NCBI RefSeq assembly: GCF_025336525.1
Contig: NZ_JAOCZP010000005.1
Location: forward strand, 124,001-188,000
Direction: 5' to 3'
Source of the DNA: Chelativorans salis
GTDB lineage: Bacteria; Pseudomonadota; Alphaproteobacteria; Rhizobiales; Rhizobiaceae
Length of the DNA: 64,000 bases
The notes under the pieces are model-generated. The model did not search any database. It was given only the letters and a program-made list of their open reading frames with translations, and had not been told where the DNA came from. The position numbers were made by a program, and so were the translations under genes. This document shows, one piece after another, positions 1-64,000 of the stretch (position 1 is the first letter of the stretch; every line of letters starts with the position of its first letter).

Positions 1-1465
1 TGAAGTTGGCCAGGTAGGTGCTGGCGATGCGCTTCATTTCCAGGTCCGGCCAGGTCCAGCGCCGCTGGTCCGGGTTGTCCTTGCGGATCGCCGCGTTGAA
101 ATACCAAAGGTCGGCGGCATGCCACGCGCGGCGGAAGCCCTGATCCTTACCTGGAGGCCAGTGATCCCAGTAGAAGAGATAGACGTTAGCGTCGCTGTGA
201 GCCTTGGCGTGCTCCGCCCCGATCTTCACATACTGGAACATGAAGTCGTTAAGCATGCGCAGGGACAGTCGGTACCGCTCTACCGGGTCGTCGCTGGCAT
301 AGAGCGGGAAGACGCTCTCATCGACACTGCCCGCCTGATAGGGGCGGATGGCAGACAGCATGGCTTCGTGCTGCTCTTCCTCGGTCATCTCCCGGTTGGC
401 CGGGCGCAAGCCCGTATATTCATCCGCGGTCTGGCCGATGATGATGTCGAGCCCGTCGAAATCACCCGGCTGCAGAAGGTTCACCGAGTCCTCGGTCGTC
501 GAATAGCCATCGATGGTATAGAACTGGTTGGTCGCCGCCGCTCGCGCCAAGGTGTTATAGAGCGAGGAATCGGTGTCCTTCCACTTGGCTTTCCAGGTCT
601 CGGCGTCGATCTGGCGCAGGTCCTCGAGCGAGGTCTCCTTGCCGAATATCTCGTTCACCGCCTCCTGGTTCTGGACGGCCTTCTCCTCGAACGGGACCAC
701 TTTTCCAGGCAGGAAGCCGGTGAAGCTCGACTGGATGAAGGCGCGCTTGAGAAGGCCCTTGGCCAGCGGCGTACGCAGCAGCGCGACCGTGTTTTCACCA
801 CCCGCCGACTGGCCGCCAATGGTCACCAGTTCCGGATCGCCGCCAAAGCCCGCGATGTTGTCCTTGATCCAGTGCAGCGCTGTGACGAGATCGAGAATGG
901 CGAAATTGCCGGCGAGGCCGTCGGGATTTTCGTCCTTCATCTCGGGCAGGGAAAGGAACCCCTGGGCACCGAGCCGATACTGGACGGAAACTACGACCAC
1001 GCCCTGCGCAGCCAGTTCTGACGCGTTGAGGAAATCCCAGGCGCTTGCCGAACCGAGACGGTTTGCGCCGCCATGAATCATCATATAGACCGGCAGCTGG
1101 TCATTTGTGCTCTTAGCCGGAGTCCAGACCGCAAGGTTCAGCCCCTCATCGCTGGAGATTTCCTCGTCCTGCAAGATCGGGTCGCCCCACTCGTCCGCGG
1201 CGAGGACGCCCTCCCATGGCTCTACAGGGGGTGCCGGCTTCCAGCGGTTCTTGCCGCCGACATTTCCGGCAAAGGGAACCCCCTTGAAGACCTGCACACC
1301 CGGTGTGTCGCTCGGCACGCCCTTGACGAGCCCGCCTTCCACCTTGACTACTTCCACCGGATTATTCTTCGCACCGGCAGCGGATTGTGCCGCAGATGGA
1401 TGCGGCATGCCGGCCAAGCCGTACAAGCCGAGGACCAGCAGGGCACCTCGCAGAGCTGTGATCAT
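1..1465 (-). CDS. Type-B carboxylesterase, secreted (3' end outside window)
   Basis: Serine ester hydrolase of the carboxylesterase/cholinesterase alpha/beta-hydrolase family, probably exported. At least 488 codons are open. Residues 1 to about 27 form a signal peptide ending near AAQS. An oxyanion-hole HGGA lies near residue 131, the nucleophile motif GGQSAGG has its serine near 220, and the late motif AWHAADLWYF matches the family's catalytic histidine region (HxxELxY). The start at 1465 is preceded by a strong GGAGGAGG Shine-Dalgarno sequence. The stop lies beyond the left edge, so the extreme C-terminus is missing. It is the last gene of a minus-strand group with a binding-protein-like gene, a cupin and a rubredoxin system. 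The substrate is unknown; a small ester linked to that pathway is possible but is inference. Confidence 0.85.
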   Translation of the reverse strand, partial: MITALRGALLVLGLYGLAGMPHPSAAQSAAGAKNNPVEVVKVEGGLVKGVPSDTPGVQVFKGVPFAGNVGGKNRWKPAPPVEPWEGVLAADEWGDPILQDEEISSDEGLNLAVWTPAKSTNDQLPVYMMIHGGANRLGSASAWDFLNASELAAQGVVVVSVQYRLGAQGFLSLPEMKDENPDGLAGNFAILDLVTALHWIKDNIAGFGGDPELVTIGGQSAGGENTVALLRTPLAKGLLKRAFIQSSFTGFLPGKVVPFEEKAVQNQEAVNEIFGKETSLEDLRQIDAETWKAKWKDTDSSLYNTLARAAATNQFYTIDGYSTTEDSVNLLQPGDFDGLDIIIGQTADEYTGLRPANREMTEEEQHEAMLSAIRPYQAGSVDESVFPLYASDDPVERYRLSLRMLNDFMFQYVKIGAEHAKAHSDANVYLFYWDHWPPGKDQGFRRAWHAADLWYFNAAIRKDNPDQRRWTWPDLEMKRIASTYLANF

Positions 1466-1489
1466 CTTCGAAACCCTCCTCCATCAACC

Positions 1490-1508
1490 GCGGGCAGTTC
1501 CTGCCCGC
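1490..1508 (-). promoter_or_regulatory. Perfect hairpin in the esterase leader
   Basis: An 8-bp inverted repeat (GCGGGCAG / CTGCCCGC) with a 3-base loop sits 25 bases upstream of the esterase start and downstream of the preceding stop at 1564. It has no U-tract on the minus strand, so it looks more like an RNA processing or attenuation hairpin than a complete intrinsic terminator. Confidence 0.4.
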
Positions 1509-1563
1509 CTCCCGAAAGCTCCGGCCCGTTCTGGCCGCCAGAGTAAAATCCTTTTGCCCGCCG

Positions 1564-2307
1564 TCAGGCCGGCGGAACGACCACGCCGGCGTGGCCGTTG
1601 CGGGCCAGCGCTTCTTTCACGAAACCCGACGCCTTCATTTCCTTCACGAACGCCCTCACGTAGCGAGCGGCAGTCTGCTTTTTCGCGCTTACGCCCACCG
1701 CTTGTTGAATGGTCATGAACGCTTCCGGCATCAGCTGAAAATCCGAATGGGAATTGGCCACCCTCTGCATGGCCTGCCGGACGCCAGCGAGCCCGTCAAT
1801 TTCCCCGCGCTCAAGTGCGGCGATCGCTTCGCTCAGGCTCAGGAACCGCGTGAGCCGGCCGCCCTTGCCTGTCCGTGACAGGTGCAGCTCGTAGGCGCTG
1901 CCTTTGACGGCGCCAATCTTCACCTGCTGGCGGTCGACGTCATCGGGCGTTTTGGCCGGCGAATCCTTGCGGACGAGAAAGGCCCCTTCGATGAGGACAT
2001 AGGGATCGCTGAAGGCGATTTTTTCGGCTCGCTTCGGATCGACGGCCAGGAAGCAGATGTCCCACTCGTCGTGGCCTGCTCCGTCGGAGACCGCTTCGGC
2101 CTTATCGTAATGCCTGAAATGCACTGGCAGCCCAAGCCTGCGGCCCAGCTCGTGCGCCAGTTCGACAGTTATTCCGCTCGGTTTCTCGTCGGCCTCGCCC
2201 CGCCGCACCAGGACGACATTGCCGTGATTGAGGGCGCAACGCAAAGTGCCGGACGGTGCCAAATCCTTGCGTACTTGCTCCAGATCGAACTCCTGGTCAG
2301 ACGTCAT
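1564..2307 (-). CDS. Family-3 solute-binding-protein-like protein without signal peptide
   Basis: 247 aa, with the fold signature of amino-acid-type periplasmic binding proteins (SBP_bac_3): an early LRCALNHGN strand, ITVELAHELGRRLGLPV in the first lobe, the conserved IAFSDPYVLIEGAFLV segment, and hinge-like motif VGVSAKKQ. The N-terminus (MTSDQEFDLEQV) is hydrophilic with no export signal, and no in-frame upstream start adds one. The protein is therefore probably cytoplasmic, or a periplasmic protein that has lost its leader. No ABC permease or ATPase lies beside it. A sensor or ligand-sequestering role, or an enzyme on the same fold (cyclohexadienyl-dehydratase type), is possible. It sits 25 bases downstream of the cupin gene, in the same operon. 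Confidence 0.65.
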   Translation of the reverse strand: MTSDQEFDLEQVRKDLAPSGTLRCALNHGNVVLVRRGEADEKPSGITVELAHELGRRLGLPVHFRHYDKAEAVSDGAGHDEWDICFLAVDPKRAEKIAFSDPYVLIEGAFLVRKDSPAKTPDDVDRQQVKIGAVKGSAYELHLSRTGKGGRLTRFLSLSEAIAALERGEIDGLAGVRQAMQRVANSHSDFQLMPEAFMTIQQAVGVSAKKQTAARYVRAFVKEMKASGFVKEALARNGHAGVVVPPA

Positions 2308-2332
2308 TCACAGGCCCTCTCGAAAGTCAGGT

Positions 2333-3073
2333 TCAGATCGATTTCATCCACTCGTCCTCACGAGGAAACTGCGTGACCATGACTTCCAGCCCCGCTTCGC
2401 CGGCTGTCAGGAGCGGCGCCTCATCGAGGGCGCGCAGGAAGACGAGCGAGTAAGGCTCGTAGCTCTTGCCATCCAGCAGCAGACTGCCGTTGAGCACGAT
2501 GAGATACTGTCCGCCGGATTCGCTCGGATCAGGCGACTGGGCGGCCATGTTTGGGCCAAGGCGGATGACCTTCACGTTCATGCCGTCGTCGCCTGGTTCC
2601 TCATCGATGACGGACTCGACCGAGATGCTGTCTCGATTGCGCAGCACGGGATCGGTCGACAGGGTAACCTGTGGCGAAACACGATGCCGCCGCTTCGTCG
2701 GCTTCAGCTTTTCCCGAACGTTCGGCGTGCTGAGATAGACAAGACCGGCATCCGTCTTGCTGCGAAGCGTCAGGTACGAAAGCCCCTGAGCGCTGGCGAT
2801 CAGCGGGCCGTAGCCCGTATGATGATCGGCGTAATGCACCGTGACGAGCTGGACCTGGTTGCGGCCGATGGTTCCGCTGCCGGCGATGAAAACCTGGAAC
2901 TGATCCACGATATGGAAATGGGAATCGAGTTTCTGGTGAGCATTGAGGTCCAGCCGGAACGCCTGCGGGTCAGGAGTCGCGATATCCGAGTTCTTGCCGA
3001 AGAGATTGATCTTCCAGGATTGCCCGCGGCGGAACCGGTCGGGTTCCTTCTCCACGTAAGAAGCGGCCTGCAT
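2333..3073 (-). CDS. Bicupin protein, possible dioxygenase or sensor
   Basis: 246 aa. An N-terminal cupin is visible around the SHFHIVDQFQVFIAGSG motif (residues about 50-66), which gives two histidines in the usual metal-binding spacing. A second beta-barrel near the C-terminus carries GGQYLIVLNGSLLLDGK. No signal peptide. The start at 3073 has an AAGGAGG Shine-Dalgarno; the longer frame to 3139 would overlap the upstream reductase gene and was not used. Its place after the rubredoxin-reductase pair suggests a redox enzyme of a small-molecule pathway, but the metal ligands in the second barrel are not obvious. Function is unassigned. Confidence 0.65.
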   Translation of the reverse strand: MQAASYVEKEPDRFRRGQSWKINLFGKNSDIATPDPQAFRLDLNAHQKLDSHFHIVDQFQVFIAGSGTIGRNQVQLVTVHYADHHTGYGPLIASAQGLSYLTLRSKTDAGLVYLSTPNVREKLKPTKRRHRVSPQVTLSTDPVLRNRDSISVESVIDEEPGDDGMNVKVIRLGPNMAAQSPDPSESGGQYLIVLNGSLLLDGKSYEPYSLVFLRALDEAPLLTAGEAGLEVMVTQFPREDEWMKSI

Positions 3074-3104
3074 CGAATTCCTCCTTGCCTTGTTGCCTGC
3101 CCCT

Positions 3105-4316
3105 TCAGTGGTGATGGGGCGGCGGAAATTCCCAATCAAGCTCGGCGCTAAGATGATCTCGGTCCGTGCCGATCAACTGGTAGAGCGGCATGAACTGCCG
3201 CGGCGCGTTGACCGTCTGAACGGCAACGAGCCGGTCATCCTGAAAGCCAAGCACGGAGAATGCACCGCTCTCGGGCGCCTTGAGGACAAACTCCTTCGTC
3301 ACGCCGTGGACATCTCCGGCCATCTGCAGGTTCATGGCGCCCTGGTGGGTCCAGTAGCGGGGAACCCCCAGTGCGGGCACCGGCCGGCCCGCGATCGCCG
3401 CGGCAACCATTTTCGCCTGCTCCTGCCCGGGGTTCACGGCCTCATATCGGATATGACGCCGCGATACCGGGTCTAGCCAGGCAGCGCAGTCACCGATCGC
3501 AAACACCGCGGGATCGGTCGTGCAGCCCTGTTCTGATGCAAGAATGCCATCGGCGACCGGCAAGCCCGCTTGCCGCGCGAGCCCGTCATTGGGTGCGATC
3601 CCGATCGCGACCACGGTGAGATCCACGGAGAGGGTCTCCCCGCCCTCCAGGACGACGACATCGCCCTCCCCGCCTGCCTGACGCCCGATCGAAGCCAAGG
3701 TCGTGCCAAGCCTCAGGTCGAGCCCGTTGGCGCTGTGCCGGTCCGCCAAGTAGTTCGAGATCGACCGGCTGACGGAACGCTGCATGATGCGTTCGCCCGC
3801 CTCCAGCAGGGTAGTGCTGACACCCTTGACGAGCGCAACGGCTGCAACTTCCAGGCCGATCAGTCCGCCGCCGACGACCGCCATCGAGCGGGCGGAAGCA
3901 AGCCGCACCTTGAGAGCTCGCAGGTCATCAAAGTTGCGGAGATAGAGCGCGCGCCGCTCGGGGTCGACCGCTTCCGGAAGCTTCCTCGGCGAGGCACCGC
4001 AAGCAAGGATCAGCGTCTCGTAATCATGGCACTGCCCATTGGCGTCCACGACGCAGCGATCCTTCAGGTGAAGTTGCGAGGCCGTCGCGCCGCGAAGGAG
4101 CACAAGCCCATTCTTCTCATAGAAGTTTTCGACCCGCAGCGGCTGTGGGTCGAAAACTTCCTCCCGGAGGGCCTCCTTGGAAAGCTGCGGCCGGTGATAG
4201 GGGAGCGTCGGCTCCTGTGCGATGATCTTGATCGCACCCGAACAACCCTCTGCGCGGAGGGCAGACGCTGCCGCAACACCGGCATGGGAGCCTCCGACAA
4301 TCAAGATACTCGACAT
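3105..4316 (-). CDS. FAD/NAD(P)-dependent ferredoxin/rubredoxin reductase
   Basis: 403 aa, the usual length for class-I-like reductases of oxygenase and rubredoxin systems (CamA/AlkT family). The FAD-binding GGSHAG is at residues 8-13, the NAD(P)-binding GGGLIG at 149-154, and the second FAD motif FAIGDCAAW is in the C-terminal third, followed by a reductase C-terminal domain. Start 4316 (MSSILIVGG) has a GGGGAAA ribosome site and places the Rossmann fold at the N-terminus as expected. The rubredoxin gene is 14 bases upstream, so this protein most likely passes electrons from NAD(P)H to that rubredoxin. No hydroxylase is adjacent, so the final electron acceptor is unknown. Confidence 0.88.
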   Translation of the reverse strand: MSSILIVGGSHAGVAAASALRAEGCSGAIKIIAQEPTLPYHRPQLSKEALREEVFDPQPLRVENFYEKNGLVLLRGATASQLHLKDRCVVDANGQCHDYETLILACGASPRKLPEAVDPERRALYLRNFDDLRALKVRLASARSMAVVGGGLIGLEVAAVALVKGVSTTLLEAGERIMQRSVSRSISNYLADRHSANGLDLRLGTTLASIGRQAGGEGDVVVLEGGETLSVDLTVVAIGIAPNDGLARQAGLPVADGILASEQGCTTDPAVFAIGDCAAWLDPVSRRHIRYEAVNPGQEQAKMVAAAIAGRPVPALGVPRYWTHQGAMNLQMAGDVHGVTKEFVLKAPESGAFSVLGFQDDRLVAVQTVNAPRQFMPLYQLIGTDRDHLSAELDWEFPPPHHH

Positions 4317-4330
4317 GGATTTCCCCTGGC

Positions 4331-4534
4331 TCAGCCGACCACCACCATGTCGAACTCGCTCTTGCGCGCGCCGCATTCCGGACAGAACCAGTCGTCAGGC
4401 ACATCCTCCCACCGCGTACCGGGCGCTATGCCGCCGTCAGGATCACCTATCGCTTCGTCATATCGAAAGCCGCAGAGCACGCATTCCCAGATCCTGGAGG
4501 CGCCGTCCTGCACGACATCTGCTGACGCACTCAT
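4331..4534 (-). CDS. Rubredoxin
   Basis: 67 aa mononuclear iron protein with the two rubredoxin knuckles: CVLCG (Cys18, Cys21) and CPECG (Cys51, Cys54), with the conserved [14 protein letters not shown] segment. The ATG at 4534 has an AAGGA ribosome site; a GTG one codon earlier is also possible. First gene of the minus-strand electron-transfer operon, divergent from the LysR gene at 4656 across a LysR-type box, so probably controlled by that regulator. Confidence 0.93.
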
Positions 4535-4622
4535 CACCAGTCCTTGTCCTGATTGCCTTAATTCGGTTCGAGGCTAATTCAGTGGCTCCCATATCGCTAG
4601 CCGCTGGTTTAGACTATCAGTC

Positions 4623-4637
4623 ATGCCAAAATGGCAT
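4623..4637. promoter_or_regulatory. LysR-type T-N11-A inverted repeat
   Basis: ATGCCA AAA TGGCAT is a perfect 6-3-6 inverted repeat containing T-N11-A. A third ATGCCA half-site follows at 4638-4643. It lies in the divergent region between the rubredoxin operon and the LysR gene, directly upstream of the LysR ribosome site, as expected for an autoregulatory site. Confidence 0.6.
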
Positions 4638-4655
4638 ATGCCAGAAGGGGATGGT

Positions 4656-5558
4656 ATGGATATCCGCCAGCTAAACTATTTCGTGAGGGTTGCGGAGCTC
4701 GGAAGCTTCAGCCGCGCCTCGGCTTTCCTGCACGTTGCCCAGCCAGCACTCAGCCGTCAGATCCGCAACCTGGAGCTGGAACTGAAGGAAACGCTTCTCA
4801 TCCGCAACGGAAGAGGCGTGGAGCCGACAGAAGCCGGAGAACGACTCCTGACCAATGCACGCGGCATCATGCGGCTCATGGAGCGGACCTACGAGGATGT
4901 TGAGAACGCGCGAACCGGTAAATCCGGGAAAGTGGCGATCGGCATGCCCGCCACGATTTCGATGGCCATTGCCACCGCACTGATCCGACGGTTGCGCGAG
5001 GAACTGTCGGATGCCCGCGTCACGTTAGTTCATGGGCGATCGCGCCAGTTGCAGGAATGGGTACTGTCCGGCAGTCTTGACGGGGCGATCATGTTCGACG
5101 CGCCCTCCTCCCCCATGCTCGAAATCGACGAACTCATTCGAGAACAACTCTATCTGGTTGGCCCGGAGTCCGCATTTGACGATCTAGGCCCCATCCCGCT
5201 GGAGGAGCTTTCTTCCCTTCCCATGATCATCGCTGTTCGCCCGAACAGCGTGCGGGTTCTGGTGGATTCAGAGCTGGCAAGGCTCGGCCAGAAACTGAAC
5301 ATCGTTTTCGAGCTGGAGCCGCTGGACGCGATGCTGGATCTCGTCCAGGACGGCTACGGCTTCACCGTGGCTTCGCGACGGACGTTGAAAACGAAAGGGC
5401 GCGGCGAGGGACTAGCCATGCGGAAAATTGTCGGTCCCGAGCTGGTTCTCCCCGTTCAGATCGTGCTGCCCACGCGAAGGCACAACAATCGCCTTCAGGA
5501 AGCAGCGTTCCGGATTCTAAAGGAGCTGAGCCTGCAGGTCCTCAAGAGCGAAGATTAG
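4656..5558 (+). CDS. LysR-family transcriptional regulator
   Basis: 300 aa. The N-terminal winged HTH begins RQLNYFVRVAELGSFSRA and continues with QPALSRQIRNLE; the C-terminal effector domain has the two-lobe LysR substrate fold. The start at 4656 has an AGAAGGGG ribosome site; an upstream ATG at 4623 lies inside the operator palindrome and was rejected. It is divergent from the rubredoxin operon and co-directional with the CapA/ABC operon, and T-N11-A boxes lie on both sides of the gene, so it may control both. The DNA-binding domain closely resembles that of the second LysR at 15508-16437. Confidence 0.9.
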   Translation: MDIRQLNYFVRVAELGSFSRASAFLHVAQPALSRQIRNLELELKETLLIRNGRGVEPTEAGERLLTNARGIMRLMERTYEDVENARTGKSGKVAIGMPATISMAIATALIRRLREELSDARVTLVHGRSRQLQEWVLSGSLDGAIMFDAPSSPMLEIDELIREQLYLVGPESAFDDLGPIPLEELSSLPMIIAVRPNSVRVLVDSELARLGQKLNIVFELEPLDAMLDLVQDGYGFTVASRRTLKTKGRGEGLAMRKIVGPELVLPVQIVLPTRRHNNRLQEAAFRILKELSLQVLKSED

Positions 5559-5599
5559 GCCGGATCACTCGAATTTCTGTCGCTCCCACGATTCCGACT

Positions 5600-5616
5600 T
5601 ATGCCAATGCAGCATA
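5600..5616. promoter_or_regulatory. Second LysR-type box, upstream of capA-like gene
   Basis: TATGC-N7-GCATA is a perfect 5-bp inverted repeat. Its core TGCCAATGCAGCA has the same T-N11-A geometry and the same TGCCA half-site as the box at 4623-4637. It lies about 180 bases upstream of the capA-like start, in the 237-base gap after the LysR gene; the rest of that gap shows nothing recognisable. Confidence 0.5.
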
Positions 5617-5795
5617 TCTGAAAGTCAAACAATCAACATTGCGATAGAAAGGCCGATGAGCGATGCTCATGGCGTAAACACACCGTCTGCCTGCCGATGA
5701 CGGGCTCGCGGTGGCGGGAGCGGCAGGCCCGTCGCCCCCAATGGCGGATGCGGAGAGACGGTCCGATTTGTCCGTGCAGGAGCTAAAGGGATACG

Positions 5796-7187
5796 ATGAC
5801 ATCACCGCGAACATGGAATGTTACACTGGCCGGCGAGTGCATGGTTTGCCGGCCGTTCATGCTCCACGACGAGCCGGAATTCACGGGTGTCATCGATCTT
5901 CTGACAGACTCGGACGTCACCTACGCTCACCTCGAAATGAACCTCGCCGATTATAAGGAGCTTCGATGGCCGGCCCGTGGTCAGGGCATCGGCAGCTTCA
6001 TGATGGCCGATCCCGAAATCGCCATGGATCTGAAGTCCGCCGGCATCGACATCGTGTCTACAGCCCACAACCACAGCTTCGATTTCGGGGCCGAGGGGTT
6101 GCTGGCGACCAAGAAGCATTGCAAGGCAGCCGGGATTGCAGCAGCGGGAACCGGCGCGGACCTCGAGCAGGCCAGCGAGCCCGCCTATCTTGAGAAGAAG
6201 AGGGGACGCGTGGCGCTTGTCTCGACCAGTTCCGGCAACCAGCATTTCATGTGGGCGGGACTTCCAAAGGGAGCACTTCAGGGGCGCCCCGGCGTAAACC
6301 CGCTCCGCATCTCGTATGAATTCGTCGTGGACGAGAACACGGCCGCCAATCTCAAGGAGTTCGGCCGCAACCTCAACGTGCTCAAGCCGGTCAAGAGTGA
6401 GAAGCCGGGCGCGTTCGGCATCCTGATGCCTGGCGCGCAGCAGTGGGGTGACGTCAATACCTTCGTTGTGGGCGACCGCTTCGACATCGTCAGCCGCTGC
6501 CACCAGCGCGACCTCGAGCGCAATCTGCGCTCCGTCGAAGAAGCAAAGGCGATGGCTGACCTGGTGCTGGTCGCGCATCATTTCAGCGTGGCGGATGGCC
6601 CCCGAGGCGACACCCCGCCGAAGTTTGCCCGGGATTTCGCCCATGCAGCGATTGACGGCGGGGCCGACATCTATGTCGGGCATGGCTGGCACAAGACACT
6701 GGGCATCGAGATCTACAAGGGCAAACCGATCATCTACGGGATCGGCAACTTCTTCGCCCAGTCCGAATTCATCCAGCGCGTTCCTTACGACAGCTACGAT
6801 GCATGGGGGCATGATGTCGACCGCCTGCCCACGCTGACGCCGGCGGCGCACCCGCTCCATCCGGGCCTAGACTCGCCGTCCGATACCTGGTGGAGCTCGG
6901 CGATCATCAAGGTCGAGATGGAAGACCATCAGCTCAAGCGCATTCACCTCCACCCGGTGGAGATGGGCCGCGAGAGCACACCGGATGCCCCCCAGACCCG
7001 ACGCACTGGAAGCGGCGAGCATGACTTTACCGAAGGAAGGCCGATGCTGGCAAAGGGGGACGACGCGCTGCGCATCCTCGAACGCTTTCAGCGTCTGTCG
7101 AAGATGTATGGCACCAACGTCGAAATCTATGGCGGCGTGGGCACAATCGATTTGTCGAGCGCCGAACCGGCCGCACTGTCGGCCTGA
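5796..7187 (+). CDS. CapA-family (PGA_cap) metallophosphoesterase-fold protein
   Basis: 463 aa. Related to CapA/PgsA proteins of poly-gamma-glutamate synthesis, which have a calcineurin-like fold. An early VTLAGECMV strand, AHLEMNL near residues 45-50, HNHSFDFG at 91-98 and later VGHGWHKTLGIEIYKGKPIIYGIGNFF give the histidine/aspartate/asparagine ligand pattern of the family. No signal peptide or N-terminal membrane anchor is visible, unlike the classical capsule protein, so it is probably a cytoplasmic hydrolase or ligase-like enzyme. Start 5796 has a GGAGCTAAAGGG ribosome site. It heads an operon with an oligopeptide-type ABC importer, suggesting a role in processing an imported peptide-like or glutamyl compound (inference). 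Confidence 0.8.
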   Translation: MTSPRTWNVTLAGECMVCRPFMLHDEPEFTGVIDLLTDSDVTYAHLEMNLADYKELRWPARGQGIGSFMMADPEIAMDLKSAGIDIVSTAHNHSFDFGAEGLLATKKHCKAAGIAAAGTGADLEQASEPAYLEKKRGRVALVSTSSGNQHFMWAGLPKGALQGRPGVNPLRISYEFVVDENTAANLKEFGRNLNVLKPVKSEKPGAFGILMPGAQQWGDVNTFVVGDRFDIVSRCHQRDLERNLRSVEEAKAMADLVLVAHHFSVADGPRGDTPPKFARDFAHAAIDGGADIYVGHGWHKTLGIEIYKGKPIIYGIGNFFAQSEFIQRVPYDSYDAWGHDVDRLPTLTPAAHPLHPGLDSPSDTWWSSAIIKVEMEDHQLKRIHLHPVEMGRESTPDAPQTRRTGSGEHDFTEGRPMLAKGDDALRILERFQRLSKMYGTNVEIYGGVGTIDLSSAEPAALSA

Positions 7188-7276
7188 ATATAAATCCGGC
7201 CGACGAGGCCGCAAGATACTTCGCCGGCGGCATGCCTGCCGGCGGCGATAAGAAGAAAACAGGGAGGATTCGAGCC

Positions 7277-8293
7277 ATGAGCGTGGCGACTCCGGCACTT
7301 GAGGTGGTCGGCGCGGGGCACGTGGCGCAACCGGACCGTCCGCGGCTGTTGCGGGTATCTTCCCTCAGCGTGTCGTTTCCAGGCGCGGAGGGGCGCGAAA
7401 GCGAGGTCGTGAGCGAACTCAGCTACGAGATCGCCCAGGGGGAGACGCTTGGCGTGGTCGGCGAAAGCGGCTGCGGCAAGACAATGACTTCGCTCGCCAT
7501 CATGGGACTGCTGCCAAGTGGCGCCAAAGTTTCCGGATCGATCGAGTTCGACGGCAAGGATCTGACAGCCTTCAGCCCCAGGCAATGGCGGAACCACCGT
7601 GGCCGAGAGGTGGCCATGGTGTTCCAAGAGCCAATGACGGCCATGAATCCGGTCATGAAGGTCGGGCAGCAGATCGCGGAAGTTCTCGTCAAGCACGAGA
7701 GGCTCAGCAAACGGGCAGCCTTCGGTCGCGCAGTAGAACTCCTCGCCAGCGTCCATATCCCCTCGCCCGAGCGGCGGGCGCAGGACTATCCCCACCAGCT
7801 CTCCGGCGGGATGCGACAGCGCGCTATGATCGCCATGGCCTTGGCCTGCCGCCCGAAGCTCCTGGTGGCAGACGAGCCGACCACAGCGCTCGACGTAACC
7901 GTCCAGGCACAGATCCTCGATCTGATGCTTGAGCTCCAGGACACATACGGAACGGCCATACAGTTCATCAGCCATAATCTTGCGGTGGTCTCCGAGGTCG
8001 CGCACCAGCTCATGGTCATGTACTCGGGACGCATCGTCGAGTACGCGCCCGCCGAGGATCTGTTCGCCAATCCACTTCACCCCTACACACAGGGGCTGAT
8101 CAGGACGCTGCCGGACATCGCCCAACCGATGGCGGAACTCTACACGATCCCTGGATCCGTCGGCGGAAAGCGACCGTCCGGCTGCCGCTTCTCCAACCGG
8201 TGTCCGCTGGCGGACGCGCGGTGCCGCGAAGCCGAGCCAGCTTTGCGTGAGGTCACGCTGAGCCATCACGTCGCTTGCTTCAAGGTGAACTGA
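7277..8293 (+). CDS. Oligopeptide-type ABC importer, ATP-binding protein (DppD/OppD)
   Basis: 338 aa. Walker A GESGCGKT at residues 62-69, ABC signature LSGGMRQR at 175-182, Walker B LLVADEP at about 195-201, and the C-terminal cysteine-bearing CRFSNRCPLADARC segment typical of Opp/Dpp ATPases. The start at 7277 follows an AGGGAGG ribosome site; the longer frame from 7232 lacks one. The stop overlaps the next start by one base (TGATG), so the two ATPases are translationally coupled. It works as a heterodimer with the next gene on the cytoplasmic face of the permease. Confidence 0.93.
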   Translation: MSVATPALEVVGAGHVAQPDRPRLLRVSSLSVSFPGAEGRESEVVSELSYEIAQGETLGVVGESGCGKTMTSLAIMGLLPSGAKVSGSIEFDGKDLTAFSPRQWRNHRGREVAMVFQEPMTAMNPVMKVGQQIAEVLVKHERLSKRAAFGRAVELLASVHIPSPERRAQDYPHQLSGGMRQRAMIAMALACRPKLLVADEPTTALDVTVQAQILDLMLELQDTYGTAIQFISHNLAVVSEVAHQLMVMYSGRIVEYAPAEDLFANPLHPYTQGLIRTLPDIAQPMAELYTIPGSVGGKRPSGCRFSNRCPLADARCREAEPALREVTLSHHVACFKVN

Positions 8294-9237
8294 TGAACGC
8301 TCTCGTCGAAGTCGACAACCTGAACCTGCACTTCCCCATCGACGACGGATTCTTCAAGGAGAAGCTTACGCTCAGGGCGCTGACTGATGTTTCCTTCTCG
8401 GTCGAAGAGGACGAGACGCTGGCGATCGTAGGCGAAAGCGGAAGCGGCAAGACTACACTCGGTTACACTATCTCAGGGCTCCTCACCCCGACCTCCGGGC
8501 GGATCAAGTTTGGTGCGGCGCTGGGTGGCCATTCACAGAAACGTCCGGTGCAGTTGGTCTTCCAGGACCCCTTTTCCGCGCTCGACCCGCGGATGATGGT
8601 AGGCGATATCGTTGCCGAGCCACTGCGCCTGCAGGGGGTGAGCCGCGCCGAGCGGCTCCAACAGGCTGATGACGTGCTGGAACAGGTGGGCCTACCCGCC
8701 GAAAGCGCGCGGCGATACCCGCACGAGTTCTCGGGCGGGCAGCGTCAGCGCATCGCCATAGCGCGCGCCCTGATTGCAAAACCCAAGCTCATCGTCGCCG
8801 ACGAGCCGCTTTCCGCGCTCGACGTCTCGATCCAGAGCCAGATCCTGAACCTGCTCAACAAGATCAAACGCGACCGCACCATCAGCTATCTGTTCATCAG
8901 TCACGATCTCGGCGTAGTCCATCATCTCGCCGACCGGGTGATAGTGCTCTATCTCGGCCGCATCATGGAGATCGCGTCGCGCCAGGATTTGTTCGCGACG
9001 CCAAGCCACCCCTACACCCAGGCGCTTCTGGAGTCGGTGCCTCGCATCGGCCGAGGAAGGCGCAAGCCGGGCCAGGCGCTCAAGGGCGAGATCCCGACAC
9101 CGTTGTCACCGCCGCCAGGCTGCGTCTTCCACACCCGGTGCCCCAGGGCGCAGGAAGTCTGCCGCCGCCAGATCCCTGAGCTATTGCCGGCGCCGGGACG
9201 GCCCGAACAGCTCTCCGCCTGCCATTTCAAGGACTGA
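8293..9237 (+). CDS. Oligopeptide-type ABC importer, ATP-binding protein (DppF/OppF)
   Basis: 314 aa. Walker A GESGSGKT at residues 47-54, signature FSGGQRQR, Walker B LIVADEP, and a C-terminal CVFHTRCPRAQEVCR segment as in OppF. Start 8293 overlaps the previous stop by one base. Second ATPase of the importer encoded at 7277-12847. Confidence 0.93.
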   Translation: MNALVEVDNLNLHFPIDDGFFKEKLTLRALTDVSFSVEEDETLAIVGESGSGKTTLGYTISGLLTPTSGRIKFGAALGGHSQKRPVQLVFQDPFSALDPRMMVGDIVAEPLRLQGVSRAERLQQADDVLEQVGLPAESARRYPHEFSGGQRQRIAIARALIAKPKLIVADEPLSALDVSIQSQILNLLNKIKRDRTISYLFISHDLGVVHHLADRVIVLYLGRIMEIASRQDLFATPSHPYTQALLESVPRIGRGRRKPGQALKGEIPTPLSPPPGCVFHTRCPRAQEVCRRQIPELLPAPGRPEQLSACHFKD

Positions 9238-9241
9238 TGCC

Positions 9242-10195
9242 ATGCTGAGATACACATTCTTCAGACTGGTACAGGCCGCTTTCGTCCTGCTCGTGATGAC
9301 ATTTCTGCTCTTCATGCTGATCGGCATGATGCCGGGCGACCCGGTCGAGAACATGCTGGAGGGCAATCCGGCGCTAACCCCGGAGCTGGCGCGGCAGATG
9401 CGCGAGCTCTACGGTGTGGGCGTTCCCCTACCTGTTCGCTACTGGCACTGGCTGACTGCGGCATTTCAGGGTGATTTCGGCTTTTCAAGTCTCTACTTCC
9501 GGCCGGTGCTGGAAATCCTGGGCCCCGCGCTCCTGCAGACGCTGAAGCTGATGGTCGCGACAATCGTGCTGTCGATCCCCTTGTCCTTGCTGCTGGGTGC
9601 CATCGCGGCTTTGCGGCCCGGCGGTTGGATGGATACCGCCATCAGTTTCTTCGCCTTCGCAAGCATTTCACTGCCCAACTTCTGGCTGTCCTTGATCCTC
9701 ATCATCGTGTTTGCCGTGCAGTTTGGCTGGCTTCCGGCCAGCGGCACGCCGCTCGCCGACAACCCCTCCCTGGGACTCCAGATCTACCATTCGATACTGC
9801 CCGTCACGGTACTCACCATGTTCTTCGTCGGCCCGCTCCTGCGCTACGTGCGCGCGTCCATGATCGAGACCATGAGTTCCGACTACATTCGCACGGCACG
9901 GGCCAAGGGCCTCTCCGAGACGACGGTCATCGTCAAGCACGCGTTACGCAATGCGCTCATCCCCATGGTGACGGTGCTGGCGCTCGGCTTTGGAATGCTG
10001 TTTTCCGGCGCCCTGGTGGTGGAGACCATCTTCGGCATTCTCGGTATGGGCAAGATGATCTTCGACGCCATCCGCTATGTCGACTTCAACCTCGCGCTCA
10101 TCGGTCTTCTGCTAGCCACCATCGTCACGCTGGTATCCAATCTTTTGGCCGATCTCGCCTATGCCTGGCTCGACCCAAGGATCACACTGAAATGA
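9242..10195 (+). CDS. Oligopeptide-type ABC importer permease (DppB)
   Basis: 317 aa inner-membrane protein with the DppB/OppB layout: an N-terminal membrane helix (FVLLVMTFLLFMLIGMMPGDP), a periplasmic loop, then five further helices. The EAA loop is visible around TARAKGLSETTVIVKHALRNALIP and contacts the ATPases. It starts 4 bases after the upstream stop and overlaps the next permease by 4 bases (ATGA). Confidence 0.92.
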   Translation: MLRYTFFRLVQAAFVLLVMTFLLFMLIGMMPGDPVENMLEGNPALTPELARQMRELYGVGVPLPVRYWHWLTAAFQGDFGFSSLYFRPVLEILGPALLQTLKLMVATIVLSIPLSLLLGAIAALRPGGWMDTAISFFAFASISLPNFWLSLILIIVFAVQFGWLPASGTPLADNPSLGLQIYHSILPVTVLTMFFVGPLLRYVRASMIETMSSDYIRTARAKGLSETTVIVKHALRNALIPMVTVLALGFGMLFSGALVVETIFGILGMGKMIFDAIRYVDFNLALIGLLLATIVTLVSNLLADLAYAWLDPRITLK

Positions 10196-11130
10196 GCGCG
10201 ATCGATACAGGACTCGCCGGCATCCCCTCGGCTCCCCGCCAGACGATCTGGCAGCTCCGTCGCAAGCGCTTCCTGCGCAACAAGCCGGCCGTGATTGCGC
10301 TCGCAATACTCGTGACGCTGACGGCTCTGTGTGTGCTGGCCTACCCGTACAGTCTCCTCATGGGCCTCGATCCCAACGAGACCAACCTTCTGATGCGCTT
10401 CCGTCCCCCCACTGCCACGCACTGGCTGGGCACGGACTCGCTCGGCCGGGACGTGCTGCTGCGCCTGATGTATGGCGGTCAGGTGTCAATCGCCGTCGGC
10501 GTCCTGGGAACCTTGCTGACTGCCCTCATCGGCATCCTGATCGGCGTCTGGGCCGGCTTTCTCGGCGGCAAGGTCGACGCATTCCTGATGCGGTTGACTG
10601 ACGTCGTCATCGCACTGCCGATGACGCCCGTCCTGATCGTGCTGGGTGCCGTGGATCTGTCGAAACTTGGGCTGTCGCAGGCGCTCGCAAGTTCGCCCGG
10701 AGTGGTTTTCCTGCGCATCGTCGTCATCATCGCTCTGGTGGACTGGACGACTATCGCGCGCATCACGCGTGCAGCTACAATCGAGGTGCGCCAACGCGAG
10801 TATGTGAAGGCGGCGACGGTGAGCGGCGCCCGGCATCTCTATAACGTCCTGGTCCATGTGCTGCCCAACATCACTACACCGATCACGGTGGCGGCAACGC
10901 TGTCGGTGGGGCGCATTATCCTGTTCGAATCCACGCTGAGCTTCCTCGGCTTCGGCATCGTTCCGCCTACGCCGTCATGGGGCAACATGCTTACCAATGC
11001 GCAGGAACTCATCATTTCAGCGCCGGCGCTCGCCGTCTATCCGGGCCTGCTGATCTTCCTGACCGTTATTTCCGTGAATTTCGTGGGGGATGGAATCCGC
11101 ATCGCGTTCGATCCTCGCTCGGAAAAATAG
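10192..11130 (+). CDS. Oligopeptide-type ABC importer permease (DppC)
   Basis: 312 aa. The N-terminal OppC_N segment includes RRKRFLRNKPAVIAL, then HWLGTDSLGRDVLLRLMYGG, a motif shared by most DppC/OppC proteins, followed by the BPD_transp_1 membrane domain with EAA loop VKAATVSGARHLYNVLVHVLPN. The start at 10192 is chosen because it gives an ATGA overlap with dppB and a normal DppC N-terminus. Confidence 0.92.
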   Translation: MSAIDTGLAGIPSAPRQTIWQLRRKRFLRNKPAVIALAILVTLTALCVLAYPYSLLMGLDPNETNLLMRFRPPTATHWLGTDSLGRDVLLRLMYGGQVSIAVGVLGTLLTALIGILIGVWAGFLGGKVDAFLMRLTDVVIALPMTPVLIVLGAVDLSKLGLSQALASSPGVVFLRIVVIIALVDWTTIARITRAATIEVRQREYVKAATVSGARHLYNVLVHVLPNITTPITVAATLSVGRIILFESTLSFLGFGIVPPTPSWGNMLTNAQELIISAPALAVYPGLLIFLTVISVNFVGDGIRIAFDPRSEK

Positions 11131-11147
11131 GTCCGGATCCCCGGACC
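11130..11147 (+). promoter_or_regulatory. Hairpin between permease and binding-protein genes
   Basis: A 7-bp perfect stem (GGTCCGG / CCGGACC) with a 4-base loop begins at the last base of the dppC stop codon, 32 bases before the binding-protein start. It has no U-run. Such hairpins commonly protect or segment the mRNA so that binding protein is made in excess of membrane subunits. Confidence 0.4.
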
Positions 11148-11179
11148 TCCATCAAAGTTCTCTAGGGAGGAAGACTGAG

Positions 11180-12847
11180 ATGACTGGACTGAAACTTCTA
11201 CCGGCCCTGGCCGCGCTAGGGCTCATGACCGCGCCTGCGGCATACGCCCAGGCCGACGACGAGCAACTGGTGCTTGGAGCTCGTCAGTTCCTGACGAACT
11301 TCCACCCGCTGGTCCAGGTCAACAATACCAAGAGGAACCTGATCAATTTCTCGCTGCGGCCGCTCACTGCATTCTACCTCGACGGCAACAACGTCTGCGT
11401 ACTCTGCGAGGAACTGCCCACGGTGGAAAACGGCGGCGCAAAGATCGTCGAGAACGCCGACGGCAGCAAGGGCATGGAAGTGACCTTCAAGTTCAAGGAA
11501 GGTCTTTCCTGGGGCGATGGCACGCCAGTGACGAGCGACGACGTGGTCTTCACCTGGGAAATGGCGAACGACCCCAATATCGGCTTCTCCAACTACAACC
11601 CGTGGACCCGCGCTTCCGATGTCGAGGTGATCGACGAGCGCACCTTCGTCATCCATCTCCCTGAAGTGATGCAGAGCTACAATTCGTGGGACCAGGTCAT
11701 TCCGGCCCATCTGGAACGCCCGATCTACGAAGCCAACAAGGACCTGGAGAGCTACACGCGCCAGACGCTCTATAATCGCGAGCCGGACAACCCGGGCCTT
11801 TGGAACGGCTCGTATGTCCTGAGCGACTATGCGGTCGGCCAGCGTGTGGGCTTCGGGGTCAATCCGCACTGGCCGGGCAAGACTCCGGACATCGAACGCA
11901 TCGTGGTCAGCTACCGCGACAACTCGTCGGCGCTGCTTCAGGCTGTACTCGCCGACGAGATCGAGACCATCGTGGTCAGCCCCGGCGGCATCAGCTTCGA
12001 GCAGATGCTTGAGTTACGCAAGCAGCACCCGGATCGCTTTCAGTTCTTCGTGCGGGACGGCACCAATCTCGAACGCATCGCCGTCAATTTGGACAATCCG
12101 GCTCTCGCCGATCTCAAGGTGCGGCAGGCGCTGATGCATGGCATCGACCGCCAGGCGATCACTGACGCGCTGTTCGAAGGGCTGCAGGCTGCGGCGCACA
12201 CCTTCGAGAGCCCGGTGAGCCCGTACTACAATCCCGACGTGCGCAAATACGAATTCGATCCGGAAAAGGCGAAACAATTGCTGGCGGAAGCGGACTGGAC
12301 GCCGGGTCCTGACGGTATCTGTGTGAACGACAATGGCGATCGGCTCTCATTCGAGTTCGTGACCACGGCCGGCAATACGACGCGCGAGCAGCTTGCGCTG
12401 GTCATCCAGAGCCAGCTCAAGGACATTTGCGTCGAGACGCAGAACAAGTTCGTCGGGCTGCAGGAATATAATGGCGAGTACGCGCGCAAGAGAGGTTTCT
12501 CGGGCATGATCCTGTCTTCGATCCAGTTTTCGCCATCCACCTCGCCGCGCATCGCCCTTGGCTCCGACGCCATCCCGACCGAGGAAAACGCCTGGGTGGG
12601 CAACAATTTTTCCGGCTATGCCAGTGAGCACATGGACGAGGCGGTTGCTGGCTTCGAGCAGTCGCTCGAAGAGACCGAGAAGGCGAAGTATTCCGGCCAG
12701 GTGCAGGAGATATTCGCGGAGGACCTGCCCATGCTGCCGCTCTACTTCTACGCGGCGGCCTACGTGGCCATCCCGCAAGTTGGCAATTTCAACTCCACAC
12801 CCTTCGACGTGAATGCGATCTGGGCCGAGGAATGGACGCTTAACTAG
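11180..12847 (+). CDS. Oligopeptide-type ABC importer, periplasmic binding protein (SBP_bac_5)
   Basis: 555 aa, normal for DppA/OppA-type proteins. Signal peptide residues 1-23 (cleavage after AYA). Family hallmarks: LSWGDGTPVTSDDVVFTWE, LRPLTAF-type N-terminus, DLKVRQALMHGIDRQAI and AKQLLAEADWTPG. Two cysteines close together (NNVCVLCEEL) may form a disulfide. Start 11180 has an AGGGAGGAAG ribosome site. It completes the transporter, but lies last in the operon rather than first. The substrate cannot be read from sequence; the CapA-like gene upstream hints at a peptide-like or amide ligand. Confidence 0.92.
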   Translation: MTGLKLLPALAALGLMTAPAAYAQADDEQLVLGARQFLTNFHPLVQVNNTKRNLINFSLRPLTAFYLDGNNVCVLCEELPTVENGGAKIVENADGSKGMEVTFKFKEGLSWGDGTPVTSDDVVFTWEMANDPNIGFSNYNPWTRASDVEVIDERTFVIHLPEVMQSYNSWDQVIPAHLERPIYEANKDLESYTRQTLYNREPDNPGLWNGSYVLSDYAVGQRVGFGVNPHWPGKTPDIERIVVSYRDNSSALLQAVLADEIETIVVSPGGISFEQMLELRKQHPDRFQFFVRDGTNLERIAVNLDNPALADLKVRQALMHGIDRQAITDALFEGLQAAAHTFESPVSPYYNPDVRKYEFDPEKAKQLLAEADWTPGPDGICVNDNGDRLSFEFVTTAGNTTREQLALVIQSQLKDICVETQNKFVGLQEYNGEYARKRGFSGMILSSIQFSPSTSPRIALGSDAIPTEENAWVGNNFSGYASEHMDEAVAGFEQSLEETEKAKYSGQVQEIFAEDLPMLPLYFYAAAYVAIPQVGNFNSTPFDVNAIWAEEWTLN

Positions 12848-12873
12848 TTCCTCCCACGTCCCGCGAGGAATGG

Positions 12874-12894
12874 GGGCAGGCCGCGGGCCTGCCC
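12874..12894 (+). terminator. Probable terminator after the ABC operon
   Basis: A 9-bp perfect GC-rich stem (GGGCAGGCC / GGCCTGCCC) with a 3-base loop, followed by CATTTCA, lies 27 bases after the binding-protein stop and before the dehydrogenase gene. The U-tract is short, so termination may be partial. Confidence 0.55.
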
Positions 12895-12924
12895 ATTTCA
12901 ACCTCAGGAGCTTCGGGTCAATTG

Positions 12925-13902
12925 ATGCGCATCGCCATTCTCGATGACTATCTAGAAATTTCGCAGCAGGTGGCCGACTGGTCTGCCGTAACGTCAAAAG
13001 CCGACGTCGTGGTCTTCAACCGCCCACTGGCGGTGCCCGACGAGGCCGCCGAGGCGCTGAAGGACTTCGATATCATCTGCACGCTGCGCGAGCGCATGCC
13101 CATCCCACGCCGTCTCATCGAACGCCTTCCGCGGCTCAAATACATTCTCGTGACTGGCAAACGGTACGACACCATCGACGTCGGAGCGGCCGCCGAGCAC
13201 AGTGTCCTCGTCTCCAATACGAAGGTCGATGGCCGTGGCGGTGGTTCGGTCGCGGAGCTCGTTTGGGGCCTCATCCTGGGGCTTGCCCGCAACATCCCGC
13301 TCGAGGACCGGCTGATGCGGCAAGGCGGCTGGCAGCATTTCGCGGGCACCACCATCCGCAACAAGACGCTTGGCATCATCGGCCTCGGCGGGCTGGGGCG
13401 GCAGGTCGCGGACGGCGGCAAGTTTTTCGGGATGGACGTCGTCGCCTGGAGCCAGAACCTGACGCCAGAGCGGGCCGCCGAAGCCGGTGCGCGCTATGTC
13501 AGCAAGGACGAACTCTTTGCGACCAGCGATTTCGTTACGGTGCATGTCGCCTGGAGCGACCGCACCACCGGTTTGGTTGGCGCCCGCGAGTTCGGCCTCA
13601 TGAAGCCCAGCGCCTACCTGATCAACACCGCGCGAGGCGCCATAGTGGACGAGGTAGCGCTGATCGATGCACTGAGACGCAGGACGATCGCCGGGGCGGC
13701 CCTCGATGTCTACCAGACCGAACCATTGCCGGCCGATCATCCGCTGCGCGGCCTCGACAACGTCATTCTCACACCTCATCTCGGTTACTTCACACGGGAA
13801 ATGCTGGCGATCTATTACGGCGATGCGGTCGCCGCCATCGCTGCCTTCATGGACGGAACGCCGATTGGCGTGGTGAACGGGGCGGCACGGAATGGCAAGT
13901 GA
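12925..13902 (+). CDS. D-2-hydroxyacid dehydrogenase (NAD-dependent)
   Basis: 325 aa of the formate/D-lactate dehydrogenase superfamily, catalysing interconversion of a 2-hydroxyacid and a 2-oxoacid. Rossmann GLGGLG at residues 153-158; the catalytic triad is visible as Arg237 (NTARGAI), Glu266 (YQTEPL) and His285 (TPHLGY). The ATG at 12925 is used; a TTG one codon earlier is an alternative. It overlaps the following MFS gene by 11 bases, so the two are co-expressed. Closest in style to the PGDH-like D2-HDH of rhizobia; the substrate is undetermined. Confidence 0.9.
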   Translation: MRIAILDDYLEISQQVADWSAVTSKADVVVFNRPLAVPDEAAEALKDFDIICTLRERMPIPRRLIERLPRLKYILVTGKRYDTIDVGAAAEHSVLVSNTKVDGRGGGSVAELVWGLILGLARNIPLEDRLMRQGGWQHFAGTTIRNKTLGIIGLGGLGRQVADGGKFFGMDVVAWSQNLTPERAAEAGARYVSKDELFATSDFVTVHVAWSDRTTGLVGAREFGLMKPSAYLINTARGAIVDEVALIDALRRRTIAGAALDVYQTEPLPADHPLRGLDNVILTPHLGYFTREMLAIYYGDAVAAIAAFMDGTPIGVVNGAARNGK

Positions 13903-15163
13903 GAGACTTGACCACCACCCCGGTCTCCTCCACCGCTTGCGTAAAGTAGGGCATCTGCGCCTGCTGACCCAGAGGCGATTCGGGCTCTATACCCTCGGGA
14001 ACGGCATTTCGCTCACCGGATCCTGGATGCAGCGGATCGCGCTGATCTGGCTGGTGTGGGAAATGACGGGCTCGGGCTTCTGGCTGGGCATGCTCGCGAC
14101 GGCGGACATGCTGCCCATCCTCGTGGTGGGGCCTTTGGCCGGCGCGGTGGCGGACCGGAAGGACCGGCTCAAACTGACGCGCTTGTGCCAATACGTTCTC
14201 GCCGGCATCGCCGCCCTTTTGGGTATCCTGCTGTTCTTCGACCTGCTCAACCTGCCCGTGCTCATGGCGCTTGCCGCGGCCAACGGTTCGATGATCGCGC
14301 TCAGCCAGCCTGCGCGCATGGCGCTGGTGCAAAGCCTGGTCTCCCGCGAAGACGTGGGTTCTGCAGTTGCCCTGAGTTCGGTCAACATCAATCTCGCGCG
14401 ACTGACAGGGCCGGCAATCGCCGGCATCATGATCGTGCATTTCGACGTCGAACTGATATTCCTTGCCAACGCGCTTTTGACCATTTGCTTCGTCGCGTTG
14501 CTTGGGCTCATCCAAATCGATCCGCTACCTGTCCGGCAACCGGAAGGATCGGTGTTCACGCAGATACGCAGTGGTGTGATCTTTGCGTTCGGCGACCGGG
14601 GGATCCGGTTGCTGCTCCTCCTGCTTTTCCTGGGCGGTGCCGGGGTGCGTTCCGTACAGGAGCTGTTCCCCGCCTTCGCCGAGAACAATTTTGCATCGGC
14701 GGCGACCGGCCTCGCCTTTCTAACCTCGAGCATGGCCGTCGGGGCGATCGCGGCCGGGCTTACGTTCGGCGTCGACACCTCGCTCAACAGGCTCGTGCGG
14801 AAAGTGGCGACGTCATGGGCGCTCGGGGCCGCGGCGCTGGCAGCGCTCGTAGCAAGCGGTTCCGCAATGCTCGACACTGCATTGGCACTCATCATCGGGT
14901 TCTTCGTGACCCGCAGCGTGATCGGGACGCAGACATTCGTGCAGTTGCGGGCGCCCGACTCCATGCGCGGGAGAACGCTCAGCGTGCATGGTCTGATCTC
15001 GCGCGGCAGCCCGGCGCTGGGTGCACTGGGTACGGGCTGGGCGTTCGACCATGTGGGTCTTACTCTCCCTGTGCTTTTCGCTACGGGATTGGTGCTTCTT
15101 GCGGTCATCGCCGGCATACCGGCCATGCGCGCGCTGGGAAACCTTGAGCCGGGAGATGGCTAG
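13892..15163 (+). CDS. MFS transporter, EntS/MFS_3-like exporter
   Basis: 423 aa with about 12 hydrophobic helices. The N-terminus (RFGLYTLGNGISLTGSWMQRIALIWLV segment) and the intracellular motif GAVADRKDRLKL after helix 2 match the MFS_3/transmembrane secretion effector group. Start ATG 13892 lies inside the dehydrogenase gene. Likely exports a small molecule handled by the preceding operon. A second member of the same group is at 44617-45897. Confidence 0.88.
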   Translation: MASERLDHHPGLLHRLRKVGHLRLLTQRRFGLYTLGNGISLTGSWMQRIALIWLVWEMTGSGFWLGMLATADMLPILVVGPLAGAVADRKDRLKLTRLCQYVLAGIAALLGILLFFDLLNLPVLMALAAANGSMIALSQPARMALVQSLVSREDVGSAVALSSVNINLARLTGPAIAGIMIVHFDVELIFLANALLTICFVALLGLIQIDPLPVRQPEGSVFTQIRSGVIFAFGDRGIRLLLLLLFLGGAGVRSVQELFPAFAENNFASAATGLAFLTSSMAVGAIAAGLTFGVDTSLNRLVRKVATSWALGAAALAALVASGSAMLDTALALIIGFFVTRSVIGTQTFVQLRAPDSMRGRTLSVHGLISRGSPALGALGTGWAFDHVGLTLPVLFATGLVLLAVIAGIPAMRALGNLEPGDG

Positions 15164-15270
15164 CCCAGAGCTTGCACGAAGATGCCGGACTTGCGGCAGG
15201 CTTCCGCCACCAGCGTGTTCTCATCGGCGGCTCTGATAGGGATTAAAGGTCCGCTTCCTCGTGCGCGGCG
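15160..15270 (-). pseudogene. Possible 3' remnant of an unidentified gene
   Basis: A 36-codon open frame follows an in-frame TAA and ends in a TAG that overlaps the MFS stop convergently. Its last part (ADENTLVAEACRKSGIF) reads like a genuine protein C-terminus rather than random translation. There is no start codon or ribosome site. I do not recognise the family; chance cannot be excluded. Confidence 0.25.
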
Positions 15271-15507
15271 TTACCGCAGAAGTCTACCCGCGAGCCGGTG
15301 TGAGACCGGTTTCTGCCTGCACATGGGGGCGACGGCAAATGCCTTGCTTTTCAATGATTTATGATACACCGCAGCCAGATCACATCATGAACGCCATGCA
15401 CTAGGTTGACCAAATTGCACGGATTAAAAGGACTGCACGGGCCATGGCAACTATCGTTCGAACACGGGAAGGAAGCCATTGAATGCAGACTCCGTGCGTG
15501 ATGCACC
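15271..15507. other. Non-coding gap between MFS and LysR genes
   Basis: Together with the short remnant at 15160-15270, this makes a gap of about 340 bases between convergent genes. It is visibly more AT-rich than its surroundings from about 15340 to 15440. I see no gene, repeat or convincing terminator. Confidence 0.5.
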
Positions 15508-16437
15508 CTACGGTGGCGGTGAGACGGCCGGCCGCCACAAGCCGACGCCGGAGATACTGAAGATCTGCCCACGCACGAGGCGGGCAAGCTCGCGCCGCGC
15601 GATCGATGTGGAGCGTTGCGGACCGGTGGCGAGATAAAGCGTGCGCGTGACGTTGGGTTCGGCAATCGCAAAGGCCTCGAGCGCGCCTCGCGCGCCGTCG
15701 ATCGTCGCCGCGGGAAGGATCGTGAAACCGAGACGCTCGCGCGTCAGCTCCAGCATCGTGTGGAGGGAATCGACCTCCATGACCACGTTGAGCTCCGCTG
15801 CACTGTCGGCTGCGAGCGTGTCTATCAGGCGCCTGAGTCCATGCGGTCGGCTCGGCAAGATCAGCGGCAGACGCGCCATCGCGCGGAAGGCAATCGGCTT
15901 CTTACCCGGCGAGCCGGGCATCCCGGGCGCGCCGATCAGCATCAATTCTTCCTCCACCAGGGGCTCGGCAATCATTGGCGCCTGACCGGGATCGGAGTAG
16001 AGCACGCCGACGTCGATGCGGCCGCTCGACAGCCATTCGAGCACGTTGCCGCTGAAGCCCTCGACGATCTGCAGCTTGACCGCCGGGAAATGCTGCTTGA
16101 ACATCCGGGCGAGCGGCGCCGACAGGATGCGCCCCACCGTCGGCGGCAGGCCGACAACGGCCGAACCGGAGAGCCGGCTTGCGATCTCGGCGATATCGCG
16201 CGTGGTCGCCTGCAGCCGGTTCAGCACGTCCCGGCTCGATGCCAGCAGAAGATCACCAGCGGCCGTAAGCGTCACACCCCGGCCGTGGCGATGCATCAGC
16301 GGAACACCCAGTTCCTCCTCCAGCTTGGCGATCTGGCGCGAGAGAGCGGGCTGCGCGACCTGCAAGGCAATCGCCGCGCGCGAGAAGCTGCCGTTCTCTG
16401 CGACCCGCACGAAATAGTTCAGTTGCCGAAGCTCCAT
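15508..16437 (-). CDS. LysR-family transcriptional regulator
   Basis: 309 aa. HTH region starts RQLNYFVRVAENGSFSRA and contains QPALSRQIAKLEEELG; the effector domain follows. The ATG at 16437 is chosen over a GTG three codons upstream. It is divergent from the acyl-CoA dehydrogenase/CaiB/prpD genes and probably regulates them. The N-terminal domain is nearly the same as that of the LysR at 4656, and the divergent region carries the same TGCCA half-site, suggesting recent paralogues or shared targets. Confidence 0.9.
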   Translation of the reverse strand: MELRQLNYFVRVAENGSFSRAAIALQVAQPALSRQIAKLEEELGVPLMHRHGRGVTLTAAGDLLLASSRDVLNRLQATTRDIAEIASRLSGSAVVGLPPTVGRILSAPLARMFKQHFPAVKLQIVEGFSGNVLEWLSSGRIDVGVLYSDPGQAPMIAEPLVEEELMLIGAPGMPGSPGKKPIAFRAMARLPLILPSRPHGLRRLIDTLAADSAAELNVVMEVDSLHTMLELTRERLGFTILPAATIDGARGALEAFAIAEPNVTRTLYLATGPQRSTSIARRELARLVRGQIFSISGVGLWRPAVSPPP

Positions 16438-16463
16438 GGGTCGCACACCTGCAACGTTTAATA

Positions 16464-16476
16464 TGCCAGATTGATA
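16464..16476. promoter_or_regulatory. Candidate LysR box in divergent promoter
   Basis: TGCCAGATTGATA has T-N11-A geometry with the TGCCA half-site seen at 4624 and 5602, though its right half is degenerate. It lies 27 bases upstream of the LysR start and 80 bases upstream of the acyl-CoA dehydrogenase start. Confidence 0.4.
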
Positions 16477-16555
16477 TAATAGATATCGCAGTCGGCATAG
16501 AGCGCCGCTTTCCGGTTTGATCTAGAATCCCGCGGGCAACTCGGGAGGCAATGGC

Positions 16556-17725
16556 ATGGCAAGCGGAACCGCAGATGGCGAGACGATCCGGCAAACCCGG
16601 CAGGCGGTCGCCGCGCTTTGCGCGCGTTTCTCCGGCGAATACTGGAGAAGGCTCGACCGCGAGCGCGCCTATCCGGCCGCATTCGTCCAGGCGATGACAG
16701 AGGGCGGCTTTCTCGGCGTCCTGATACCGGAGGCCTATGGCGGCGGCGGCCAGGGCCTGACGCTTGCGGCGAACATCCTGGAGGAGGTGCATGCACAGGG
16801 CTGCAACGCGGCCGCGCTCCACGCCCAGATGTACACGATGGGCACGCTGCTGCGCCACGGCAGCAGGGCGCAGAAAGAGAAGTGGCTGCCGAAAATCGCC
16901 TCGGGCGAGATGCGGCTGCAGGCCTTCGGCGTCACCGAGCCGACCGCAGGCACCGACACCACCTCGATCCGTACCTTCGCCGAAAGGCGCGGTGACAGCT
17001 ACGTCGTCAACGGCCAGAAGGTCTGGACCTCGCGCGCCGAGCATTCCGACCTGATGATCCTGCTTGCCCGCACGACACCGAAGGAAAAGGTCGAAAAGAA
17101 GGGCGAAGGGCTCTCGGTCTTCCTCCTCGATATGAAGAAGGCGCTCGGCAAGGGGCTCATCATCAAGCCGATCCGCACGATGCTCAACCATGCGACGACG
17201 GAGATCTTTCTCAACGATCTCGAAATCCCCGCCGATAGCCTGATTGGTGAGGAAGGCAAGGGCTTCCGCTACATCCTTGACGGCATGAACGCCGAGCGCA
17301 TCCTGATCGCCGCCGAATGCATCGGGGATGCCGTGTGGTTCATCAAAACCGCGAGTGCGTATGCGAAGGAGCGTGTCGTCTTCGGCCGGCCGATCGGCGT
17401 CAACCAAGGCGTGCAGTTTCCGATCGCGCGCGCCTACGCCGAGGCGGAAGCCGCCAAGCTGATGGTCTATCGGGCGGCGGAGCTGTTCGACCGGGGCGAG
17501 CCGTGCGGGCCGGAGGCGAACATGGCGAAGCTGCTGGCATCGGAAGCGTCCTGGAAGGCGGCCGACACCTGCCTGCAGACCCATGGCGGGTTCGGCTTCG
17601 CCGAGGAATATGACGTGGAGCGCAAGTTCCGTGAGACACGTCTTTACCAGGTGGCGCCGATCTCGACCAATCTTATCCTCTCCCATCTCGGCGAGCATGT
17701 GCTTGGCATGCCGCGGTCGTATTGA
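16556..17725 (+). CDS. Acyl-CoA dehydrogenase family protein (atypical active site)
   Basis: 389 aa, standard ACAD length and FAD-dependent. N-terminal helical domain, beta-domain motif FGVTEPTAGTDT (residues about 123-134), and C-terminal THGGFGFAEEY near 342. In most ACADs the catalytic glutamate sits in a RIYEGTSE segment; here the equivalent reads RLYQVAPIST, so the usual Glu is replaced and a base elsewhere, or a different reaction, must be considered. Ribosome site GGGAGGCA lies before ATG 16556. It is followed 9 bases later by a CaiB CoA-transferase, implying that a carboxylic acid is first made a CoA ester and then oxidised or eliminated. Confidence 0.88.
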   Translation: MASGTADGETIRQTRQAVAALCARFSGEYWRRLDRERAYPAAFVQAMTEGGFLGVLIPEAYGGGGQGLTLAANILEEVHAQGCNAAALHAQMYTMGTLLRHGSRAQKEKWLPKIASGEMRLQAFGVTEPTAGTDTTSIRTFAERRGDSYVVNGQKVWTSRAEHSDLMILLARTTPKEKVEKKGEGLSVFLLDMKKALGKGLIIKPIRTMLNHATTEIFLNDLEIPADSLIGEEGKGFRYILDGMNAERILIAAECIGDAVWFIKTASAYAKERVVFGRPIGVNQGVQFPIARAYAEAEAAKLMVYRAAELFDRGEPCGPEANMAKLLASEASWKAADTCLQTHGGFGFAEEYDVERKFRETRLYQVAPISTNLILSHLGEHVLGMPRSY

Positions 17726-17734
17726 GGCGCAGCG

Positions 17735-18871
17735 ATGCCAAGCTTTCCTCCCCTTTCCGGCCTTCTGGTCGTCGCCATCGAGCAGGCGGTGGCAGCACCC
17801 TTCTGCACCTGCAAGCTCGCCGATACTGGCGCGAGGGTGATCAAGGTCGAGCGTGCCGAGGGCGATTTCGCCCGCAACTACGACCGGTTCGCCGGCGGGC
17901 AGTCGTCCTATTTCGTCTGGCTCAACCGGGGCAAGGAGTCGATCGCCCTCGACCTTAAGGCGACCGAGGACCTCAAGCTCCTGAAATCGATGATCGCGCG
18001 GGCGGATGTTCTCGTGCAGAACATGGCGCCCGGAGCGCTCGACCGTCTGGGCCTCGGTGCCGAGACGCTTGGCCCCCTCAACCCGCGCCTCATCCAGTGC
18101 AACATCTCCGGCTTCGGCAATGACGGCCCCTATCGCGATAAGAAGGCCTACGATCTGCTGGTGCAGGCCGAAAGCGGGCTTGCCTCGGTGACCGGCTCGT
18201 CGGCCGAGCCCGCCCGCGTCGGCGTCTCTGTCTGCGACATCGGCACGGGCATGTATGCCCACGCGGCGATCCTAGAAGCGCTGATCCGCCGCCGGGCGAC
18301 GGGCACAGGCGAGATCATCGACATCGCCATGTTCGACGCGATGGCGGACTGGATGGCGGTGCCGCTCCTGCAGGCGGAGGGCAGCGGAGAGAACCCGCCG
18401 CGCCTCGGCCTCAAGCACCCCTCCATCGCACCTTACGGTCTCTTCGGCTGCAAGGATGGCAACGAGGTGGTGATCGCGATCCAAAACGAGCGGGAGTGGC
18501 GAGCCTTCTGCCGTCTGGTGCTGGAAGACGAAAAGCTGGCCGACGATCCGCGCTTTCGCGATCCTTCGGCCCGCGTTGCCAACCGCGGGGAACTGGACGG
18601 ACATATCGGGACCATCTTCCGAAGAATGGATCATGAGGCGGTCGCCGGCAGGCTGGAGGCGGCGCGCATCGCCTACGCAACGGTGAACACGCCGCTCGAT
18701 CTTTGCCGGCACCCACACCTGCGCCGCATCGAGGTCGCCACACCAGGCGGACGGATCTCCTTTCCGGCGCCGCCTGCCGTCACGCGCGGGGAGAGCCGCA
18801 GCTTCGCTGCAGTGCCGGAACTGGACGCCCACGGGGTAGCCATCCGCGAGGAATTTGGCGGCAAGGCCTGA
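17735..18871 (+). CDS. CaiB/BaiF family CoA-transferase
   Basis: 378 aa type-III CoA-transferase. N-terminal segment GLLVVAIEQAVAAPFCTCKLADTGARVIKVER and QNMAPGALDRLGLG match the family, as do YDLLVQAESGLASVTG and GEIIDIAMFDAMADWM. It moves CoA between carboxylic acids without ATP, by an aspartyl-CoA intermediate. The acid is unknown; context (MmgE/PrpD and TTT transporters) favours a dicarboxylate such as a succinate, mesaconate or itaconate type (inference). Confidence 0.9.
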   Translation: MPSFPPLSGLLVVAIEQAVAAPFCTCKLADTGARVIKVERAEGDFARNYDRFAGGQSSYFVWLNRGKESIALDLKATEDLKLLKSMIARADVLVQNMAPGALDRLGLGAETLGPLNPRLIQCNISGFGNDGPYRDKKAYDLLVQAESGLASVTGSSAEPARVGVSVCDIGTGMYAHAAILEALIRRRATGTGEIIDIAMFDAMADWMAVPLLQAEGSGENPPRLGLKHPSIAPYGLFGCKDGNEVVIAIQNEREWRAFCRLVLEDEKLADDPRFRDPSARVANRGELDGHIGTIFRRMDHEAVAGRLEAARIAYATVNTPLDLCRHPHLRRIEVATPGGRISFPAPPAVTRGESRSFAAVPELDAHGVAIREEFGGKA

Positions 18872-18904
18872 CATTCGGCGGCGAAACGAAGGGAGGAGAT
18901 GGAG

Positions 18905-19965
18905 ATGACAAAGGACGGGACGCCGAATGGCGAGGATCCTCTTGCAGCGCTTACGGGCCTGACCAAAGCGGCTGCCGGCTTCGTGACGAACCTGCGTTTT
19001 TCCGATCTCGACGTGGCGACCTTGCGACTTTCGCGGCGCTGCGTGCTCGACGGCCTCGCGGTGGCGCTCGCCGGCTCCGAGCAGCCCGGCATGGCGCCGC
19101 TCGCCGCCTATATCGATAGCCTCGGCGGCGAGCCGCAGGCGAGAATGGTCGGTGATGCTTCCAAATGTATACCGGCCCATCTCGCCGCGCTTTGGAGCGG
19201 CACTGCGGGCCACGCGATGGACTGGGACGACACCCAGCTCGCCGAGGGCCCGGGGCGTCCCTACGGCCTTCTGATGCATCCGACCATGCCGCCGCTGGTC
19301 GCCGCGCTCACCATATCCGACCTTGTTGCGGGCGAGACAGGCAGGCCCGTCGACGGCAAACGGCTCATCACCGCCTTCGCTGCCGGCTTCGAGGTAGGCT
19401 GCAAGATCGCCGAGGCGATCAACCCCGACCACTACATACGCGGCTTCCACACTTCGGGCACGATCGGCACCTTCGCGGCGGCTGCGGCGGCGGCCAAGAT
19501 GCTGGACCTCAACGAAGACGACGTGGCGCGGGCGCTGGGCATCGCTGCCTCCATGGCGTCCGGCATCCGTGCCGGCTTCGGGACGATGACCAAGCCGCTG
19601 CATGTCGGTCGGGCGGCGGAAAACGGGGTGACCGCTGCGCTTCTTGCGCGCCACGGCCTCTCGGCGAACACGGAAGCGCTCGACGGACGTTGGGGCTATC
19701 TCGCCATTGCCGGACCGGGCGGCGAGCCGGCCCTCGTCGTCAACCGCTTCGGCACCCCGCACACCATGGTGAGCCCCGGCGTCTCCATAAAACCCTACCC
19801 TTCCGGCGTTCTCATGCGGAACTCGAAAGCAAGTTCCGCGACTGCGCGGAGGGGCTTCTGGACGAGGAACGGGTAAAGGAGGTCCTCAATGCCGTCTGGT
19901 CGCTCGAAGAGATGCCTGATGCTGGGCGCCTGTTCGCACTTCTGGATTGGAAGAGCGCGCGCTGA
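18905..19965 (+). pseudogene. MmgE/PrpD family gene inactivated by internal deletion and frameshift
   Basis: The first about 300 residues are a normal MmgE/PrpD N-terminal helical domain, including the acidic motif GHAMDWDDTQLA and KIAEAINPDHYIRGFH. After IKPYPSG (near 19810) the frame runs out at 19876. The true C-terminal tail (ESKFRDCAEGLLDEERV through to a stop at 19965) is present in another frame. Compared with the intact paralogue at 34716-36140, about 400 bases, coding for most of the C-terminal alpha/beta domain, are missing at the junction near 19812-19823. A ribosome site GGGAGGAG precedes ATG 18905. A two-domain enzyme cannot be made. It is closest to the 34716 copy, which shares the DDTQLA...YGLL insertion. 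Confidence 0.85.
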
Positions 19966-19981
19966 TCCGGGTTGTCAGGCG

Positions 19982-21151
19982 TCAGGTCTCCGTCGCCGTG
20001 CGCATTGTCCTGATCAGCGCCGATTTCTGCTCGAAGCCGATGCCCGGCGCTTGCGGAAGACCGACGTGGCCGTTCTCGACGCGGATATTGTCGGCAAAGC
20101 CGCCGAAGGGGGCGAAGACCTCCGGATATGATTCGTTGCCGCCGAGTTTCAGTCCTGCGGCGATATTGAGCGACAATTGATGCCCGCCATGCGGAACGCA
20201 GTTGCGGCTCGTAAAACCCTCCGCTTCGATCGCCTTCAGGATGCGCAAATATTCAACCAGCCCGTAGCTCAGCGCGCAGTCGAACTGCAGCCAGTCTCGG
20301 TCGGGCCGCATGCCGCCGTAGCGGGCGAGGTTGCGCGCATCTTGGTGTGAGAAGAGGTTCTCGCCTGTCGCCATCGGCCCCGGATAAACCTTGGAAAGCT
20401 CCGCCTGAAGCTGGAAGTCGAGCGGATCGCCCGCCTCCTCGTACCAGAAAAGGTTATACGGCTTCAGCGCCTCGGCGTAGGCGAGTGCAGTATGGAGATC
20501 GAAGCGGCCATTGGCGTCGACGGCGAGGTAGCGGCCCTCGCCCACCACGTCGAGCACCGCCTCGATGCGGCGCAGGTCCTCTTCGAGCGAGGCGCCGCCG
20601 ATCTTCATCTTCACCACCTCGTAGCCCATGTCGCGGTAACGGCGCATCTCCTCCTGGAGTCGGGCGTCGTCCTTGCCGGGATAGTAGTAGCCGCCGGCGG
20701 CATAGACGAAGACGCTGTTGTCGTGGGTGCCGTCGCCACAGGTGTCGGCGAGGTGCTTGTAGAGCGGCTGGCCTGCGATCTTGGCCACCGCGTCCCAGAC
20801 CGCCATGTCGACCACGCCGACGGCGACCGAGCGCTCGCCATGGCCGCCGGGCTTTTCGTTGGTCATCATCGTGGACCAGATGCGCGCGGGGTCGAGATTG
20901 TCGCCCGCCTCGTTGACAAGGCTCTCCGGATCGGCCTCGCGCAGGCGCGGCAGGAAGCGCTCGTTCAGGAGCCCGCTCGCCGCGTAGCGGCCATTGGAAT
21001 TGAAGCCGTAGCCGACGACGGGCTTGCCGTCGCGCACCACATCGGTGACGACCGCCACCACACTCGCCGTCATCTTGGAAAAGTCGATGAAGGCGTTGCG
21101 GATCGGCGAGGAGATGGGGACGACGGCGTCGCGGATATCGATGATCTTCAT
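19982..21151 (-). CDS. tarD: D(-)-tartrate dehydratase (enolase superfamily)
   Basis: 389 aa. Dehydrates D-tartrate to oxaloacetate in the known Bradyrhizobium enzyme. The N-terminus (ISSPIRNAFIDFSKMT) and the block GENLFSHQDARNLARYGGMR are TarD hallmarks as I remember that protein. Mg ligands Asp212 (VDANGRF), Glu238 (WYEEAGDP) and Glu264 (ATGEN), the KMK pair at 181-183 and His321 (VPHGGH) keep the spacing of the characterised enzyme. Start 21151 overlaps the abrB stop by 4 bases (ATGA); it is the last gene of the tctC-to-tarD operon. Close relatives with other acid-sugar substrates cannot be excluded. Confidence 0.82.
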   Translation of the reverse strand: MKIIDIRDAVVPISSPIRNAFIDFSKMTASVVAVVTDVVRDGKPVVGYGFNSNGRYAASGLLNERFLPRLREADPESLVNEAGDNLDPARIWSTMMTNEKPGGHGERSVAVGVVDMAVWDAVAKIAGQPLYKHLADTCGDGTHDNSVFVYAAGGYYYPGKDDARLQEEMRRYRDMGYEVVKMKIGGASLEEDLRRIEAVLDVVGEGRYLAVDANGRFDLHTALAYAEALKPYNLFWYEEAGDPLDFQLQAELSKVYPGPMATGENLFSHQDARNLARYGGMRPDRDWLQFDCALSYGLVEYLRILKAIEAEGFTSRNCVPHGGHQLSLNIAAGLKLGGNESYPEVFAPFGGFADNIRVENGHVGLPQAPGIGFEQKSALIRTMRTATET

Positions 21152-22191
21152 GTGCGGGACCCTTTCGAACTGGCGGCGAATCTGACGAGAAGCGGCGGGG
21201 CGATGATATTGGTCAGGAAGGACCGCGTGAACTGGAAGCCGGCGACGATGGCCGAGGCAGCCCCCAGCGCCTTGGCCGAGGCGATCATCTCGCCGAGGCC
21301 GCCCGGCGCGAGAGCCAGCGCCAGCGTCGTCGGCGCAGCCTCCACGAAATGGCGCAGGATCGGCCCGAAACCGAACATCATGATGAGGATGAGGCCGCCG
21401 CTGCAGAGGATTGCGGCGAGCACGGCGCGGGGCATGCGCTCGAAATCCTCCTTCTTGAGCCGCGCGCCGAGCGAAAAGCCGATGAGGATTTGCGCAAGGA
21501 TGATGAGCGCCGGCGGCATCTGCCGGATCGGCAAACCTAGGGAGACGATGATGATGCCGACCGCCATCGGCATGATGACCCAGGGGTTGAGGACCCCGAG
21601 CTTCGCCGTGACGGCGGACAGGACGAGCCCGCCGAAGACGCACATCAGGAGCGCGGTGTAGCTTGCATCTGCGCTTAACGAGGCGCCGGCAGCGCCGCGG
21701 TCGATGCCGAAGAGCAGCGGAACGCAGACGACGATCATCGCCACTCGAAGCGTGTGGACCACCACCACGATTTCCGCCTGCCCGCCCGTCTCACGCGCCA
21801 GCGAGGCCATCTCGGACATGCCGGCGGGCAACGTGGAAAGGAGCGCCGTCTTGCGGTCGACCCTAGCGATGCGCTGCAACGGGAAGGCGAGCGCCACGCC
21901 GAGCGCGTTGGCGACAACGGCGGCCGCCACCATGGGGGGCAAAAGGCCGAGAAGCTGGCTCAGAATATCGGGCGTTAAAATGGCAGCGGTTGCGGCGCCG
22001 ATGAGAAGCTGACCGGCGCGGCGGATGTATTTCGTCTTTCCGCCAAGGCCGACTGTATTGGCGTAGATCGCGCTGCCCGCTATAGCGCCCAGGATCCAGG
22101 CGAGCGGCACGCCCAGGAGAAAGAAAACCCATCCCGCAAAGGCGGACGCACAAAGGCCGCCACCTAGCGCGAGAAGCGACCGGGCCATCAT
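21148..22191 (-). CDS. AbrB family membrane permease
   Basis: 347 aa integral membrane protein of the AbrB/putative ammonia monooxygenase group (two repeats of about five helices each, unrelated to the DNA-binding AbrB). Visible features are the GVPLAWILGAIAGS segment in helix 2 and the repeat-end motif LPAGMSEMASLARETGG; the second half has LALAPGGLGEMI. Transport function is presumed, substrate unknown. ATGA overlaps on both sides place it firmly between the SDR and tarD genes. A paralogue lies at 36147-37274. Confidence 0.85.
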   Translation of the reverse strand: MMARSLLALGGGLCASAFAGWVFFLLGVPLAWILGAIAGSAIYANTVGLGGKTKYIRRAGQLLIGAATAAILTPDILSQLLGLLPPMVAAAVVANALGVALAFPLQRIARVDRKTALLSTLPAGMSEMASLARETGGQAEIVVVVHTLRVAMIVVCVPLLFGIDRGAAGASLSADASYTALLMCVFGGLVLSAVTAKLGVLNPWVIMPMAVGIIIVSLGLPIRQMPPALIILAQILIGFSLGARLKKEDFERMPRAVLAAILCSGGLILIMMFGFGPILRHFVEAAPTTLALALAPGGLGEMIASAKALGAASAIVAGFQFTRSFLTNIIAPPLLVRFAASSKGSRT

Positions 22192-22943
22192 GAGAGATAG
22201 GCGCCGCCGTTGACGTGCAGCGTCTCGCCCGTGATGTAGCGGGCGGCGCTGCCGCAGAGATAGGCAACCGCCTCCGCCACCTCTTCCGGATAGCCCTTGC
22301 GGCCGACGAGGTTGGTGCGGGTATCGTGATGTTTCGGCGCTTTTCCGCGATTGGCCACACGCTGCGTCTCGATCAGCCCCGGCGAAACGCAGTTAACGTT
22401 GACGCCCTTGGGCGAAAGCTCGTACGCCATCGCCTTGGTGAGACCGACGATGCCGGCTTTGGCAGCAATGACGTGGGCGCGGTGGGCCGCACCCGTATGC
22501 CCCGTCAGGCCGCCGATGTTGACGATGGCCGCCTGGTCGCTCTCGTCAAGGTGCGGCAGGGCCGCCTGCGAGACCAGGAAGACGGCATCAAGCGCAATCC
22601 CCATCACCTTGCGCCACTCCTCATAGGCAAGCGTCTCGAAGGGAGATTCCGGGCGGATCGCAGCGTTGTTGACGACGATGTCCAGGCGTCCGAAGGCGGA
22701 TGCTGCCTCCGCGACGACACGGCGCGCCGTCTCAGGGTCTGAAAGATCGCCGGAGACCAGCGCCGCCTTGCGGCCCATCGCTTCCACGGCGGCGGCGGTC
22801 TCCTGTCCCGCCGCCCGGTCGCTGGCGACGTGGACGGCGATGTCGGCACCCCGGCCGGCGAGTGTCACCGCGATTGCCCGGCCGAGGTTGCGTGAGGCGC
22901 CGGTGACGAGAGCCGTCCTGCCCTTCAGATCTTCAGTCGTCAT
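22188..22943 (-). CDS. Short-chain dehydrogenase/reductase family, non-canonical active site
   Basis: 251 aa. Cofactor motif TGASRNLG at residues 14-21, NNAAI in the middle, and NCVSPGLIETQ after the active-site region. The usual Tyr-xxx-Lys reads VIAAK (within RAHVIAAKAGIVGLTK) and the usual catalytic serine region reads NIGGLTGHTG, so the Tyr and probably the Ser are absent. This RAHV-xxAK pattern occurs in a recognisable SDR subgroup, so it is not a sequencing error, but the chemistry may not be a simple alcohol oxidation. ATG 22943 overlaps the prpD stop by 11 bases. Confidence 0.85.
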   Translation of the reverse strand: MTTEDLKGRTALVTGASRNLGRAIAVTLAGRGADIAVHVASDRAAGQETAAAVEAMGRKAALVSGDLSDPETARRVVAEAASAFGRLDIVVNNAAIRPESPFETLAYEEWRKVMGIALDAVFLVSQAALPHLDESDQAAIVNIGGLTGHTGAAHRAHVIAAKAGIVGLTKAMAYELSPKGVNVNCVSPGLIETQRVANRGKAPKHHDTRTNLVGRKGYPEEVAEAVAYLCGSAARYITGETLHVNGGAYLS

Positions 22944-24318
22944 GGCCAAGCTCCGCGATCAGTTCGTGTCCGCCCTGCATCGCGCCGATGCGATCGCAGA
23001 GAGCAAGCAGGGCGTCGGCACGCGCATGCCCGCCGAACGCGAGGTTGGCGCGGAATTTGGTATCGATCTCGTCACGCGTCAGCGGCTCCTCCACGCCGCC
23101 GCGCATATGCCCCTGTTCGGCCTCTTCCACCTGTCCGTCTCGATAGGCGATACGGACATGGCCAGTGTAGGCGGCGGGGTACGGGTTCTTCGGGTCGATC
23201 TCGAAATCGACCAGACCGGCGATGCGGATGAGTTCATCATCGGCGATCGCTGCCTCGGTAAAGTCGCCAAGGTCGGCGCGGCCGCGCACCAGGCCGAGCG
23301 CGACGCCGAAGGGTGTGGAGAATTTCGCCGCATAAGCCGTTGGCGGTCGGCGTCTCAGATCCAGCGGCTCCCACAGGCGATGGACGATGCCCTCGGCGGT
23401 CTTGCAGACGATCTTCTCGATACCCTCGAGCGGGATGCCGCGCGCTTTGAGCTTCATCGCGCAGTCGATATAGGGCTGGACCATCGTGCCGCAGGGATAG
23501 GGCTTGAAGGTGATGGTGTCCATGACGAAGGTCTGGCCGAGATCTTCGAAGAGTATGTCGGTCTTCGGCTCGATGGAGGGGGCGAAGGTCGTGAAGGCGC
23601 CGTGCGTGCCCTCGAAGACGGCGCGCGGACCGACGAAGCCGGCCTCGGCCATGGCATAGGCGCGTAACGCGGATTGCGCCGACCAGCCGGGGTGCATGCG
23701 CTTGGTCCAGCTCCCGTCGCCAAGATATTCGATGATGCCGGAGGCCATGCTGCCGGCAATGCCGAGAGCGTTAGCGATCACCTTCTCCTCCGCGCGGCAG
23801 GCGACGCAGATGCCAAAGGTTGCACCAAAGGTGCCAAGGACCGCCGTAGGGTGGAAGCCGGCCTTGTGCACCGCTTTGGGCAGGGTGAGGGCGAGACGGC
23901 AGAGCATCTCCGTGCCGGCGGCGATGCCCAGCATCAGGCGGTCGTTCGTCAGCTGATAGCGCTCAGCGGCGGCGATGAGCGCCGGCACCACGACGGCGCC
24001 GGAATGGACCGGACCGCCTTCGAAGGTATCGTCGAAGTCCTCGCCGTGGGCGGCGGTTCCGTTGACAAGGGCGGCACTCGACGCCGAGGCGCGCTGCACA
24101 TGGCCGACGATCAGGTGATCGCCCGGTTCTGCCGCAGCCTTCACCGCCGCCACATAATCGGTCCCGCGCGCGGCTACGCACAGGCCGATGGTGTCGACAA
24201 GAATGTCCCTCGCCTTGGCCCTCGTCGCATCGGATAGAACCTCCCACGTGAGCATGGCGGCCCATTCGGCCAGCCTCTCGGAAACCGAGCGGACGTTGTC
24301 ATTTTTCATCATTTTCAT
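22933..24318 (-). CDS. MmgE/PrpD family protein (copy 2)
   Basis: 461 aa, full length. Family of 2-methylcitrate dehydratase, cis-aconitate decarboxylase and iminodisuccinate epimerase. Acidic motif GEDFDDTFEGG with VHSGA following, KAGFHPTAVLGTFGA in the helical core, and the lid-domain motif FKPYPCGTMVQPYIDCA. The start ATG 24318 overlaps the tctA stop (ATGA). Reaction probably on a substituted tri- or dicarboxylate imported by the Tct system of the same operon. Confidence 0.88.
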   Translation of the reverse strand: MKMMKNDNVRSVSERLAEWAAMLTWEVLSDATRAKARDILVDTIGLCVAARGTDYVAAVKAAAEPGDHLIVGHVQRASASSAALVNGTAAHGEDFDDTFEGGPVHSGAVVVPALIAAAERYQLTNDRLMLGIAAGTEMLCRLALTLPKAVHKAGFHPTAVLGTFGATFGICVACRAEEKVIANALGIAGSMASGIIEYLGDGSWTKRMHPGWSAQSALRAYAMAEAGFVGPRAVFEGTHGAFTTFAPSIEPKTDILFEDLGQTFVMDTITFKPYPCGTMVQPYIDCAMKLKARGIPLEGIEKIVCKTAEGIVHRLWEPLDLRRRPPTAYAAKFSTPFGVALGLVRGRADLGDFTEAAIADDELIRIAGLVDFEIDPKNPYPAAYTGHVRIAYRDGQVEEAEQGHMRGGVEEPLTRDEIDTKFRANLAFGGHARADALLALCDRIGAMQGGHELIAELGHDD

Positions 24319-25835
24319 TCCCTGGCTTCGGAGCCTTGCGAAAAAGCCTCGACCCGGCGGCGGCGGGCGAGGTCGTAGATTCTCTTGCCGAGCGAGCCGG
24401 CGATGAACAGGACCGCCAGCGTGAGCAACCCCAGCGAGATACGGTCATTGACGAAGATCAGGAGATCGTCGCCAGAGAGCACCAGCGAGCGCCGGAAGCT
24501 GCTTTCCACCAGATAGCCAAGCACCAGCCCCAGCACCGTCGGCAGGAAGGGAAAACGCAGCATGCGCATGAAGAAGCCGACGGCGCCGGCGGCCATCATG
24601 ATGCCGAGATCGAAGACCGAGTTGTGGATCGAATAGATGCCGGAAAGGATCAGCGCGAAGATGAAAGCGTTGAGATAGGGCCGCGGGCGGTTGACCAGCC
24701 AGATGCAGGCGGGCAGCAGGAGCATGCCCATGACGAGCATGCCGAAGGTTGCCGTGAACAGGCCGGCATAAAGCCCATGCACGATCTCGCCCGAGCGCTG
24801 GAAGAGCATCGGCCCCGGCACGATACCGTGGATGAGGAAGCCGCCGAGCAGGATGGCGGTGGAATTGGAACCGGGGATGCCGAAGGAAAGCAGGGGCACG
24901 AGCGCCGTCTCCGCCACCGTGTTGTTGGCGGTCTCCGGCGCGGCGATGCCCTCCGGCGATCCCTTGCCGAACTCCTCGGGGCGGCGCGACCAGCGCCGCG
25001 CCTCGTTGTAGGACATGAAGGAGGCGATGGTGCCGCCGGCGCCGGGCATTACGCCCTCGAACGTGCCGATGACGCTGCCGATCGACTGGGGAAACGCGAG
25101 GCGCCGGGCAAGCTTGAGATCGGGGAACCTGATGCGCGGTCGGGAGGTCACGCGCTCCGCCTCGCCGCGCCTTCCCGCCTGGACGAGGAGCTCGCTCATG
25201 GCGAAGAGGCCGACCATGATCATGACCGGCTCGATGCCGCTGAGGAGTTCCGAACTGCCGAAGGTGAAGCGCGTCCCGCCGGTGACGGGATCGGTGCCGA
25301 TGGTGGCGACCATGAGGCCGAGGATTGCGGCGATGAAGCCCTTGACCAGGTTCTCTCCAGAAAGCGTGGCGATGACGGACAGGCCGAGCACGCCAAGGGC
25401 GAAATATGCGGGCGGCGTGAAGGCAAGTGCGACCCTGGAGAGCGGCCCAGACAAGAGGATGAGCATGGCGAGGCCGAAGAGACTGCCGAGCACGCCAGAA
25501 TAGAGTGAGATGCCGAGTGCCAAGCCGGCCTTGCCCTGTCGGTTCATCTCGTAGCCGTCGATGACGGTGGCGGCGGCCGCGTTCGTTCCCGGCGTGCGGA
25601 TCAGGATGGCGGGGACAGAGCCGCCATACTCAGCGCCGATATAGGTGGAGGCCAAGAGCACGATCGCGCTCATCGGCTCCATCGTGTAGGTGAAGGGCAG
25701 AAGCAGCGCCATGGTGATGGATGGCGAAATGCCGGGCAACGCGCCGCCCATGATTCCCCAGGTCACCCCCGCGAGCGCGGCGATTATGACCCCGAGGTCG
25801 AAGAGATAGGACGCCGACTGAACGAGCGTTTCCAT
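24315..25835 (-). CDS. tctA: TctA-family large permease of a tripartite tricarboxylate transporter
   Basis: 506 aa with about 11-12 membrane helices and the family motifs GGALPGISPSITMALLLPFTY, GSVPAILIRTPGTNAAAAT and SFGIPGSNSTAILLGGFLIHG. It conducts a di/tricarboxylate with TctB, fed by TctC. ATG 25835 follows a CTGGAG ribosome site; a TTG one codon earlier is possible. It overlaps prpD copy 2, tying transport to metabolism. Confidence 0.93.
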   Translation of the reverse strand: METLVQSASYLFDLGVIIAALAGVTWGIMGGALPGISPSITMALLLPFTYTMEPMSAIVLLASTYIGAEYGGSVPAILIRTPGTNAAAATVIDGYEMNRQGKAGLALGISLYSGVLGSLFGLAMLILLSGPLSRVALAFTPPAYFALGVLGLSVIATLSGENLVKGFIAAILGLMVATIGTDPVTGGTRFTFGSSELLSGIEPVMIMVGLFAMSELLVQAGRRGEAERVTSRPRIRFPDLKLARRLAFPQSIGSVIGTFEGVMPGAGGTIASFMSYNEARRWSRRPEEFGKGSPEGIAAPETANNTVAETALVPLLSFGIPGSNSTAILLGGFLIHGIVPGPMLFQRSGEIVHGLYAGLFTATFGMLVMGMLLLPACIWLVNRPRPYLNAFIFALILSGIYSIHNSVFDLGIMMAAGAVGFFMRMLRFPFLPTVLGLVLGYLVESSFRRSLVLSGDDLLIFVNDRISLGLLTLAVLFIAGSLGKRIYDLARRRRVEAFSQGSEARE

Positions 25836-25885
25836 CAATCAGAACTCCAGAATGCGGCGCGGCGGCCGGCAGGATTGGGATGCCG

Positions 25886-26383
25886 TCACACGCCGAGGCG
25901 GCCGAGAAGGCCGGAAGGCATGGATACGCCGAGGACCAGGGCGAAGATCGCCCACAAAGCGACAGCGCCGAGCGCCGCGATCGCCAGGAGCCGCGTTCCA
26001 AACCGGGCGCCGAGAAAGGTGGCGGCCGCGAGGATGAGCAGCGCCACCGACACGAGGTAGCCAAGCTTTTCGACGACGAAGAGATAGGCAGCACCGATCG
26101 CAAGGAGGCCGGCCGCCCAGGCGATCCGGCGCCCCTGCCCTTCCCATTCGCCGCGCAGCGCCTCGCGCCCGGCTGCCGGTGGGGGCCCGATTAGCCGGGA
26201 AAGGACCGCCTGTGCCGTCAGGATCAGTCCGAGGCTCAGCAGCAGCCATCCATAGATGCGCGGCATGCCGCTGGGGCCGAGGCTATCGTCAAGCGCACTG
26301 ACGCGCAGCTGGTAGGCGAAATAGAGGTAGACGGCACCGATGACGACCGCCGCCAATCCACCGACGAGATCACGTGAGATCAT
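25886..26383 (-). CDS. tctB: TctB-family small permease
   Basis: 165 aa with four predicted membrane helices (GLAAVVIGAVYLYFAYQL, GWLLLSLGLILTA, AAGLLAIGAAYLF and LVSVALLILAAATFLG regions). ATG 26383 has a GAGGAGG ribosome site; the longer frame to 26431 is not supported. Second membrane subunit of the transporter with TctA at 24315. Confidence 0.9.
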   Translation of the reverse strand: MISRDLVGGLAAVVIGAVYLYFAYQLRVSALDDSLGPSGMPRIYGWLLLSLGLILTAQAVLSRLIGPPPAAGREALRGEWEGQGRRIAWAAGLLAIGAAYLFVVEKLGYLVSVALLILAAATFLGARFGTRLLAIAALGAVALWAIFALVLGVSMPSGLLGRLGV

Positions 26384-26475
26384 GAGCCTCCTCGTGTCCT
26401 TCGGCACAAGGTTCAATGGAGGTTCCGGCACCGAAGGATGCCGCCGGAGCCTTGTAGCCCGCTCTATTCCCGCCT

Positions 26476-27432
26476 CTACTCAATGACCCCGCTCTCCTTC
26501 AGGAAGACGCGCGTCTCGTTGCCGAAGTCCTCGATGAACTGCGCATATTCCTCGTGCGGCATGTAGGCGGCACGAAGGTTGGCGGCCTCATAGGCGGCCT
26601 TGTACTTCTCATCGGCGAGAACCTCCTGGACGGCGCGTTCCCACGCGGCAATCACGTCGTCCGGCAGGCCCTTGGGACCGGCAAGGCCGCGGAACTTGCG
26701 CACGACGACGTCGTAGCCGAGCTCCTCGACCGTCGGCAGGTCCGGAAAGGCTTCCAGACGCTCATCGCTGAAAGTGGCAAGTAGGCGCAGTTCCCCCGCT
26801 TCGAGCTGCGACTGGATTTCCTGCACCTCGCCAACGCCGATCTGCAGCGTGCCGTTCAAGACATTGATCAACAGATCGCCGCCACCCTCGTGGGTGACGA
26901 CCGCCGCATTGACGTCGGCAGCCGCCTTAAGCTGTTCAAGCGCCTGGCGCTCGAGCGAGGCGGGATTGGCCGCGCCCCATTGGCCGCGCCCTTCCCTCGC
27001 GTGGTCGATGACATCTTCGAGAGTCTGGTATTCGCTGTTCGCCGAGGTATAGATGACCTCGGGATCGATGAAGAAATTCACCAGCGGCTCGAGGTCGGTG
27101 TACTTGTATTCCGGGTCGGAGAGCAGCGACGTGTAGATGAAGGTCGGCGTCGTGGCATAGAATTTCGAGCCGTCCGGTGTTGATTGCGCGAGATTGGCCA
27201 TCGCCGCCGCGCCCGAGCCGCCCCTAACATTCTCGACGACGACATTGGCGCCGAGGATAGGGCCCAGATAGCGGGAAAGCTCGCGAAGGAAGACGTCGCT
27301 GCCACCGCCGGGACTCGAATGGGTGATCAGGGTCACTGTGTCGACGGGATAGTCCTCCTGCGCGTTCGCGCCGGCGATCATGCCGAACATGAACACCGCG
27401 CTTCCCGCTGCGAGTATGCGTTGTTTCCGCAT
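26476..27432 (-). CDS. tctC: TctC-family periplasmic binding protein
   Basis: 318 aa with signal peptide 1-24 (cleavage after GANA). Tripartite tricarboxylate receptor fold: ITHSSPGGGSDVFLREL and the carboxylate-binding VVVENVRGGSGAAAMANLA loop. Start 27432 has a GGGAGGGAG ribosome site. First gene of the tctC-tctB-tctA-prpD-SDR-abrB-tarD operon; a GntR-type palindrome lies about 110-125 bases upstream. Confidence 0.93.
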   Translation of the reverse strand: MRKQRILAAGSAVFMFGMIAGANAQEDYPVDTVTLITHSSPGGGSDVFLRELSRYLGPILGANVVVENVRGGSGAAAMANLAQSTPDGSKFYATTPTFIYTSLLSDPEYKYTDLEPLVNFFIDPEVIYTSANSEYQTLEDVIDHAREGRGQWGAANPASLERQALEQLKAAADVNAAVVTHEGGGDLLINVLNGTLQIGVGEVQEIQSQLEAGELRLLATFSDERLEAFPDLPTVEELGYDVVVRKFRGLAGPKGLPDDVIAAWERAVQEVLADEKYKAAYEAANLRAAYMPHEEYAQFIEDFGNETRVFLKESGVIE

Positions 27433-27539
27433 GGCTGCTCCCTCCCAAAACCGGCCAAGGCGACGCGAACCAAGGCCACGTGACATGACGGGCTGAAAAG
27501 CCCCTGCGCCGGTCGTTCTGGCGGAGGTTAGGCGCCATG

Positions 27540-27558
27540 ATTGTCAAATGTCAACAAT
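27540..27558 (-). promoter_or_regulatory. GntR-type operator A, upstream of tctC operon
   Basis: On the minus strand the sequence reads ATTGTTGACATTTGACAAT, with outer arms ATTGT/ACAAT and 13 of 17 core positions equal to operator B. It contains TTGACA, a consensus -35 element for the tctC operon, so a bound regulator would block polymerase. Confidence 0.6.
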
Positions 27559-27575
27559 TTTGTCTCTGCTCCTGC

Positions 27576-28691
27576 TTAGTCGACGCGAATGCGTGTGGCG
27601 CGGAAGGCATCCTCGTCGAGCGTCAGCCCCAGTCCGGGACGATCGGGGATTGTGATGAAGCCGTCTTCCGGCTTCGGCGCGTCGGTGAACAGCGTCTCGC
27701 CGACGGCAACCATGCCGAGATGCCATTCCACGATCCAGCCGTTCATCATGCCGGCCATCAGGTGCATGTTGAACAGCGGCCAACCGCCGCCATTGGCAAT
27801 CGGCATGTTGTAGATCTGCGCGAGATGGGCGGCCTTGCGTGCTTCCGTATAGCCGCCGCAATAGGTGACGTTGGGCTGCAGGATGTCGAGCGCCTGATGG
27901 TCGATGAACTCGCGCAGGCGCCAGCGGTGCCCTTCCATCTGGCCGGCGGCAAGCGGAATCCTGGTTGCGCGGCGTAGATCGGCGAGCGCCCGGGCGTCGT
28001 TCTGCATCAACGGTTCCTCGAACCATGTGATGCGGCAGCCCTCGATCTCGCGGCAGAGATATTTCGCCTCGACGGGATTGAAGAGGTAGTTGGCATCGAT
28101 CATCAGGTCGATATCCGGCCCCACCGCGTCGCGGATCGCCTTCACGCGGCGCGCATCTTCGCGCCAACCGCCGGGATCGACGGCGACCACCGACTTCAGC
28201 GCCCTAAAGCCGTTCGCCACATGAAGCTTTGCCGCTTCTTTCAGCATGTCGACGTCGTACTGCGGAAAACCGAAGGTGACATAGGCGGGCACCTTCTCGC
28301 GCGCATTGCCGAGCAGCGCCGCAATGGAACGCCCTTGCGTCTTGCCGATGATGTCCCAAAGCGCGATGTCGAGGCAGGAGAGCGCCATGGAGATCGTGCC
28401 TGTCATGGCGCGCGGGTTGAGCTTCTGCCAGACGCATTGGTGGATTTTCTCCAGATCCCGCACGTCCATGCCCTTTACGCAGGGCAGCACGTGCTCTTCC
28501 AGCGCGACGATGACAGAACGCGCGAGGAAATGGCCGGTGAGGCCGTAGCCGACATGGCCTTCATCGGTCTCAACACGGCAGAAGACGAAATGCTTCTGCT
28601 CCTCGCGGCCGTAGCCTTGAACCCGGCCCTCGAGCAGAGGAATTTCAATCGAGAAGCCATGCAGGCTTGCCTTGATGTCCGCTATTCTCAC
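27576..28691 (-). CDS. Mandelate racemase/muconate lactonizing enzyme-type enolase superfamily protein
   Basis: 371 aa. N-terminal capping domain and a barrel with Mg-ligand candidates in MIDANYLFN and TWFEEPL, then AAGQMEGHRW and QPNVTYCGGYTEA. The second-strand lysine region reads LKSVVAV, with one lysine instead of the KxK pair of racemases, and AGQ/ANGG segments differ from TarD, so its reaction differs from the gene at 19982. The GTG at 28691 is preferred because a perfect AAGGAGG lies 9 bases upstream; the ATG at 28715 precedes that ribosome site. Divergent from the hydrolase gene across operator B. Likely an acid-sugar or hydroxy-acid dehydratase/racemase. Confidence 0.82.
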   Translation of the reverse strand: MRIADIKASLHGFSIEIPLLEGRVQGYGREEQKHFVFCRVETDEGHVGYGLTGHFLARSVIVALEEHVLPCVKGMDVRDLEKIHQCVWQKLNPRAMTGTISMALSCLDIALWDIIGKTQGRSIAALLGNAREKVPAYVTFGFPQYDVDMLKEAAKLHVANGFRALKSVVAVDPGGWREDARRVKAIRDAVGPDIDLMIDANYLFNPVEAKYLCREIEGCRITWFEEPLMQNDARALADLRRATRIPLAAGQMEGHRWRLREFIDHQALDILQPNVTYCGGYTEARKAAHLAQIYNMPIANGGGWPLFNMHLMAGMMNGWIVEWHLGMVAVGETLFTDAPKPEDGFITIPDRPGLGLTLDEDAFRATRIRVD

Positions 28692-28738
28692 GTCGCGTCC
28701 CTCCTTCTGATCCATGGATTGTGTAGATCATCCCAATA

Positions 28739-28755
28739 TTGTAGACAATCTACAA
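28739..28755. promoter_or_regulatory. GntR-type operator B, perfect palindrome in divergent promoter
   Basis: TTGTAGA CAA TCTACAA, 7-bp perfect arms around a 3-base centre, lies between the enolase-type gene (minus) and the dehalogenase-like gene (plus), only a few bases before the AGGAG ribosome site of the latter. A partial second copy (TTGTGTAGATCAT) precedes it at about 28719. This is the best example of the motif in the window. Confidence 0.7.
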
Positions 28756-28771
28756 AAAGAGGAGATTGCTC

Positions 28772-29713
28772 ATGCGCACGTCAGAGATGCCGGCCCTTGG
28801 AACCACGACCACGCTAATGGAGGGTTTCCGGCGAGAGCGGGTGCGCACGCGCGGGGCAGAGATCAATGTTGCAATCGGCGGCGAGGGCCCGCCCCTGCTG
28901 CTCCTGCACGGCAACCCCCTCACCCATGTGAGCTGGCACGAGATCGCGCCGACGCTGGCGAAGAGCTTCACGGTCGTGGCACCCGACCTGCGCGGCTATG
29001 GCGACAGCTCCAAGCCCGACGGCGGGGCGGACCACGCCGCCTATACATTTCGCGCCATGGGCGAGGACAATTTCGACCTTATGGACCATTTCGGCTTTGA
29101 GCGCTTCCAGGTCGCCGGCCACGACCGCGGCGCACGCGTCGCCTTCCGCATGGCACTCGACCGGCCGGAACGTGTCGAGCGGCTTGCCGCGCTCGACATC
29201 GTGCCGACCCATCACGTCTTGACCAACGTGTCGCTCGGTTGGGGGCTCGAGAGCTATCACTGGTTCTTCATGGCGCAGAAGGCGCCCTTCCCTGAGAAGC
29301 TGCTTACCGCCGATCTCGATTATTACATCGATTACAAGCTGAACAAGAAAGGCGTGGGACTGGAGATATTCAGCGAGGCGGCGATGGCGGAATACAAGCG
29401 TTGTACCACGCCGGAGCAGATCCACGCGGTCTGCGAAGACTATCGCGCCACCGTCACGCTGGATTTCGAAATGGACACGGCCGATTACGGCGTGAAGAAG
29501 ATCGCCTGTCCGGTGCTCGCCATCTGGGGCTCTAACAGCCATTGCGGGCGGCACTTCAAGCCGCTCGAGGCATGGAGCGAATGGGTGGACGATTTGCGCG
29601 GCTTTGCGGTGCCGACTGGGCACTATCCGGCCGAGCAGCGGCCCGACCTCATCTACCCCGCCTTCTGGTCGTTCTTCAGCGGACGCGAACCCGAACTTGT
29701 GGACGCGGCATGA
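28772..29713 (+). CDS. Fluoroacetate/haloacetate dehalogenase-like alpha/beta hydrolase
   Basis: 313 aa. In fluoroacetate dehalogenases an Asp displaces halide and His hydrolyses the ester. Visible residues: nucleophile Asp118 in GHDRGAR with Arg119 and Arg122 for the substrate carboxylate, Asp142 (LDIVPT), the halide-pocket pair His163-Trp164 (YHWFFMAQ), Tyr224 (EDYRA) and His284 (GHYPAE). The whole pocket known from the Rhodopseudomonas enzyme is thus kept. ATG 28772 has an AGGAG ribosome site. It overlaps the rhodanese gene by 4 bases (ATGA). Epoxide hydrolase is the alternative, but the HW and double-Arg pattern favours dehalogenase. Confidence 0.75.
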   Translation: MRTSEMPALGTTTTLMEGFRRERVRTRGAEINVAIGGEGPPLLLLHGNPLTHVSWHEIAPTLAKSFTVVAPDLRGYGDSSKPDGGADHAAYTFRAMGEDNFDLMDHFGFERFQVAGHDRGARVAFRMALDRPERVERLAALDIVPTHHVLTNVSLGWGLESYHWFFMAQKAPFPEKLLTADLDYYIDYKLNKKGVGLEIFSEAAMAEYKRCTTPEQIHAVCEDYRATVTLDFEMDTADYGVKKIACPVLAIWGSNSHCGRHFKPLEAWSEWVDDLRGFAVPTGHYPAEQRPDLIYPAFWSFFSGREPELVDAA

Positions 29714-31293
29714 GGGAGATTGACGCAGTGGCGGCGCGCGCGGCGGTCCATAGCGGCCAGGAAGTAGCGTTTCTCGATGTCCGCGAGGCGGGGCAATTTG
29801 GTGAAGGCCATGCGCTGTTCGCGGTGCCCGCCCCCTATTCGCGGCTGGAGGCGGCTGTGCCGGGCCTCGTTCCCCGCCCCCATATCGACATTCTCCTGAT
29901 CGACGACGGCGACGGCGTCGCACACAGCGCCGCACGGGCGCTCGACCGCCTTGGCTACACGGCCGTCTCGGTCGTTGCCGGTGGCATGTCCGCCTGGGTC
30001 GCCGCCGGCTTTCCCGTCTACAAGGGGGTGAACGTTTCCTCCAAGATGCTGGGAGAACTGGCGGAAACGGCCTGGCACCCCGAGATGGTCAAGCCGCAAA
30101 CGCTCCATGACTGGCGGCGGTCCGGGCGGCCATTCCGCCTCTTCGATGCCCGGCCGCCGGAGGAATATGCCAGGATGCGTGTGCCCGGCGCCGTCTGCCT
30201 TCCGAATGGCGAATTAGCCCATCGGCTGAATGCGGCAGGTCTCGATAAGGAGCAGCCGGTCGTCGTCACCTGCGCCGGGCGCACGCGCGGCATCGTCGGC
30301 GCCATCGGACTGAGGCTGGCGGGTCACAAGGTGCCTGTGTTCGCGCTCGAAAACGGCACGCAAGGCTGGGCGCTCGCCGGCTTCGACCTCGAACGGGGAA
30401 ACAAGGCCGAGCCTTACCCGCCGCTGCCGGGCTATGCGCTCGAAGAGGCAAAGGCGCGCGCCCGCGCCATCTGTGACCGATTTGGAATTCCCCTCGTAAC
30501 AGCGGCTGAAGCCGACCGTCTTCTCCACGACCAGCGCCGCACCACTTATCTCTTCGACGTGCGCTCGCGCGAAGAGGCGTTGCGCGACCGCGTTCCCGAG
30601 GCTGTCCATGCACCTTCAGGCCAGCTTGTACAGGCGACAGACCAATGGGTTGGCGTGCGCCGGTCCCGACTCATCCTCATCGATGACGGGGGTCTGCGCG
30701 CAGCACTCGCAGCGTTCTGGCTGGCACAACTCGGCTATACCGTCCACGTCGCCTTGATCGATGATGCGATGCGCAGGGTCAACCGCCCGGAGGGCGCGGC
30801 TCCCCGTGAGAGAGCGCCTGTCCCAAGAAAGGTCGATGCGGCCGACGCGCTTCGCGATGTCCGCTCGGAGCGGGGTTGCTTCATCGACCTTCGATCCTCC
30901 CTTGCCTACCGGCGCGAGCATGTGGACGGCGCCGTCTGGTCGATCCGGCCGCGCCTTTTGAGAGCGGCCGCCCCATACGGGGATCGCCGTATTCATCTAA
31001 TCGCGGACGATCAGGAGATAGCGTGTTTCGCCGTCGACGACCTTCGGGCGTCGGGCTTCCATTCGGCCTTCGTGGTCGAAGGCAGTCATGCCGCTCTTGT
31101 CGCCGCCGGGGCAGCCTGCCAATCCTCACCCGACGAGCCGCCGGATCGCAAGGCGATCGACCACCTCTTCTTCGTCCACGACCGACACGACGGCAATCTT
31201 GAAGCCTCGCGCCACTATCTCGCCTGGGAAACGGGGCTGGTCGATCAGTTGGATGCGCTGGAGCATGCCGAATTCCGTCTCTTCGAACCCTAA
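29710..31293 (+). CDS. Four-domain rhodanese-like protein
   Basis: 527 aa with four successive rhodanese-type units: about 15-105 (AFLDVREAGQF ... GGMSAWVAAGFPVY), 130-228 (LFDARPPEEY ... GWALAGFD), 262-355 (LFDVRSREEA ...) and 375-465 (FIDLRSSLAY ...). Only the second has a catalytic cysteine, Cys188 in VTCAGRTRG; the equivalent loop reads LIDDGDG in unit 1, LIDDGG in unit 3 and IADDQ in unit 4. A fifth piece (about 480-527) is helical. No signal peptide. Known rhodaneses transfer sulfane sulfur through Cys; the three inactive units may bind partners. Translationally coupled to the dehalogenase-like gene; stop overlaps the tctA stop convergently. Confidence 0.85.
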   Translation: MREIDAVAARAAVHSGQEVAFLDVREAGQFGEGHALFAVPAPYSRLEAAVPGLVPRPHIDILLIDDGDGVAHSAARALDRLGYTAVSVVAGGMSAWVAAGFPVYKGVNVSSKMLGELAETAWHPEMVKPQTLHDWRRSGRPFRLFDARPPEEYARMRVPGAVCLPNGELAHRLNAAGLDKEQPVVVTCAGRTRGIVGAIGLRLAGHKVPVFALENGTQGWALAGFDLERGNKAEPYPPLPGYALEEAKARARAICDRFGIPLVTAAEADRLLHDQRRTTYLFDVRSREEALRDRVPEAVHAPSGQLVQATDQWVGVRRSRLILIDDGGLRAALAAFWLAQLGYTVHVALIDDAMRRVNRPEGAAPRERAPVPRKVDAADALRDVRSERGCFIDLRSSLAYRREHVDGAVWSIRPRLLRAAAPYGDRRIHLIADDQEIACFAVDDLRASGFHSAFVVEGSHAALVAAGAACQSSPDEPPDRKAIDHLFFVHDRHDGNLEASRHYLAWETGLVDQLDALEHAEFRLFEP

Positions 31294-32822
31294 GCCTTTG
31301 GCGCCGGCTTCTGCTGCCCAACGGCGGCATCGCCCGCTCGGCGCCGCGCCTTCGACACGGCAGTTATCGTCACCGACACCACCATGATGGCGAGGATCAG
31401 CAATGCGCCCGGCCGCTCCAGCGCATAGGCCGGATCGCCGCCGCTGACCTGATACGTGCGCAGGAGGTTGGATTCGAGCAGGCCGCCGAGAAGCAGGCCC
31501 ACCACTGTTGCCGCCACCGGATAGCCGTAACGCACCATCGCCCAGCCGAGCAGCGAGAAGACAAAGAGCGTGATCGGTCCTGACGACGTGCCGTCGATCG
31601 CGTAGGAGCCGAAAGTGGAGACGACAAGGATCGTCGGGATCAGGTAGCGCAAAGGCACGCGCACCACGTAGCCGGCGATATAGACGAAGCCGAGGCCGAC
31701 CATGAGCAGGAGGACGGCCTGGGCGAAGTTCGAGAAGATGATGGCGTAGACGATGTCCTTGTTGTGGCCGATGAAGCTCGGCCCGCCAACGATGTTGTGC
31801 ATGGCAAAGGCGGCGAGCAGGATCGCGGTGGCGCCGCCGCCGGGAATGCCGAGGGCAAGCATGGTGGCCATTGCGCCGCCTTCGGAGGAGGAGTTCGCTG
31901 CCTCCGCGGCGATGACGCCCTTCGGATTGCCCTGCCCGAAGGTATCGCCGTCCGGCGCGTTGCGCTTCGTCTCCGAATAGGAAAGCAGGTTGGAGATCGA
32001 GGAGCCGACGCCGGGGATGGCGCCGACGAGGATACCGATGACGGCACCGCGTAAGATGATGGCCGGATAGGAGATCGCTTGGCGGAGACCCGAGACGATC
32101 TGCCGGAAGCTAATCTTGCGCGAGGCCTCGTCCTCGACAAGATAGGTCGTGTTGATCAGGCCGAGAAGCTGGCTGGCGGCGAGCAGCCCCATCATGGCGG
32201 GGATCGTAGGAATGCCGTCAAGCAGCCAGGGAACGCCCATCGTGCCGCGGATGAAGCCTGCCGTGTTCATGCCGACGGTGCCGAGCAGCACACCGAAGAC
32301 ACCGGCCAGCAGGCCGCGGGCGAGCGATCGGCCGGCGAGCGAGCCGAGCAGCATGAGGCCCCATGCGGCGACGAAGAAGAGTTCGAGCGGCCCCATCTTC
32401 AGCACCACCCTGGAGATGGGTGCGATCAGCACGAAGAGCAGGATGTAGCTCGACAGCGTGCCGATTACCGAAGAGGCGAGCGCGATGCCGAGCGCCTTGT
32501 TGTGCTGTCCGCTGCGGGCCATCGGGTAGCCGTCGAAGGTGGTGGCGACGGCCGACGAGGTGCCGGGAATGTTCATCAGGACGGCCGGCACCGAACCGCC
32601 GAAGCCGGCGCCGGTGTAGATCGAGGTCAGGAAGATGATCGCCGGCAGGAAATCCATGTAGAGCGTCATCGGCAGGAAGATGGCCATGGCCATCGTGATG
32701 GAGATCCCCGGCATGGCGCCGAAGAAGAGGCCGATGATCAGCCCGGGGATGAGGTAGATCCACGCCGACCAGTCCGACGTGAGCAGGCTGAACGCGCCGC
32801 CGACCGAGTTGAAGTCAATCAT
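31290..32822 (-). CDS. tctA: TctA-family large permease (second system)
   Basis: 510 aa multi-helix membrane protein with GAMPGISITMAMAIFLPMTLY, GSVPAVLMNIPGTSSAVAT and LGIPGGGATAILLAAFAMHN motifs. ATG 32822 is preferred over the GTG one codon before. Forms the channel of the second TTT system with the two genes upstream. Confidence 0.92.
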   Translation of the reverse strand: MIDFNSVGGAFSLLTSDWSAWIYLIPGLIIGLFFGAMPGISITMAMAIFLPMTLYMDFLPAIIFLTSIYTGAGFGGSVPAVLMNIPGTSSAVATTFDGYPMARSGQHNKALGIALASSVIGTLSSYILLFVLIAPISRVVLKMGPLELFFVAAWGLMLLGSLAGRSLARGLLAGVFGVLLGTVGMNTAGFIRGTMGVPWLLDGIPTIPAMMGLLAASQLLGLINTTYLVEDEASRKISFRQIVSGLRQAISYPAIILRGAVIGILVGAIPGVGSSISNLLSYSETKRNAPDGDTFGQGNPKGVIAAEAANSSSEGGAMATMLALGIPGGGATAILLAAFAMHNIVGGPSFIGHNKDIVYAIIFSNFAQAVLLLMVGLGFVYIAGYVVRVPLRYLIPTILVVSTFGSYAIDGTSSGPITLFVFSLLGWAMVRYGYPVAATVVGLLLGGLLESNLLRTYQVSGGDPAYALERPGALLILAIMVVSVTITAVSKARRRAGDAAVGQQKPAPKA

Positions 32823-32831
32823 CACACGGCC

Positions 32832-33302
32832 TCACAGCACGGTCAGCGGGAACGGGAATGGGATCAGCGCGCCGTAGCCGTAGATCAAAAGCATGGTGAA
32901 GGCAGCCGAGAACGACAAGTTGAGCCACCAGCGGCGCTCGCCGCAGATGAAGAGGGCGGCGATCATGAAGAGGAAGGTCGCGACGTCGAAGCCGACGATT
33001 TCAAGCGTCGTGGTGAAGGCGCCGAAGCAGGCAGCCAGCGCCGCCACTTTGCCTAAGTCGCTGAGGCTTTCGGCGGGCACTTCCTCGTCCGCACCAGGCA
33101 CGGTCCGCTTGAAACATTGCGGGACAACCAGGGCGACGAGCATGAGCGCGAGGACCGAGGCCGGCTGCACCAGGAGCAGGTTGTTGACCTTCAGCGAGGT
33201 GGCGCGCGCGTCCATCCAGTAGGCGACGACGACGCCGGCGATGACCGCAAGCAGCGCCAGATGTCCCCACATGACGACCAGCCTGCCTTGACCGGGTTGC
33301 AT
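32832..33302 (-). CDS. tctB: TctB-family small permease (second system)
   Basis: 156 aa with four hydrophobic segments (LALLAVIAGVVVAYW, LVQPASVLALMLVALVV, AALAACFGAFTTTLEIV, NLSFSAAFTMLLIYGYGALI). A GGGAGA ribosome site precedes ATG 33302. It lies 9 bases before tctA and 69 bases after tctC. Confidence 0.88.
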   Translation of the reverse strand: MQPGQGRLVVMWGHLALLAVIAGVVVAYWMDARATSLKVNNLLLVQPASVLALMLVALVVPQCFKRTVPGADEEVPAESLSDLGKVAALAACFGAFTTTLEIVGFDVATFLFMIAALFICGERRWWLNLSFSAAFTMLLIYGYGALIPFPFPLTVL

Positions 33303-33371
33303 GGTCGGCTCTCCCGTTCAGAAAGGGAGAGGGGCCGACGCGCGGGCGGCCCCTCATCGCTATGTGCTGCC

Positions 33372-34373
33372 TCAGGTCCCCTGAAGGAGATCGACGTGTT
33401 GCTGCATCACTCTTGCCGTAGCGGCGAGGGATTTGTTCGATTCCTCGGGCCCATACCAGTCGGTGGCGAGCTGCTGGTTCTTCAGTGCCTCGATGGCGGC
33501 GGGATTCTTCGAGGCTTCTTCGACGGCCGCGGCGAGGATCTCGTAGCGGTCCGGGTGGTTCTCGAGCATTGAAGCGTGCACGCCCCAGCCCCGCTGCGAC
33601 CCGACGACAAACTCCGCGTCCTCTCCCGCGACATCGGTAATGAGGGCTGCATCCCAGCCGTCCCGCTGGCGCGTGTCGAAGACGATGAGAGGCGTGATCT
33701 GCTCGGCCAGCGGTAGGAAGCCTTCGCCACCAACGAGACCGATATCGACCACGCCGCCGGCCGTGGCATTGCGGGTCGGTCCGCCGCCGTCATAGGTTAC
33801 CAGCCTTAGGCCCTCGCGGGAAATGTCATTGGCGTCGCAGAGCAGCATCAGGTTCACGAGATCGGCCGAGGCGGGTTGGATGCCGATCGACAGGCTGCTG
33901 TTGTCCTCCTTGAGGCGGGCGATCACATCGTCGGCGGACGTCAGATCGGAACCGGCGCTCGTCGCCATCAGCGTATAGTCGCGAGACGGCAAGTTGATCA
34001 TGTGGAAATCTTCGACAGTGAAGGTCGCATCCTGTGTCAGGATATTGAGCGGAATGTAGGGCGCGGCCGACGTGCACAGGATGGTGTAGCCGTCGTCGGG
34101 CTGCTGAAGAAAATAGGTATGGCCGAGCATCGCCCCCGCGCCGCCGCGATTGATCACGGTGAGCGGCTGCCCGAGCTTTTCCTGCAGAAACGGCGCGAAG
34201 GCACGTGCCAGACGGTCGTTGTAGCCGCCGGTGTCGAATGGAACGACGATGTTGATCGGCCGATCCGGATAGCTCTCCTGCGCTCTCAGGATGGATGGCG
34301 TGCCGAGCGTCGCCGCGGCGACGCCGCCCGATGTCAGTTGCAGCATCCGGCGACGCGTAATGGCCTTTTTCAT
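33372..34373 (-). CDS. tctC: TctC-family binding protein with Tat-type leader (second system)
   Basis: 333 aa. The leader TRRRMLQLTSGGVAAATLG is a twin-arginine type signal, unlike the Sec-type leaders of the other two TctC proteins here. The mature part has INIVVPFDTGGYNDRLAR and VINRGGAGAMLGH, the receptor motifs. ATG 34373 follows GGAGGAG. First gene of tctCBA-2, divergent from prpD copy 3 with two palindromes between them. Confidence 0.9.
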   Translation of the reverse strand: MKKAITRRRMLQLTSGGVAAATLGTPSILRAQESYPDRPINIVVPFDTGGYNDRLARAFAPFLQEKLGQPLTVINRGGAGAMLGHTYFLQQPDDGYTILCTSAAPYIPLNILTQDATFTVEDFHMINLPSRDYTLMATSAGSDLTSADDVIARLKEDNSSLSIGIQPASADLVNLMLLCDANDISREGLRLVTYDGGGPTRNATAGGVVDIGLVGGEGFLPLAEQITPLIVFDTRQRDGWDAALITDVAGEDAEFVVGSQRGWGVHASMLENHPDRYEILAAAVEEASKNPAAIEALKNQQLATDWYGPEESNKSLAATARVMQQHVDLLQGT

Positions 34374-34472
34374 TGTCTCCTCCGATTGTCCTGGCTGGAC
34401 TTGTGTTGCGTTTCGGCCGAAAGGCCGGCCACTCCCTTGGCTGAGCATTGTAACGCTACGAACCCTTTGGTA

Positions 34473-34486
34473 AACTGTCAACAGTT
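34473..34486. promoter_or_regulatory. Palindrome C, possible GntR operator for tctC-2
   Basis: AACTGT CA ACAGTT is a perfect 6-2-6 inverted repeat 100 bases upstream of tctC-2. It shares TGTCAACA with the other operators but has a shorter centre, so it is a weaker match to the family. Confidence 0.4.
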
Positions 34487-34604
34487 ATGTTCCAGGTTTC
34501 CTGCGAATGCACCTTACCCACAATCCCGTCAGAACATCAGGGAAACTGGGGATATTGCCCGTGGAAGTCGCGTGGGGGAAAGGTTTCTTCAATCAGCCAT
34601 AATT

Positions 34605-34620
34605 TTGTTGACAATCAACA
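34605..34620. promoter_or_regulatory. GntR-type operator D, upstream of prpD operon
   Basis: TTGTTGACAATCAACA contains perfect arms TGTTGA/TCAACA around CAA and agrees with operator B at 14 of 17 aligned positions. It overlaps a TTGACA -35 sequence about 100 bases upstream of the prpD start. Confidence 0.62.
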
Positions 34621-34715
34621 CCTATTCACGTTTGTTCCGGCAAGCGACGAGGCACTGTCCGCCGGCCCCGCCGGGAGGTGCACCTGTCCGATGCCGTCAC
34701 AAGAGGGAGAGAGGA

Positions 34716-36140
34716 ATGACTGCCGTCACCGCAGGAACAACCGCGACCGAGACGACGGGGCTTACCCGCGAGGTGGCTGCCTTCGTCCACGACGCGACAC
34801 TCCGCGATCTGCCGGAGGTCGTCTTGGCGAACGGCAAGAAGTCGATTCTCGACGGTCTCGGGCTTGCCCTTTCCGGCTCCGTCGCGCGCTCCGGGGACTA
34901 TGTGCGCCGGCATCTGGACGATCTCGGCGCGACTGGCGGCACGGCGACCGTCATCGGCTGGAACCGCAAGGTGGCGCCGCGTTTTGCCGCCTTCGCCAAC
35001 GGCGTCGGCATTCACGCTGACGATTATGATGATACGCAGCTCGCTGCGGCCAAGGACCGCGTCTACGGGCTTCTGACGCATCCCACCGCCCCTGCCCTTC
35101 CGGCCGCGCTCGCCATGGGTGAAACGCTCGGCGCCTCGGGTGCCGACGTGATACTCGCCTATCACCTCGGCGTCGAGGTGGAGTGCAAGATCGCAGAGGC
35201 CATCAACCCGCGCCACTACCAGACCGGCTTCCACGCCACAGCCACCTGCGGCACCTTCGCTTCCGCCGCGGCCGCCGGCCGGCTCGTAGGCTTCGACGTC
35301 GAGGCGTTGCAGCGCGCGCTGTCGATCGCCGGCAGCCAGTCGGCCGGCCTCAGAGAGAACTTCGGCACGATGACCAAGCCTTTCCACGCCGGGCGGTCGT
35401 CGGAAAGCGGAATCGTTGCCGTGCAGTTCGCCTCCTATGGCTGGACGTCGACGGACAAGATCCTGGAGGCGCCTCGCGGCTTCTTCTCGGCGGCTGGAGG
35501 CGGCTACGATCCGAACGCCATCCACGGCAAGCTCGGCAATCCCTGGACCTTCGATAGCCCCGGCGTCTCAATCAAGCCGCACCCGTCGGGTTCCCTCACC
35601 CATCCCGGCATGACCGAGATGCAGCGCCTCATCCGGGAAAACGGCATCAAGGCCGAGGACGTCGCCTCGGTGCGCGTCGGCACCAACTCCAACATGCCGA
35701 ACGCTCTCATCCACCACCGCCCGCAGAACGAGCTCCAGGCGAAATTCTCCATGGAGTTCTGCATGGCGATCCTCTTGCTCGAAGGCCGCGCGGGCTTGAA
35801 CGAGTTCACCGACGAGACGGTGCTGCGTGAGGACGTTCAGAAGATGATCGAGAAGGTCGATTTCGTCGTTGACGAGCGCGCCGAGGCGGCCGGCTACCAC
35901 CTGATGACGACCTATATCGACATCGCGCTGAAGGACGGGCGCACTATCTCGGGCAAGGCGGATTTCGGCAAGGGCAGCCCGGTAAACCCCATGAGCTACG
36001 ACGAGGTCGCTGACAAGTTCCTGGAATGCGCGGAATTCGCTCGCTGGGACATGGCCAAGGCGAAGTGCGTCGTCGACATGGTAGCGGCGTTCGAAACGCT
36101 CCCGGACATCCGCAAGCTGATGGCACTTGTCAGCAACTGA
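34716..36140 (+). CDS. MmgE/PrpD family protein (copy 3)
   Basis: 474 aa, full length. Acidic motif HADDYDDTQLA with a short insertion before LLTHPTAPALP, then KIAEAINPRHYQTGFH in the helical core and IKPHPSGSLTHPG leading into the lid domain. Start 34716 follows GGGAGAGAGGA and gives the family's normal N-terminus. Head of a plus-strand operon (prpD-abrB-SDR-prpD-dehydrogenases). It is the intact relative of the broken gene at 18905. Confidence 0.9.
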   Translation: MTAVTAGTTATETTGLTREVAAFVHDATLRDLPEVVLANGKKSILDGLGLALSGSVARSGDYVRRHLDDLGATGGTATVIGWNRKVAPRFAAFANGVGIHADDYDDTQLAAAKDRVYGLLTHPTAPALPAALAMGETLGASGADVILAYHLGVEVECKIAEAINPRHYQTGFHATATCGTFASAAAAGRLVGFDVEALQRALSIAGSQSAGLRENFGTMTKPFHAGRSSESGIVAVQFASYGWTSTDKILEAPRGFFSAAGGGYDPNAIHGKLGNPWTFDSPGVSIKPHPSGSLTHPGMTEMQRLIRENGIKAEDVASVRVGTNSNMPNALIHHRPQNELQAKFSMEFCMAILLLEGRAGLNEFTDETVLREDVQKMIEKVDFVVDERAEAAGYHLMTTYIDIALKDGRTISGKADFGKGSPVNPMSYDEVADKFLECAEFARWDMAKAKCVVDMVAAFETLPDIRKLMALVSN

Positions 36141-36146
36141 AGCGCC

Positions 36147-37274
36147 ATGGACGCCAAGACATTCGCCGATTCGCGCGCAAGGCGCCCTGGTCCTCCGGAC
36201 AAGTCCGGGCGGTTCCGTTCGCCACGATGGTGGGGGCTGGTTGTCCTCACCTATGCGGCCGCCGTGCTTGCAGGTGCCGCGGCGTCCTTCGTCAACATGC
36301 CGCTACCCTGGATGCTCGGGCCGTTTTTCGTGCTCGCCGCTTTCTCGGTCGCCGGCTTCGAATTTGCGCTTGTTCCCCTGGGGCGGGAGCTTGGCCAAGT
36401 GGCGATCGGCCTGGCCGTGGGCCTGCGTTTCACGCCGGCCGTCCTTGCTGCCACGGCAAGTCTGCTCCCGGCGATGATCGGCGCCACACTCTATGTGATC
36501 GCCTTTACGATGCTGGCGGCCTTCCTCTTCAAGCCGCTGGCGCGGGTGGACGATGTGACGGCGTTCTTCGCCACTGCGGCCGGCGGGGTGGCCGACATGG
36601 CAACGGTAGCGAAGGAACGTGGCGGCGCGCCCGGCTCCGTCGCCGTCGTGCACGCCATGCGGGTCTCGGGCGTGGTCGCCCTGGTCCCGTTTCTCGTGGT
36701 GCTGTTCGGCCGGCCGGGCGGTGCCCCGGAGACGGCTGCCAGCGGCTCGTCGAATCTGCTGCTCGTCCTTCTGGCCCTCGCGCTCGGTTTCCTCACGGCT
36801 CGACTCCTGAAACCGACGCCACTGCCCAATCCGTGGCTCGTCGGGCCGATCTTCACGGGCATCGTCATCGGCGTGAGCGGCCTGTTCGAGGTCGGGATTC
36901 CCTCGTTGCTGATCGTTATCGCGCAGATCGTGCTCGGCACCTGGCTCGGATGCCAGTTCCGCCGCAATCTCCTGTCCGCCCTGCCCCGGGTGACGTCGGC
37001 GGCCATTGTCACCTCGCTCTTCATGATCGGCTGCGCCGCGCTCGGCGCGCTGGTGCTCACGGCCGCGACGGGCCTGCCGTTCACGACCAGCTTCCTGTCA
37101 CTGGCGCCGGCGGCCGTGACTGAGATGGTGCTGACGGCGCAAGTGATGCATCTGGAGGCGGAGATCGTCACCGCCTTCCATGTAATGCGGATCGCCGTCG
37201 TGTCCTCGACCGTGCTCCTCGTCTTCAGGCTCTATTCGACACTCAGAGGAGGCCGCGTTGGACCTTCGCTATAA
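36147..37274 (+). CDS. AbrB family membrane permease (second copy)
   Basis: 375 aa, about ten helices in two repeats, with MPLPWMLGPFFVLAA, AAGGVADMATVAKERGG and LAPAAVTEMVLTAQVM motifs matching the copy at 21148. The N-terminus carries a charged 30-residue extension before the first helix. It begins 6 bases after prpD; its last 17 bases overlap the SDR gene. Confidence 0.85.
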   Translation: MDAKTFADSRARRPGPPDKSGRFRSPRWWGLVVLTYAAAVLAGAAASFVNMPLPWMLGPFFVLAAFSVAGFEFALVPLGRELGQVAIGLAVGLRFTPAVLAATASLLPAMIGATLYVIAFTMLAAFLFKPLARVDDVTAFFATAAGGVADMATVAKERGGAPGSVAVVHAMRVSGVVALVPFLVVLFGRPGGAPETAASGSSNLLLVLLALALGFLTARLLKPTPLPNPWLVGPIFTGIVIGVSGLFEVGIPSLLIVIAQIVLGTWLGCQFRRNLLSALPRVTSAAIVTSLFMIGCAALGALVLTAATGLPFTTSFLSLAPAAVTEMVLTAQVMHLEAEIVTAFHVMRIAVVSSTVLLVFRLYSTLRGGRVGPSL

Positions 37275-38049
37275 TGATCGCCGCGCCCTTATCGTGGGCG
37301 GTAGCTACGGCATCGGCAAGGCTTCGGCCGCGCTCATGGCGGGAGAAGGCGCCGACGTCATCATCGCCTCGCGCAGTGCCGAGAACCTCGAAACTGCGGC
37401 TGAAGCCATCGCCGCGGACGCAGGCAGGCGTCCGGCAACTCTTGTCTGCGACGTGACGGAAACCGGCGCCGGCCGGATCCTGTCCGCAGCCGTCGAAGAG
37501 CGTTGGGGCGGGCTCGACGTGCTGGTTGCTGCTGTCGGCGGGAGCATCCGCTCCGCCTTCACCGACCTGACAGACGACGACTGGCTCGCCAACTACACCT
37601 TCAACGTGCTCTCGACGGTGCGAGCGATCCGAGCTCTTCTTCCCGCTCTTGAGAAGGGGCGGAACCCTGCCATCGTCACGCTCGGCGCGGCGGCTTCGAA
37701 AATGCCCTACCAGCACCAGATCGTCTCCAACGTGCACAAGGCGGGCCTGCTCGGCCTGACTAAGACGCTGGCCGCTGAGCTCGCCGACCGCAACATCCGC
37801 ATCAACTGCGTTGCTCCCGGTCGTACGCTGACGCCGCTTTGGCAGAAGCGCGCCGACAGAATGGCCGTGGAACAGAATCGCGACCGCCAGGCGGTTCTGG
37901 AAGAATTCTCGAAGGATATACCGCTCGCCCGCTTCGGCACGCCGGAGGAAGTGGCGGTCATGGTCGCGTGGCTCGCCAGCCCGCTTGCAAGCTACGTCAC
38001 CGGCCAGGCGGTCAATGTGGACGGCGGCATCGCCCGCGGATTGCTCTGA
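37258..38049 (+). CDS. Short-chain dehydrogenase/reductase family, non-canonical active site (second copy)
   Basis: 263 aa. Cofactor motif GGSYGIG at residues 14-20. The YxxxK position reads SNVHK (in VSNVHKAGLLGLTK) and the serine region reads LGAAASK, so Tyr and Ser of the classical triad are missing, as in the other SDR of this locus though with a different replacement. The start is TTG at 37258, backed by GAGGAGG 5 bases upstream; no ATG fits. Overlaps abrB and precedes prpD copy 4 by 14 bases. Confidence 0.83.
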   Translation: MDLRYNDRRALIVGGSYGIGKASAALMAGEGADVIIASRSAENLETAAEAIAADAGRRPATLVCDVTETGAGRILSAAVEERWGGLDVLVAAVGGSIRSAFTDLTDDDWLANYTFNVLSTVRAIRALLPALEKGRNPAIVTLGAAASKMPYQHQIVSNVHKAGLLGLTKTLAAELADRNIRINCVAPGRTLTPLWQKRADRMAVEQNRDRQAVLEEFSKDIPLARFGTPEEVAVMVAWLASPLASYVTGQAVNVDGGIARGLL

Positions 38050-38063
38050 GGAGAGAAAACACA

Positions 38064-39458
38064 ATGAGCCTTCACCAGGAAACCGCCCCCGGGGTTCCCC
38101 ATGTCACCCAGATCCTTGCTGACTGGGCGGTGAATATCAAAGGGGCCGACATTCCCACCGAGGTGCGGCGCGAAGGGCTTCGCACCTTCGTCAACTGGAC
38201 CGGCTGCGCCGTCGGCGGCGCACGCCATGAGACCGTCGACCGCGCGCTCGCCGCCGTCAGGCCCTTCTCCGGCAAAGCGACGTCGACCGTGCTCGGCCGG
38301 CCGGACAGGCTCGACGCCCTGCACGCCGCGCTCCTCAACGGAATCTCCTCGCACGTGCTCGACTATGACGACACGCATCTGAAGACGATCATTCATCCGG
38401 CAGGCCCCGTCGCCTCGGCGCTGCTGGCGCTTGCCGAAATGCGGCCGATCTCCGGCTACGACCTCTTGACGGCATTGATCGTCGGCATGGAGGCGGAGTG
38501 CCGCATCGGCAACTGCGTATACCCACACCATTACGACCGCGGCTGGCACATCACGGGCACCGCCGGCGTGTTCGGCGCGGCCGCTGCCGTCGGCAAGGCC
38601 ATCGGCCTTTCCAGCCGGCAGGTGCGCTGGGCCTTCGGCATCGCGGCCACCCAGTCGTCCGGCCTGCGCGAGATGTTCGGCACGATGACGAAAAGCTTCC
38701 ATCCCGGCCGCGCGGCGCAGAACGGCATGTTCGCTGCACTTCTGGCGGAGGCGGACTACGACAGCTCCGAGCGCGCCATCGAGGCGCCACGCGGCTTCGC
38801 CAACGTCATGTCGGACAAGCAGGACTATGCCGAGATCGTTGACGATCTCGGCACGCGCTGGGAAGCGGCGCTCAACAGCTACAAGCCATTTGCCTGCGGC
38901 ATCGTCATCCATCCGGCGATCGACGGCTGCATTCAGCTGCGCGAGGAACTCGGCGACAAGGTAAAGGCGATCCGATCGGTCACGCTCAAGACCCATCCGC
39001 TGGTCCTCGAGTTGACCGGAAAAAGAGCGCCGAAGTCCGGACTCGAAGGTAAATTCAGCGTCTACCACGCCGCCGCCGCCGCGCTTCTGCGCGGAGACGG
39101 CGGGCCAATGGCCTTCACCAACGAAATGGTGAATGAAGCCGACATCATCGCGCTCCGCGACACCATCACGGCGACGGCCGATCCGGCCTGTCATGAAGCG
39201 TCGGTCGATATCGACATCACTTTCGAGGACGGTTCGACGGCGACCAAGCATGTCGAACGCGCGATCGGCAGCCGCGATGTGCCGCTGACCGACGCGCAGA
39301 TCGATCGTAAGTTCGTCAACCAATCGGTCCCGGTGGTCGGCAAGGCGGTGACGGAAGGGCTCCTGAAGACCGCCTGGAACCTGGAGCAGCTCGCCGACGC
39401 AGCCGAGGTCGCACGCGCGAGTATCCCCGACAACGAGGAGAAAGCAGCAGCCGAATGA
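38064..39458 (+). CDS. MmgE/PrpD family protein (copy 4)
   Basis: 464 aa. Motif SHVLDYDDTHLKTIIHPAG, the classical PrpD form (DYDDTH followed by HPAG), helical core RIGNCVYPHHYDRGWHITG, and lid motif YKPFACGIVIHPAIDG. ATG 38064 follows GGAGAGAAAA. It overlaps the next dehydrogenase by 4 bases. Of the six copies this one is nearest the 2-methylcitrate/aconitate-type consensus. Confidence 0.9.
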   Translation: MSLHQETAPGVPHVTQILADWAVNIKGADIPTEVRREGLRTFVNWTGCAVGGARHETVDRALAAVRPFSGKATSTVLGRPDRLDALHAALLNGISSHVLDYDDTHLKTIIHPAGPVASALLALAEMRPISGYDLLTALIVGMEAECRIGNCVYPHHYDRGWHITGTAGVFGAAAAVGKAIGLSSRQVRWAFGIAATQSSGLREMFGTMTKSFHPGRAAQNGMFAALLAEADYDSSERAIEAPRGFANVMSDKQDYAEIVDDLGTRWEAALNSYKPFACGIVIHPAIDGCIQLREELGDKVKAIRSVTLKTHPLVLELTGKRAPKSGLEGKFSVYHAAAAALLRGDGGPMAFTNEMVNEADIIALRDTITATADPACHEASVDIDITFEDGSTATKHVERAIGSRDVPLTDAQIDRKFVNQSVPVVGKAVTEGLLKTAWNLEQLADAAEVARASIPDNEEKAAAE

Positions 39459-40555
39459 ACGAGACAAAGAAAGCCGCACTCAAGATCGGCATCCTCGAGG
39501 GCGACGACATCGGCCACGAAGTGGTGCCGGCCTCGGTGAGGATCGCGAAGGCAGCGGCCGAGGCGGCCGGAATGGCTATTGACTGGGTCGACGTGCCGAT
39601 CGGCCGGCGCGCGCTCGACACCCACGGCTTCACGATGCCGGAGGGCACGCTCGATACACTCGGCGCCCTGGATGGCTGGATTCTGGGACCCATCGGCCAC
39701 CGCGAATATCCGAAGATACCGGAAGCCATCAATCCGCACCCGATCCTCCGGAAGCGCTTCGACCTCTTCGCCAATGTACGGCCCACCCGCTCGTTCCCGG
39801 GCATCGGCTGTCTGCACGAAGGCATCGACATGGTCATCGTGCGCGAGAACAACGAAGGCTTTCAGCCCGACCGCAATGTGGTGGCGGGCTCAGGCGAGTT
39901 CCGGCCTACCCACGACGTCACGATCTCGGTGCGCGTCATCACGGTGGAGGGCTCGAGCAAGGTGGCGCGCGCAGCCTTCGAGATAGCGCGCTCGCGCGAG
40001 AAGCGCCTGACGCTTGTCCACAAGAACACCGTCTATAAGCTTGGCTGTGGCATGTTTGTCGACGCCTGCTACGCGGTGGCGAAGGAATTTCCCGACGTGG
40101 AGGTGGACGAGGTGATCGTCGACACCATGGCGCTGCGCCTCGTGCGCGAGCCGCAGCGTTTCGACACGGTGGTCACTACCAACATGTTCGGCGACATCCT
40201 GACGGATGAAGCCGCCGGCCTCGTCGGCGGGCTCGGCATGGCGCCGGGGCTGTGCATCGGCCGCGGTTCCATCGCCATGGCGCAGGCTACCCATGGTTCT
40301 GCACCGGATATTGCCGGCAAGGGTATTGCCAATCCCTACGCGATGATCGAATCCACGCGCATGCTGTTCGATTGGATGGGGCACAACCGCAAGATGGATG
40401 CAGCACTTGAGATGTCGCGCATCATGAAGTCCGGCATAGATGCCGCTCTTGCCGATCCCGCCACCCGAACACCGGACATCCGCGGAACCGGAACGCAGGC
40501 CGATATGGTCGAGGGAATTTTGAGAGGCATGGAGAAGGCCGTTGCGCACGCATAG
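39455..40555 (+). CDS. Isocitrate/isopropylmalate dehydrogenase family protein
   Basis: 366 aa beta-decarboxylating dehydrogenase fold. Motifs: RKRFDLFANVRPTRS for substrate carboxylates, VRENNEGFQ, the catalytic Lys in VHKNTVYK, and TTNMFGDILTDEAAGL with metal-binding aspartates. NAD(P)-linked oxidation and decarboxylation of a 2-hydroxyacid with a 3-carboxyl group (malate-, isocitrate-, isopropylmalate-like) is expected. ATGA overlap with prpD copy 4. Substrate likely the product of the PrpD step (inference). Confidence 0.9.
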   Translation: MNETKKAALKIGILEGDDIGHEVVPASVRIAKAAAEAAGMAIDWVDVPIGRRALDTHGFTMPEGTLDTLGALDGWILGPIGHREYPKIPEAINPHPILRKRFDLFANVRPTRSFPGIGCLHEGIDMVIVRENNEGFQPDRNVVAGSGEFRPTHDVTISVRVITVEGSSKVARAAFEIARSREKRLTLVHKNTVYKLGCGMFVDACYAVAKEFPDVEVDEVIVDTMALRLVREPQRFDTVVTTNMFGDILTDEAAGLVGGLGMAPGLCIGRGSIAMAQATHGSAPDIAGKGIANPYAMIESTRMLFDWMGHNRKMDAALEMSRIMKSGIDAALADPATRTPDIRGTGTQADMVEGILRGMEKAVAHA

Positions 40556-41615
40556 GATCGCCGCAATCGGCGGGGATGGGGTCGGGCCGGAGGTTATAGA
40601 GGCGGGCATTTCCGTCATCGATGCGCTAGCCGGGAGAGACGGCGGCTTTGGGGTGAAGGCGACGCGCTTCGACTGGGGTTCCGACCACTACCGCCGCACC
40701 GGCCGCATGATGCCGGAGGACGGCGTCGAGCAGCTTCGCTCCTTCGACGCCATCTACTTCGGCGCCGTGGGTGATCCGGATATCCCCGACCACATTACGC
40801 TCTGGGATCTGCGGCTTGCCATTTGCCAGGGCCTCGACCAGTTCGCCAATGTCCGCCCGACGAAGCTTCTGGGCGGCATGACCGGCCCCTTGCGGCCGGA
40901 GCTCGGCCAGGAAATCGACTGGGTCATCGTGCGCGAGAATTCGGAAGGCGAATATGCCGGTGTCGGCGGCCGCGCTCACCGGGCGCTGCCGATCGAAGTG
41001 GCGATGGACGTTGCCGTGTTCACCCGCGCCGGCATCGAGCGCATCGCGCGCTTTGCCTGTGAGACGGCGATGGCGCGACCGCGCCGGCGGCTCACCATCG
41101 TCACCAAGTCCAACGCACAGCGCCACGGCATGGTGTTGTGGGACGAAGTCTGCCGGGAAGTTGTCGCCAGCTTCCCCGAATTGGAGGTCGATTGGAAGCT
41201 CGTCGACGCAATGGCGGCGATGATGGTGACCCGGCCCGGCCAGTTCGATACGATTCTCGCCACCAATCTCCACGCCGACATCCTGTCGGACCTTGCTTCC
41301 GCGCTGACGGGGAGTCTCGGCAACGGCGCGACCGCCAATATCGACCCGACAGGGGAGAACCCGTCGATGTTCGAGCCGATCCACGGCTCGGCCTTCGATA
41401 TAATGGGAAAGGGTATCGCCAATCCGATCGGCGCCTTCTGGACCAGCGCTATGATGCTCGATCATCTCGGCGAGAAAAACGCGGCTGAACGGCTGATGGC
41501 GGCAATCGCCGATGTGAGCCGCGCCGGCCCTTTCACGCCCGATCTCGGAGGGCAAGCCGATACGGCAGCGGTAACACGGGCGGTGATCGACGGCATAAGG
41601 GCCGGGCCTGGCTAA
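40542..41615 (+). CDS. Tartrate/D-malate dehydrogenase-like enzyme (TtuC/DmlA family)
   Basis: 357 aa. N-terminal IAAIGGDGVGPEVI, FDAIYFGAVGDPDIPDHITLW, CQGLDQFANVRPTKLL and VRENSEGEYAGVGG are the hallmarks of TtuC and DmlA; catalytic Lys lies in TIVTKSN and the metal-binding ATNLHADILSDLASALTG follows. It oxidises tartrate or D-malate with NAD and Mn/Mg. Start is TTG at 40542 with GGAGAAGG upstream, overlapping the previous gene by 14 bases. A TtuC-like and a TarD-like enzyme in one regulon argues for tartrate-type substrates. Confidence 0.85.
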   Translation: MRTHRIAAIGGDGVGPEVIEAGISVIDALAGRDGGFGVKATRFDWGSDHYRRTGRMMPEDGVEQLRSFDAIYFGAVGDPDIPDHITLWDLRLAICQGLDQFANVRPTKLLGGMTGPLRPELGQEIDWVIVRENSEGEYAGVGGRAHRALPIEVAMDVAVFTRAGIERIARFACETAMARPRRRLTIVTKSNAQRHGMVLWDEVCREVVASFPELEVDWKLVDAMAAMMVTRPGQFDTILATNLHADILSDLASALTGSLGNGATANIDPTGENPSMFEPIHGSAFDIMGKGIANPIGAFWTSAMMLDHLGEKNAAERLMAAIADVSRAGPFTPDLGGQADTAAVTRAVIDGIRAGPG

Positions 41616-41641
41616 AAGGCTTGTTGCGGCTGGCCGAGCTG

Positions 41642-41658
41642 TTGTTTATTGCCTACAA
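41642..41658. promoter_or_regulatory. GntR-type operator E, upstream of gntR
   Basis: The minus strand reads TTGTAGGCAATAAACAA, equal to operator B at 14 of 17 positions. It lies in the 63-base gap between the dehydrogenase operon and the GntR gene, 20 bases before the likely start, a position that fits autoregulation. Confidence 0.58.
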
Positions 41659-41678
41659 TCAAAAGGATGGTGGGCATC

Positions 41679-42371
41679 ATGTCGGCAGGGCAGGAACAAG
41701 ACCTGAAAAGCGATCTCCTGATCTTGAGAACGTCGTCGCTTACCGGCGCCCTCGAACGCGAGCTCGAACATCTCATCCTGACCGGCGAATTGAAGCCCGG
41801 GGAACGGCTGAACGAGATCCAGCTCTCCACCCGCTTCGGTACGAGCCGGGGCCCGCTCAGGGAAGCGACCCGCAGCCTCCAGGCGAAAGGGCTGGTCGAC
41901 ATCATCCGCAACCGTGGTGTCTTTGTCCGCTCCGTCTCGCCGGACGAAGCGCTCGAGATCTACGATGTGCGGGCGGCGATCTTCGGGCTGGTCGGCAGGC
42001 TTCTCACCGACGTCGTCACAGACGCCATGCTGACGGAGCTTAACGACTATCTCGACCGGATGGACCGGATCGCGAGCAGTCAAAATTTTGACGAATACTA
42101 TCCTGTCAACCTCGCCTTCCACGACTACCTCGTCACCTCAACCGGCAACAAGACGCTGCTCCAAGAATACAAGAGCTTCGTCAACAAGCTGCATCTGTGC
42201 CGTGCCAGGGGCCTCGTGCAGGCCGGCGGCCTGTCCGTCTCCAACCGCGAGCACCGCGAAATGGTGGATTCGCTGGCCTCGGGCGACCGCTACCGCGCGC
42301 AGGAGGCCTTCTTCCGCCACGTCGAGCGCTCGAAGCACCGCTTCATGTCGACGCTGAAGGCGACGGACTAG
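41679..42371 (+). CDS. GntR-family regulator, FCD (FadR) subgroup
   Basis: 230 aa. N-terminal winged HTH about 20-85 (LEHLILTGELKPGERLNEIQLS; TSRGPLREATRSL), C-terminal all-helical FCD ligand domain with the metal-binding histidines His148 (AFHDYL), His192 (NREHREMV) and His214 (FFRHV). FCD regulators usually bind organic acids. The start is taken as ATG 41679; ATG 41667 is possible. Five palindromes matching FadR-type operators lie in front of neighbouring units and of this gene, making it the probable repressor of the 20-42 kb block. Confidence 0.88.
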   Translation: MSAGQEQDLKSDLLILRTSSLTGALERELEHLILTGELKPGERLNEIQLSTRFGTSRGPLREATRSLQAKGLVDIIRNRGVFVRSVSPDEALEIYDVRAAIFGLVGRLLTDVVTDAMLTELNDYLDRMDRIASSQNFDEYYPVNLAFHDYLVTSTGNKTLLQEYKSFVNKLHLCRARGLVQAGGLSVSNREHREMVDSLASGDRYRAQEAFFRHVERSKHRFMSTLKATD

Positions 42372-43237
42372 GCGGCCGTGGCCGACATGGCCCTGGCTCC
42401 CGGACCGTCAGATGTCCAGAGATCCAGTCCTCCTTCGACGTCCGTCGCATTGAGGAAGAGCGGCTCACCGTCGAAGAGCGGCCTTAGGCTTCGGTAGCGG
42501 AACAGCCGCGGAGGTGTGCCGTCGCGCAATCGCGCCGCCATGTGAAGCAGCAGCGTGGCCTGGAGCGGCCCGTGAATGACCAGCCCAGGATAGCCTTCGG
42601 TTTCCGTGGCGTAATCGCGGTCGTAATGGATACGATGGCCGTTGAAGGTGAGCGCTGAGTACCGGAAAAGAAGCAGCGTGTCGGCCATCACGGACTCACG
42701 CCACTGCGGCTGCGGTCGTTCCTCCGCGTCGCCCGCAGCCGGCACTCCACCGACAGCCGCCTGCCCCGTCGCTGCTTGCCGGTAAACGACGTCCTGATGC
42801 TCGACAATTGCCAGCCCCCTGGCGGTCGAAAGCCGGTGCTCGACCTTGACGAAGCACAATGGTCCCGTTCGCCCCGCTTTGGCGGCGATATCGGCAATAC
42901 GCGATGTGCGCGTGACTTCATCTCCGACCAGCAGCGCGTCATGGAAACGGATATCCCCGCCGGCCCACATACGCCGTGGCAGCTGAACGGGCGGGAGAAA
43001 TCCTCCGCGTGCGGGGTGACCGTCGGCCTCTGTCTCACCGGCCTTGGCGATGGCCGGCGCAAGGCACCAGTGGATGGCTAACGGTGCAGGCTTGCCCCGA
43101 GGAGACGGATCGAAGCCGAATGTCGCCTGAAAGCTCGCCGCCAACCGTTCGGAAATCGTGTCCACCGCCGTTTCCCTGCGGCCGATCCATCGCCGCAGAA
43201 CGTCGATTTCAAGGTCCACCGTATTATGTCCATCCAT
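42368..43237 (-). CDS. FAS1-like/MaoC-type acyl-CoA dehydratase, mesaconyl-C4-CoA hydratase-like
   Basis: 289 aa double-hotdog protein: N-terminal FAS1-like dehydratase domain (about 1-150, with MWAGGDIRFHDALLVGDEV and SRIADIAAKAGRTGPLCFVKVEH) and C-terminal hotdog with FSALTFNGHRIHYDRDYA and GLVIHGPLQATLLLH, typical of itaconyl/mesaconyl-C4-CoA hydratases. Hydrates a CoA ester of an unsaturated dicarboxylate. Such a step would fit the CaiB transferase at 17735, but the two genes are far apart. Start 43237 has only a weak ribosome site. Its stop overlaps the GntR stop convergently. Confidence 0.82.
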   Translation of the reverse strand: MDGHNTVDLEIDVLRRWIGRRETAVDTISERLAASFQATFGFDPSPRGKPAPLAIHWCLAPAIAKAGETEADGHPARGGFLPPVQLPRRMWAGGDIRFHDALLVGDEVTRTSRIADIAAKAGRTGPLCFVKVEHRLSTARGLAIVEHQDVVYRQAATGQAAVGGVPAAGDAEERPQPQWRESVMADTLLLFRYSALTFNGHRIHYDRDYATETEGYPGLVIHGPLQATLLLHMAARLRDGTPPRLFRYRSLRPLFDGEPLFLNATDVEGGLDLWTSDGPGARAMSATAA

Positions 43238-43553
43238 CGCGCCCGTCCACGCCCGTTCCGCTACAGTTCTCGATCCCGGCAATTTTTTGCCGATGCCGGA
43301 GGGTCGGCACCTCCTTCGTCGAAACTGTAAAGATAGCTGGCGGTCATGTCGCTATCGCTCAACCTTTTGCGCAGCATTCAGGGCCACCCCTCAGCAAATT
43401 CTATGGCCGGAACGGTGTTCCCAATTTCATTAGGCCACGGTGCGAGGCGTAGTCTTCAAAGTAGATCGCCCTGAGATCCCTTGATCTGGAACCGGTCATT
43501 GCTCCCGCGGTGGCACGGGGACGGTTGGTAGGCACGAGGAAGGCTCCGCATAT
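43238..43553. other. Divergent non-coding region between hydratase and LigJ-like genes
   Basis: 316 bases, relatively AT-rich, probably containing both promoters. A small GGCAA-TTTT-TTGCC hairpin lies near 43280. No match to the GntR or LysR motifs described elsewhere and no gene seen. Confidence 0.5.
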
Positions 43554-44597
43554 ATGATCATCGACTGCCATGGACATTTCACAACCGTCCCCACTACGCT
43601 GCGCGAATACCGCAAGGCGCAAGTGGTTGCCTGCGAGGCCGGGCAAACCGGGGACTTCGCACCGCCGCCGGACTTTTCCGATGATGAGCTGCGCGAACGT
43701 CTCGAAAGCGCTCAGCTCAGGCTGATGAAGGAGCGCGGCATCGACCTGACGCTTTTCTCGCCGATCGCAGGTCTGATGGGGCATCATCAGGGCAACGAAG
43801 CACTCAGCAAACACTGGTCGCGTATCTGCAACGACCTGGTCCACCGCGTGAGCAATCTCTATCCCGAACGCTTTGCACCGGTGTGCCAGCTGCCGCAATC
43901 TCCGGGCGTACCGCCGAAGAACTGCATCGAGGAGCTCGAGCGCTGCGTCCGCGAACTCGGTTTCGTCGGCTGCAACCTCAACCCCGACCCGAGCGGCGGC
44001 CACTGGACCGATCCGCCGCTCACAGATCGCTGGTGGTACCCGCTCTTCGAAAAGCTGGCAGAGCTCAAGGTGCCGGCTATGATTCACGTCAGCGGATCGT
44101 GCAATCCGAATTTTCATCACACCGGCGCGCACTACCTGAACGGCGACACGACTGCCTTCATGCAGTTCCTGCTGTCCGATCTGTTCAGGGATTTCCCGAC
44201 GCTGAAGTTCGTCATTCCGCACGGTGGTGGCGCTGTGCCCTACCACTGGGGGCGCTATCGCGGCCTCGCGCAGGATCTCAACCGTCCACCGCTGGCCGAA
44301 CTGCTGATGGAAAACGTCTTCTTCGACACCTGTGTCTATCATCAGCCGGGCATCGACCTGCTGACGGAGGTGATCCCGGCAGACAACATTCTCTTCGGGT
44401 CCGAGATGGTTGGCGCGGTGCGCAGCGTAGATCCCGAGACAGGCCACTACTTCGACGACACCAAGCGCTACGTCGAAGCTCTGACAGGCTTGAGCGAAGC
44501 GGACCGCAAGAAGATCTACGAAGGCAACGCTCGGCGCGTTTATCCGCGGTTGGACAAGCGCCTTCGGGAACAGGAAAAGATCGCCACGCCGGCCTGA
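43554..44597 (+). CDS. 4-oxalomesaconate hydratase-like amidohydrolase (LigJ family)
   Basis: 347 aa. LigJ hydrates 4-oxalomesaconate to 4-carboxy-4-hydroxy-2-oxoadipate in the protocatechuate 4,5-cleavage pathway. Metal-binding HGH at residues 6-8, NLNPDPSGGHW then PPLTDRWWYPLFEKLAEL, MIHVSGS, IPHGGGAVPYHWGR and FGSEMVGAVRSVDPETG all match the LigJ layout as I recall it. GAGGAAGG ribosome site before ATG 43554. The related ACMS/OHCU decarboxylases share the fold, but the HWGR and WYPLFEKL blocks favour LigJ. Convergent with the MFS gene, 19 bases apart. Confidence 0.75.
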   Translation: MIIDCHGHFTTVPTTLREYRKAQVVACEAGQTGDFAPPPDFSDDELRERLESAQLRLMKERGIDLTLFSPIAGLMGHHQGNEALSKHWSRICNDLVHRVSNLYPERFAPVCQLPQSPGVPPKNCIEELERCVRELGFVGCNLNPDPSGGHWTDPPLTDRWWYPLFEKLAELKVPAMIHVSGSCNPNFHHTGAHYLNGDTTAFMQFLLSDLFRDFPTLKFVIPHGGGAVPYHWGRYRGLAQDLNRPPLAELLMENVFFDTCVYHQPGIDLLTEVIPADNILFGSEMVGAVRSVDPETGHYFDDTKRYVEALTGLSEADRKKIYEGNARRVYPRLDKRLREQEKIATPA

Positions 44598-44616
44598 GGC
44601 CGTACGGCAAACATCC

Positions 44617-45897
44617 TCAAATGTGCGCAGGGGGAGGCGCCGGTTCGGCCGCGGCTGCCGGCGTCGCATCCTCAGTCGGCTTACCCAGATGCGCGACCTC
44701 TCGCAGCTCGGGAAAGGCGCGGTACCACACGCCGCAAATGCCCAGAGCGACAACCGCTCCGCCCGCAACGGCCAAGACCGGGCCGAACAGCGCCGCCGTG
44801 GTGCCGGCGCGGAAGCCGCCGACCTCGTTTGATGCCCCGATGAACACCTGATTGACCGCGTTGACCCGTCCGCGCAGGTCGTCGGGCGTGTGGAGCTGGA
44901 TCAGGGTGCTGCGGATCAGAACGCTGATCACATCGAAGGCCCCGATAAGGATCAGGCAGAGGACCGAGAGCCAGACGACCTTCGAGAGAGCAAAGACGAA
45001 GGTGAACACGGCAAAGCCCGCCACGGCGGCGAACATGATCCGGCCGGCGTTGCGCGTGATCGGATGGCCGATCAGGAAGAGACCGACCATGACGGCGCCC
45101 AGCGCCGGAGCCGCTCTCAGAAGGCCCAGCCCCACCGATCCGATATCCAGCACGTCGCGCGCATAGACCGGGAGGAGCGCGATTGCGCCGCCCAGAAGGA
45201 CGACGAACAGGTCGAGCGAGATTGCCCCAAGGATGATCCGCTTCTCCCGGATGAAGCGGAAGCCCGCTATCATTTCCGACCAGTCGCGCCGCGCCCGAGA
45301 TATCTGCTGGCGAATGCGCGGCAAACGAGTAATCAGCACGGCTGCGACAAGGAGAAACGCGAAGGCCACGCCATAGGCGGCCACCGGGCTTATCCCATAA
45401 ATGAGCCCTCCGGCTACGGGACCGCAGATCGTCGCAATCTGGTGCACACTGTTATTGGTAGCCAACGCCCGCGGTAAGTGCTCCGGCTCGACGATGTTGG
45501 TCACGATGGACTGCCGCGCCGGATTGTAGAAGGCGCGAACGGCCCCGAACATCAAGATGAGGGCAAAGATGGGAAGCGTAGACCTGTTGCCGATCCAGGC
45601 GAGACAGGCGAGCCCGCCGGCGACGAATGCCATCATTACCAGACACGTGCTCATCACCAGACGACGCGAGAGCCGATCCGAGACCGCGCCCGTAAACAGG
45701 ACGAGCGCGAGTGCGGGGGCGAACTGCGACAACCCCACAAGACCCAGTTGGAACGGATCGCCCGTCAGGTCATAAACCTGCCATCCTACGGCGACCGTCT
45801 GAATCTGGATGGCGAAGCCGCCCAGGAACAGGGCGGCCACCAGGGACGGGAAACCCGGATTCCCGAAGACAACGAGCCACGACCGCAGGCCGCTCAT
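44617..45897 (-). CDS. MFS transporter, EntS/MFS_3-like
   Basis: 426 aa, about 12 helices. GAVSDRLSRRLVMSTCLVM is the intracellular motif after helix 2, and IVEPEHLPRALATNNSVHQIA matches the family. ATG 45897 lies 16 bases after the decarboxylase-like gene; an earlier ATG at 45939 would overlap that gene and is less likely. Same group as the exporter at 13892. Last gene of the amidohydrolase/decarboxylase-like operon. Confidence 0.87.
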   Translation of the reverse strand: MSGLRSWLVVFGNPGFPSLVAALFLGGFAIQIQTVAVGWQVYDLTGDPFQLGLVGLSQFAPALALVLFTGAVSDRLSRRLVMSTCLVMMAFVAGGLACLAWIGNRSTLPIFALILMFGAVRAFYNPARQSIVTNIVEPEHLPRALATNNSVHQIATICGPVAGGLIYGISPVAAYGVAFAFLLVAAVLITRLPRIRQQISRARRDWSEMIAGFRFIREKRIILGAISLDLFVVLLGGAIALLPVYARDVLDIGSVGLGLLRAAPALGAVMVGLFLIGHPITRNAGRIMFAAVAGFAVFTFVFALSKVVWLSVLCLILIGAFDVISVLIRSTLIQLHTPDDLRGRVNAVNQVFIGASNEVGGFRAGTTAALFGPVLAVAGGAVVALGICGVWYRAFPELREVAHLGKPTEDATPAAAAEPAPPPAHI

Positions 45898-45913
45898 TCC
45901 GCCCGACCGGCGC

Positions 45914-46798
45914 TCATTCGAGCCCGATCGTGGTATCATCGAACAACTCCTCGACGGACATCCTGCGACGGACCAGCCCTTGCTGGTGGCAGTACTCGAT
46001 TGCCAGTTCCAGCCCTGGGCGCAGGGTCTCGAGCCCGTAGGGGCGCATGTCGATCTCGCCCTTCGGCCCGGCGCGCGCCTTGCTCTCCTTCAGCAGGCGG
46101 AAAAGCTCGGCTATCACGCCGGGATGGTCCCGCGACAGGTCCGAGCGGACCACGAACATATGGTTGACCGAGACGGCGCGATGCTTCCCGTACCATGCGC
46201 GGGCCGCCGCTTCCGGGTCGGGGATCACCGTGCGCAGGCGCGGGTCGTCGGGCATGTCGCTACCCAGCATGGCCGCATCGAGTTCGCCGTCCAGCAGCAT
46301 GTCCTTGAGCTTCTTTTCCGGCGGCGCGATGATCACGTTCGGCGGGTTCTCGTATTCGGCCACATGCGCGTCCTCGAAGGTGAGCCACGTCACCTTGCTC
46401 AGATCGACGCCGAACTGGTTCTGCAGGATGCCGCGCACCCACATGCCGGTGGTCTGGGTATAGGCGCGGACACCAACCCGCTTGCCGGCCAAATCCTGGG
46501 GACGCAGCTCTCCGCGTTCGATATTGTAGGCGATGCAGTGATGCTGGAACCGTCCCGAGATGGTCGCCGGCAGCAAAGTCAGCGGCCTGCCCCAGTCCTT
46601 GGCCTGCAGGAACGTGGCGATGGCCAGCTCCCCGGCGTCGAATGCGAGTTCGCGCACCATCGGCTTGAAAGCTTGGTTCGAAACCTCGTAGGGCGCGAAA
46701 TCGAACGCAATCAGATCCGAACCGATCTCCCCCGTCCGCAGCGCATGAGTGACGGGATAATCCGCCAGCAGGGTGTGGAGACGCATGGGAGCGGTCAT
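45914..46798 (-). CDS. 4,5-dihydroxyphthalate decarboxylase-like protein (PBP2 fold), copy 1
   Basis: 294 aa. Binding-protein fold enzyme or SBP with the block MVRELAFDAGELAIATFLQ, GKRVGVRAYTQTTGMWVRGILQ and a TFEDAHVAEYENPPN segment, as in Pht5-type proteins. No signal peptide, so it acts in the cytoplasm, which fits an enzyme better than a transporter receptor. ATG 46798 overlaps the amidohydrolase stop by 4 bases. Its closest relative in the window is the gene at 47927. Family members annotated as NitT/TauT substrate-binding proteins are the alternative. Confidence 0.7.
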   Translation of the reverse strand: MTAPMRLHTLLADYPVTHALRTGEIGSDLIAFDFAPYEVSNQAFKPMVRELAFDAGELAIATFLQAKDWGRPLTLLPATISGRFQHHCIAYNIERGELRPQDLAGKRVGVRAYTQTTGMWVRGILQNQFGVDLSKVTWLTFEDAHVAEYENPPNVIIAPPEKKLKDMLLDGELDAAMLGSDMPDDPRLRTVIPDPEAAARAWYGKHRAVSVNHMFVVRSDLSRDHPGVIAELFRLLKESKARAGPKGEIDMRPYGLETLRPGLELAIEYCHQQGLVRRRMSVEELFDDTTIGLE

Positions 46799-47664
46799 GG
46801 CGCGACCTCCTCGTCGGCCAGTGCGGGATAGAGGATCTGCGCGGTTCCGGCTAACACCATGTGGCGCTGCTCGTCCGGCAGGCACGACAGGACCGACTTC
46901 GCCCTTGCGACGATGCCGGGCAGATCGCCTTCCGAGGACGGGTAGTTCGACCCGAAAGCCATCCGCTCCGCGCCGAAGACGCTGACGAGCCTGGGGAAAT
47001 AGGTCTCCGCCGATGCCTTTCCCTCCAGCACCTGGTCGAACGTGCGCGGTGTCACCTTGAGATAAACATTCGGCAGGTCGGCCAAGACGAAAAGCACTTC
47101 GGCCTCCTTGTAAGGCGGGCCGTCCACCACGGGCGCGCGGGCTAGATGGTCGATCACCACCTTGACCTTCGGAAACCGCCTGGCCAGTGACCCGGCCTTC
47201 GGCAGCCCGACCGGCCGGGTCTGGATGCTGATCGCCATGCCATGCTCGCCCGCGGCCTCCCAGGCAGGATAGGTCACCGGGTCGTCGAGCCAGTCCACAT
47301 TCACTTGAATGGTACTGCCGCCGGTGAACAGGCGCAGGCCCTGGATGCCGCGGCTGGCCAGGTTGGCGATGACCGCCGGCGCATCCGCTGCGGTGACGTC
47401 GACGCAGCCAACCCCGCAAACGCGCTCCGGCAGCTTGGCAATGGAATCGACGAGATAGCTGTTGTCGTAGCCGTAGCAGGTGGACGACTGCACGATCGCC
47501 GCCTTATCGACTCCCGCCTCGTCCATCGCCTGCACAATCTGCTCGAAGGTAACGGGGCGTTCCCTGGACCAGGTCGACTGCTTTCCGCCCAGAGGCGAAT
47601 GGGGATAGGCCGTCGTATCGTTGGAGATAATATGGGGATGAATATCGATTACTCGGCTCTTCAT
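46795..47664 (-). CDS. TIM-barrel amidohydrolase, 2-pyrone-4,6-dicarboxylate hydrolase (LigI)-like
   Basis: 289 aa. N-terminal metal-binding IDIHPHII, a TFEQIVQAMDEAGVDKAAIVQ strand-helix, GLRLFTGG, VVIDHLARAP and FGSNYPSSEGD near the C-terminus are the amidohydrolase_2 landmarks. LigI opens the pyrone lactone in the protocatechuate 4,5-pathway. ATG 47664 follows GAAGGA. It is divergent from decarboxylase-like copy 2 and translationally coupled to copy 1. The exact substrate is uncertain: the family also includes lactonases for sugars and related decarboxylases. Confidence 0.75.
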   Translation of the reverse strand: MKSRVIDIHPHIISNDTTAYPHSPLGGKQSTWSRERPVTFEQIVQAMDEAGVDKAAIVQSSTCYGYDNSYLVDSIAKLPERVCGVGCVDVTAADAPAVIANLASRGIQGLRLFTGGSTIQVNVDWLDDPVTYPAWEAAGEHGMAISIQTRPVGLPKAGSLARRFPKVKVVIDHLARAPVVDGPPYKEAEVLFVLADLPNVYLKVTPRTFDQVLEGKASAETYFPRLVSVFGAERMAFGSNYPSSEGDLPGIVARAKSVLSCLPDEQRHMVLAGTAQILYPALADEEVAP

Positions 47665-47705
47665 TGCGTGTCCTTCGGCCCGTTTCCTCAGAAAACCAGT
47701 GTCGG

Positions 47706-47715
47706 CGAATATTCG
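47706..47715. promoter_or_regulatory. Short palindrome in divergent promoter region
   Basis: CGAATATTCG is a perfect 10-bp palindrome in the 262-base gap between the amidohydrolase operon (minus) and the second decarboxylase-like gene (plus). The rest of the gap holds nothing recognisable. Alone it is weak evidence for a protein site. Confidence 0.25.
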
Positions 47716-47926
47716 GTACGGGCCGGTTTTCACGCCAATCCAATCCCTTTCCCTCACCATCGGAAATTTGATCTCGCCTCGCCCTGGCAGCTGCAAACCG
47801 GGACACACGCACAAATCTATGGGTGCCGGCGCAGAACCTATTCGCACATCGCGGGTGTCCGGATTTCAATGGCCGAGACCCGCCTTCTGGGGACGGGCTA
47901 GGCAATTGCAAGCTGGGAGCCTCTGG

Positions 47927-48910
47927 ATGACCACCGACACCGATCTGTCGCTCAAGACCTGCCTGCGGAACTATCCGCACACTCAGGCCCTCAAGACCGG
48001 CGCCATGGACGTTCCCGGTGTCAGGCTCGACTTCGTCGACGTAAAGCCGCACATCGCCGCCTTCCGCCGGATGGTGCGGGACCTGGAATTCGACGTGGCG
48101 GAGCTCGCGCCCACCACCTACATCATCGCCCGCGCCTACGGCGTGCCCATTATCGCACTCCCGGTGTTCTTCTCGCGTCGGTTCCACCACGCCGGTCTCG
48201 TCGTGCGGCCCGATTCCGGGATCACCGAGCCCACGGATCTGGAGGGCAAGACGGTGGGCGTGCGCGCCTATTCGGTAACGACCGGGGTCTGGACACGTGG
48301 CATCCTGCAGGAAGAGTACGGTGTCGATATCGACAAGGTGACCTGGATGGTCGACGACGAGGAGCATGTTGAAGCGCTCAGGCTTCCCGAAAACGTCGTC
48401 CATGTTCCCGAGGGAAAGTCCCTTGCCGGGATGATCGCGGCCGGTGAGATCGATGCGGGGTTCCTGGGCAATGCCGGAATCGGCCGCCAGGGGGCCCCTA
48501 AAGAGAACTGGAACAAGAACGTGCCGGTGAAGTCGCCGGAGCTGCGCGAGCTGATCCCCGATGCCGAGGCGGCCGAACGCAGCTATTACGAGCGCATGGG
48601 CATCTATCCGATGCACAGCACGCTGGTCCTCAAGGAGGAGGTGCTGACGGCACGGCCGGCGCTGGCAAGGGACATCTTCGATGCCTTTGCGGCCGCCAAG
48701 GACGCCTATCTGGCCGAGCTGCGCGCCGGCACCGCCGCGGGTACGGATGCGGAGAAACATCGTGCGCTGGCAGAGATCGTCGGGGAAGACCCCCTGCCCT
48801 ACGGGCTGGAGGCCAACCGGGCTTCGATCGAGGCCCTGATACGCTACGCCCACGGGCAACAGCTCATCCCGCACATGGTACCGGCCGAAGATGTCTTCGT
48901 CGACTTGTAG
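47927..48910 (+). CDS. 4,5-dihydroxyphthalate decarboxylase-like protein (PBP2 fold), copy 2
   Basis: 327 aa. Shares with copy 1 the blocks MVRDLEFDVAELAPTTYI, GKTVGVRAYSVTTGVWTRGILQ and GVDIDKVTWMVDDEEHVE, and lacks a signal peptide. The C-terminal part (PYGLEANRASIEALIRYAHGQQLI) is typical of the Pht5 group. ATG 47927 has a GGGAG ribosome site; the longer frame to 47699 runs through the promoter. Followed 63 bases later by an aldolase. Decarboxylation of an aromatic or enol acid is the likely role (inference). Confidence 0.72.
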   Translation: MTTDTDLSLKTCLRNYPHTQALKTGAMDVPGVRLDFVDVKPHIAAFRRMVRDLEFDVAELAPTTYIIARAYGVPIIALPVFFSRRFHHAGLVVRPDSGITEPTDLEGKTVGVRAYSVTTGVWTRGILQEEYGVDIDKVTWMVDDEEHVEALRLPENVVHVPEGKSLAGMIAAGEIDAGFLGNAGIGRQGAPKENWNKNVPVKSPELRELIPDAEAAERSYYERMGIYPMHSTLVLKEEVLTARPALARDIFDAFAAAKDAYLAELRAGTAAGTDAEKHRALAEIVGEDPLPYGLEANRASIEALIRYAHGQQLIPHMVPAEDVFVDL

Positions 48911-48973
48911 GGGCCGCCTAGCCACTCCCATTGGATCTGCCGGTTACGCGGAACATGACAGGAAACAAGCTTC

Positions 48974-49843
48974 ATGCCCCAGAAAGAAATCGGAAGACTG
49001 AACAAGGTTATCGACGCCCTGGAACGGGGTGGTCATGCCTTCATGGCTTTCGCCAAGGCGGAACGCGAAGAGGCCATCGCATTCGCTGCCTCGCCGCTGG
49101 ACGGGGTGCTGTTCGAGATGGAACACAGCCCTTGGGACGGCGCCAATCTCCGGGACGCTCTCCAATACATGCTGGACCGGCGCCAGATCGCTTCATCGGG
49201 AACCTTGGCGCCATCAGTCGCGCCCTTCGTGCGTATCCCGGCAAATGGGGCGGAGATGAACCAGTGGCTCGCCAAGCAGGCACTCGACAGCGGCGTCTAC
49301 GGCGTCGTCTGGCCGCATGTGAGCACGGTGGAGCAGGCAATGAATGCCGTGACGGCCTGCCGCTATGCGCGCCCACTGGAGGACGGGCTTTCCCATCCGC
49401 CGGGCCGGCGCGGCGACGGCCCCAAGGCGGCCTCGCGCTACTGGGGGCTCAAACAGGCCGAGTATTATGCGCGCGCCGACGTGTGGCCCCTCAACCCCGC
49501 AGGAGAGATCCTCTGCATGCTCATGATCGAGAGCGTCGAAGGCATGAAAAATCTACGCGAGATGCTTGCCGAGGTGCCTGGGATCGGCATCATCATGATC
49601 GGCGAAGGCGACCTGTCCCAAGCGCTTGGACATCCACGCGACTATGAGCATCCGGTGGTCCGGGAGGCAATGACTGAGATACTGGCGCACGCCCGCGAGG
49701 CCGATGTACCGGTCGGGCATCCGCACGTCACGGCGGCAAATGCGCAAAAGGTGATCGAGGAAGGCTACCGTATTCTCTTCACCACGCCGCAGCGCAGCTA
49801 TGCCGCCTACGAAAGCGCACGGACGGTTTTGGGCAGAGACTGA
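48974..49843 (+). CDS. HpcH/HpaI aldolase family protein
   Basis: 289 aa class-II (metal-dependent) pyruvate-type aldolase. FDGVLFEMEH-like segment (residues about 40-50), VRIPANG, PHVSTVEQA with GVVWPHV, then MLMIESVEGMKNL carrying the metal ligand glutamate and IIMIGEGDLSQALGHP carrying the aspartate. The family splits 4-hydroxy-2-oxoacids to pyruvate or oxaloacetate plus an aldehyde or ketoacid, so it could cleave the LigJ product. An AGGAAA ribosome site precedes ATG 48974. Convergent with the LysR gene, 9 bases apart. Confidence 0.87.
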   Translation: MPQKEIGRLNKVIDALERGGHAFMAFAKAEREEAIAFAASPLDGVLFEMEHSPWDGANLRDALQYMLDRRQIASSGTLAPSVAPFVRIPANGAEMNQWLAKQALDSGVYGVVWPHVSTVEQAMNAVTACRYARPLEDGLSHPPGRRGDGPKAASRYWGLKQAEYYARADVWPLNPAGEILCMLMIESVEGMKNLREMLAEVPGIGIIMIGEGDLSQALGHPRDYEHPVVREAMTEILAHAREADVPVGHPHVTAANAQKVIEEGYRILFTTPQRSYAAYESARTVLGRD

Positions 49844-49852
49844 CGTGCCTTT

Positions 49853-51112
49853 TCACGACGCAATAGCCAGCTCGCGGAGCTGACGCTGCCCCTTTTCGCG
49901 CATGGCGGGCGAGGTGGCCGCACGCAGACAGTCGATGAAATCAAGATGCGCCTCCGTTGGCAACCAGCCCGACCGCGTGGTAAGCCCCTTGGGCGGCATA
50001 GGATTGAGATACCGGCAGGGCAAGCTGATCAGCATCCCCGCGCTAACGTCGAGCGCTATCTCGCCCCGCGTCATCACGGTAATCATATCGCTCTTGGACA
50101 GCAAGGCGCGCAGGGTGGCCAGCGAGCTCGTCTCGATCCCAAAACGCGGCTTCCGGAGAAGGTCCTCGAACAGCCGGTCGATCTGTTTGCGACGCGGTGT
50201 GCCGGCGGCCGGCACGACCCAGTCGTATTGCGTCAGTATCTCCGGCGTTATGTCGGGCACCTTGGTCAGGGGATGGCCGCGGCGGGCGGCAATGCAGTAG
50301 GAGTCGCGGAAGAAGATTTCCTCCTCGACATCCGTTGCCCATTCGGGGCGTCGCAGAAGTCCGAAGATCATGTCGATGCGGCAATTCTCCAGATCGTCCA
50401 GCAGGCTGTGGTAGTCCCTTGTCAGGATCTGCACGCGCGCCTCAGGCCTTCGGGCCAGCAACGCGCAAATGGCGGTCGCCAGTTCGGAGGACCCCGCCAT
50501 AGGCAGGGCGCCGACCACGATCTTTACGTTGCCGGTGCCAGTGGCGCTCCGGACCTCGCCGCGCGCGAACTCGATCTCGCGCACGGCACGCCGCATCCGG
50601 CGCGCGAGGTACTCACCTGTCTTGTTGCAGACCTGACCATTCGCCGTGCTGATGAACAGGCGGTGGCCGATATGACGTTCCATCTCCCTGACAGAGCGGT
50701 ACAGCGTGGACGCCGAAACGCCAAGCTGCGAGGCCACCTCGTTGACGGTCGACGGTTCCGATGTGACGATCAGCGCCCTGATCTGCGTGGCGGTGATCAG
50801 GCGCTCCACCGGCGGCGCCGGGCGTACCGAGGCGCCGCGAATTACCGCCATCGTATGTTCCAGGATGTCGAAGAACCGGTCAATGCGCCGCAGGAACAGC
50901 AGCCCCACCTTGGTCGGATAGGTTCCCGTGGCCCGTCTTTCGAAAAGCTCCGCGCCAAGCTCGGTTTCCAGGTTCGAGATCGCCTGCGTCACGGCAGGCT
51001 GCGATGTGTTGAGCGTGCGCGATGCACAGGTAACGCCGCCGAGTTGTCCGATCATCTGGACCATCCGGAGATGGCGTATGTTGGGTATTTCCAGGCAGTC
51101 GTTCATGTTCAT
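49853..51112 (-). CDS. LysR-family regulator with two N-terminal HTH domains
   Basis: 419 aa, about 110 longer than usual. First winged HTH at about 13-70 (NIRHLRMVQMI; SQPAVTQAISNLETELG). A second HTH of the same kind at about 108-168 (TATQIRALIVTSEP; SASTLYRSVREMERHIGHRLF), then a normal LysR effector domain with the VVGALPMAGSSELATAI start. Both HTH units keep the recognition-helix pattern. It is 36 bases downstream of the tctAB fusion on the same strand and convergent with the aldolase gene; it probably controls this module. Confidence 0.87.
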   Translation of the reverse strand: MNMNDCLEIPNIRHLRMVQMIGQLGGVTCASRTLNTSQPAVTQAISNLETELGAELFERRATGTYPTKVGLLFLRRIDRFFDILEHTMAVIRGASVRPAPPVERLITATQIRALIVTSEPSTVNEVASQLGVSASTLYRSVREMERHIGHRLFISTANGQVCNKTGEYLARRMRRAVREIEFARGEVRSATGTGNVKIVVGALPMAGSSELATAICALLARRPEARVQILTRDYHSLLDDLENCRIDMIFGLLRRPEWATDVEEEIFFRDSYCIAARRGHPLTKVPDITPEILTQYDWVVPAAGTPRRKQIDRLFEDLLRKPRFGIETSSLATLRALLSKSDMITVMTRGEIALDVSAGMLISLPCRYLNPMPPKGLTTRSGWLPTEAHLDFIDCLRAATSPAMREKGQRQLRELAIAS

Positions 51113-51148
51113 GTCTCTTGGTGAAACTGCGTCCTGCCGCCCGATACC

Positions 51149-53203
51149 TTACATCGACGGCACCCACTTGGCGAGCATCGGGAGCATCTCGCCCAGAATG
51201 GTACTCGGCCAAGGCACGGAGATGATCCTGTCGAAGACCAGGTAGACGAAAGCCGTGACGAGGACCGCATAGCCCAGGCAGACAGGCCAGCGCTCCCGCC
51301 CCTCGAGGCGCATGAAGGTAAGGATGAAGAGCGGCGTCGTGGGGATCAGGCCGATCACGGCCATGGAAGCCATGAAAACCAAAAGCCAGCCAAAGAACTG
51401 TGCGCCGCGCAGGGCGACCGCCCGGGACGGCAGATCGCCAACCTCGGAGGCCAGATCCATGTGGATGCCGCTTTTTCGGGTTGATCTCGCCTCAACCGCT
51501 GCGTCGCTGCGGGCGAAGAGCACGAAGAACAGGCTGATGGCGGCGAAAATCATCATCGCCGTGCCGATGACAACCGGCCCGACCCGCGCCCCGAAAGGCC
51601 AGTCGAGCGCCTTGTATACGAGCACACCGGCGAAGATGAGGAAGAAGGCATACACCAGGTCCTCGAGCCGGAAGGACGGACGCTCCCGCGGGACGAGATT
51701 GCCTACGCCGATCCGTCGGATTTCGGCGATCATCGGCCTGAACAGCGCCAGCAGGGCCAGTGTGAGCAGGATCAACACCACCGGCCGCAGCAGCCATTCC
51801 CATTCGAAGCGCAGGATCGAGATCTTCATGTAGCGCTCGATGAGACCGCCGAGGACCAGGCCGAGAATGACCGGCGGGCGCGGCCAGCGCAGACGCTTCA
51901 TGGTCCAGCCGATGACACCGAAGATCAAGAGTGTGTAGAGGTCGCCCCAGTTGCGTGATCCCTGGAAGGCACCGACGTAGACGATCGCCATGATCGCCGG
52001 CAGCACCAGGGTGTAGCGCAGCGTCGAGATCTTGGCGAACTGCCCGCTCAGCCCGAAGCACAGGCCGGCGCCCACAATGTTTGCGACTGCGATGCTCCAG
52101 GCCATGGAATAGGTGACCTCAAGATTGCGCGTCAGCATGTCCGGTCCTGGAACAAAGCCGTGGACCATAAGAGCGCCCAGCAAAATCGCCATGCTCGCAC
52201 TGCCGGGGACCCCGAAGGCGAGCGTCGGGATCAGCCCGCCGCCGTCGCGCGCATTGTTGGCGGATTCTGGTGCGATCACTCCGCGGACATCACCCTTCGA
52301 GAAAGTCTCCGAAGCGCCCTTCTCGGTACGGATCGCATGGCCGTAAACCAGCCAATCAGTCACCGAGCCGCTAATCCCCGGAATTGCCCCGAGCAGGGCG
52401 CCGAGCCCGCTGCAGCGCAGGATCAGAAACCAGTTCTTGGCGCAGTCTCGGACTCCCTGAAGCATCCCGTCGCGGGGGTTGAAGGCGACTTTGTCGCTCA
52501 GCGCGCCACGGCGCACAGCGAGGTCGGCCAGTTCCGGCAGCGCGAAGATCCCCAGTAGGATCGGCAGCAAGGGCACGCCATCCCACAGGTACAGAACCTC
52601 GCCGGCCCAGCGGAGAGTCCCAGTTTGTTGTTCCGTTCCGATCATCCCGACCATGATGCCGAAGCAGGCAGCGACCATGCCGCGCAATGGTGTGTTTCCC
52701 GATAGCGCCGCGACCATGGCGATACCGAAGACAGACATGGCAAGCAGTTCCGGCGAGCCGATGGCCAACACGAATGGTCGGACGATGGGGATCGTGAGGC
52801 CGAGAACCAGCGCACCGAACAGGCCGCCGGTGAGCGAAGCGACATAAGCCGCACTCAGCGCTCGCCCCGCCTCACCTCTTCGCGTCATCGGCAGGCCGTC
52901 CAGAACCGTGGCCTGCGATGATGCCGTACCAGGCACGCCGAACAGCACCGCCGGAATCGTGTCCGATGTCGCCGTGACCGACGCCATGCCCAGCAGCATT
53001 CCGAAGGCTGCTATCGGCTCCATCGTGTAGGTGAACGGAATAAGCAAGGCGAATCCGGTGTGGCCGCCAATGCCAGGAAGCAACCCGATGGCCAGGCCGA
53101 CAAAGACGCCGACGCAGATATAAAGGAGGCGCTCGGGCTGCAGGATCGTCTGAAACGCATCCATGGCGGCCTGCAGCACATAGAAGTCGCCTAGCCCGTC
53201 CAT
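51149..53203 (-). CDS. TctA-TctB fusion permease
   Basis: 684 aa. Residues 1 to about 500 are a complete TctA (GLLPGIGGHTGFALLIPFTYT, SDTIPAVLFGVPGTASSQAT, AFGVPGSASMAILLGALMVHG). After a charged linker (RRIGVGNLVPRERPS) residues about 520-684 form a TctB-like four-helix domain. Fused forms are known in the TTT family but less common than separate genes. ATG 53203 lacks a strong ribosome site and lies 51 bases after prpD copy 5. Its binding protein is probably the tctC at 56585. Confidence 0.9.
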   Translation of the reverse strand: MDGLGDFYVLQAAMDAFQTILQPERLLYICVGVFVGLAIGLLPGIGGHTGFALLIPFTYTMEPIAAFGMLLGMASVTATSDTIPAVLFGVPGTASSQATVLDGLPMTRRGEAGRALSAAYVASLTGGLFGALVLGLTIPIVRPFVLAIGSPELLAMSVFGIAMVAALSGNTPLRGMVAACFGIMVGMIGTEQQTGTLRWAGEVLYLWDGVPLLPILLGIFALPELADLAVRRGALSDKVAFNPRDGMLQGVRDCAKNWFLILRCSGLGALLGAIPGISGSVTDWLVYGHAIRTEKGASETFSKGDVRGVIAPESANNARDGGGLIPTLAFGVPGSASMAILLGALMVHGFVPGPDMLTRNLEVTYSMAWSIAVANIVGAGLCFGLSGQFAKISTLRYTLVLPAIMAIVYVGAFQGSRNWGDLYTLLIFGVIGWTMKRLRWPRPPVILGLVLGGLIERYMKISILRFEWEWLLRPVVLILLTLALLALFRPMIAEIRRIGVGNLVPRERPSFRLEDLVYAFFLIFAGVLVYKALDWPFGARVGPVVIGTAMMIFAAISLFFVLFARSDAAVEARSTRKSGIHMDLASEVGDLPSRAVALRGAQFFGWLLVFMASMAVIGLIPTTPLFILTFMRLEGRERWPVCLGYAVLVTAFVYLVFDRIISVPWPSTILGEMLPMLAKWVPSM

Positions 53204-53254
53204 TCTAGTTGGAACCCCGTTTGTGTTGCTGGGACGATACCGTCTTGACGCGGC

Positions 53255-54700
53255 TCATCGCGGCTTGTCCCCGTTCGCAGATCCTATCTCCCGTAGCGGA
53301 GCCATGATCGCCTCAACGGGGCCGGTCTCAATGGAGAGGATACTTCGGACCAACCTGTGGGCCCTTTCCTCGGGCATGCGGCGGATCGCGATGGCCATGA
53401 ACTTCTCGACCACTACAGCCTCGTCGAGCCCCCGCTCAGGGAAGGAATGGCCGGGATCGTAGAGACATTCCTGCACTTCTGTGCTGCCGTCGTCGAAGGT
53501 CACGCGCACCCGGCTGGGCATGCTGCCGGGCGCGCGTTCTGCAAAACCGCGCTCGACCCGCAGTTCGGTGAGCTCGATCAGCCGCCGCATGTCCGGCGCT
53601 TCCCAGCGCCGGTCGCGGAACTGGTGATCTGTCATTGCGCCTTCGACCATTGCGACTGCGGGCAGGAAGGTGAAGCTGTGGTCGGCCGCTTCTCGGGTCT
53701 TCGGGAACCGGCGCTCGATTTCACCCTGCTGTTTCCGGATCATCGGCAAATCGGCCATGACGACCTCGATCCGGCTGATCGCGTTGACGCGGGAACTAAC
53801 CCGGGGATGCAGATCCAGCGCCGCCTTGATGGCGGTCTGCGCTGTGCCGATGCAGGCATAGGGTTTGATGTTCGAGGTCATGATGAAGGGCGGCTGTTCG
53901 ATCGGCCCCCATAGCCTCTCAAGCCCCAGGGAAGGGTCGAACACCTGGTGCAGCCCGCCCCGGTGATCGAAAACCTCCAGCGGACCCGTGACGCCGCGCT
54001 CGGCCAGCAATGCGCCCTGCACGCCGCTCTGCGCTATCATTGAATTGGCCAGATTCTTCACGCCCGACAGCCTGCCCCAGCGCACCACCGAGGGCGTGGC
54101 ACAGCGAGCCGCGCCCAGGGCCAGCGCGTTTGCCTGCCGCGCAGGATCGAGCCCGGCGAGGCGGCCGTAAATCGCTGCGGCGACAAGACCCGAAACCGAA
54201 GTGCCGTCCCAGGCCGAGCTGAACGGCATCAGCTGTCGCAGGCGGCGGAAAAGCTCATAGCCCATCGCGAGGGCCGTAATCATATCCGTTCCGGTCGAGC
54301 CGAACCGCTCTGCGGCCGCTAACGCGACCGGAATATTGTCGCTGCAATGGCCTGCGACGCTGAGTTCCCCCTCCTTCAGGAAAAACTGCACGTCGTTGTA
54401 GTCCAGCGACCGCACAAGTGCGCCATTCAGCAAGACGGCCGACAGTATCGACGATTTCCGCGCCCGACCGAAGAGCGTGCACTGGGGAGTGCCTCCCATC
54501 TCCTCAAGCATCGCAGCGACATATCCTGGCGTACTCACATCGAGCGCCGCGACCGCACAGGCGATGGAATCGGCGATCAGAAGCCGCGCTTGACGGGCAA
54601 CGAGCGGGTCGGACAACAGGGGGTCGCCGGAGAGGGTCCATCGCGCAAGATTGCGAATGGGCGTGGTCGGGTCGTTGCCCTCATCGAAGGTATTCAGCAA
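53255..54700 (-). CDS. MmgE/PrpD family protein (copy 5, divergent motif)
   Basis: 481 aa with the TTG at 54700, chosen because GGGAGGAAG lies immediately upstream; ATG 54727 (490 aa) is the alternative. The acidic motif reads VRSLDYNDVQFFLKEGELS, lacking the second Asp and the HPG that follow in most family members, and the lid motif is IKPYACIGTAQ. The helical core SAWDGTSVSGLVAAAIYG also differs. Probably a different substrate or reaction from the other copies. Heads the minus-strand prpD-tctAB-lysR group, divergent from copy 6. Confidence 0.83.
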   Translation of the reverse strand: MLNTFDEGNDPTTPIRNLARWTLSGDPLLSDPLVARQARLLIADSIACAVAALDVSTPGYVAAMLEEMGGTPQCTLFGRARKSSILSAVLLNGALVRSLDYNDVQFFLKEGELSVAGHCSDNIPVALAAAERFGSTGTDMITALAMGYELFRRLRQLMPFSSAWDGTSVSGLVAAAIYGRLAGLDPARQANALALGAARCATPSVVRWGRLSGVKNLANSMIAQSGVQGALLAERGVTGPLEVFDHRGGLHQVFDPSLGLERLWGPIEQPPFIMTSNIKPYACIGTAQTAIKAALDLHPRVSSRVNAISRIEVVMADLPMIRKQQGEIERRFPKTREAADHSFTFLPAVAMVEGAMTDHQFRDRRWEAPDMRRLIELTELRVERGFAERAPGSMPSRVRVTFDDGSTEVQECLYDPGHSFPERGLDEAVVVEKFMAIAIRRMPEERAHRLVRSILSIETGPVEAIMAPLREIGSANGDKPR

Positions 54701-55017
54701 GTTCTTCCTCCCATCGGGCGGTCCCATGCAGCAATCGCCGAATGGCCCTCCCAGCCACACCAGCATTCGATATCCTTCCGGACATGCCCAATTGGAAGAC
54801 GATATCGGCCCATAAGAAACATTACTGCACGCAGGGGCAATCTTCCTCATAGAAGATGACAGTCCAGAGTTGATCGAGCTCTCGCCAAGTCGTCAAAGGC
54901 TGGGGTTTCTGGCAGCGATTGAATGGAGCAGCCGCTAAATCCAATAGATCTCGCACCGGTGAAGGCAATTACATTTTTGGTGCCGGCGATCAGCAAAAAG
55001 CGATAGGGAGGCGCGCC
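54701..55017. other. Divergent promoter region between two prpD genes
   Basis: 317 bases without a gene; contains the inverted repeat at 54840-54857 and two AT-rich stretches. No copy of the GntR operator motif. Probably the control region for both prpD-tct transcripts. Confidence 0.55.
54840..54857. promoter_or_regulatory. Inverted repeat, candidate operator
   Basis: ATCTTC-CTCATA-GAAGAT is a perfect 6-6-6 inverted repeat near the centre of the divergent region. The size and spacing suit a LysR-type site, and the double-HTH LysR at 49853 is the obvious candidate. Confidence 0.4.
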
Positions 55018-56373
55018 ATGGCCGACAACCAAGCCATTTCTGCAGGACTTGCCGAATATATTCGGAAAGCCGCACACGAGCCGCTACCCGCCGCGGTAGC
55101 CGAACAGGGGCGGTTGCATCTGCTCGACACGCTGGCGGCCATGGTCTCGGGCAGAACGCTGCCCGCGGGCCGGGCGATCATCCCTTTCACCCGCGGCGCC
55201 GGCGGGCCGCAGGGGGTATCGGTGCTGGCAACAGATATTCTGACTGGCCCGGCGCAAGCAGCGATGGCGAACGGGATGCTTGCCCACGCTGACGAAACGG
55301 ACGACTCCCACGCACCCTCGCTGACCCACCCCGGATGCGCCATCGTTCCTGCCGCGCTCGCCGCCGCCGAGTGGCTGGCGCGGGACGGTGCCGCGCTCGT
55401 CCGCGCAGTCGTGCTCGGCTATGACGTCGGCACCCGGATGTCGATGGCTTTGGGCGGGAGCAAATTCGCCGACACCTATCACATGAGCTCCCACGCCTGG
55501 GGCGGGGCATTCGGCGCTACAGCTGCTGCAAGCGCGTTGGCGCGCCTGTCCCACGATCAGGTTGTGTGTGCACTCTCGTATGCGGTGCAAAGCGCGTCGG
55601 GCAACCGCTGCTGGCTGAGGGACCCGGATCACGTGCAGAAAGCCTTCATCTTCGGCGGCATGCCCGCCCGCACGGGCGTTGAAGCCGCGAGCTTCGCCGC
55701 CGCGGGATTTACCGGCGTGGGCGACGCGATCGAGGGTACGCCCGGCCTCCTGGCCGCATTCCCGCTGACGGCGGACCCCACGCGCCTCATGGACGGGCTG
55801 GGCAGCCGGTTCGAGGTCATGCGGACCTCCTTCAAGAAGTGGTGCGTGGGCTCTCCCCTCCAGGCTGCGCTGGACTGCATCGAAGAAGCGGTGCGCGAAC
55901 TGAAACTCGCCGAACCCGAGGTCGAATCGATCGTCGTGTCGCTGCCTGAACAGCGCAGCCGAGTTGCGCAGAGCGACATGCCCGACGTGAACCTCCCGCA
56001 CGCTCTTGCGCTCTACCTAGTTGACGGCTCGGTCGGTTTCGCCAGCCTGCACGATCACGCCCGCATGGCCCATCCCGAGATACGCCGCGTTGCCCAACGC
56101 ATTCGGGTGGAGCCGCGCCCCGGTGCGAAGCGGGGCGAACAGGCGCACTTTACTCTGCGGACACGGGACGGCCGCCGCTTCTTTCGGGCGCCGGAACATG
56201 TGCGCGGCCAGCCGGGAAATCCAATGAGCTCGGCGGAGGTGGCCGATAAGGCGCGCGACCTCTTCAGCCTTGTGCTCGGAGAAACACGCGCGAGTGAACT
56301 AGTCGACATGGTGCTCTCCATCGAGTCCATCACCGATGTGCGGGATCTGCGCTGTTTGTGGAGACGTGCATAG
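55018..56373 (+). CDS. MmgE/PrpD family protein (copy 6)
   Basis: 451 aa. Acidic motif AHADETDDSHAPSLTHPG (classical THPG but ETDD instead of DYDD), core YHMSSHAWGGAFGATAAA and lid motif FKKWCVGSPLQAALD. ATG 55018 follows AGGGAGG. Precedes tctC by 211 bases on the same strand and is divergent from copy 5; together with the tctAB fusion they form one split TTT-prpD module. Confidence 0.87.
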   Translation: MADNQAISAGLAEYIRKAAHEPLPAAVAEQGRLHLLDTLAAMVSGRTLPAGRAIIPFTRGAGGPQGVSVLATDILTGPAQAAMANGMLAHADETDDSHAPSLTHPGCAIVPAALAAAEWLARDGAALVRAVVLGYDVGTRMSMALGGSKFADTYHMSSHAWGGAFGATAAASALARLSHDQVVCALSYAVQSASGNRCWLRDPDHVQKAFIFGGMPARTGVEAASFAAAGFTGVGDAIEGTPGLLAAFPLTADPTRLMDGLGSRFEVMRTSFKKWCVGSPLQAALDCIEEAVRELKLAEPEVESIVVSLPEQRSRVAQSDMPDVNLPHALALYLVDGSVGFASLHDHARMAHPEIRRVAQRIRVEPRPGAKRGEQAHFTLRTRDGRRFFRAPEHVRGQPGNPMSSAEVADKARDLFSLVLGETRASELVDMVLSIESITDVRDLRCLWRRA

Positions 56374-56584
56374 ATGGATCGTGACGCTATCCGTGGGAAC
56401 CCTCTGGGAATAGATAACTTCCGCTCCAGTCCTGGAGGAATTCTATATCGGGCGGGCCAAAATCTATTTCCCAGCATCCTCGGATGGTCCGATTTCTAGG
56501 GAACTCGATCACCTGCCGGAACGACATCCGTGACAGGTGTTAGTCCGACCCCGGTCGGGCGGAGCAGCAGAGGGAGGAAAAGAA

Positions 56585-57619
56585 ATGAAAATCAATGCAA
56601 TCTGGAAAGCGATTGCTGTCGCATCGCTCGTCTTGGCCGGAGCCACGAGCACACAGGCGCAAAGCGTTGAAGAGTTCTACAGCCAGAATGACATAACGAT
56701 GGTGGTCGGAACCGCTGCAGGCGGCTCCACCGATTTCTTCGCCCGGACCATGGCGCCTTACCTGTCAAAGTACATTCCAGGCAATCCAGATATCATCGTC
56801 CAGAACAAGCCTGGCGCCGGTGGGCTTATTGCTGCCGCAGAGCTTCAGACTACGATGCCGAGCGACGGTTCCTACATAGCCACCCTTCAGCGCAACAACT
56901 TCACCGACCCGCTGCTCAGCGATGAACGGGTGGATTTCGACGCTCGTGAGGTCAAGCACATCGGCAGCGTCGGCAAGGAGATCTATGTCATCTTCCAATA
57001 TCCGGATGACCCGGGAACAACCACGGTCGAAGAGGCTCTGAATCACGAGATGGTCCTGGCCGCAACCGGATCAGGCAGTGCCAACTACACTTACCCGCTG
57101 CTGGTGAACGCACTTCTTGGCGGCAAGCTCAAACTCGTCCCGGGTTACTCCGGCAATGAGGAGCAAGCCCTGGCGATCGAGCGGGGCGAAGCCGACGGGC
57201 GCGCCGGTACCTACAGCATGACCCAGCGTGGCCAGCTGAAGCAGTGGCAAGAGGATGGAAAGCTGCACTACGTCCTCCAGTTCGCCTTGGAGGACCACCC
57301 CGACCTTGCCGGGGTGCCGAATGTCTTCGATGCCATCAAAGACGATGAAACACGCAGGATTTTCCGTTTCATGCTGATCCCCCAGGGCCTCGGCCGCATC
57401 TTCTCCGCTCCGGGAGACATTCCGGAAGACCGCCTTGCCGCGTTGCGCGAGGCTTTCGTCCAGGCAGCCGAGGATCCCGGCTTCATCGCCGAGATGGAGC
57501 GCAGCGGGGCCGAGGCTGAATACACGACCGGTGAGGAACTCCAGGAGATTGCCGAGGAACTGATGGGTACGCCACCGGCCATTGTCGATCGGATCAAGAC
57601 ATTGATCTCGGGAAGCTGA
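56585..57619 (+). CDS. tctC: TctC-family periplasmic binding protein (third system)
   Basis: 344 aa with Sec signal peptide (cleavage after TQA near residue 25). Mature protein has TMVVGTAAGGSTDFFARTM and VQNKPGAGGLIAAAEL, the receptor motifs, and a C-terminal IVDRIKTLI helix. GGGAGGAAAAG ribosome site before ATG 56585. It is about 3.4 kb from, and opposite in strand to, the tctAB fusion, the only membrane component nearby. Confidence 0.92.
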   Translation: MKINAIWKAIAVASLVLAGATSTQAQSVEEFYSQNDITMVVGTAAGGSTDFFARTMAPYLSKYIPGNPDIIVQNKPGAGGLIAAAELQTTMPSDGSYIATLQRNNFTDPLLSDERVDFDAREVKHIGSVGKEIYVIFQYPDDPGTTTVEEALNHEMVLAATGSGSANYTYPLLVNALLGGKLKLVPGYSGNEEQALAIERGEADGRAGTYSMTQRGQLKQWQEDGKLHYVLQFALEDHPDLAGVPNVFDAIKDDETRRIFRFMLIPQGLGRIFSAPGDIPEDRLAALREAFVQAAEDPGFIAEMERSGAEAEYTTGEELQEIAEELMGTPPAIVDRIKTLISGS

Positions 57620-57755
57620 GCGGTTCGCCTTCCCCAGCACCGGCCGGCCGTCAAGAATGGGCGGCCGTCCGTCTCGGGCCCACGCATGTTCGCCCAGCTG
57701 TGTCTGGTCCGTCGCCAAGACGGCCGATGCATTTGCGGGATTTCTCGGTCTGACG

Positions 57756-57899
57756 GAGCTTCTTACTGAGATCCCGGAGGATGTCCCTGACCTGCTGCCG
57801 AACGGGTCGGCCATCTATGCGAAGAAGGTTACGGTGCTGACGGCCGCGCTGGACCGGGCCGATGAACGGCCACAGGCGGCGGAGGCGTTGCGGATGCTG
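57756..57899 (+). pseudogene. Remnant of a serine recombinase C-terminus
   Basis: A 48-codon stretch reads ELLTEIPEDVPDLLPNGS then AIYAKKVTVLTAALDRADE and AAEALRML, which matches the region just before the C-terminal end of large serine recombinases (pattern: PADVPDLHPN, IYRRKV, EAAEAIRSLI). The rest of that gene is absent on both sides. The frame ends against the truncated IS110. Identification is by memory of the family pattern. Confidence 0.55.
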
Positions 57900-58827
57900 C
57901 CCGAGGGAGGGAGTGGAAGACGGTGCCGATTGTGTAGCACGCGGCCAAGGCGCCGCGATAGCGTGTGAGCATGACATTCGCCGCCTCATAAAGCAGCGTT
58001 CGCACCCGGCGGTCGCCGCACTTGGAGATGCTGCCCGTGTAGTCGACCTCGCCGGACTGGAAGCGGCGCGGCGCGAGGCCGAGATAGGCGCCCAGATCGC
58101 GAGACCGCCTGAAGCGATTCGGATCATCCACAGCAGCGGTAAAGGCGAGCGCGGTGAGATGGCCAACACCGGGGATCGTCATCAGCCGGCGGCAGGTCGT
58201 GGAAGCTTTGGCCATCTTCTTGATGTCGGCATCGATCGCTGCGACGGCCGAGAGCACCGCGGCGCGCGCTGCAATGAGGCCCTGCATGGCGGCAGACAAT
58301 CCGGCTATTCCCTCGCTGGCTCGCAGCGCCTGTTTGATGAAGGCAGGGCTGAGGGCCCGCGGCAGGCGGACACCGAATACCACGGCGAGTCCACGGATCT
58401 GGTTCTCCAGCATGACCCGCTGTCCGACCAGCTTCTTGCGGGCGATGATCAGCGCGCGAATGGCATGCGCCGGCAGCGACTTCACGTGCACGGGCTTGAA
58501 GAAACCGGTGCGGGCCAGATGCGCCAGGCCGCGGGCATCGTTGCGGTCGGTCTTGTGGGTCGCCAGGGATTTGAGCGCCTGGTACGCTTGCCGGCTCTCG
58601 ATGCAGATGACCGGCAGGCCGAGCGCTGTCAGCCCGTGGTAGAGCATCGGTGCCATCCGCCCGGTCTCAAACACGATGCGCCGGCAGCGGGCCGCCTTTG
58701 CCAGCGAGGCCGCGATCGCCTCCGGCGTCGACGCCGTCTTTTGCTCGTGGATGACGGTCCCCTCCCGATCGACGACGCACACGTGCGTCTCCTCCATCGA
58801 GATGTCCAAGCCTGCAAAATACTCCAT
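57829..58827 (-). mobile_element. IS110-family transposase, 3'-truncated
   Basis: 332-codon frame. The N-terminal DEDD (RuvC-like) domain has GLDIS (Asp8), IVFETG and THKTDRNDARGLAHLA; the C-terminal transposase_20 domain has MTIPGVGHLTALAF and DYTGSISKCGDRRVRTLLYEAA with the catalytic-type serine. After ANVMLTRYRGALA (near 57945) homology stops and the frame continues into unrelated DNA (GTVFHSLPRA...), so the last about 50 residues of the enzyme are lost and replaced. GAGGAGA ribosome site before ATG 58827. The element is probably inactive. Non-coding DNA upstream (58828-59014) may include its left end. Confidence 0.85.
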
Positions 58828-59014
58828 GGTCGGTCTCCTCTGCCAATAGCGAAGCCGATCTTAATCGACCTCCGCAGAAGAGCCGCCGCCCATTACCCCA
58901 TGTTGAATAGGGCATTCCCTGGAAGCGGACGCCCCAAGATCGCCGAGGTTCGGTCTCGCTACCTCCTCACGCCTTGGTGTGACTTCGTTGACACGAAACT
59001 GAGGAGTAGGAGTC

Positions 59015-59227
59015 ATGAAACCCTTAATCGTAACGGCACTCGTTATCTGCCTAGGCTCGTTCACAATAGAGTTTACCAACGCGCAGAAAGGCCCGGCTGA
59101 TTCTGCGACGCCCAACTTTGAGCATCCGCTTGCCAAAAAGCAGCCGTCCAGACCAGCACTGCCAAACGTCTTCGTCATGGGACTCCTTCTGTGGTTATGG
59201 CTTTTCTTGGCCACATTCGGAGACTGA
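59015..59227 (+). CDS. Small hypothetical membrane/secreted protein
   Basis: 70 aa. Hydrophobic N-terminus (VTALVICLGSFTIEF) like a signal sequence with possible cleavage after TNA, a proline/lysine-rich middle, and a C-terminal hydrophobic helix (VFVMGLLLWLWLFLATFG). AGGAG ribosome site before ATG 59015. No family recognised; lies in a rearranged region beside the IS remnant. Confidence 0.45.
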   Translation: MKPLIVTALVICLGSFTIEFTNAQKGPADSATPNFEHPLAKKQPSRPALPNVFVMGLLLWLWLFLATFGD

Positions 59228-59306
59228 TTATTGCAGGATACTTGATTGAGGCTGAACGCTCTAACCTGTAGAATCCGCATATCTTCGCAGCCGTCCGGAA
59301 CTGTCT

Positions 59307-60260
59307 ATGGATCCGCTCTCTGACGTCCTATCGCTTCTGAAACCACAGAGTTATGTATCCGCCGGCTTCGACGCTGGGGGAGACTGGTCGATCCAGTTCG
59401 CCGACCAGCACGACCGTATCAAGTGTTACGCCGTAATCTCCGGCAGATGCTGGCTGTCGGTCGAGAGCGTTCCCGACGCTGTGCGTCTGGAAGCAGGAGA
59501 TTGCTTCGTGCTGCCGAGCGGGCGGCCCTTCCGCCTGGCGAGCGATATGAGCCTAACTCCCGTCGACGCTAAGTCGATTTTTCCGCCCGCGCGGGCCGGC
59601 GGTGTCATCTCGGTAAATGGCGGCGGAGGTTTGTATCTTGTCGGGAGTCGCTTCGCTGTCCGTGGCAATCATGCCAGCATCCTATTGGGGATGCTACCGC
59701 CGATTGTGCATATTCATAAGGAGTCAGAACAAGCGGTGCTGCGCTGGTCCGTGGAAAGGATGATGCAGGAACTGCGCGAGCAGCAGCCAGGCGGCTTTCT
59801 GGTCGCGCAACACCTCGCCCACATGATGCTGGTTCAAGCCCTGAGGCTGCATCTGGCGGAAGGCGTGAACGGTGGCGTTGGATGGTTCACTGCCCTCGCA
59901 GATAAGCAGATCTGTGCCGCGATCGGCGCCATCCACGCTGAACCGGCCCGGCGCTGGACATTGCAGGCATTGGCGGAGCGCGCCTGCATGTCGCGGTCGA
60001 CCTTCGCCCAAAGATTCAAGGAGTCGTCTGGCGAGACGCCCATGGAATATCTTGCGCGCTGGCGAATGCTGCTGGCCGGCGACAGGCTGGAAAATTCCAG
60101 CGATCCCATTTCCGTCATTGCCGTGTCACTCGGATATGAATCCGAAAGCGCCTTCAGTGCGGCGTTCAAGAGGGTCATGGGGTGCACACCACGGCAGTAC
60201 GGCCGTGGTCAAGAAGCGGCTTCGCGTGCGTCTCGTAAGGACGGTGATACTCGGCACTGA
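59307..60260 (+). CDS. AraC-family regulator (cupin_6 type), altered C-terminal tail
   Basis: 317 aa. N-terminal cupin sensor with GRCWLSVESVPDAVRLEAGDCFVLPSGRPF; C-terminal double HTH with RWTLQALAERACMSRSTFAQRFKE and ISVIAVSLGYESESAFSAAFKR followed by GCTPRQY. From about residue 305 the tail (SRASRKDGDTRH) is antisense to the decayed molybdenum-hydroxylase gene, so the original stop has been replaced by read-through across a junction near 60220. The DNA-binding domains are intact, so it may still work. It may once have controlled an oxidoreductase operon. Confidence 0.85.
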   Translation: MDPLSDVLSLLKPQSYVSAGFDAGGDWSIQFADQHDRIKCYAVISGRCWLSVESVPDAVRLEAGDCFVLPSGRPFRLASDMSLTPVDAKSIFPPARAGGVISVNGGGGLYLVGSRFAVRGNHASILLGMLPPIVHIHKESEQAVLRWSVERMMQELREQQPGGFLVAQHLAHMMLVQALRLHLAEGVNGGVGWFTALADKQICAAIGAIHAEPARRWTLQALAERACMSRSTFAQRFKESSGETPMEYLARWRMLLAGDRLENSSDPISVIAVSLGYESESAFSAAFKRVMGCTPRQYGRGQEAASRASRKDGDTRH

Positions 60261-61072
60261 CCACCCGGTCCGACGCGGCGATGATGCCGAGCGTATCGCC
60301 GCCTTCCTGGCGGCTGACGTCGCCAGCCTCTTCCCAGAGCCTTTTCGCCTCCGAAGCCTGGGTTTCGTCGCTGACTTGGCCCTCGGGTCCGAAGTCCCAC
60401 TCGACCGACATAAGATCGAGCGCGGTCTTGGTGCGGTACCAACTGTCTGCGACGACCGCGATTGCGTCCTGCAGATGGTCCGATCCGGTCTTGCCTTCTT
60501 CGGCACGGAACTCGATGACCGCGACGACACCCGGCCGATTTCTCGCCGCCTCCGCGTCATAGCTAACAAGGCGCCCCCAGGGGACAGGACAATTCTTGAC
60601 CGCGGCATAGACCATGCCGTCCAGGCGCGTGTCGATCGCGTAATGGGCGCTGCCGTTCACTTTCACGCGCTGACGCGCCGGCGCGCATCATGTGCGGGTG
60701 CTGCATGCGAACGAGCTGCGACCCGTGCGTACTGGTGACGATATATTCCCTGCCTTCATCGACGTGGCGGTTCATGTCCGCGAACACGGCATGGACACGG
60801 CACGTCGAGTTCCTCGGCCACCGTCATGGAAACGGAGGTGAGAGCCCCCTGCCCCTGTTCCGTGTGCGGCACGCGAATGGTCACCGTGCCGTCGGGGTCG
60901 ATCGTCAGCCATGCATTGATTTCAACTCCGTCCGTCGGCGCCGTCCAGGGCTTCGGCGCCACGACGGCGGCTTCGGCGCTGGAATGTGAAAGCCGACGAT
61001 CATGCCGCCTCCGGCACCGAGCATCGAGCATATGAGGGTGCGGCGCGAAATATTGTTATCTACAAAGGCCAT
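60175..61072 (-). pseudogene. Decayed molybdopterin-binding subunit (isoquinoline 1-oxidoreductase beta type)
   Basis: Starts [19 protein letters not shown] (Tat-like leader) at 61072. Homology then continues through three frame changes: [20 protein letters not shown] and EQGQGALTSVSM; then FADMNRHVDEGREYIVTSTH; then VNGSAHYAIDTRLDGM and YHRPYETHA. It stops near 60222, where the AraC gene begins on the other strand. Roughly the first third of a normal 700-750 aa subunit remains. Clearly non-functional. Confidence 0.85.
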
Positions 61073-61083
61073 GACTTGTTCCG

Positions 61084-61543
61084 TCAGGCCTGCGACAGTT
61101 CGGCGGCGCGGTGGATCGCCTGCCGGATGCGCAGATAGGTCCCGCAGCGGCAAAGATTGCCGGCCATCGCCGCATCGATGTCGCTGTCCGCGATTAGGCG
61201 TTTGCCTCAGGAGGGCGGCCGCCGCCATAATCTGGCCCGACTGGCCGTACCCGCATTGTGGAACCGTATGCTCGATCCAAGCGCGCTGGACTGGATGACT
61301 GTTGTCTTCGGATAGGCCTTCGATCGTGATGATCTCGCAGCCGACCACACTGTCGACACTGATGCTGCAGGACCTGACCGCCTCTCTGTAGCGATGGACG
61401 GTGCAAGCGCCGCGTTGGGCAATGCCGCAGCCAAATATGGCGCCGGTCAGACCGATACTGTCACGCAGGACCCAAAGCAGCGGTGTCTCAGGCTCTACAT
61501 CCACCTCATGGGTGGCACCATTCACATTCGGTTCGAAGACCAT
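61084..61543 (-). pseudogene. Decayed [2Fe-2S] subunit of a molybdenum hydroxylase (IorA type)
   Basis: Frame from ATG 61543 (GGAGGAC upstream) reads a ferredoxin-like domain, but the first cluster motif is [13 protein letters not shown] (Arg in place of one Cys) and the second has [10 protein letters not shown] (Gly in place of a Cys). After [11 protein letters not shown] a frameshift occurs; the tail [21 protein letters not shown] continues in another frame to a TGA at 61084-61086. Both cysteine losses hit cluster ligands. Upstream partner of the pseudogene at 60175. Confidence 0.85.
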
Positions 61544-61732
61544 GTGTCCTCCACCACCATTTCCAGCCAAAGATTTTGTAGTTTGCAGTTCGCTCCTGGA
61601 ACCAAGAATACGTGATCCGGCAACGCGCTCTGGTAACCGTACCAGAGCGTCCCCAGTTCCGGCGGTTCGTCAGTCGGACCGACCAAAGCCCGCGCTTCGC
61701 CGGCAGGAACCAGGACGCCCGTGACGCCGCAG

Positions 61733-63931
61733 CTAGACCAGGTCTTCGATACGGACCGGCAGATGGCGTGCGCGCACCCCGGTTGCGTGGTAGATAGCAT
61801 TGGTGATCGCAGGCGCCACGCCGACAAGGACAACCTCGCCCAAGCCTTTCACGCCGGACCGATTGACCATCGGATCGGGCTCGTCAATGAAGCCGACCTC
61901 GATCGAACCGATATCTGCGTTGACCGGAACCAGGTATTCGGCCATGTCGGCATTCAGCACGCCGCCATAGCGCGGATCGACCTCTCCGGCTTCGCGCAGC
62001 GCGCCGCCCACACCCCACACCACGCCGCCGATAGCCTGGCTGCGGGCGGTTCGCGGGCTCAAGACACGCCCGCAGTCGAACACGCTCACCACTCTTGGCA
62101 CGCGAATCCGGCGCGTGGTCTGCTCGACCCGGACTTCGACGAAATGCGCCGCATAGCTATAAGTAATGAAATCCGGATAGACGGGACCGCTGGGCGCGAC
62201 GTGTCCGGTGTCGATTTCCCCAAGCGCATCTCTATTCTGCCCGGGGGCGAAGGTCGCGGCCTCCACCGAAAGCTCGTCATGGTCGGCAAGAGCCAGAATC
62301 TCTGCGGGAGAAGCCCCTTCCGGCGCATTCGTGCCGAGAGCATCGAGCGCCTCGCGCAGTGCCTCGCACACCGCCTCGGCGGCGGGGATCGACGAAGCAG
62401 AACCCCAGGACCCGGCCGTTAGCATTTGCGGCACGCCGCGCGTATCGCCAAGGATCGCCGTCACGCTCTCCGGCGCCACATTGAGGTGGCGCGCGACAAC
62501 ATTGGCGATCGCGGTGCGGATCCCCTGACCCATTTCATGGACGCCAAGGCTGATCTCGATGATGCCGTCGCGGGTTGCACGAACGCTGGCGCGATTGGGG
62601 CCGCCGGAGCCGGCATAAAGGCCGATGGCGACTCCCATCCCGATCAGATCACCATTTTGGGCGACCATCGACCGGGGTTCGGGTGTTCGTCTGTCCCAGC
62701 CGAACAATTCCGCTCCACGCCTGAGGCATTCGGACACGTGCCGCGAAGAGTGCGGCAGCCCATCGACAATGTCGGTGTCGGTATCGTTCAGCAGACGGAT
62801 TTGCACCGGGTCCATGCCGTGCTCATAGGCGAGTTCATCGACCGCGCTCTCGATGGCGAAGGCCGTGGCATGTTCGAAGGGTGCCCGCATATAGCCGGGC
62901 GTGGGTGTGTCGGTGCGCACCAGCCGAGTAAAGCTGCGGAACGCACCATAGCCGTAGTGGCGCGCGGCGGTGTCAGCATGCTCGGATTGAAAGAAGTCGT
63001 GCATGGAAGTTTGTGCATCGACATCATAAAGCGCCGCCGTGAAGCGGCCCGCGCTGTCGGCGGCGAGGCGCACGCGCTGGCGCGTGGCGGGCCGAAAGCT
63101 CGAATCGTGGAAAGTCTGCCGTCGCGGCACGACCACCTTGACCGGCCGCCCCAGCTCCCGCGCGGCGAAGGCGGTGAGAACCTGTTGCGATTGCATGGTG
63201 TTCTTCTGCCCGAAGCCGCCGCCGGTGTAAGGAGAGATGACGGTCACGTTTTCCGGCGGGATGCCCAGTTGTTCTGCAAGGCCGAACTTGCAAGCGCCGG
63301 CATTTTGCGTGCCTTCGTAGACGGTGAGGTGATCCCCGTCCCACGCAGCCACGGTTCCAATGAGCTCCATCGGGTTCTGGTGCTGGGTCGGCATGGTATA
63401 GGTCGCATCGACCTTGACCGCCGCATCCGCGTAGACCGTCTCGGCATCACCGACAACAATGTCGTCGATCGGCCAGGCCGTGGCGGCTTCGGCCTGGGGA
63501 ACAGGCTCCGCCCGCTCGCTGTCCAAAGTGGCCGCGAAGGGGTGTTCCTCATAGCTGACACGAATGCGTGATGCCGCTTCGATAGCGGATTCGAGCGTGT
63601 CGGCTACGACCAGGGCCACCGGCTGGCCGCGATAGGCGACATTGGGCGTCAAGACCGGCGAATAGCTCTGAAAGGCGAAGCCGTGCTGCATGATGAAACG
63701 CGCCGGCTGCAGGTCGCTGGTGTGCTCATGGTTCACGATCAGCCTGACGCCGTCGATGGACTGCGCTTCCGACAGGTCCATTGCCGTGATGCGGCCTCTG
63801 CCGATCGTGGCAGTTACGAAGGCCCCATACGCAACGCCGGAGGGGTTGTTGTCGGTTCCGTAGATCGCCCTGCCGCGCACCTTTTCATAGGCATCGACGC
63901 GCGGGATCTCGGCATAGGGTCCGGTGGGCAT
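61733..63931 (-). CDS. Xanthine dehydrogenase-family molybdopterin-binding subunit (PaoC-like)
   Basis: 732 aa, the same length as E. coli PaoC as I recall it. Large Mo-cofactor subunit of a three-subunit aldehyde/xanthine oxidoreductase. Motifs: VDAYEKVRGRAIYGTD, TPYTGGGFGQK-type GGGFG loop, PGYMRAPFEHATAFAIES, GVHEMGQGIRTAIANV, and the catalytic Glu near residue 699 in VKGLGEVVLVG. No signal peptide. ATG 63931 follows GGGAGAGCC and lies just after the FAD-subunit stop. Intact, in contrast to the paralogous remnants downstream. Substrate probably an aromatic aldehyde or N-heterocycle. Confidence 0.9.
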   Translation of the reverse strand: MPTGPYAEIPRVDAYEKVRGRAIYGTDNNPSGVAYGAFVTATIGRGRITAMDLSEAQSIDGVRLIVNHEHTSDLQPARFIMQHGFAFQSYSPVLTPNVAYRGQPVALVVADTLESAIEAASRIRVSYEEHPFAATLDSERAEPVPQAEAATAWPIDDIVVGDAETVYADAAVKVDATYTMPTQHQNPMELIGTVAAWDGDHLTVYEGTQNAGACKFGLAEQLGIPPENVTVISPYTGGGFGQKNTMQSQQVLTAFAARELGRPVKVVVPRRQTFHDSSFRPATRQRVRLAADSAGRFTAALYDVDAQTSMHDFFQSEHADTAARHYGYGAFRSFTRLVRTDTPTPGYMRAPFEHATAFAIESAVDELAYEHGMDPVQIRLLNDTDTDIVDGLPHSSRHVSECLRRGAELFGWDRRTPEPRSMVAQNGDLIGMGVAIGLYAGSGGPNRASVRATRDGIIEISLGVHEMGQGIRTAIANVVARHLNVAPESVTAILGDTRGVPQMLTAGSWGSASSIPAAEAVCEALREALDALGTNAPEGASPAEILALADHDELSVEAATFAPGQNRDALGEIDTGHVAPSGPVYPDFITYSYAAHFVEVRVEQTTRRIRVPRVVSVFDCGRVLSPRTARSQAIGGVVWGVGGALREAGEVDPRYGGVLNADMAEYLVPVNADIGSIEVGFIDEPDPMVNRSGVKGLGEVVLVGVAPAITNAIYHATGVRARHLPVRIEDLV

Positions 63932-63932
63932 G

Positions 63933-64000
63933 TCAGGCTCTCCCGCTTGCGATGAGAAGTGCGTCTCTAACGACGTTGGCGCCAAGTTCGACCTTGAATG
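63933..64000 (-). CDS. C-terminal end of the FAD-binding subunit (PaoB-like), partial
   Basis: Only the last 21 codons are inside the window (FKVELGANVVRDALLIASGRA, TGA at 63933-63935). The FKVELxxxxVxRAL-like ending and the position immediately upstream of the molybdopterin subunit (1-base gap) identify it as the FAD/CO-dehydrogenase medium subunit of the same enzyme. Confidence 0.7.
   Translation of the reverse strand, partial: FKVELGANVVRDALLIASGRA

Follow-up and report, generated by a model that had tools for sequence, protein, structure and literature searches.

Five operator sites in a 64,000-nucleotide stretch of Chelativorans salis DNA (the window) point to an FCD-GntR regulon that is local and autoregulated and spans about 21 kb (21148-42371); it is well supported by the sequence, and binding by the regulator is predicted. 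It is highly probable that the protein encoded at 41679-42371 binds all five operators, which lie between 27541 and 41658, and acts as the repressor of six putative transcription units, its own gene included, that make up a single cluster for acid uptake and catabolism. The original prediction had placed one FCD-type GntR regulator over some 22 kb of local acid-catabolism operons; site linkage and conservation support it, although repression and direct binding are what we infer from them. A single local regulator is the best reading because the sites travel with the regulator gene and the cluster from genus to genus, and the rest of the genomes scanned shows no more than background. We propose as effector a carboxylate, imported or produced by the pathway, whose binding to the FCD domain would free the operators of the repressor; knowing this effector would help to identify the pathway's substrate. 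Nineteen genes of unexplained joint function are brought together as a single candidate regulon whose operator and regulator are defined, and the site motif provides a genome-wide handle (Table 1).

Table 1. Genes and predicted operators of the proposed regulon (window coordinates)
Feature	Position	Strand	Remarks
abrB2 membrane protein	21148..22191	-	Pfam AbrB
SDR2 short-chain dehydrogenase	22188..22949	-	Pfam
prpDc, MmgE/PrpD family	22933..24318	-	Pfam
tctA1	24315..25838	-	Pfam TctA
tctB1	25886..26431	-	Pfam TctB
tctC1, substrate-binding protein, tripartite tricarboxylate transporter	26476..27486	-	Pfam TctC
Operator, class 1 (contains TTGACA)	27541..27557	-	ahead of tctC1-tctB1-tctA1-prpDc-SDR2-abrB2
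Mandelate racemase/muconate lactonizing (enolase superfamily), acid dehydratase-like	27576..28715	-	Pfam MR_MLE
Operator, class 2 (TAGACA)	28739..28755	+	56-bp gap, divergent enolase/hydrolase genes; 16 bp 5' of hydrolase ATG
Alpha/beta hydrolase, fluoroacetate-dehalogenase group	28772..29713	+	PDB 3qyj 1.8e-83
Multi-domain rhodanese protein	29710..31293	+	Pfam Rhodanese, 3 stretches
tctA2	31290..32825	-	Pfam
tctB2	32832..33302	-	Pfam
tctC2	33372..34373	-	Pfam TctC; start at MKKAITRRR judged from translation
Operator, class 1 (contains TTGACA)	34468..34484	-	precedes tctC2-tctB2-tctA2
Operator, class 1 (contains TTGACA)	34605..34621	+	precedes prpDa operon
prpDa, MmgE/PrpD family	34716..36140	+	Pfam; best solved match IDS-epimerase
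abrB1 membrane protein	36147..37274	+	Pfam AbrB
SDR1 short-chain dehydrogenase	37258..38049	+	Pfam
prpDb, MmgE/PrpD family	38067..39458	+	best solved match Bacillus subtilis IRG1
Isocitrate/isopropylmalate dehydrogenase-family gene	39455..40555	+	Pfam Iso_dh; below NCBIfam cut-offs
Tartrate dehydrogenase/decarboxylase-like gene	40542..41615	+	NCBIfam TIGR02089 500.8 bits (cut-off 470.4); PDB 3flk 2.7e-87
Operator, class 2 (TAGGCA)	41642..41658	-	regulator gene, 20 bp 5' of ATG
FCD-type GntR regulator, 230 aa, proposed autoregulated repressor	41679..42371	+	Pfam GntR + FCD

Five sites recur with the cluster

The 17 bp at 28739-28755 read TTGTAGACAATCTACAA exactly, and the sites at 34605 (+) and 41642 (-) are each identical to them at 14 of 17 positions, as had been claimed. 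The minus-strand site reported at 27540 is real (13 of 17 identical), with its 17-mer at 27541-27557; its placing is corrected to the interval that separates tctC1 from the enolase gene. A further site had been noted at 34473 as a looser match; it reads CTGTTGACAGTTTACCA at 34468-34484 (-) and, because relatives have it at the corresponding position, belongs to the operator set. The four shared promoter sites of the original prediction are therefore real and conserved, but there are five. With up to three mismatches allowed, the 28739 17-mer gave four strand matches at three places in the window, against a shuffle mean of 0.01. A matrix from 50 sites of relatives (three of the rows mis-picked or mis-registered) ranked the five window sites first, at 22.9 bits (the 34468 site) to 32.1 bits, with the next place at 14.9 and a maximum of 14.6 in ten shuffles, though it is not fully independent, as the pattern used for picking the relatives' sites came from the window.

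For each of the five sites, no other 17-bp stretch of the surrounding region was as conserved among 11 species. Mean pair identity, site versus rest of region, was 0.91 versus 0.54 at 28739, 0.87 versus 0.37 at 27541, 0.85 versus 0.36 at 34605, 0.84 versus 0.47 at 41642 (the stretch ahead of the regulator gene being trimmed to its last 110 bp) and 0.77 versus 0.36 at 34468. Chelativorans xinjiangense, near-identical to the window, was excluded from these footprints, the site logo and the matrix.

Close copies of the motif are concentrated at the cluster and the regulator, and its frequency elsewhere is at background level. In the 5.66-Mb genome itself, three of the four distinct places within two mismatches of TTGTWGACAATCWACAA were window sites, and three mismatches gave 22 rows versus 12 for the reversed control; this test is partly circular, the consensus having been derived from the sites themselves. 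The site-logo pattern, which includes the window sites, placed four of its five matches with at most one mismatch in the cluster and was near background at two (33 rows versus 26 reversed). In 22 genomes of relatives (23 of 28 loci submitted, 22 searched; L041, L042, L044, L046 and L048 left out), 45 places had two mismatches or fewer; by hand tally 33 of these belonged to the cluster or adjoined the regulator, and the 12 elsewhere compare with 13 for the reversed-pattern control. Fourteen other genomes of the genus, whose best relatives of the regulator are about 42% identical or less, held six places in total, all with two mismatches, against five for the reversed control.

A core with a third half-site

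The original prediction described a GntR-type palindrome. A conserved dyad motif is indeed present, but a 12-bp core, ATTGTNNACAAT, with a third half-site describes the operator better than a plain 17-bp palindrome does. When dyads were counted without a consensus in 66 intergenic regions from 24 species, two Chelativorans being left out and the regions being orthologous and not independent, ATTGN4CAAT was found 31 times, TTGTN2ACAA 30 times and TTGTN9ACAA 26 times, against a maximum of six for any dyad in 20 shuffles. Positions 8-9 of the core carry 1.76 bits each in the site logo, although a 17-bp palindrome would leave both free; TTGACA could fix both at three of the five sites, and the 28739 and 41642 sites, which are free of TTGACA, keep CA there in all 11 rows apiece. 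The plain 17-bp palindrome is accordingly disfavoured as the whole story, because these positions are conserved and the two commonest dyads belong to the 12-bp core. One dimer would bind the core of each operator, and its binding would be strengthened by the third half-site, an ACAA some 10 bp away from the centre of the core. FadR/FCD operators are defined by TKGT/ACMA boxes with GT and AC 2-3 nt apart (excerpts of PMC4494728); the core has a 2-nt GT-AC spacing, and the regulator is its presumed binder.

Position of the sites and mode of action

Overlap with TTGACA, a -35-like hexamer, had been claimed for two sites and is found at three (27541, 34468 and 34605, those of tctC1, tctC2 and prpDa), one more because the fifth site is included; they lie about 95-110 bp 5' of likely start codons. 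The 28739 and 41642 sites are 16-20 bp 5' of start codons, in the enolase-hydrolase gap and ahead of the regulator gene, and each appears to stand directly 5' of a probable ribosome-binding site, so that the start region would be blocked there. Two classes of site can be told apart: those with TTGACA, which lie far upstream of structural genes, and those with TAGACA or TAGGCA, which adjoin start codons.

With TTGACA inside three of five sites, the shared sequence might be merely a conserved promoter, or a set of chance palindromes. This is hardly credible, as the two sites with TAGACA or TAGGCA are equally conserved, conservation in the site logo extends over both flanking half-sites, and motif frequency elsewhere in the genomes is that of background. 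A plain sigma-70 scan of the site stretches found no promoter using the TTGACA boxes: its one 9-of-12 match, at 34474-34447 (-), uses a TTTACC box instead and the other two stretches gave none, and consensus sigma-70 promoters at the sites were rejected.

Another possibility is that the regulator is an activator, or dual-acting, rather than a plain repressor. We consider this improbable: TTGACA is present in the tctC1 sites of all 11 species and, for the tctC2-prpDa gap sites, in 19 of 22 picked rows (the other three being one wrong pick and two opposite-strand reads), a position that suits blocking, as does that of the two sites near start codons, even if sites 95-110 bp upstream could in principle serve activation.

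The regulator among its paralogues

The proposed repressor belongs to the FadR/FCD subfamily by its domains, with Pfam scores of 58.7 bits for GntR (cut-off 27) and 76.9 bits for FCD (cut-off 24.3), and is 100% identical in C. xinjiangense. Its best two PDB matches, 7xp0 (1.8e-19) and 3sxy (8.1e-17), are its best solved FCD relatives, yet distant; three of its histidines align with histidines of 3sxy which we take to be FCD-domain metal ligands.

Operators stand at the regulator gene and at neighbouring catabolic operons and are conserved together. Of 26 species, 16 have a regulator-gene site that scores 10 or more of 12; in the other 10 the score is 8 or less. Among 11 regulators 42-46% identical (at least 146 bits), the exact core box lies upstream in six, four of them Burkholderiales, and is absent there in five (L046, L089, L090, L091 and L093), while the L089 and L090 clusters carry the box ahead of prpDa (L118, L128). 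These counts leave out L048 (31% identical) and L127, in neither of which a cluster gene was found, the distant regulators L129-L131 and the four of 57 regulator-upstream loci that lacked a tblastn match; a null pool for the comparison was discarded as it contained some true sites.

The genome has 41 FCD places, and it is conceivable that another FCD regulator binds the sites, or that several share them, the 41679 protein being only one. Of the 40 other FCD genes, 25 were examined, with starts estimated from the alignment, and two of these have the 17-mer upstream within three mismatches, C15:81915 (39% identical) and C5:84144 (29%); the latter has the exact core, which is common to other FCD regulators of the genome. 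We regard this as unlikely, since the remaining 23 have no upstream match that close, and in relatives close copies of the full motif gather at 41679-type regulators and the cluster.

Genes of the cluster

The order of the 19 genes is largely conserved across several alphaproteobacterial genera. Judged by its signal peptide, tctC1 probably starts at 27432. The hydrolase is close kin by sequence of solved fluoroacetate dehalogenases (matching from 3.2e-77), and its dehalogenase activity is putative. The "tarD" label for the enolase-superfamily gene is not supported: all 15 NCBIfam matches were below cut-off and none was named tartrate dehydratase, nor was that name among the best 60 of 82 PDB rows, many of which carry generic names. 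Tartrate was rejected as the substrate; the 40542..41615 gene passes the tartrate dehydrogenase cut-off, yet the cluster does not always include it, as a homologue is missing from its spot in 9 of 22 loci (L021-L041, L047). The acid genes had also been called duplicated, but paralogue pairs are 26-36% identical and are not recent duplicates.

Comparison with known systems

The switch looks like a well-known type, and the acid-degrading cluster it would control looks uncharacterised. No description of the regulon was found among the listed titles and abstract openings of open-licence papers, where searches with the motif letters, GntR plus fluoroacetate dehalogenase, and GntR plus PrpD plus tripartite transporter gave nothing on this system. 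It is possible, though doubtful, that the three half-sites form two overlapping registers (the 12-bp core and a 19-bp outer palindrome) which, with the two sequence-and-position classes, build an order of derepression into an undescribed carboxylic-acid pathway that includes the dehalogenase-like hydrolase.

Atu1419, a VanR-group FCD repressor of Agrobacterium fabrum, resembles the present system in being an FCD-GntR regulator with several short operator sites, identical palindromes that stand at the promoter elements of local operons, some of them divergent, with its own gene among the targets (PMC7797058). Its operator differs in being the 10-mer ATGTATACAT, and the excerpts of PMC7797058 do not mention a third half-site. 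Atu1419 is a tetramer able to loop 190 bp (PMC7797058). The spacing of the two tctC2-prpDa gap sites is 137-184 bp in 11 of the 12 species measured; in the twelfth, Rhizobium sp. GN54, the second site was first mis-picked and the true pair is 153 bp apart. Looping here is not favoured because the spacing varies among species. The window operators also resemble FCD-type sites with a 2-nt GT-AC spacing and weaker extra half-sites 7-12 nt from the centre (excerpts of PMC4494728): they too combine a GT-N2-AC core with a weaker extra half-site, the third half-site carrying 5.6 bits where the two core halves carry 7.4 and 7.5, a likeness at the level of the motif.

Results

Scanned with a matrix of 50 relatives' sites, the window gave the five candidate operators as its top five places (32.1 to 22.9 bits), ahead of 14.9 bits for the next distinct place and 14.6 for the best in ten mononucleotide-shuffled windows. 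This support is strong but not fully independent, because 3 of the 50 rows are wrong picks or out of register and all, though none came from the window, were chosen with a pattern read from it. The original prediction that a shared palindrome links local promoters was essentially right, and the looser match to which it had pointed, near 34473, belongs among the five.

Candidate operators and genes of the cluster
Feature	Position	Strand	Basis
Candidate operator	27541-27557	-	Sequence match
Candidate operator	28739-28755		Sequence match
Candidate operator	34468-34484	-	Sequence match
Candidate operator	34605-34621	+	Sequence match
Candidate operator	41642-41658	-	Sequence match
Enolase-superfamily gene	27576-28715	-	Pfam
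tctC1, tctB1, tctA1, prpDc, SDR2, abrB2 (in order after the enolase-superfamily gene)		-	Pfam
Hydrolase and rhodanese genes	28772-31293	+	Pfam
tctC2, tctB2, tctA2		-	Pfam
prpDa, abrB1, SDR1, prpDb, two isocitrate/isopropylmalate-type dehydrogenases, then FCD-type GntR gene		+	Pfam

Within the window, the 17-mer at 28739 gave four strand matches at three places with up to three mismatches, against a shuffle mean of 0.01. For the consensus TTGTWGACAATCWACAA, derived from the window sites themselves, three of the four distinct genome places at up to two mismatches were window sites, and three mismatches gave 22 rows genome-wide versus 12 for the reversed pattern. A site-logo pattern, which likewise included the window sites, found five genome places at up to one mismatch, four inside the cluster; at up to two it was near background (33 rows versus 26 reversed).

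Close matches concentrate in the cluster in relatives' genomes too. In 22 relatives' genomes searched whole (23 of 28 loci submitted), 33 of 45 rows at up to two mismatches lay, by hand count, in the cluster or next to the regulator gene, and 12 elsewhere versus 13 for the reversed pattern. The proportion was 30 of 42 once Chelativorans xinjiangense was set aside; that species and the window's genome (5.66 Mb) have 100% identical regulators. The genus was represented by 16 genomes. The two that have the orthologue carry three cluster sites each at up to two mismatches; the other 14 hold six places in total, all with two mismatches (reversed control, five).

In 66 intergenic regions, with no consensus used, the commonest inverted pairs were ATTGN4CAAT (31), TTGTN2ACAA (30) and TTGTN9ACAA (26); no dyad exceeded 6 in 20 shuffles. 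In the site logo, ATTGT accounts for 7.4 bits, the adjacent ACAAT for 7.5 and a third box for 5.6; positions 8-9 carry 1.76 bits each, though they are the middle of the 17-bp palindrome that had been supposed. This is consistent with a putative operator made of an FCD core of 2-nt spacing and one additional half-site that lies about 10 nt away from the centre of the core.

Judged from strand and spacing, the cluster genes probably form six transcription units. Every unit has one of these five sites before it, with a single site common to the enolase and hydrolase units. Three sites contain TTGACA oriented towards their gene, about 95-110 bp ahead of likely start codons; the other two carry TAGACA or TAGGCA, 16 and 20 bp ahead of start codons and immediately before a probable ribosome-binding site. 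The tctC1 and tctC2 starts in these distances were chosen from translations, and the longest tctC1 frame starts 54 bp from its site. In a simple scan for promoters, none of these TTGACA boxes was part of a sigma-70 match.

The cluster is largely collinear in Mesorhizobium, Rhizobium, Pseudorhizobium, Hoeflea, Alkalilacustris and the Rhizobiales genome IMCC20636, and partial or rearranged in Aurantimonas, Roseibium, Rhodobacteraceae and others. Of 22 loci, 9 lack the tartrate dehydrogenase-like gene at its usual spot; in L025 and L029, where the gap from the first dehydrogenase to the regulator does not contain it, the operator before the regulator is retained. In two further loci, L038 and L113, the regulator orthologue is split into two overlapping matches, as if frame-shifted, and around it part of the tartrate dehydrogenase-like gene was all that was found of the other cluster genes.

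Of 12 fixed bases, at least 11 are matched at the tctC1-enolase site in 12/12 species and at the enolase-hydrolase site in 13/13; the better of the two sequences picked in the tctC-prp gap matches at least 10 in 20/23. Mean pair identity in 11 species is 0.77-0.91 for site columns and 0.36-0.54 for the remainder of the same regions, where no further 17-bp stretch exceeds 0.67. The predicted site before the FCD-GntR gene matches at least 10 of the 12 bases in 16 of 26 species. The remaining ten species, with regulators 54-74% identical to the window's, have no good site there, which argues against autoregulation through this motif in that part of the family.

Discussion

Among 11 regulators 42-46% identical (at least 146 bits), the exact core ATTGTNNACAAT lies upstream of six (L042-L045, L088 and L092) and was not found upstream of five (L046, L089, L090, L091 and L093); next to the regulators of L042-L045, from Burkholderiales, tblastn found no cluster gene. 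The box also precedes prpDa in three differently ordered clusters with 46% identical regulators (L117, L118 and L128). Because 2 of 25 other FCD genes examined in the window's genome have an upstream 17-mer with up to three mismatches, it is possible that other FCD regulators of the same genome cross-bind these sites. A regulator paralogue (38-39% identical) lies on contig C15 of this genome (G000:C15:81873-82517, minus strand), with relatives in G001 and G005; in three genomes of the genus one in-frame TAG falls within its aligned stretch, and a related box, CTGTTGACAATCTGAAA, lies upstream.

The name tarD, given earlier to the enolase-superfamily gene, is unsupported. The closest relatives of the hydrolase are Alr0039 (3qyj) and fluoroacetate dehalogenases. 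Two of the PrpD proteins were searched and came closest to iminodisuccinate epimerase and cis-aconitate decarboxylase/IRG1. The last dehydrogenase, the second of the two isocitrate/isopropylmalate-type genes, is closest to tartrate dehydrogenase/decarboxylase and scores above the cut-off for tartrate dehydrogenase. Because of these relatives we propose that the substrate may be a small di- or tricarboxylic acid with a hydroxyl group or some other substituent, which the two tripartite transporters would import. These transporters are accompanied by two AbrB-type membrane proteins (36147-37274 and 21148-22191), one per large operon. The rhodanese protein (29710-31293), with three matched rhodanese stretches, is a conserved neighbour of the dehalogenase-like gene. 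A further MmgE/PrpD gene (18899-19876, plus strand), whose open frame stops after the N-terminal domain, may be truncated; genes for a LysR regulator, an acyl-CoA dehydrogenase and a CoA transferase lie nearby.

On sequence grounds, the candidate regulon is a well-supported new instance of a well-known kind of system, and its effector is the most useful next thing to learn about it. PMC4494728 describes a core plus an extra half-site for many GntR-family sites, and the window sites resemble these in their FCD core with 2-nt spacing and additional half-site.
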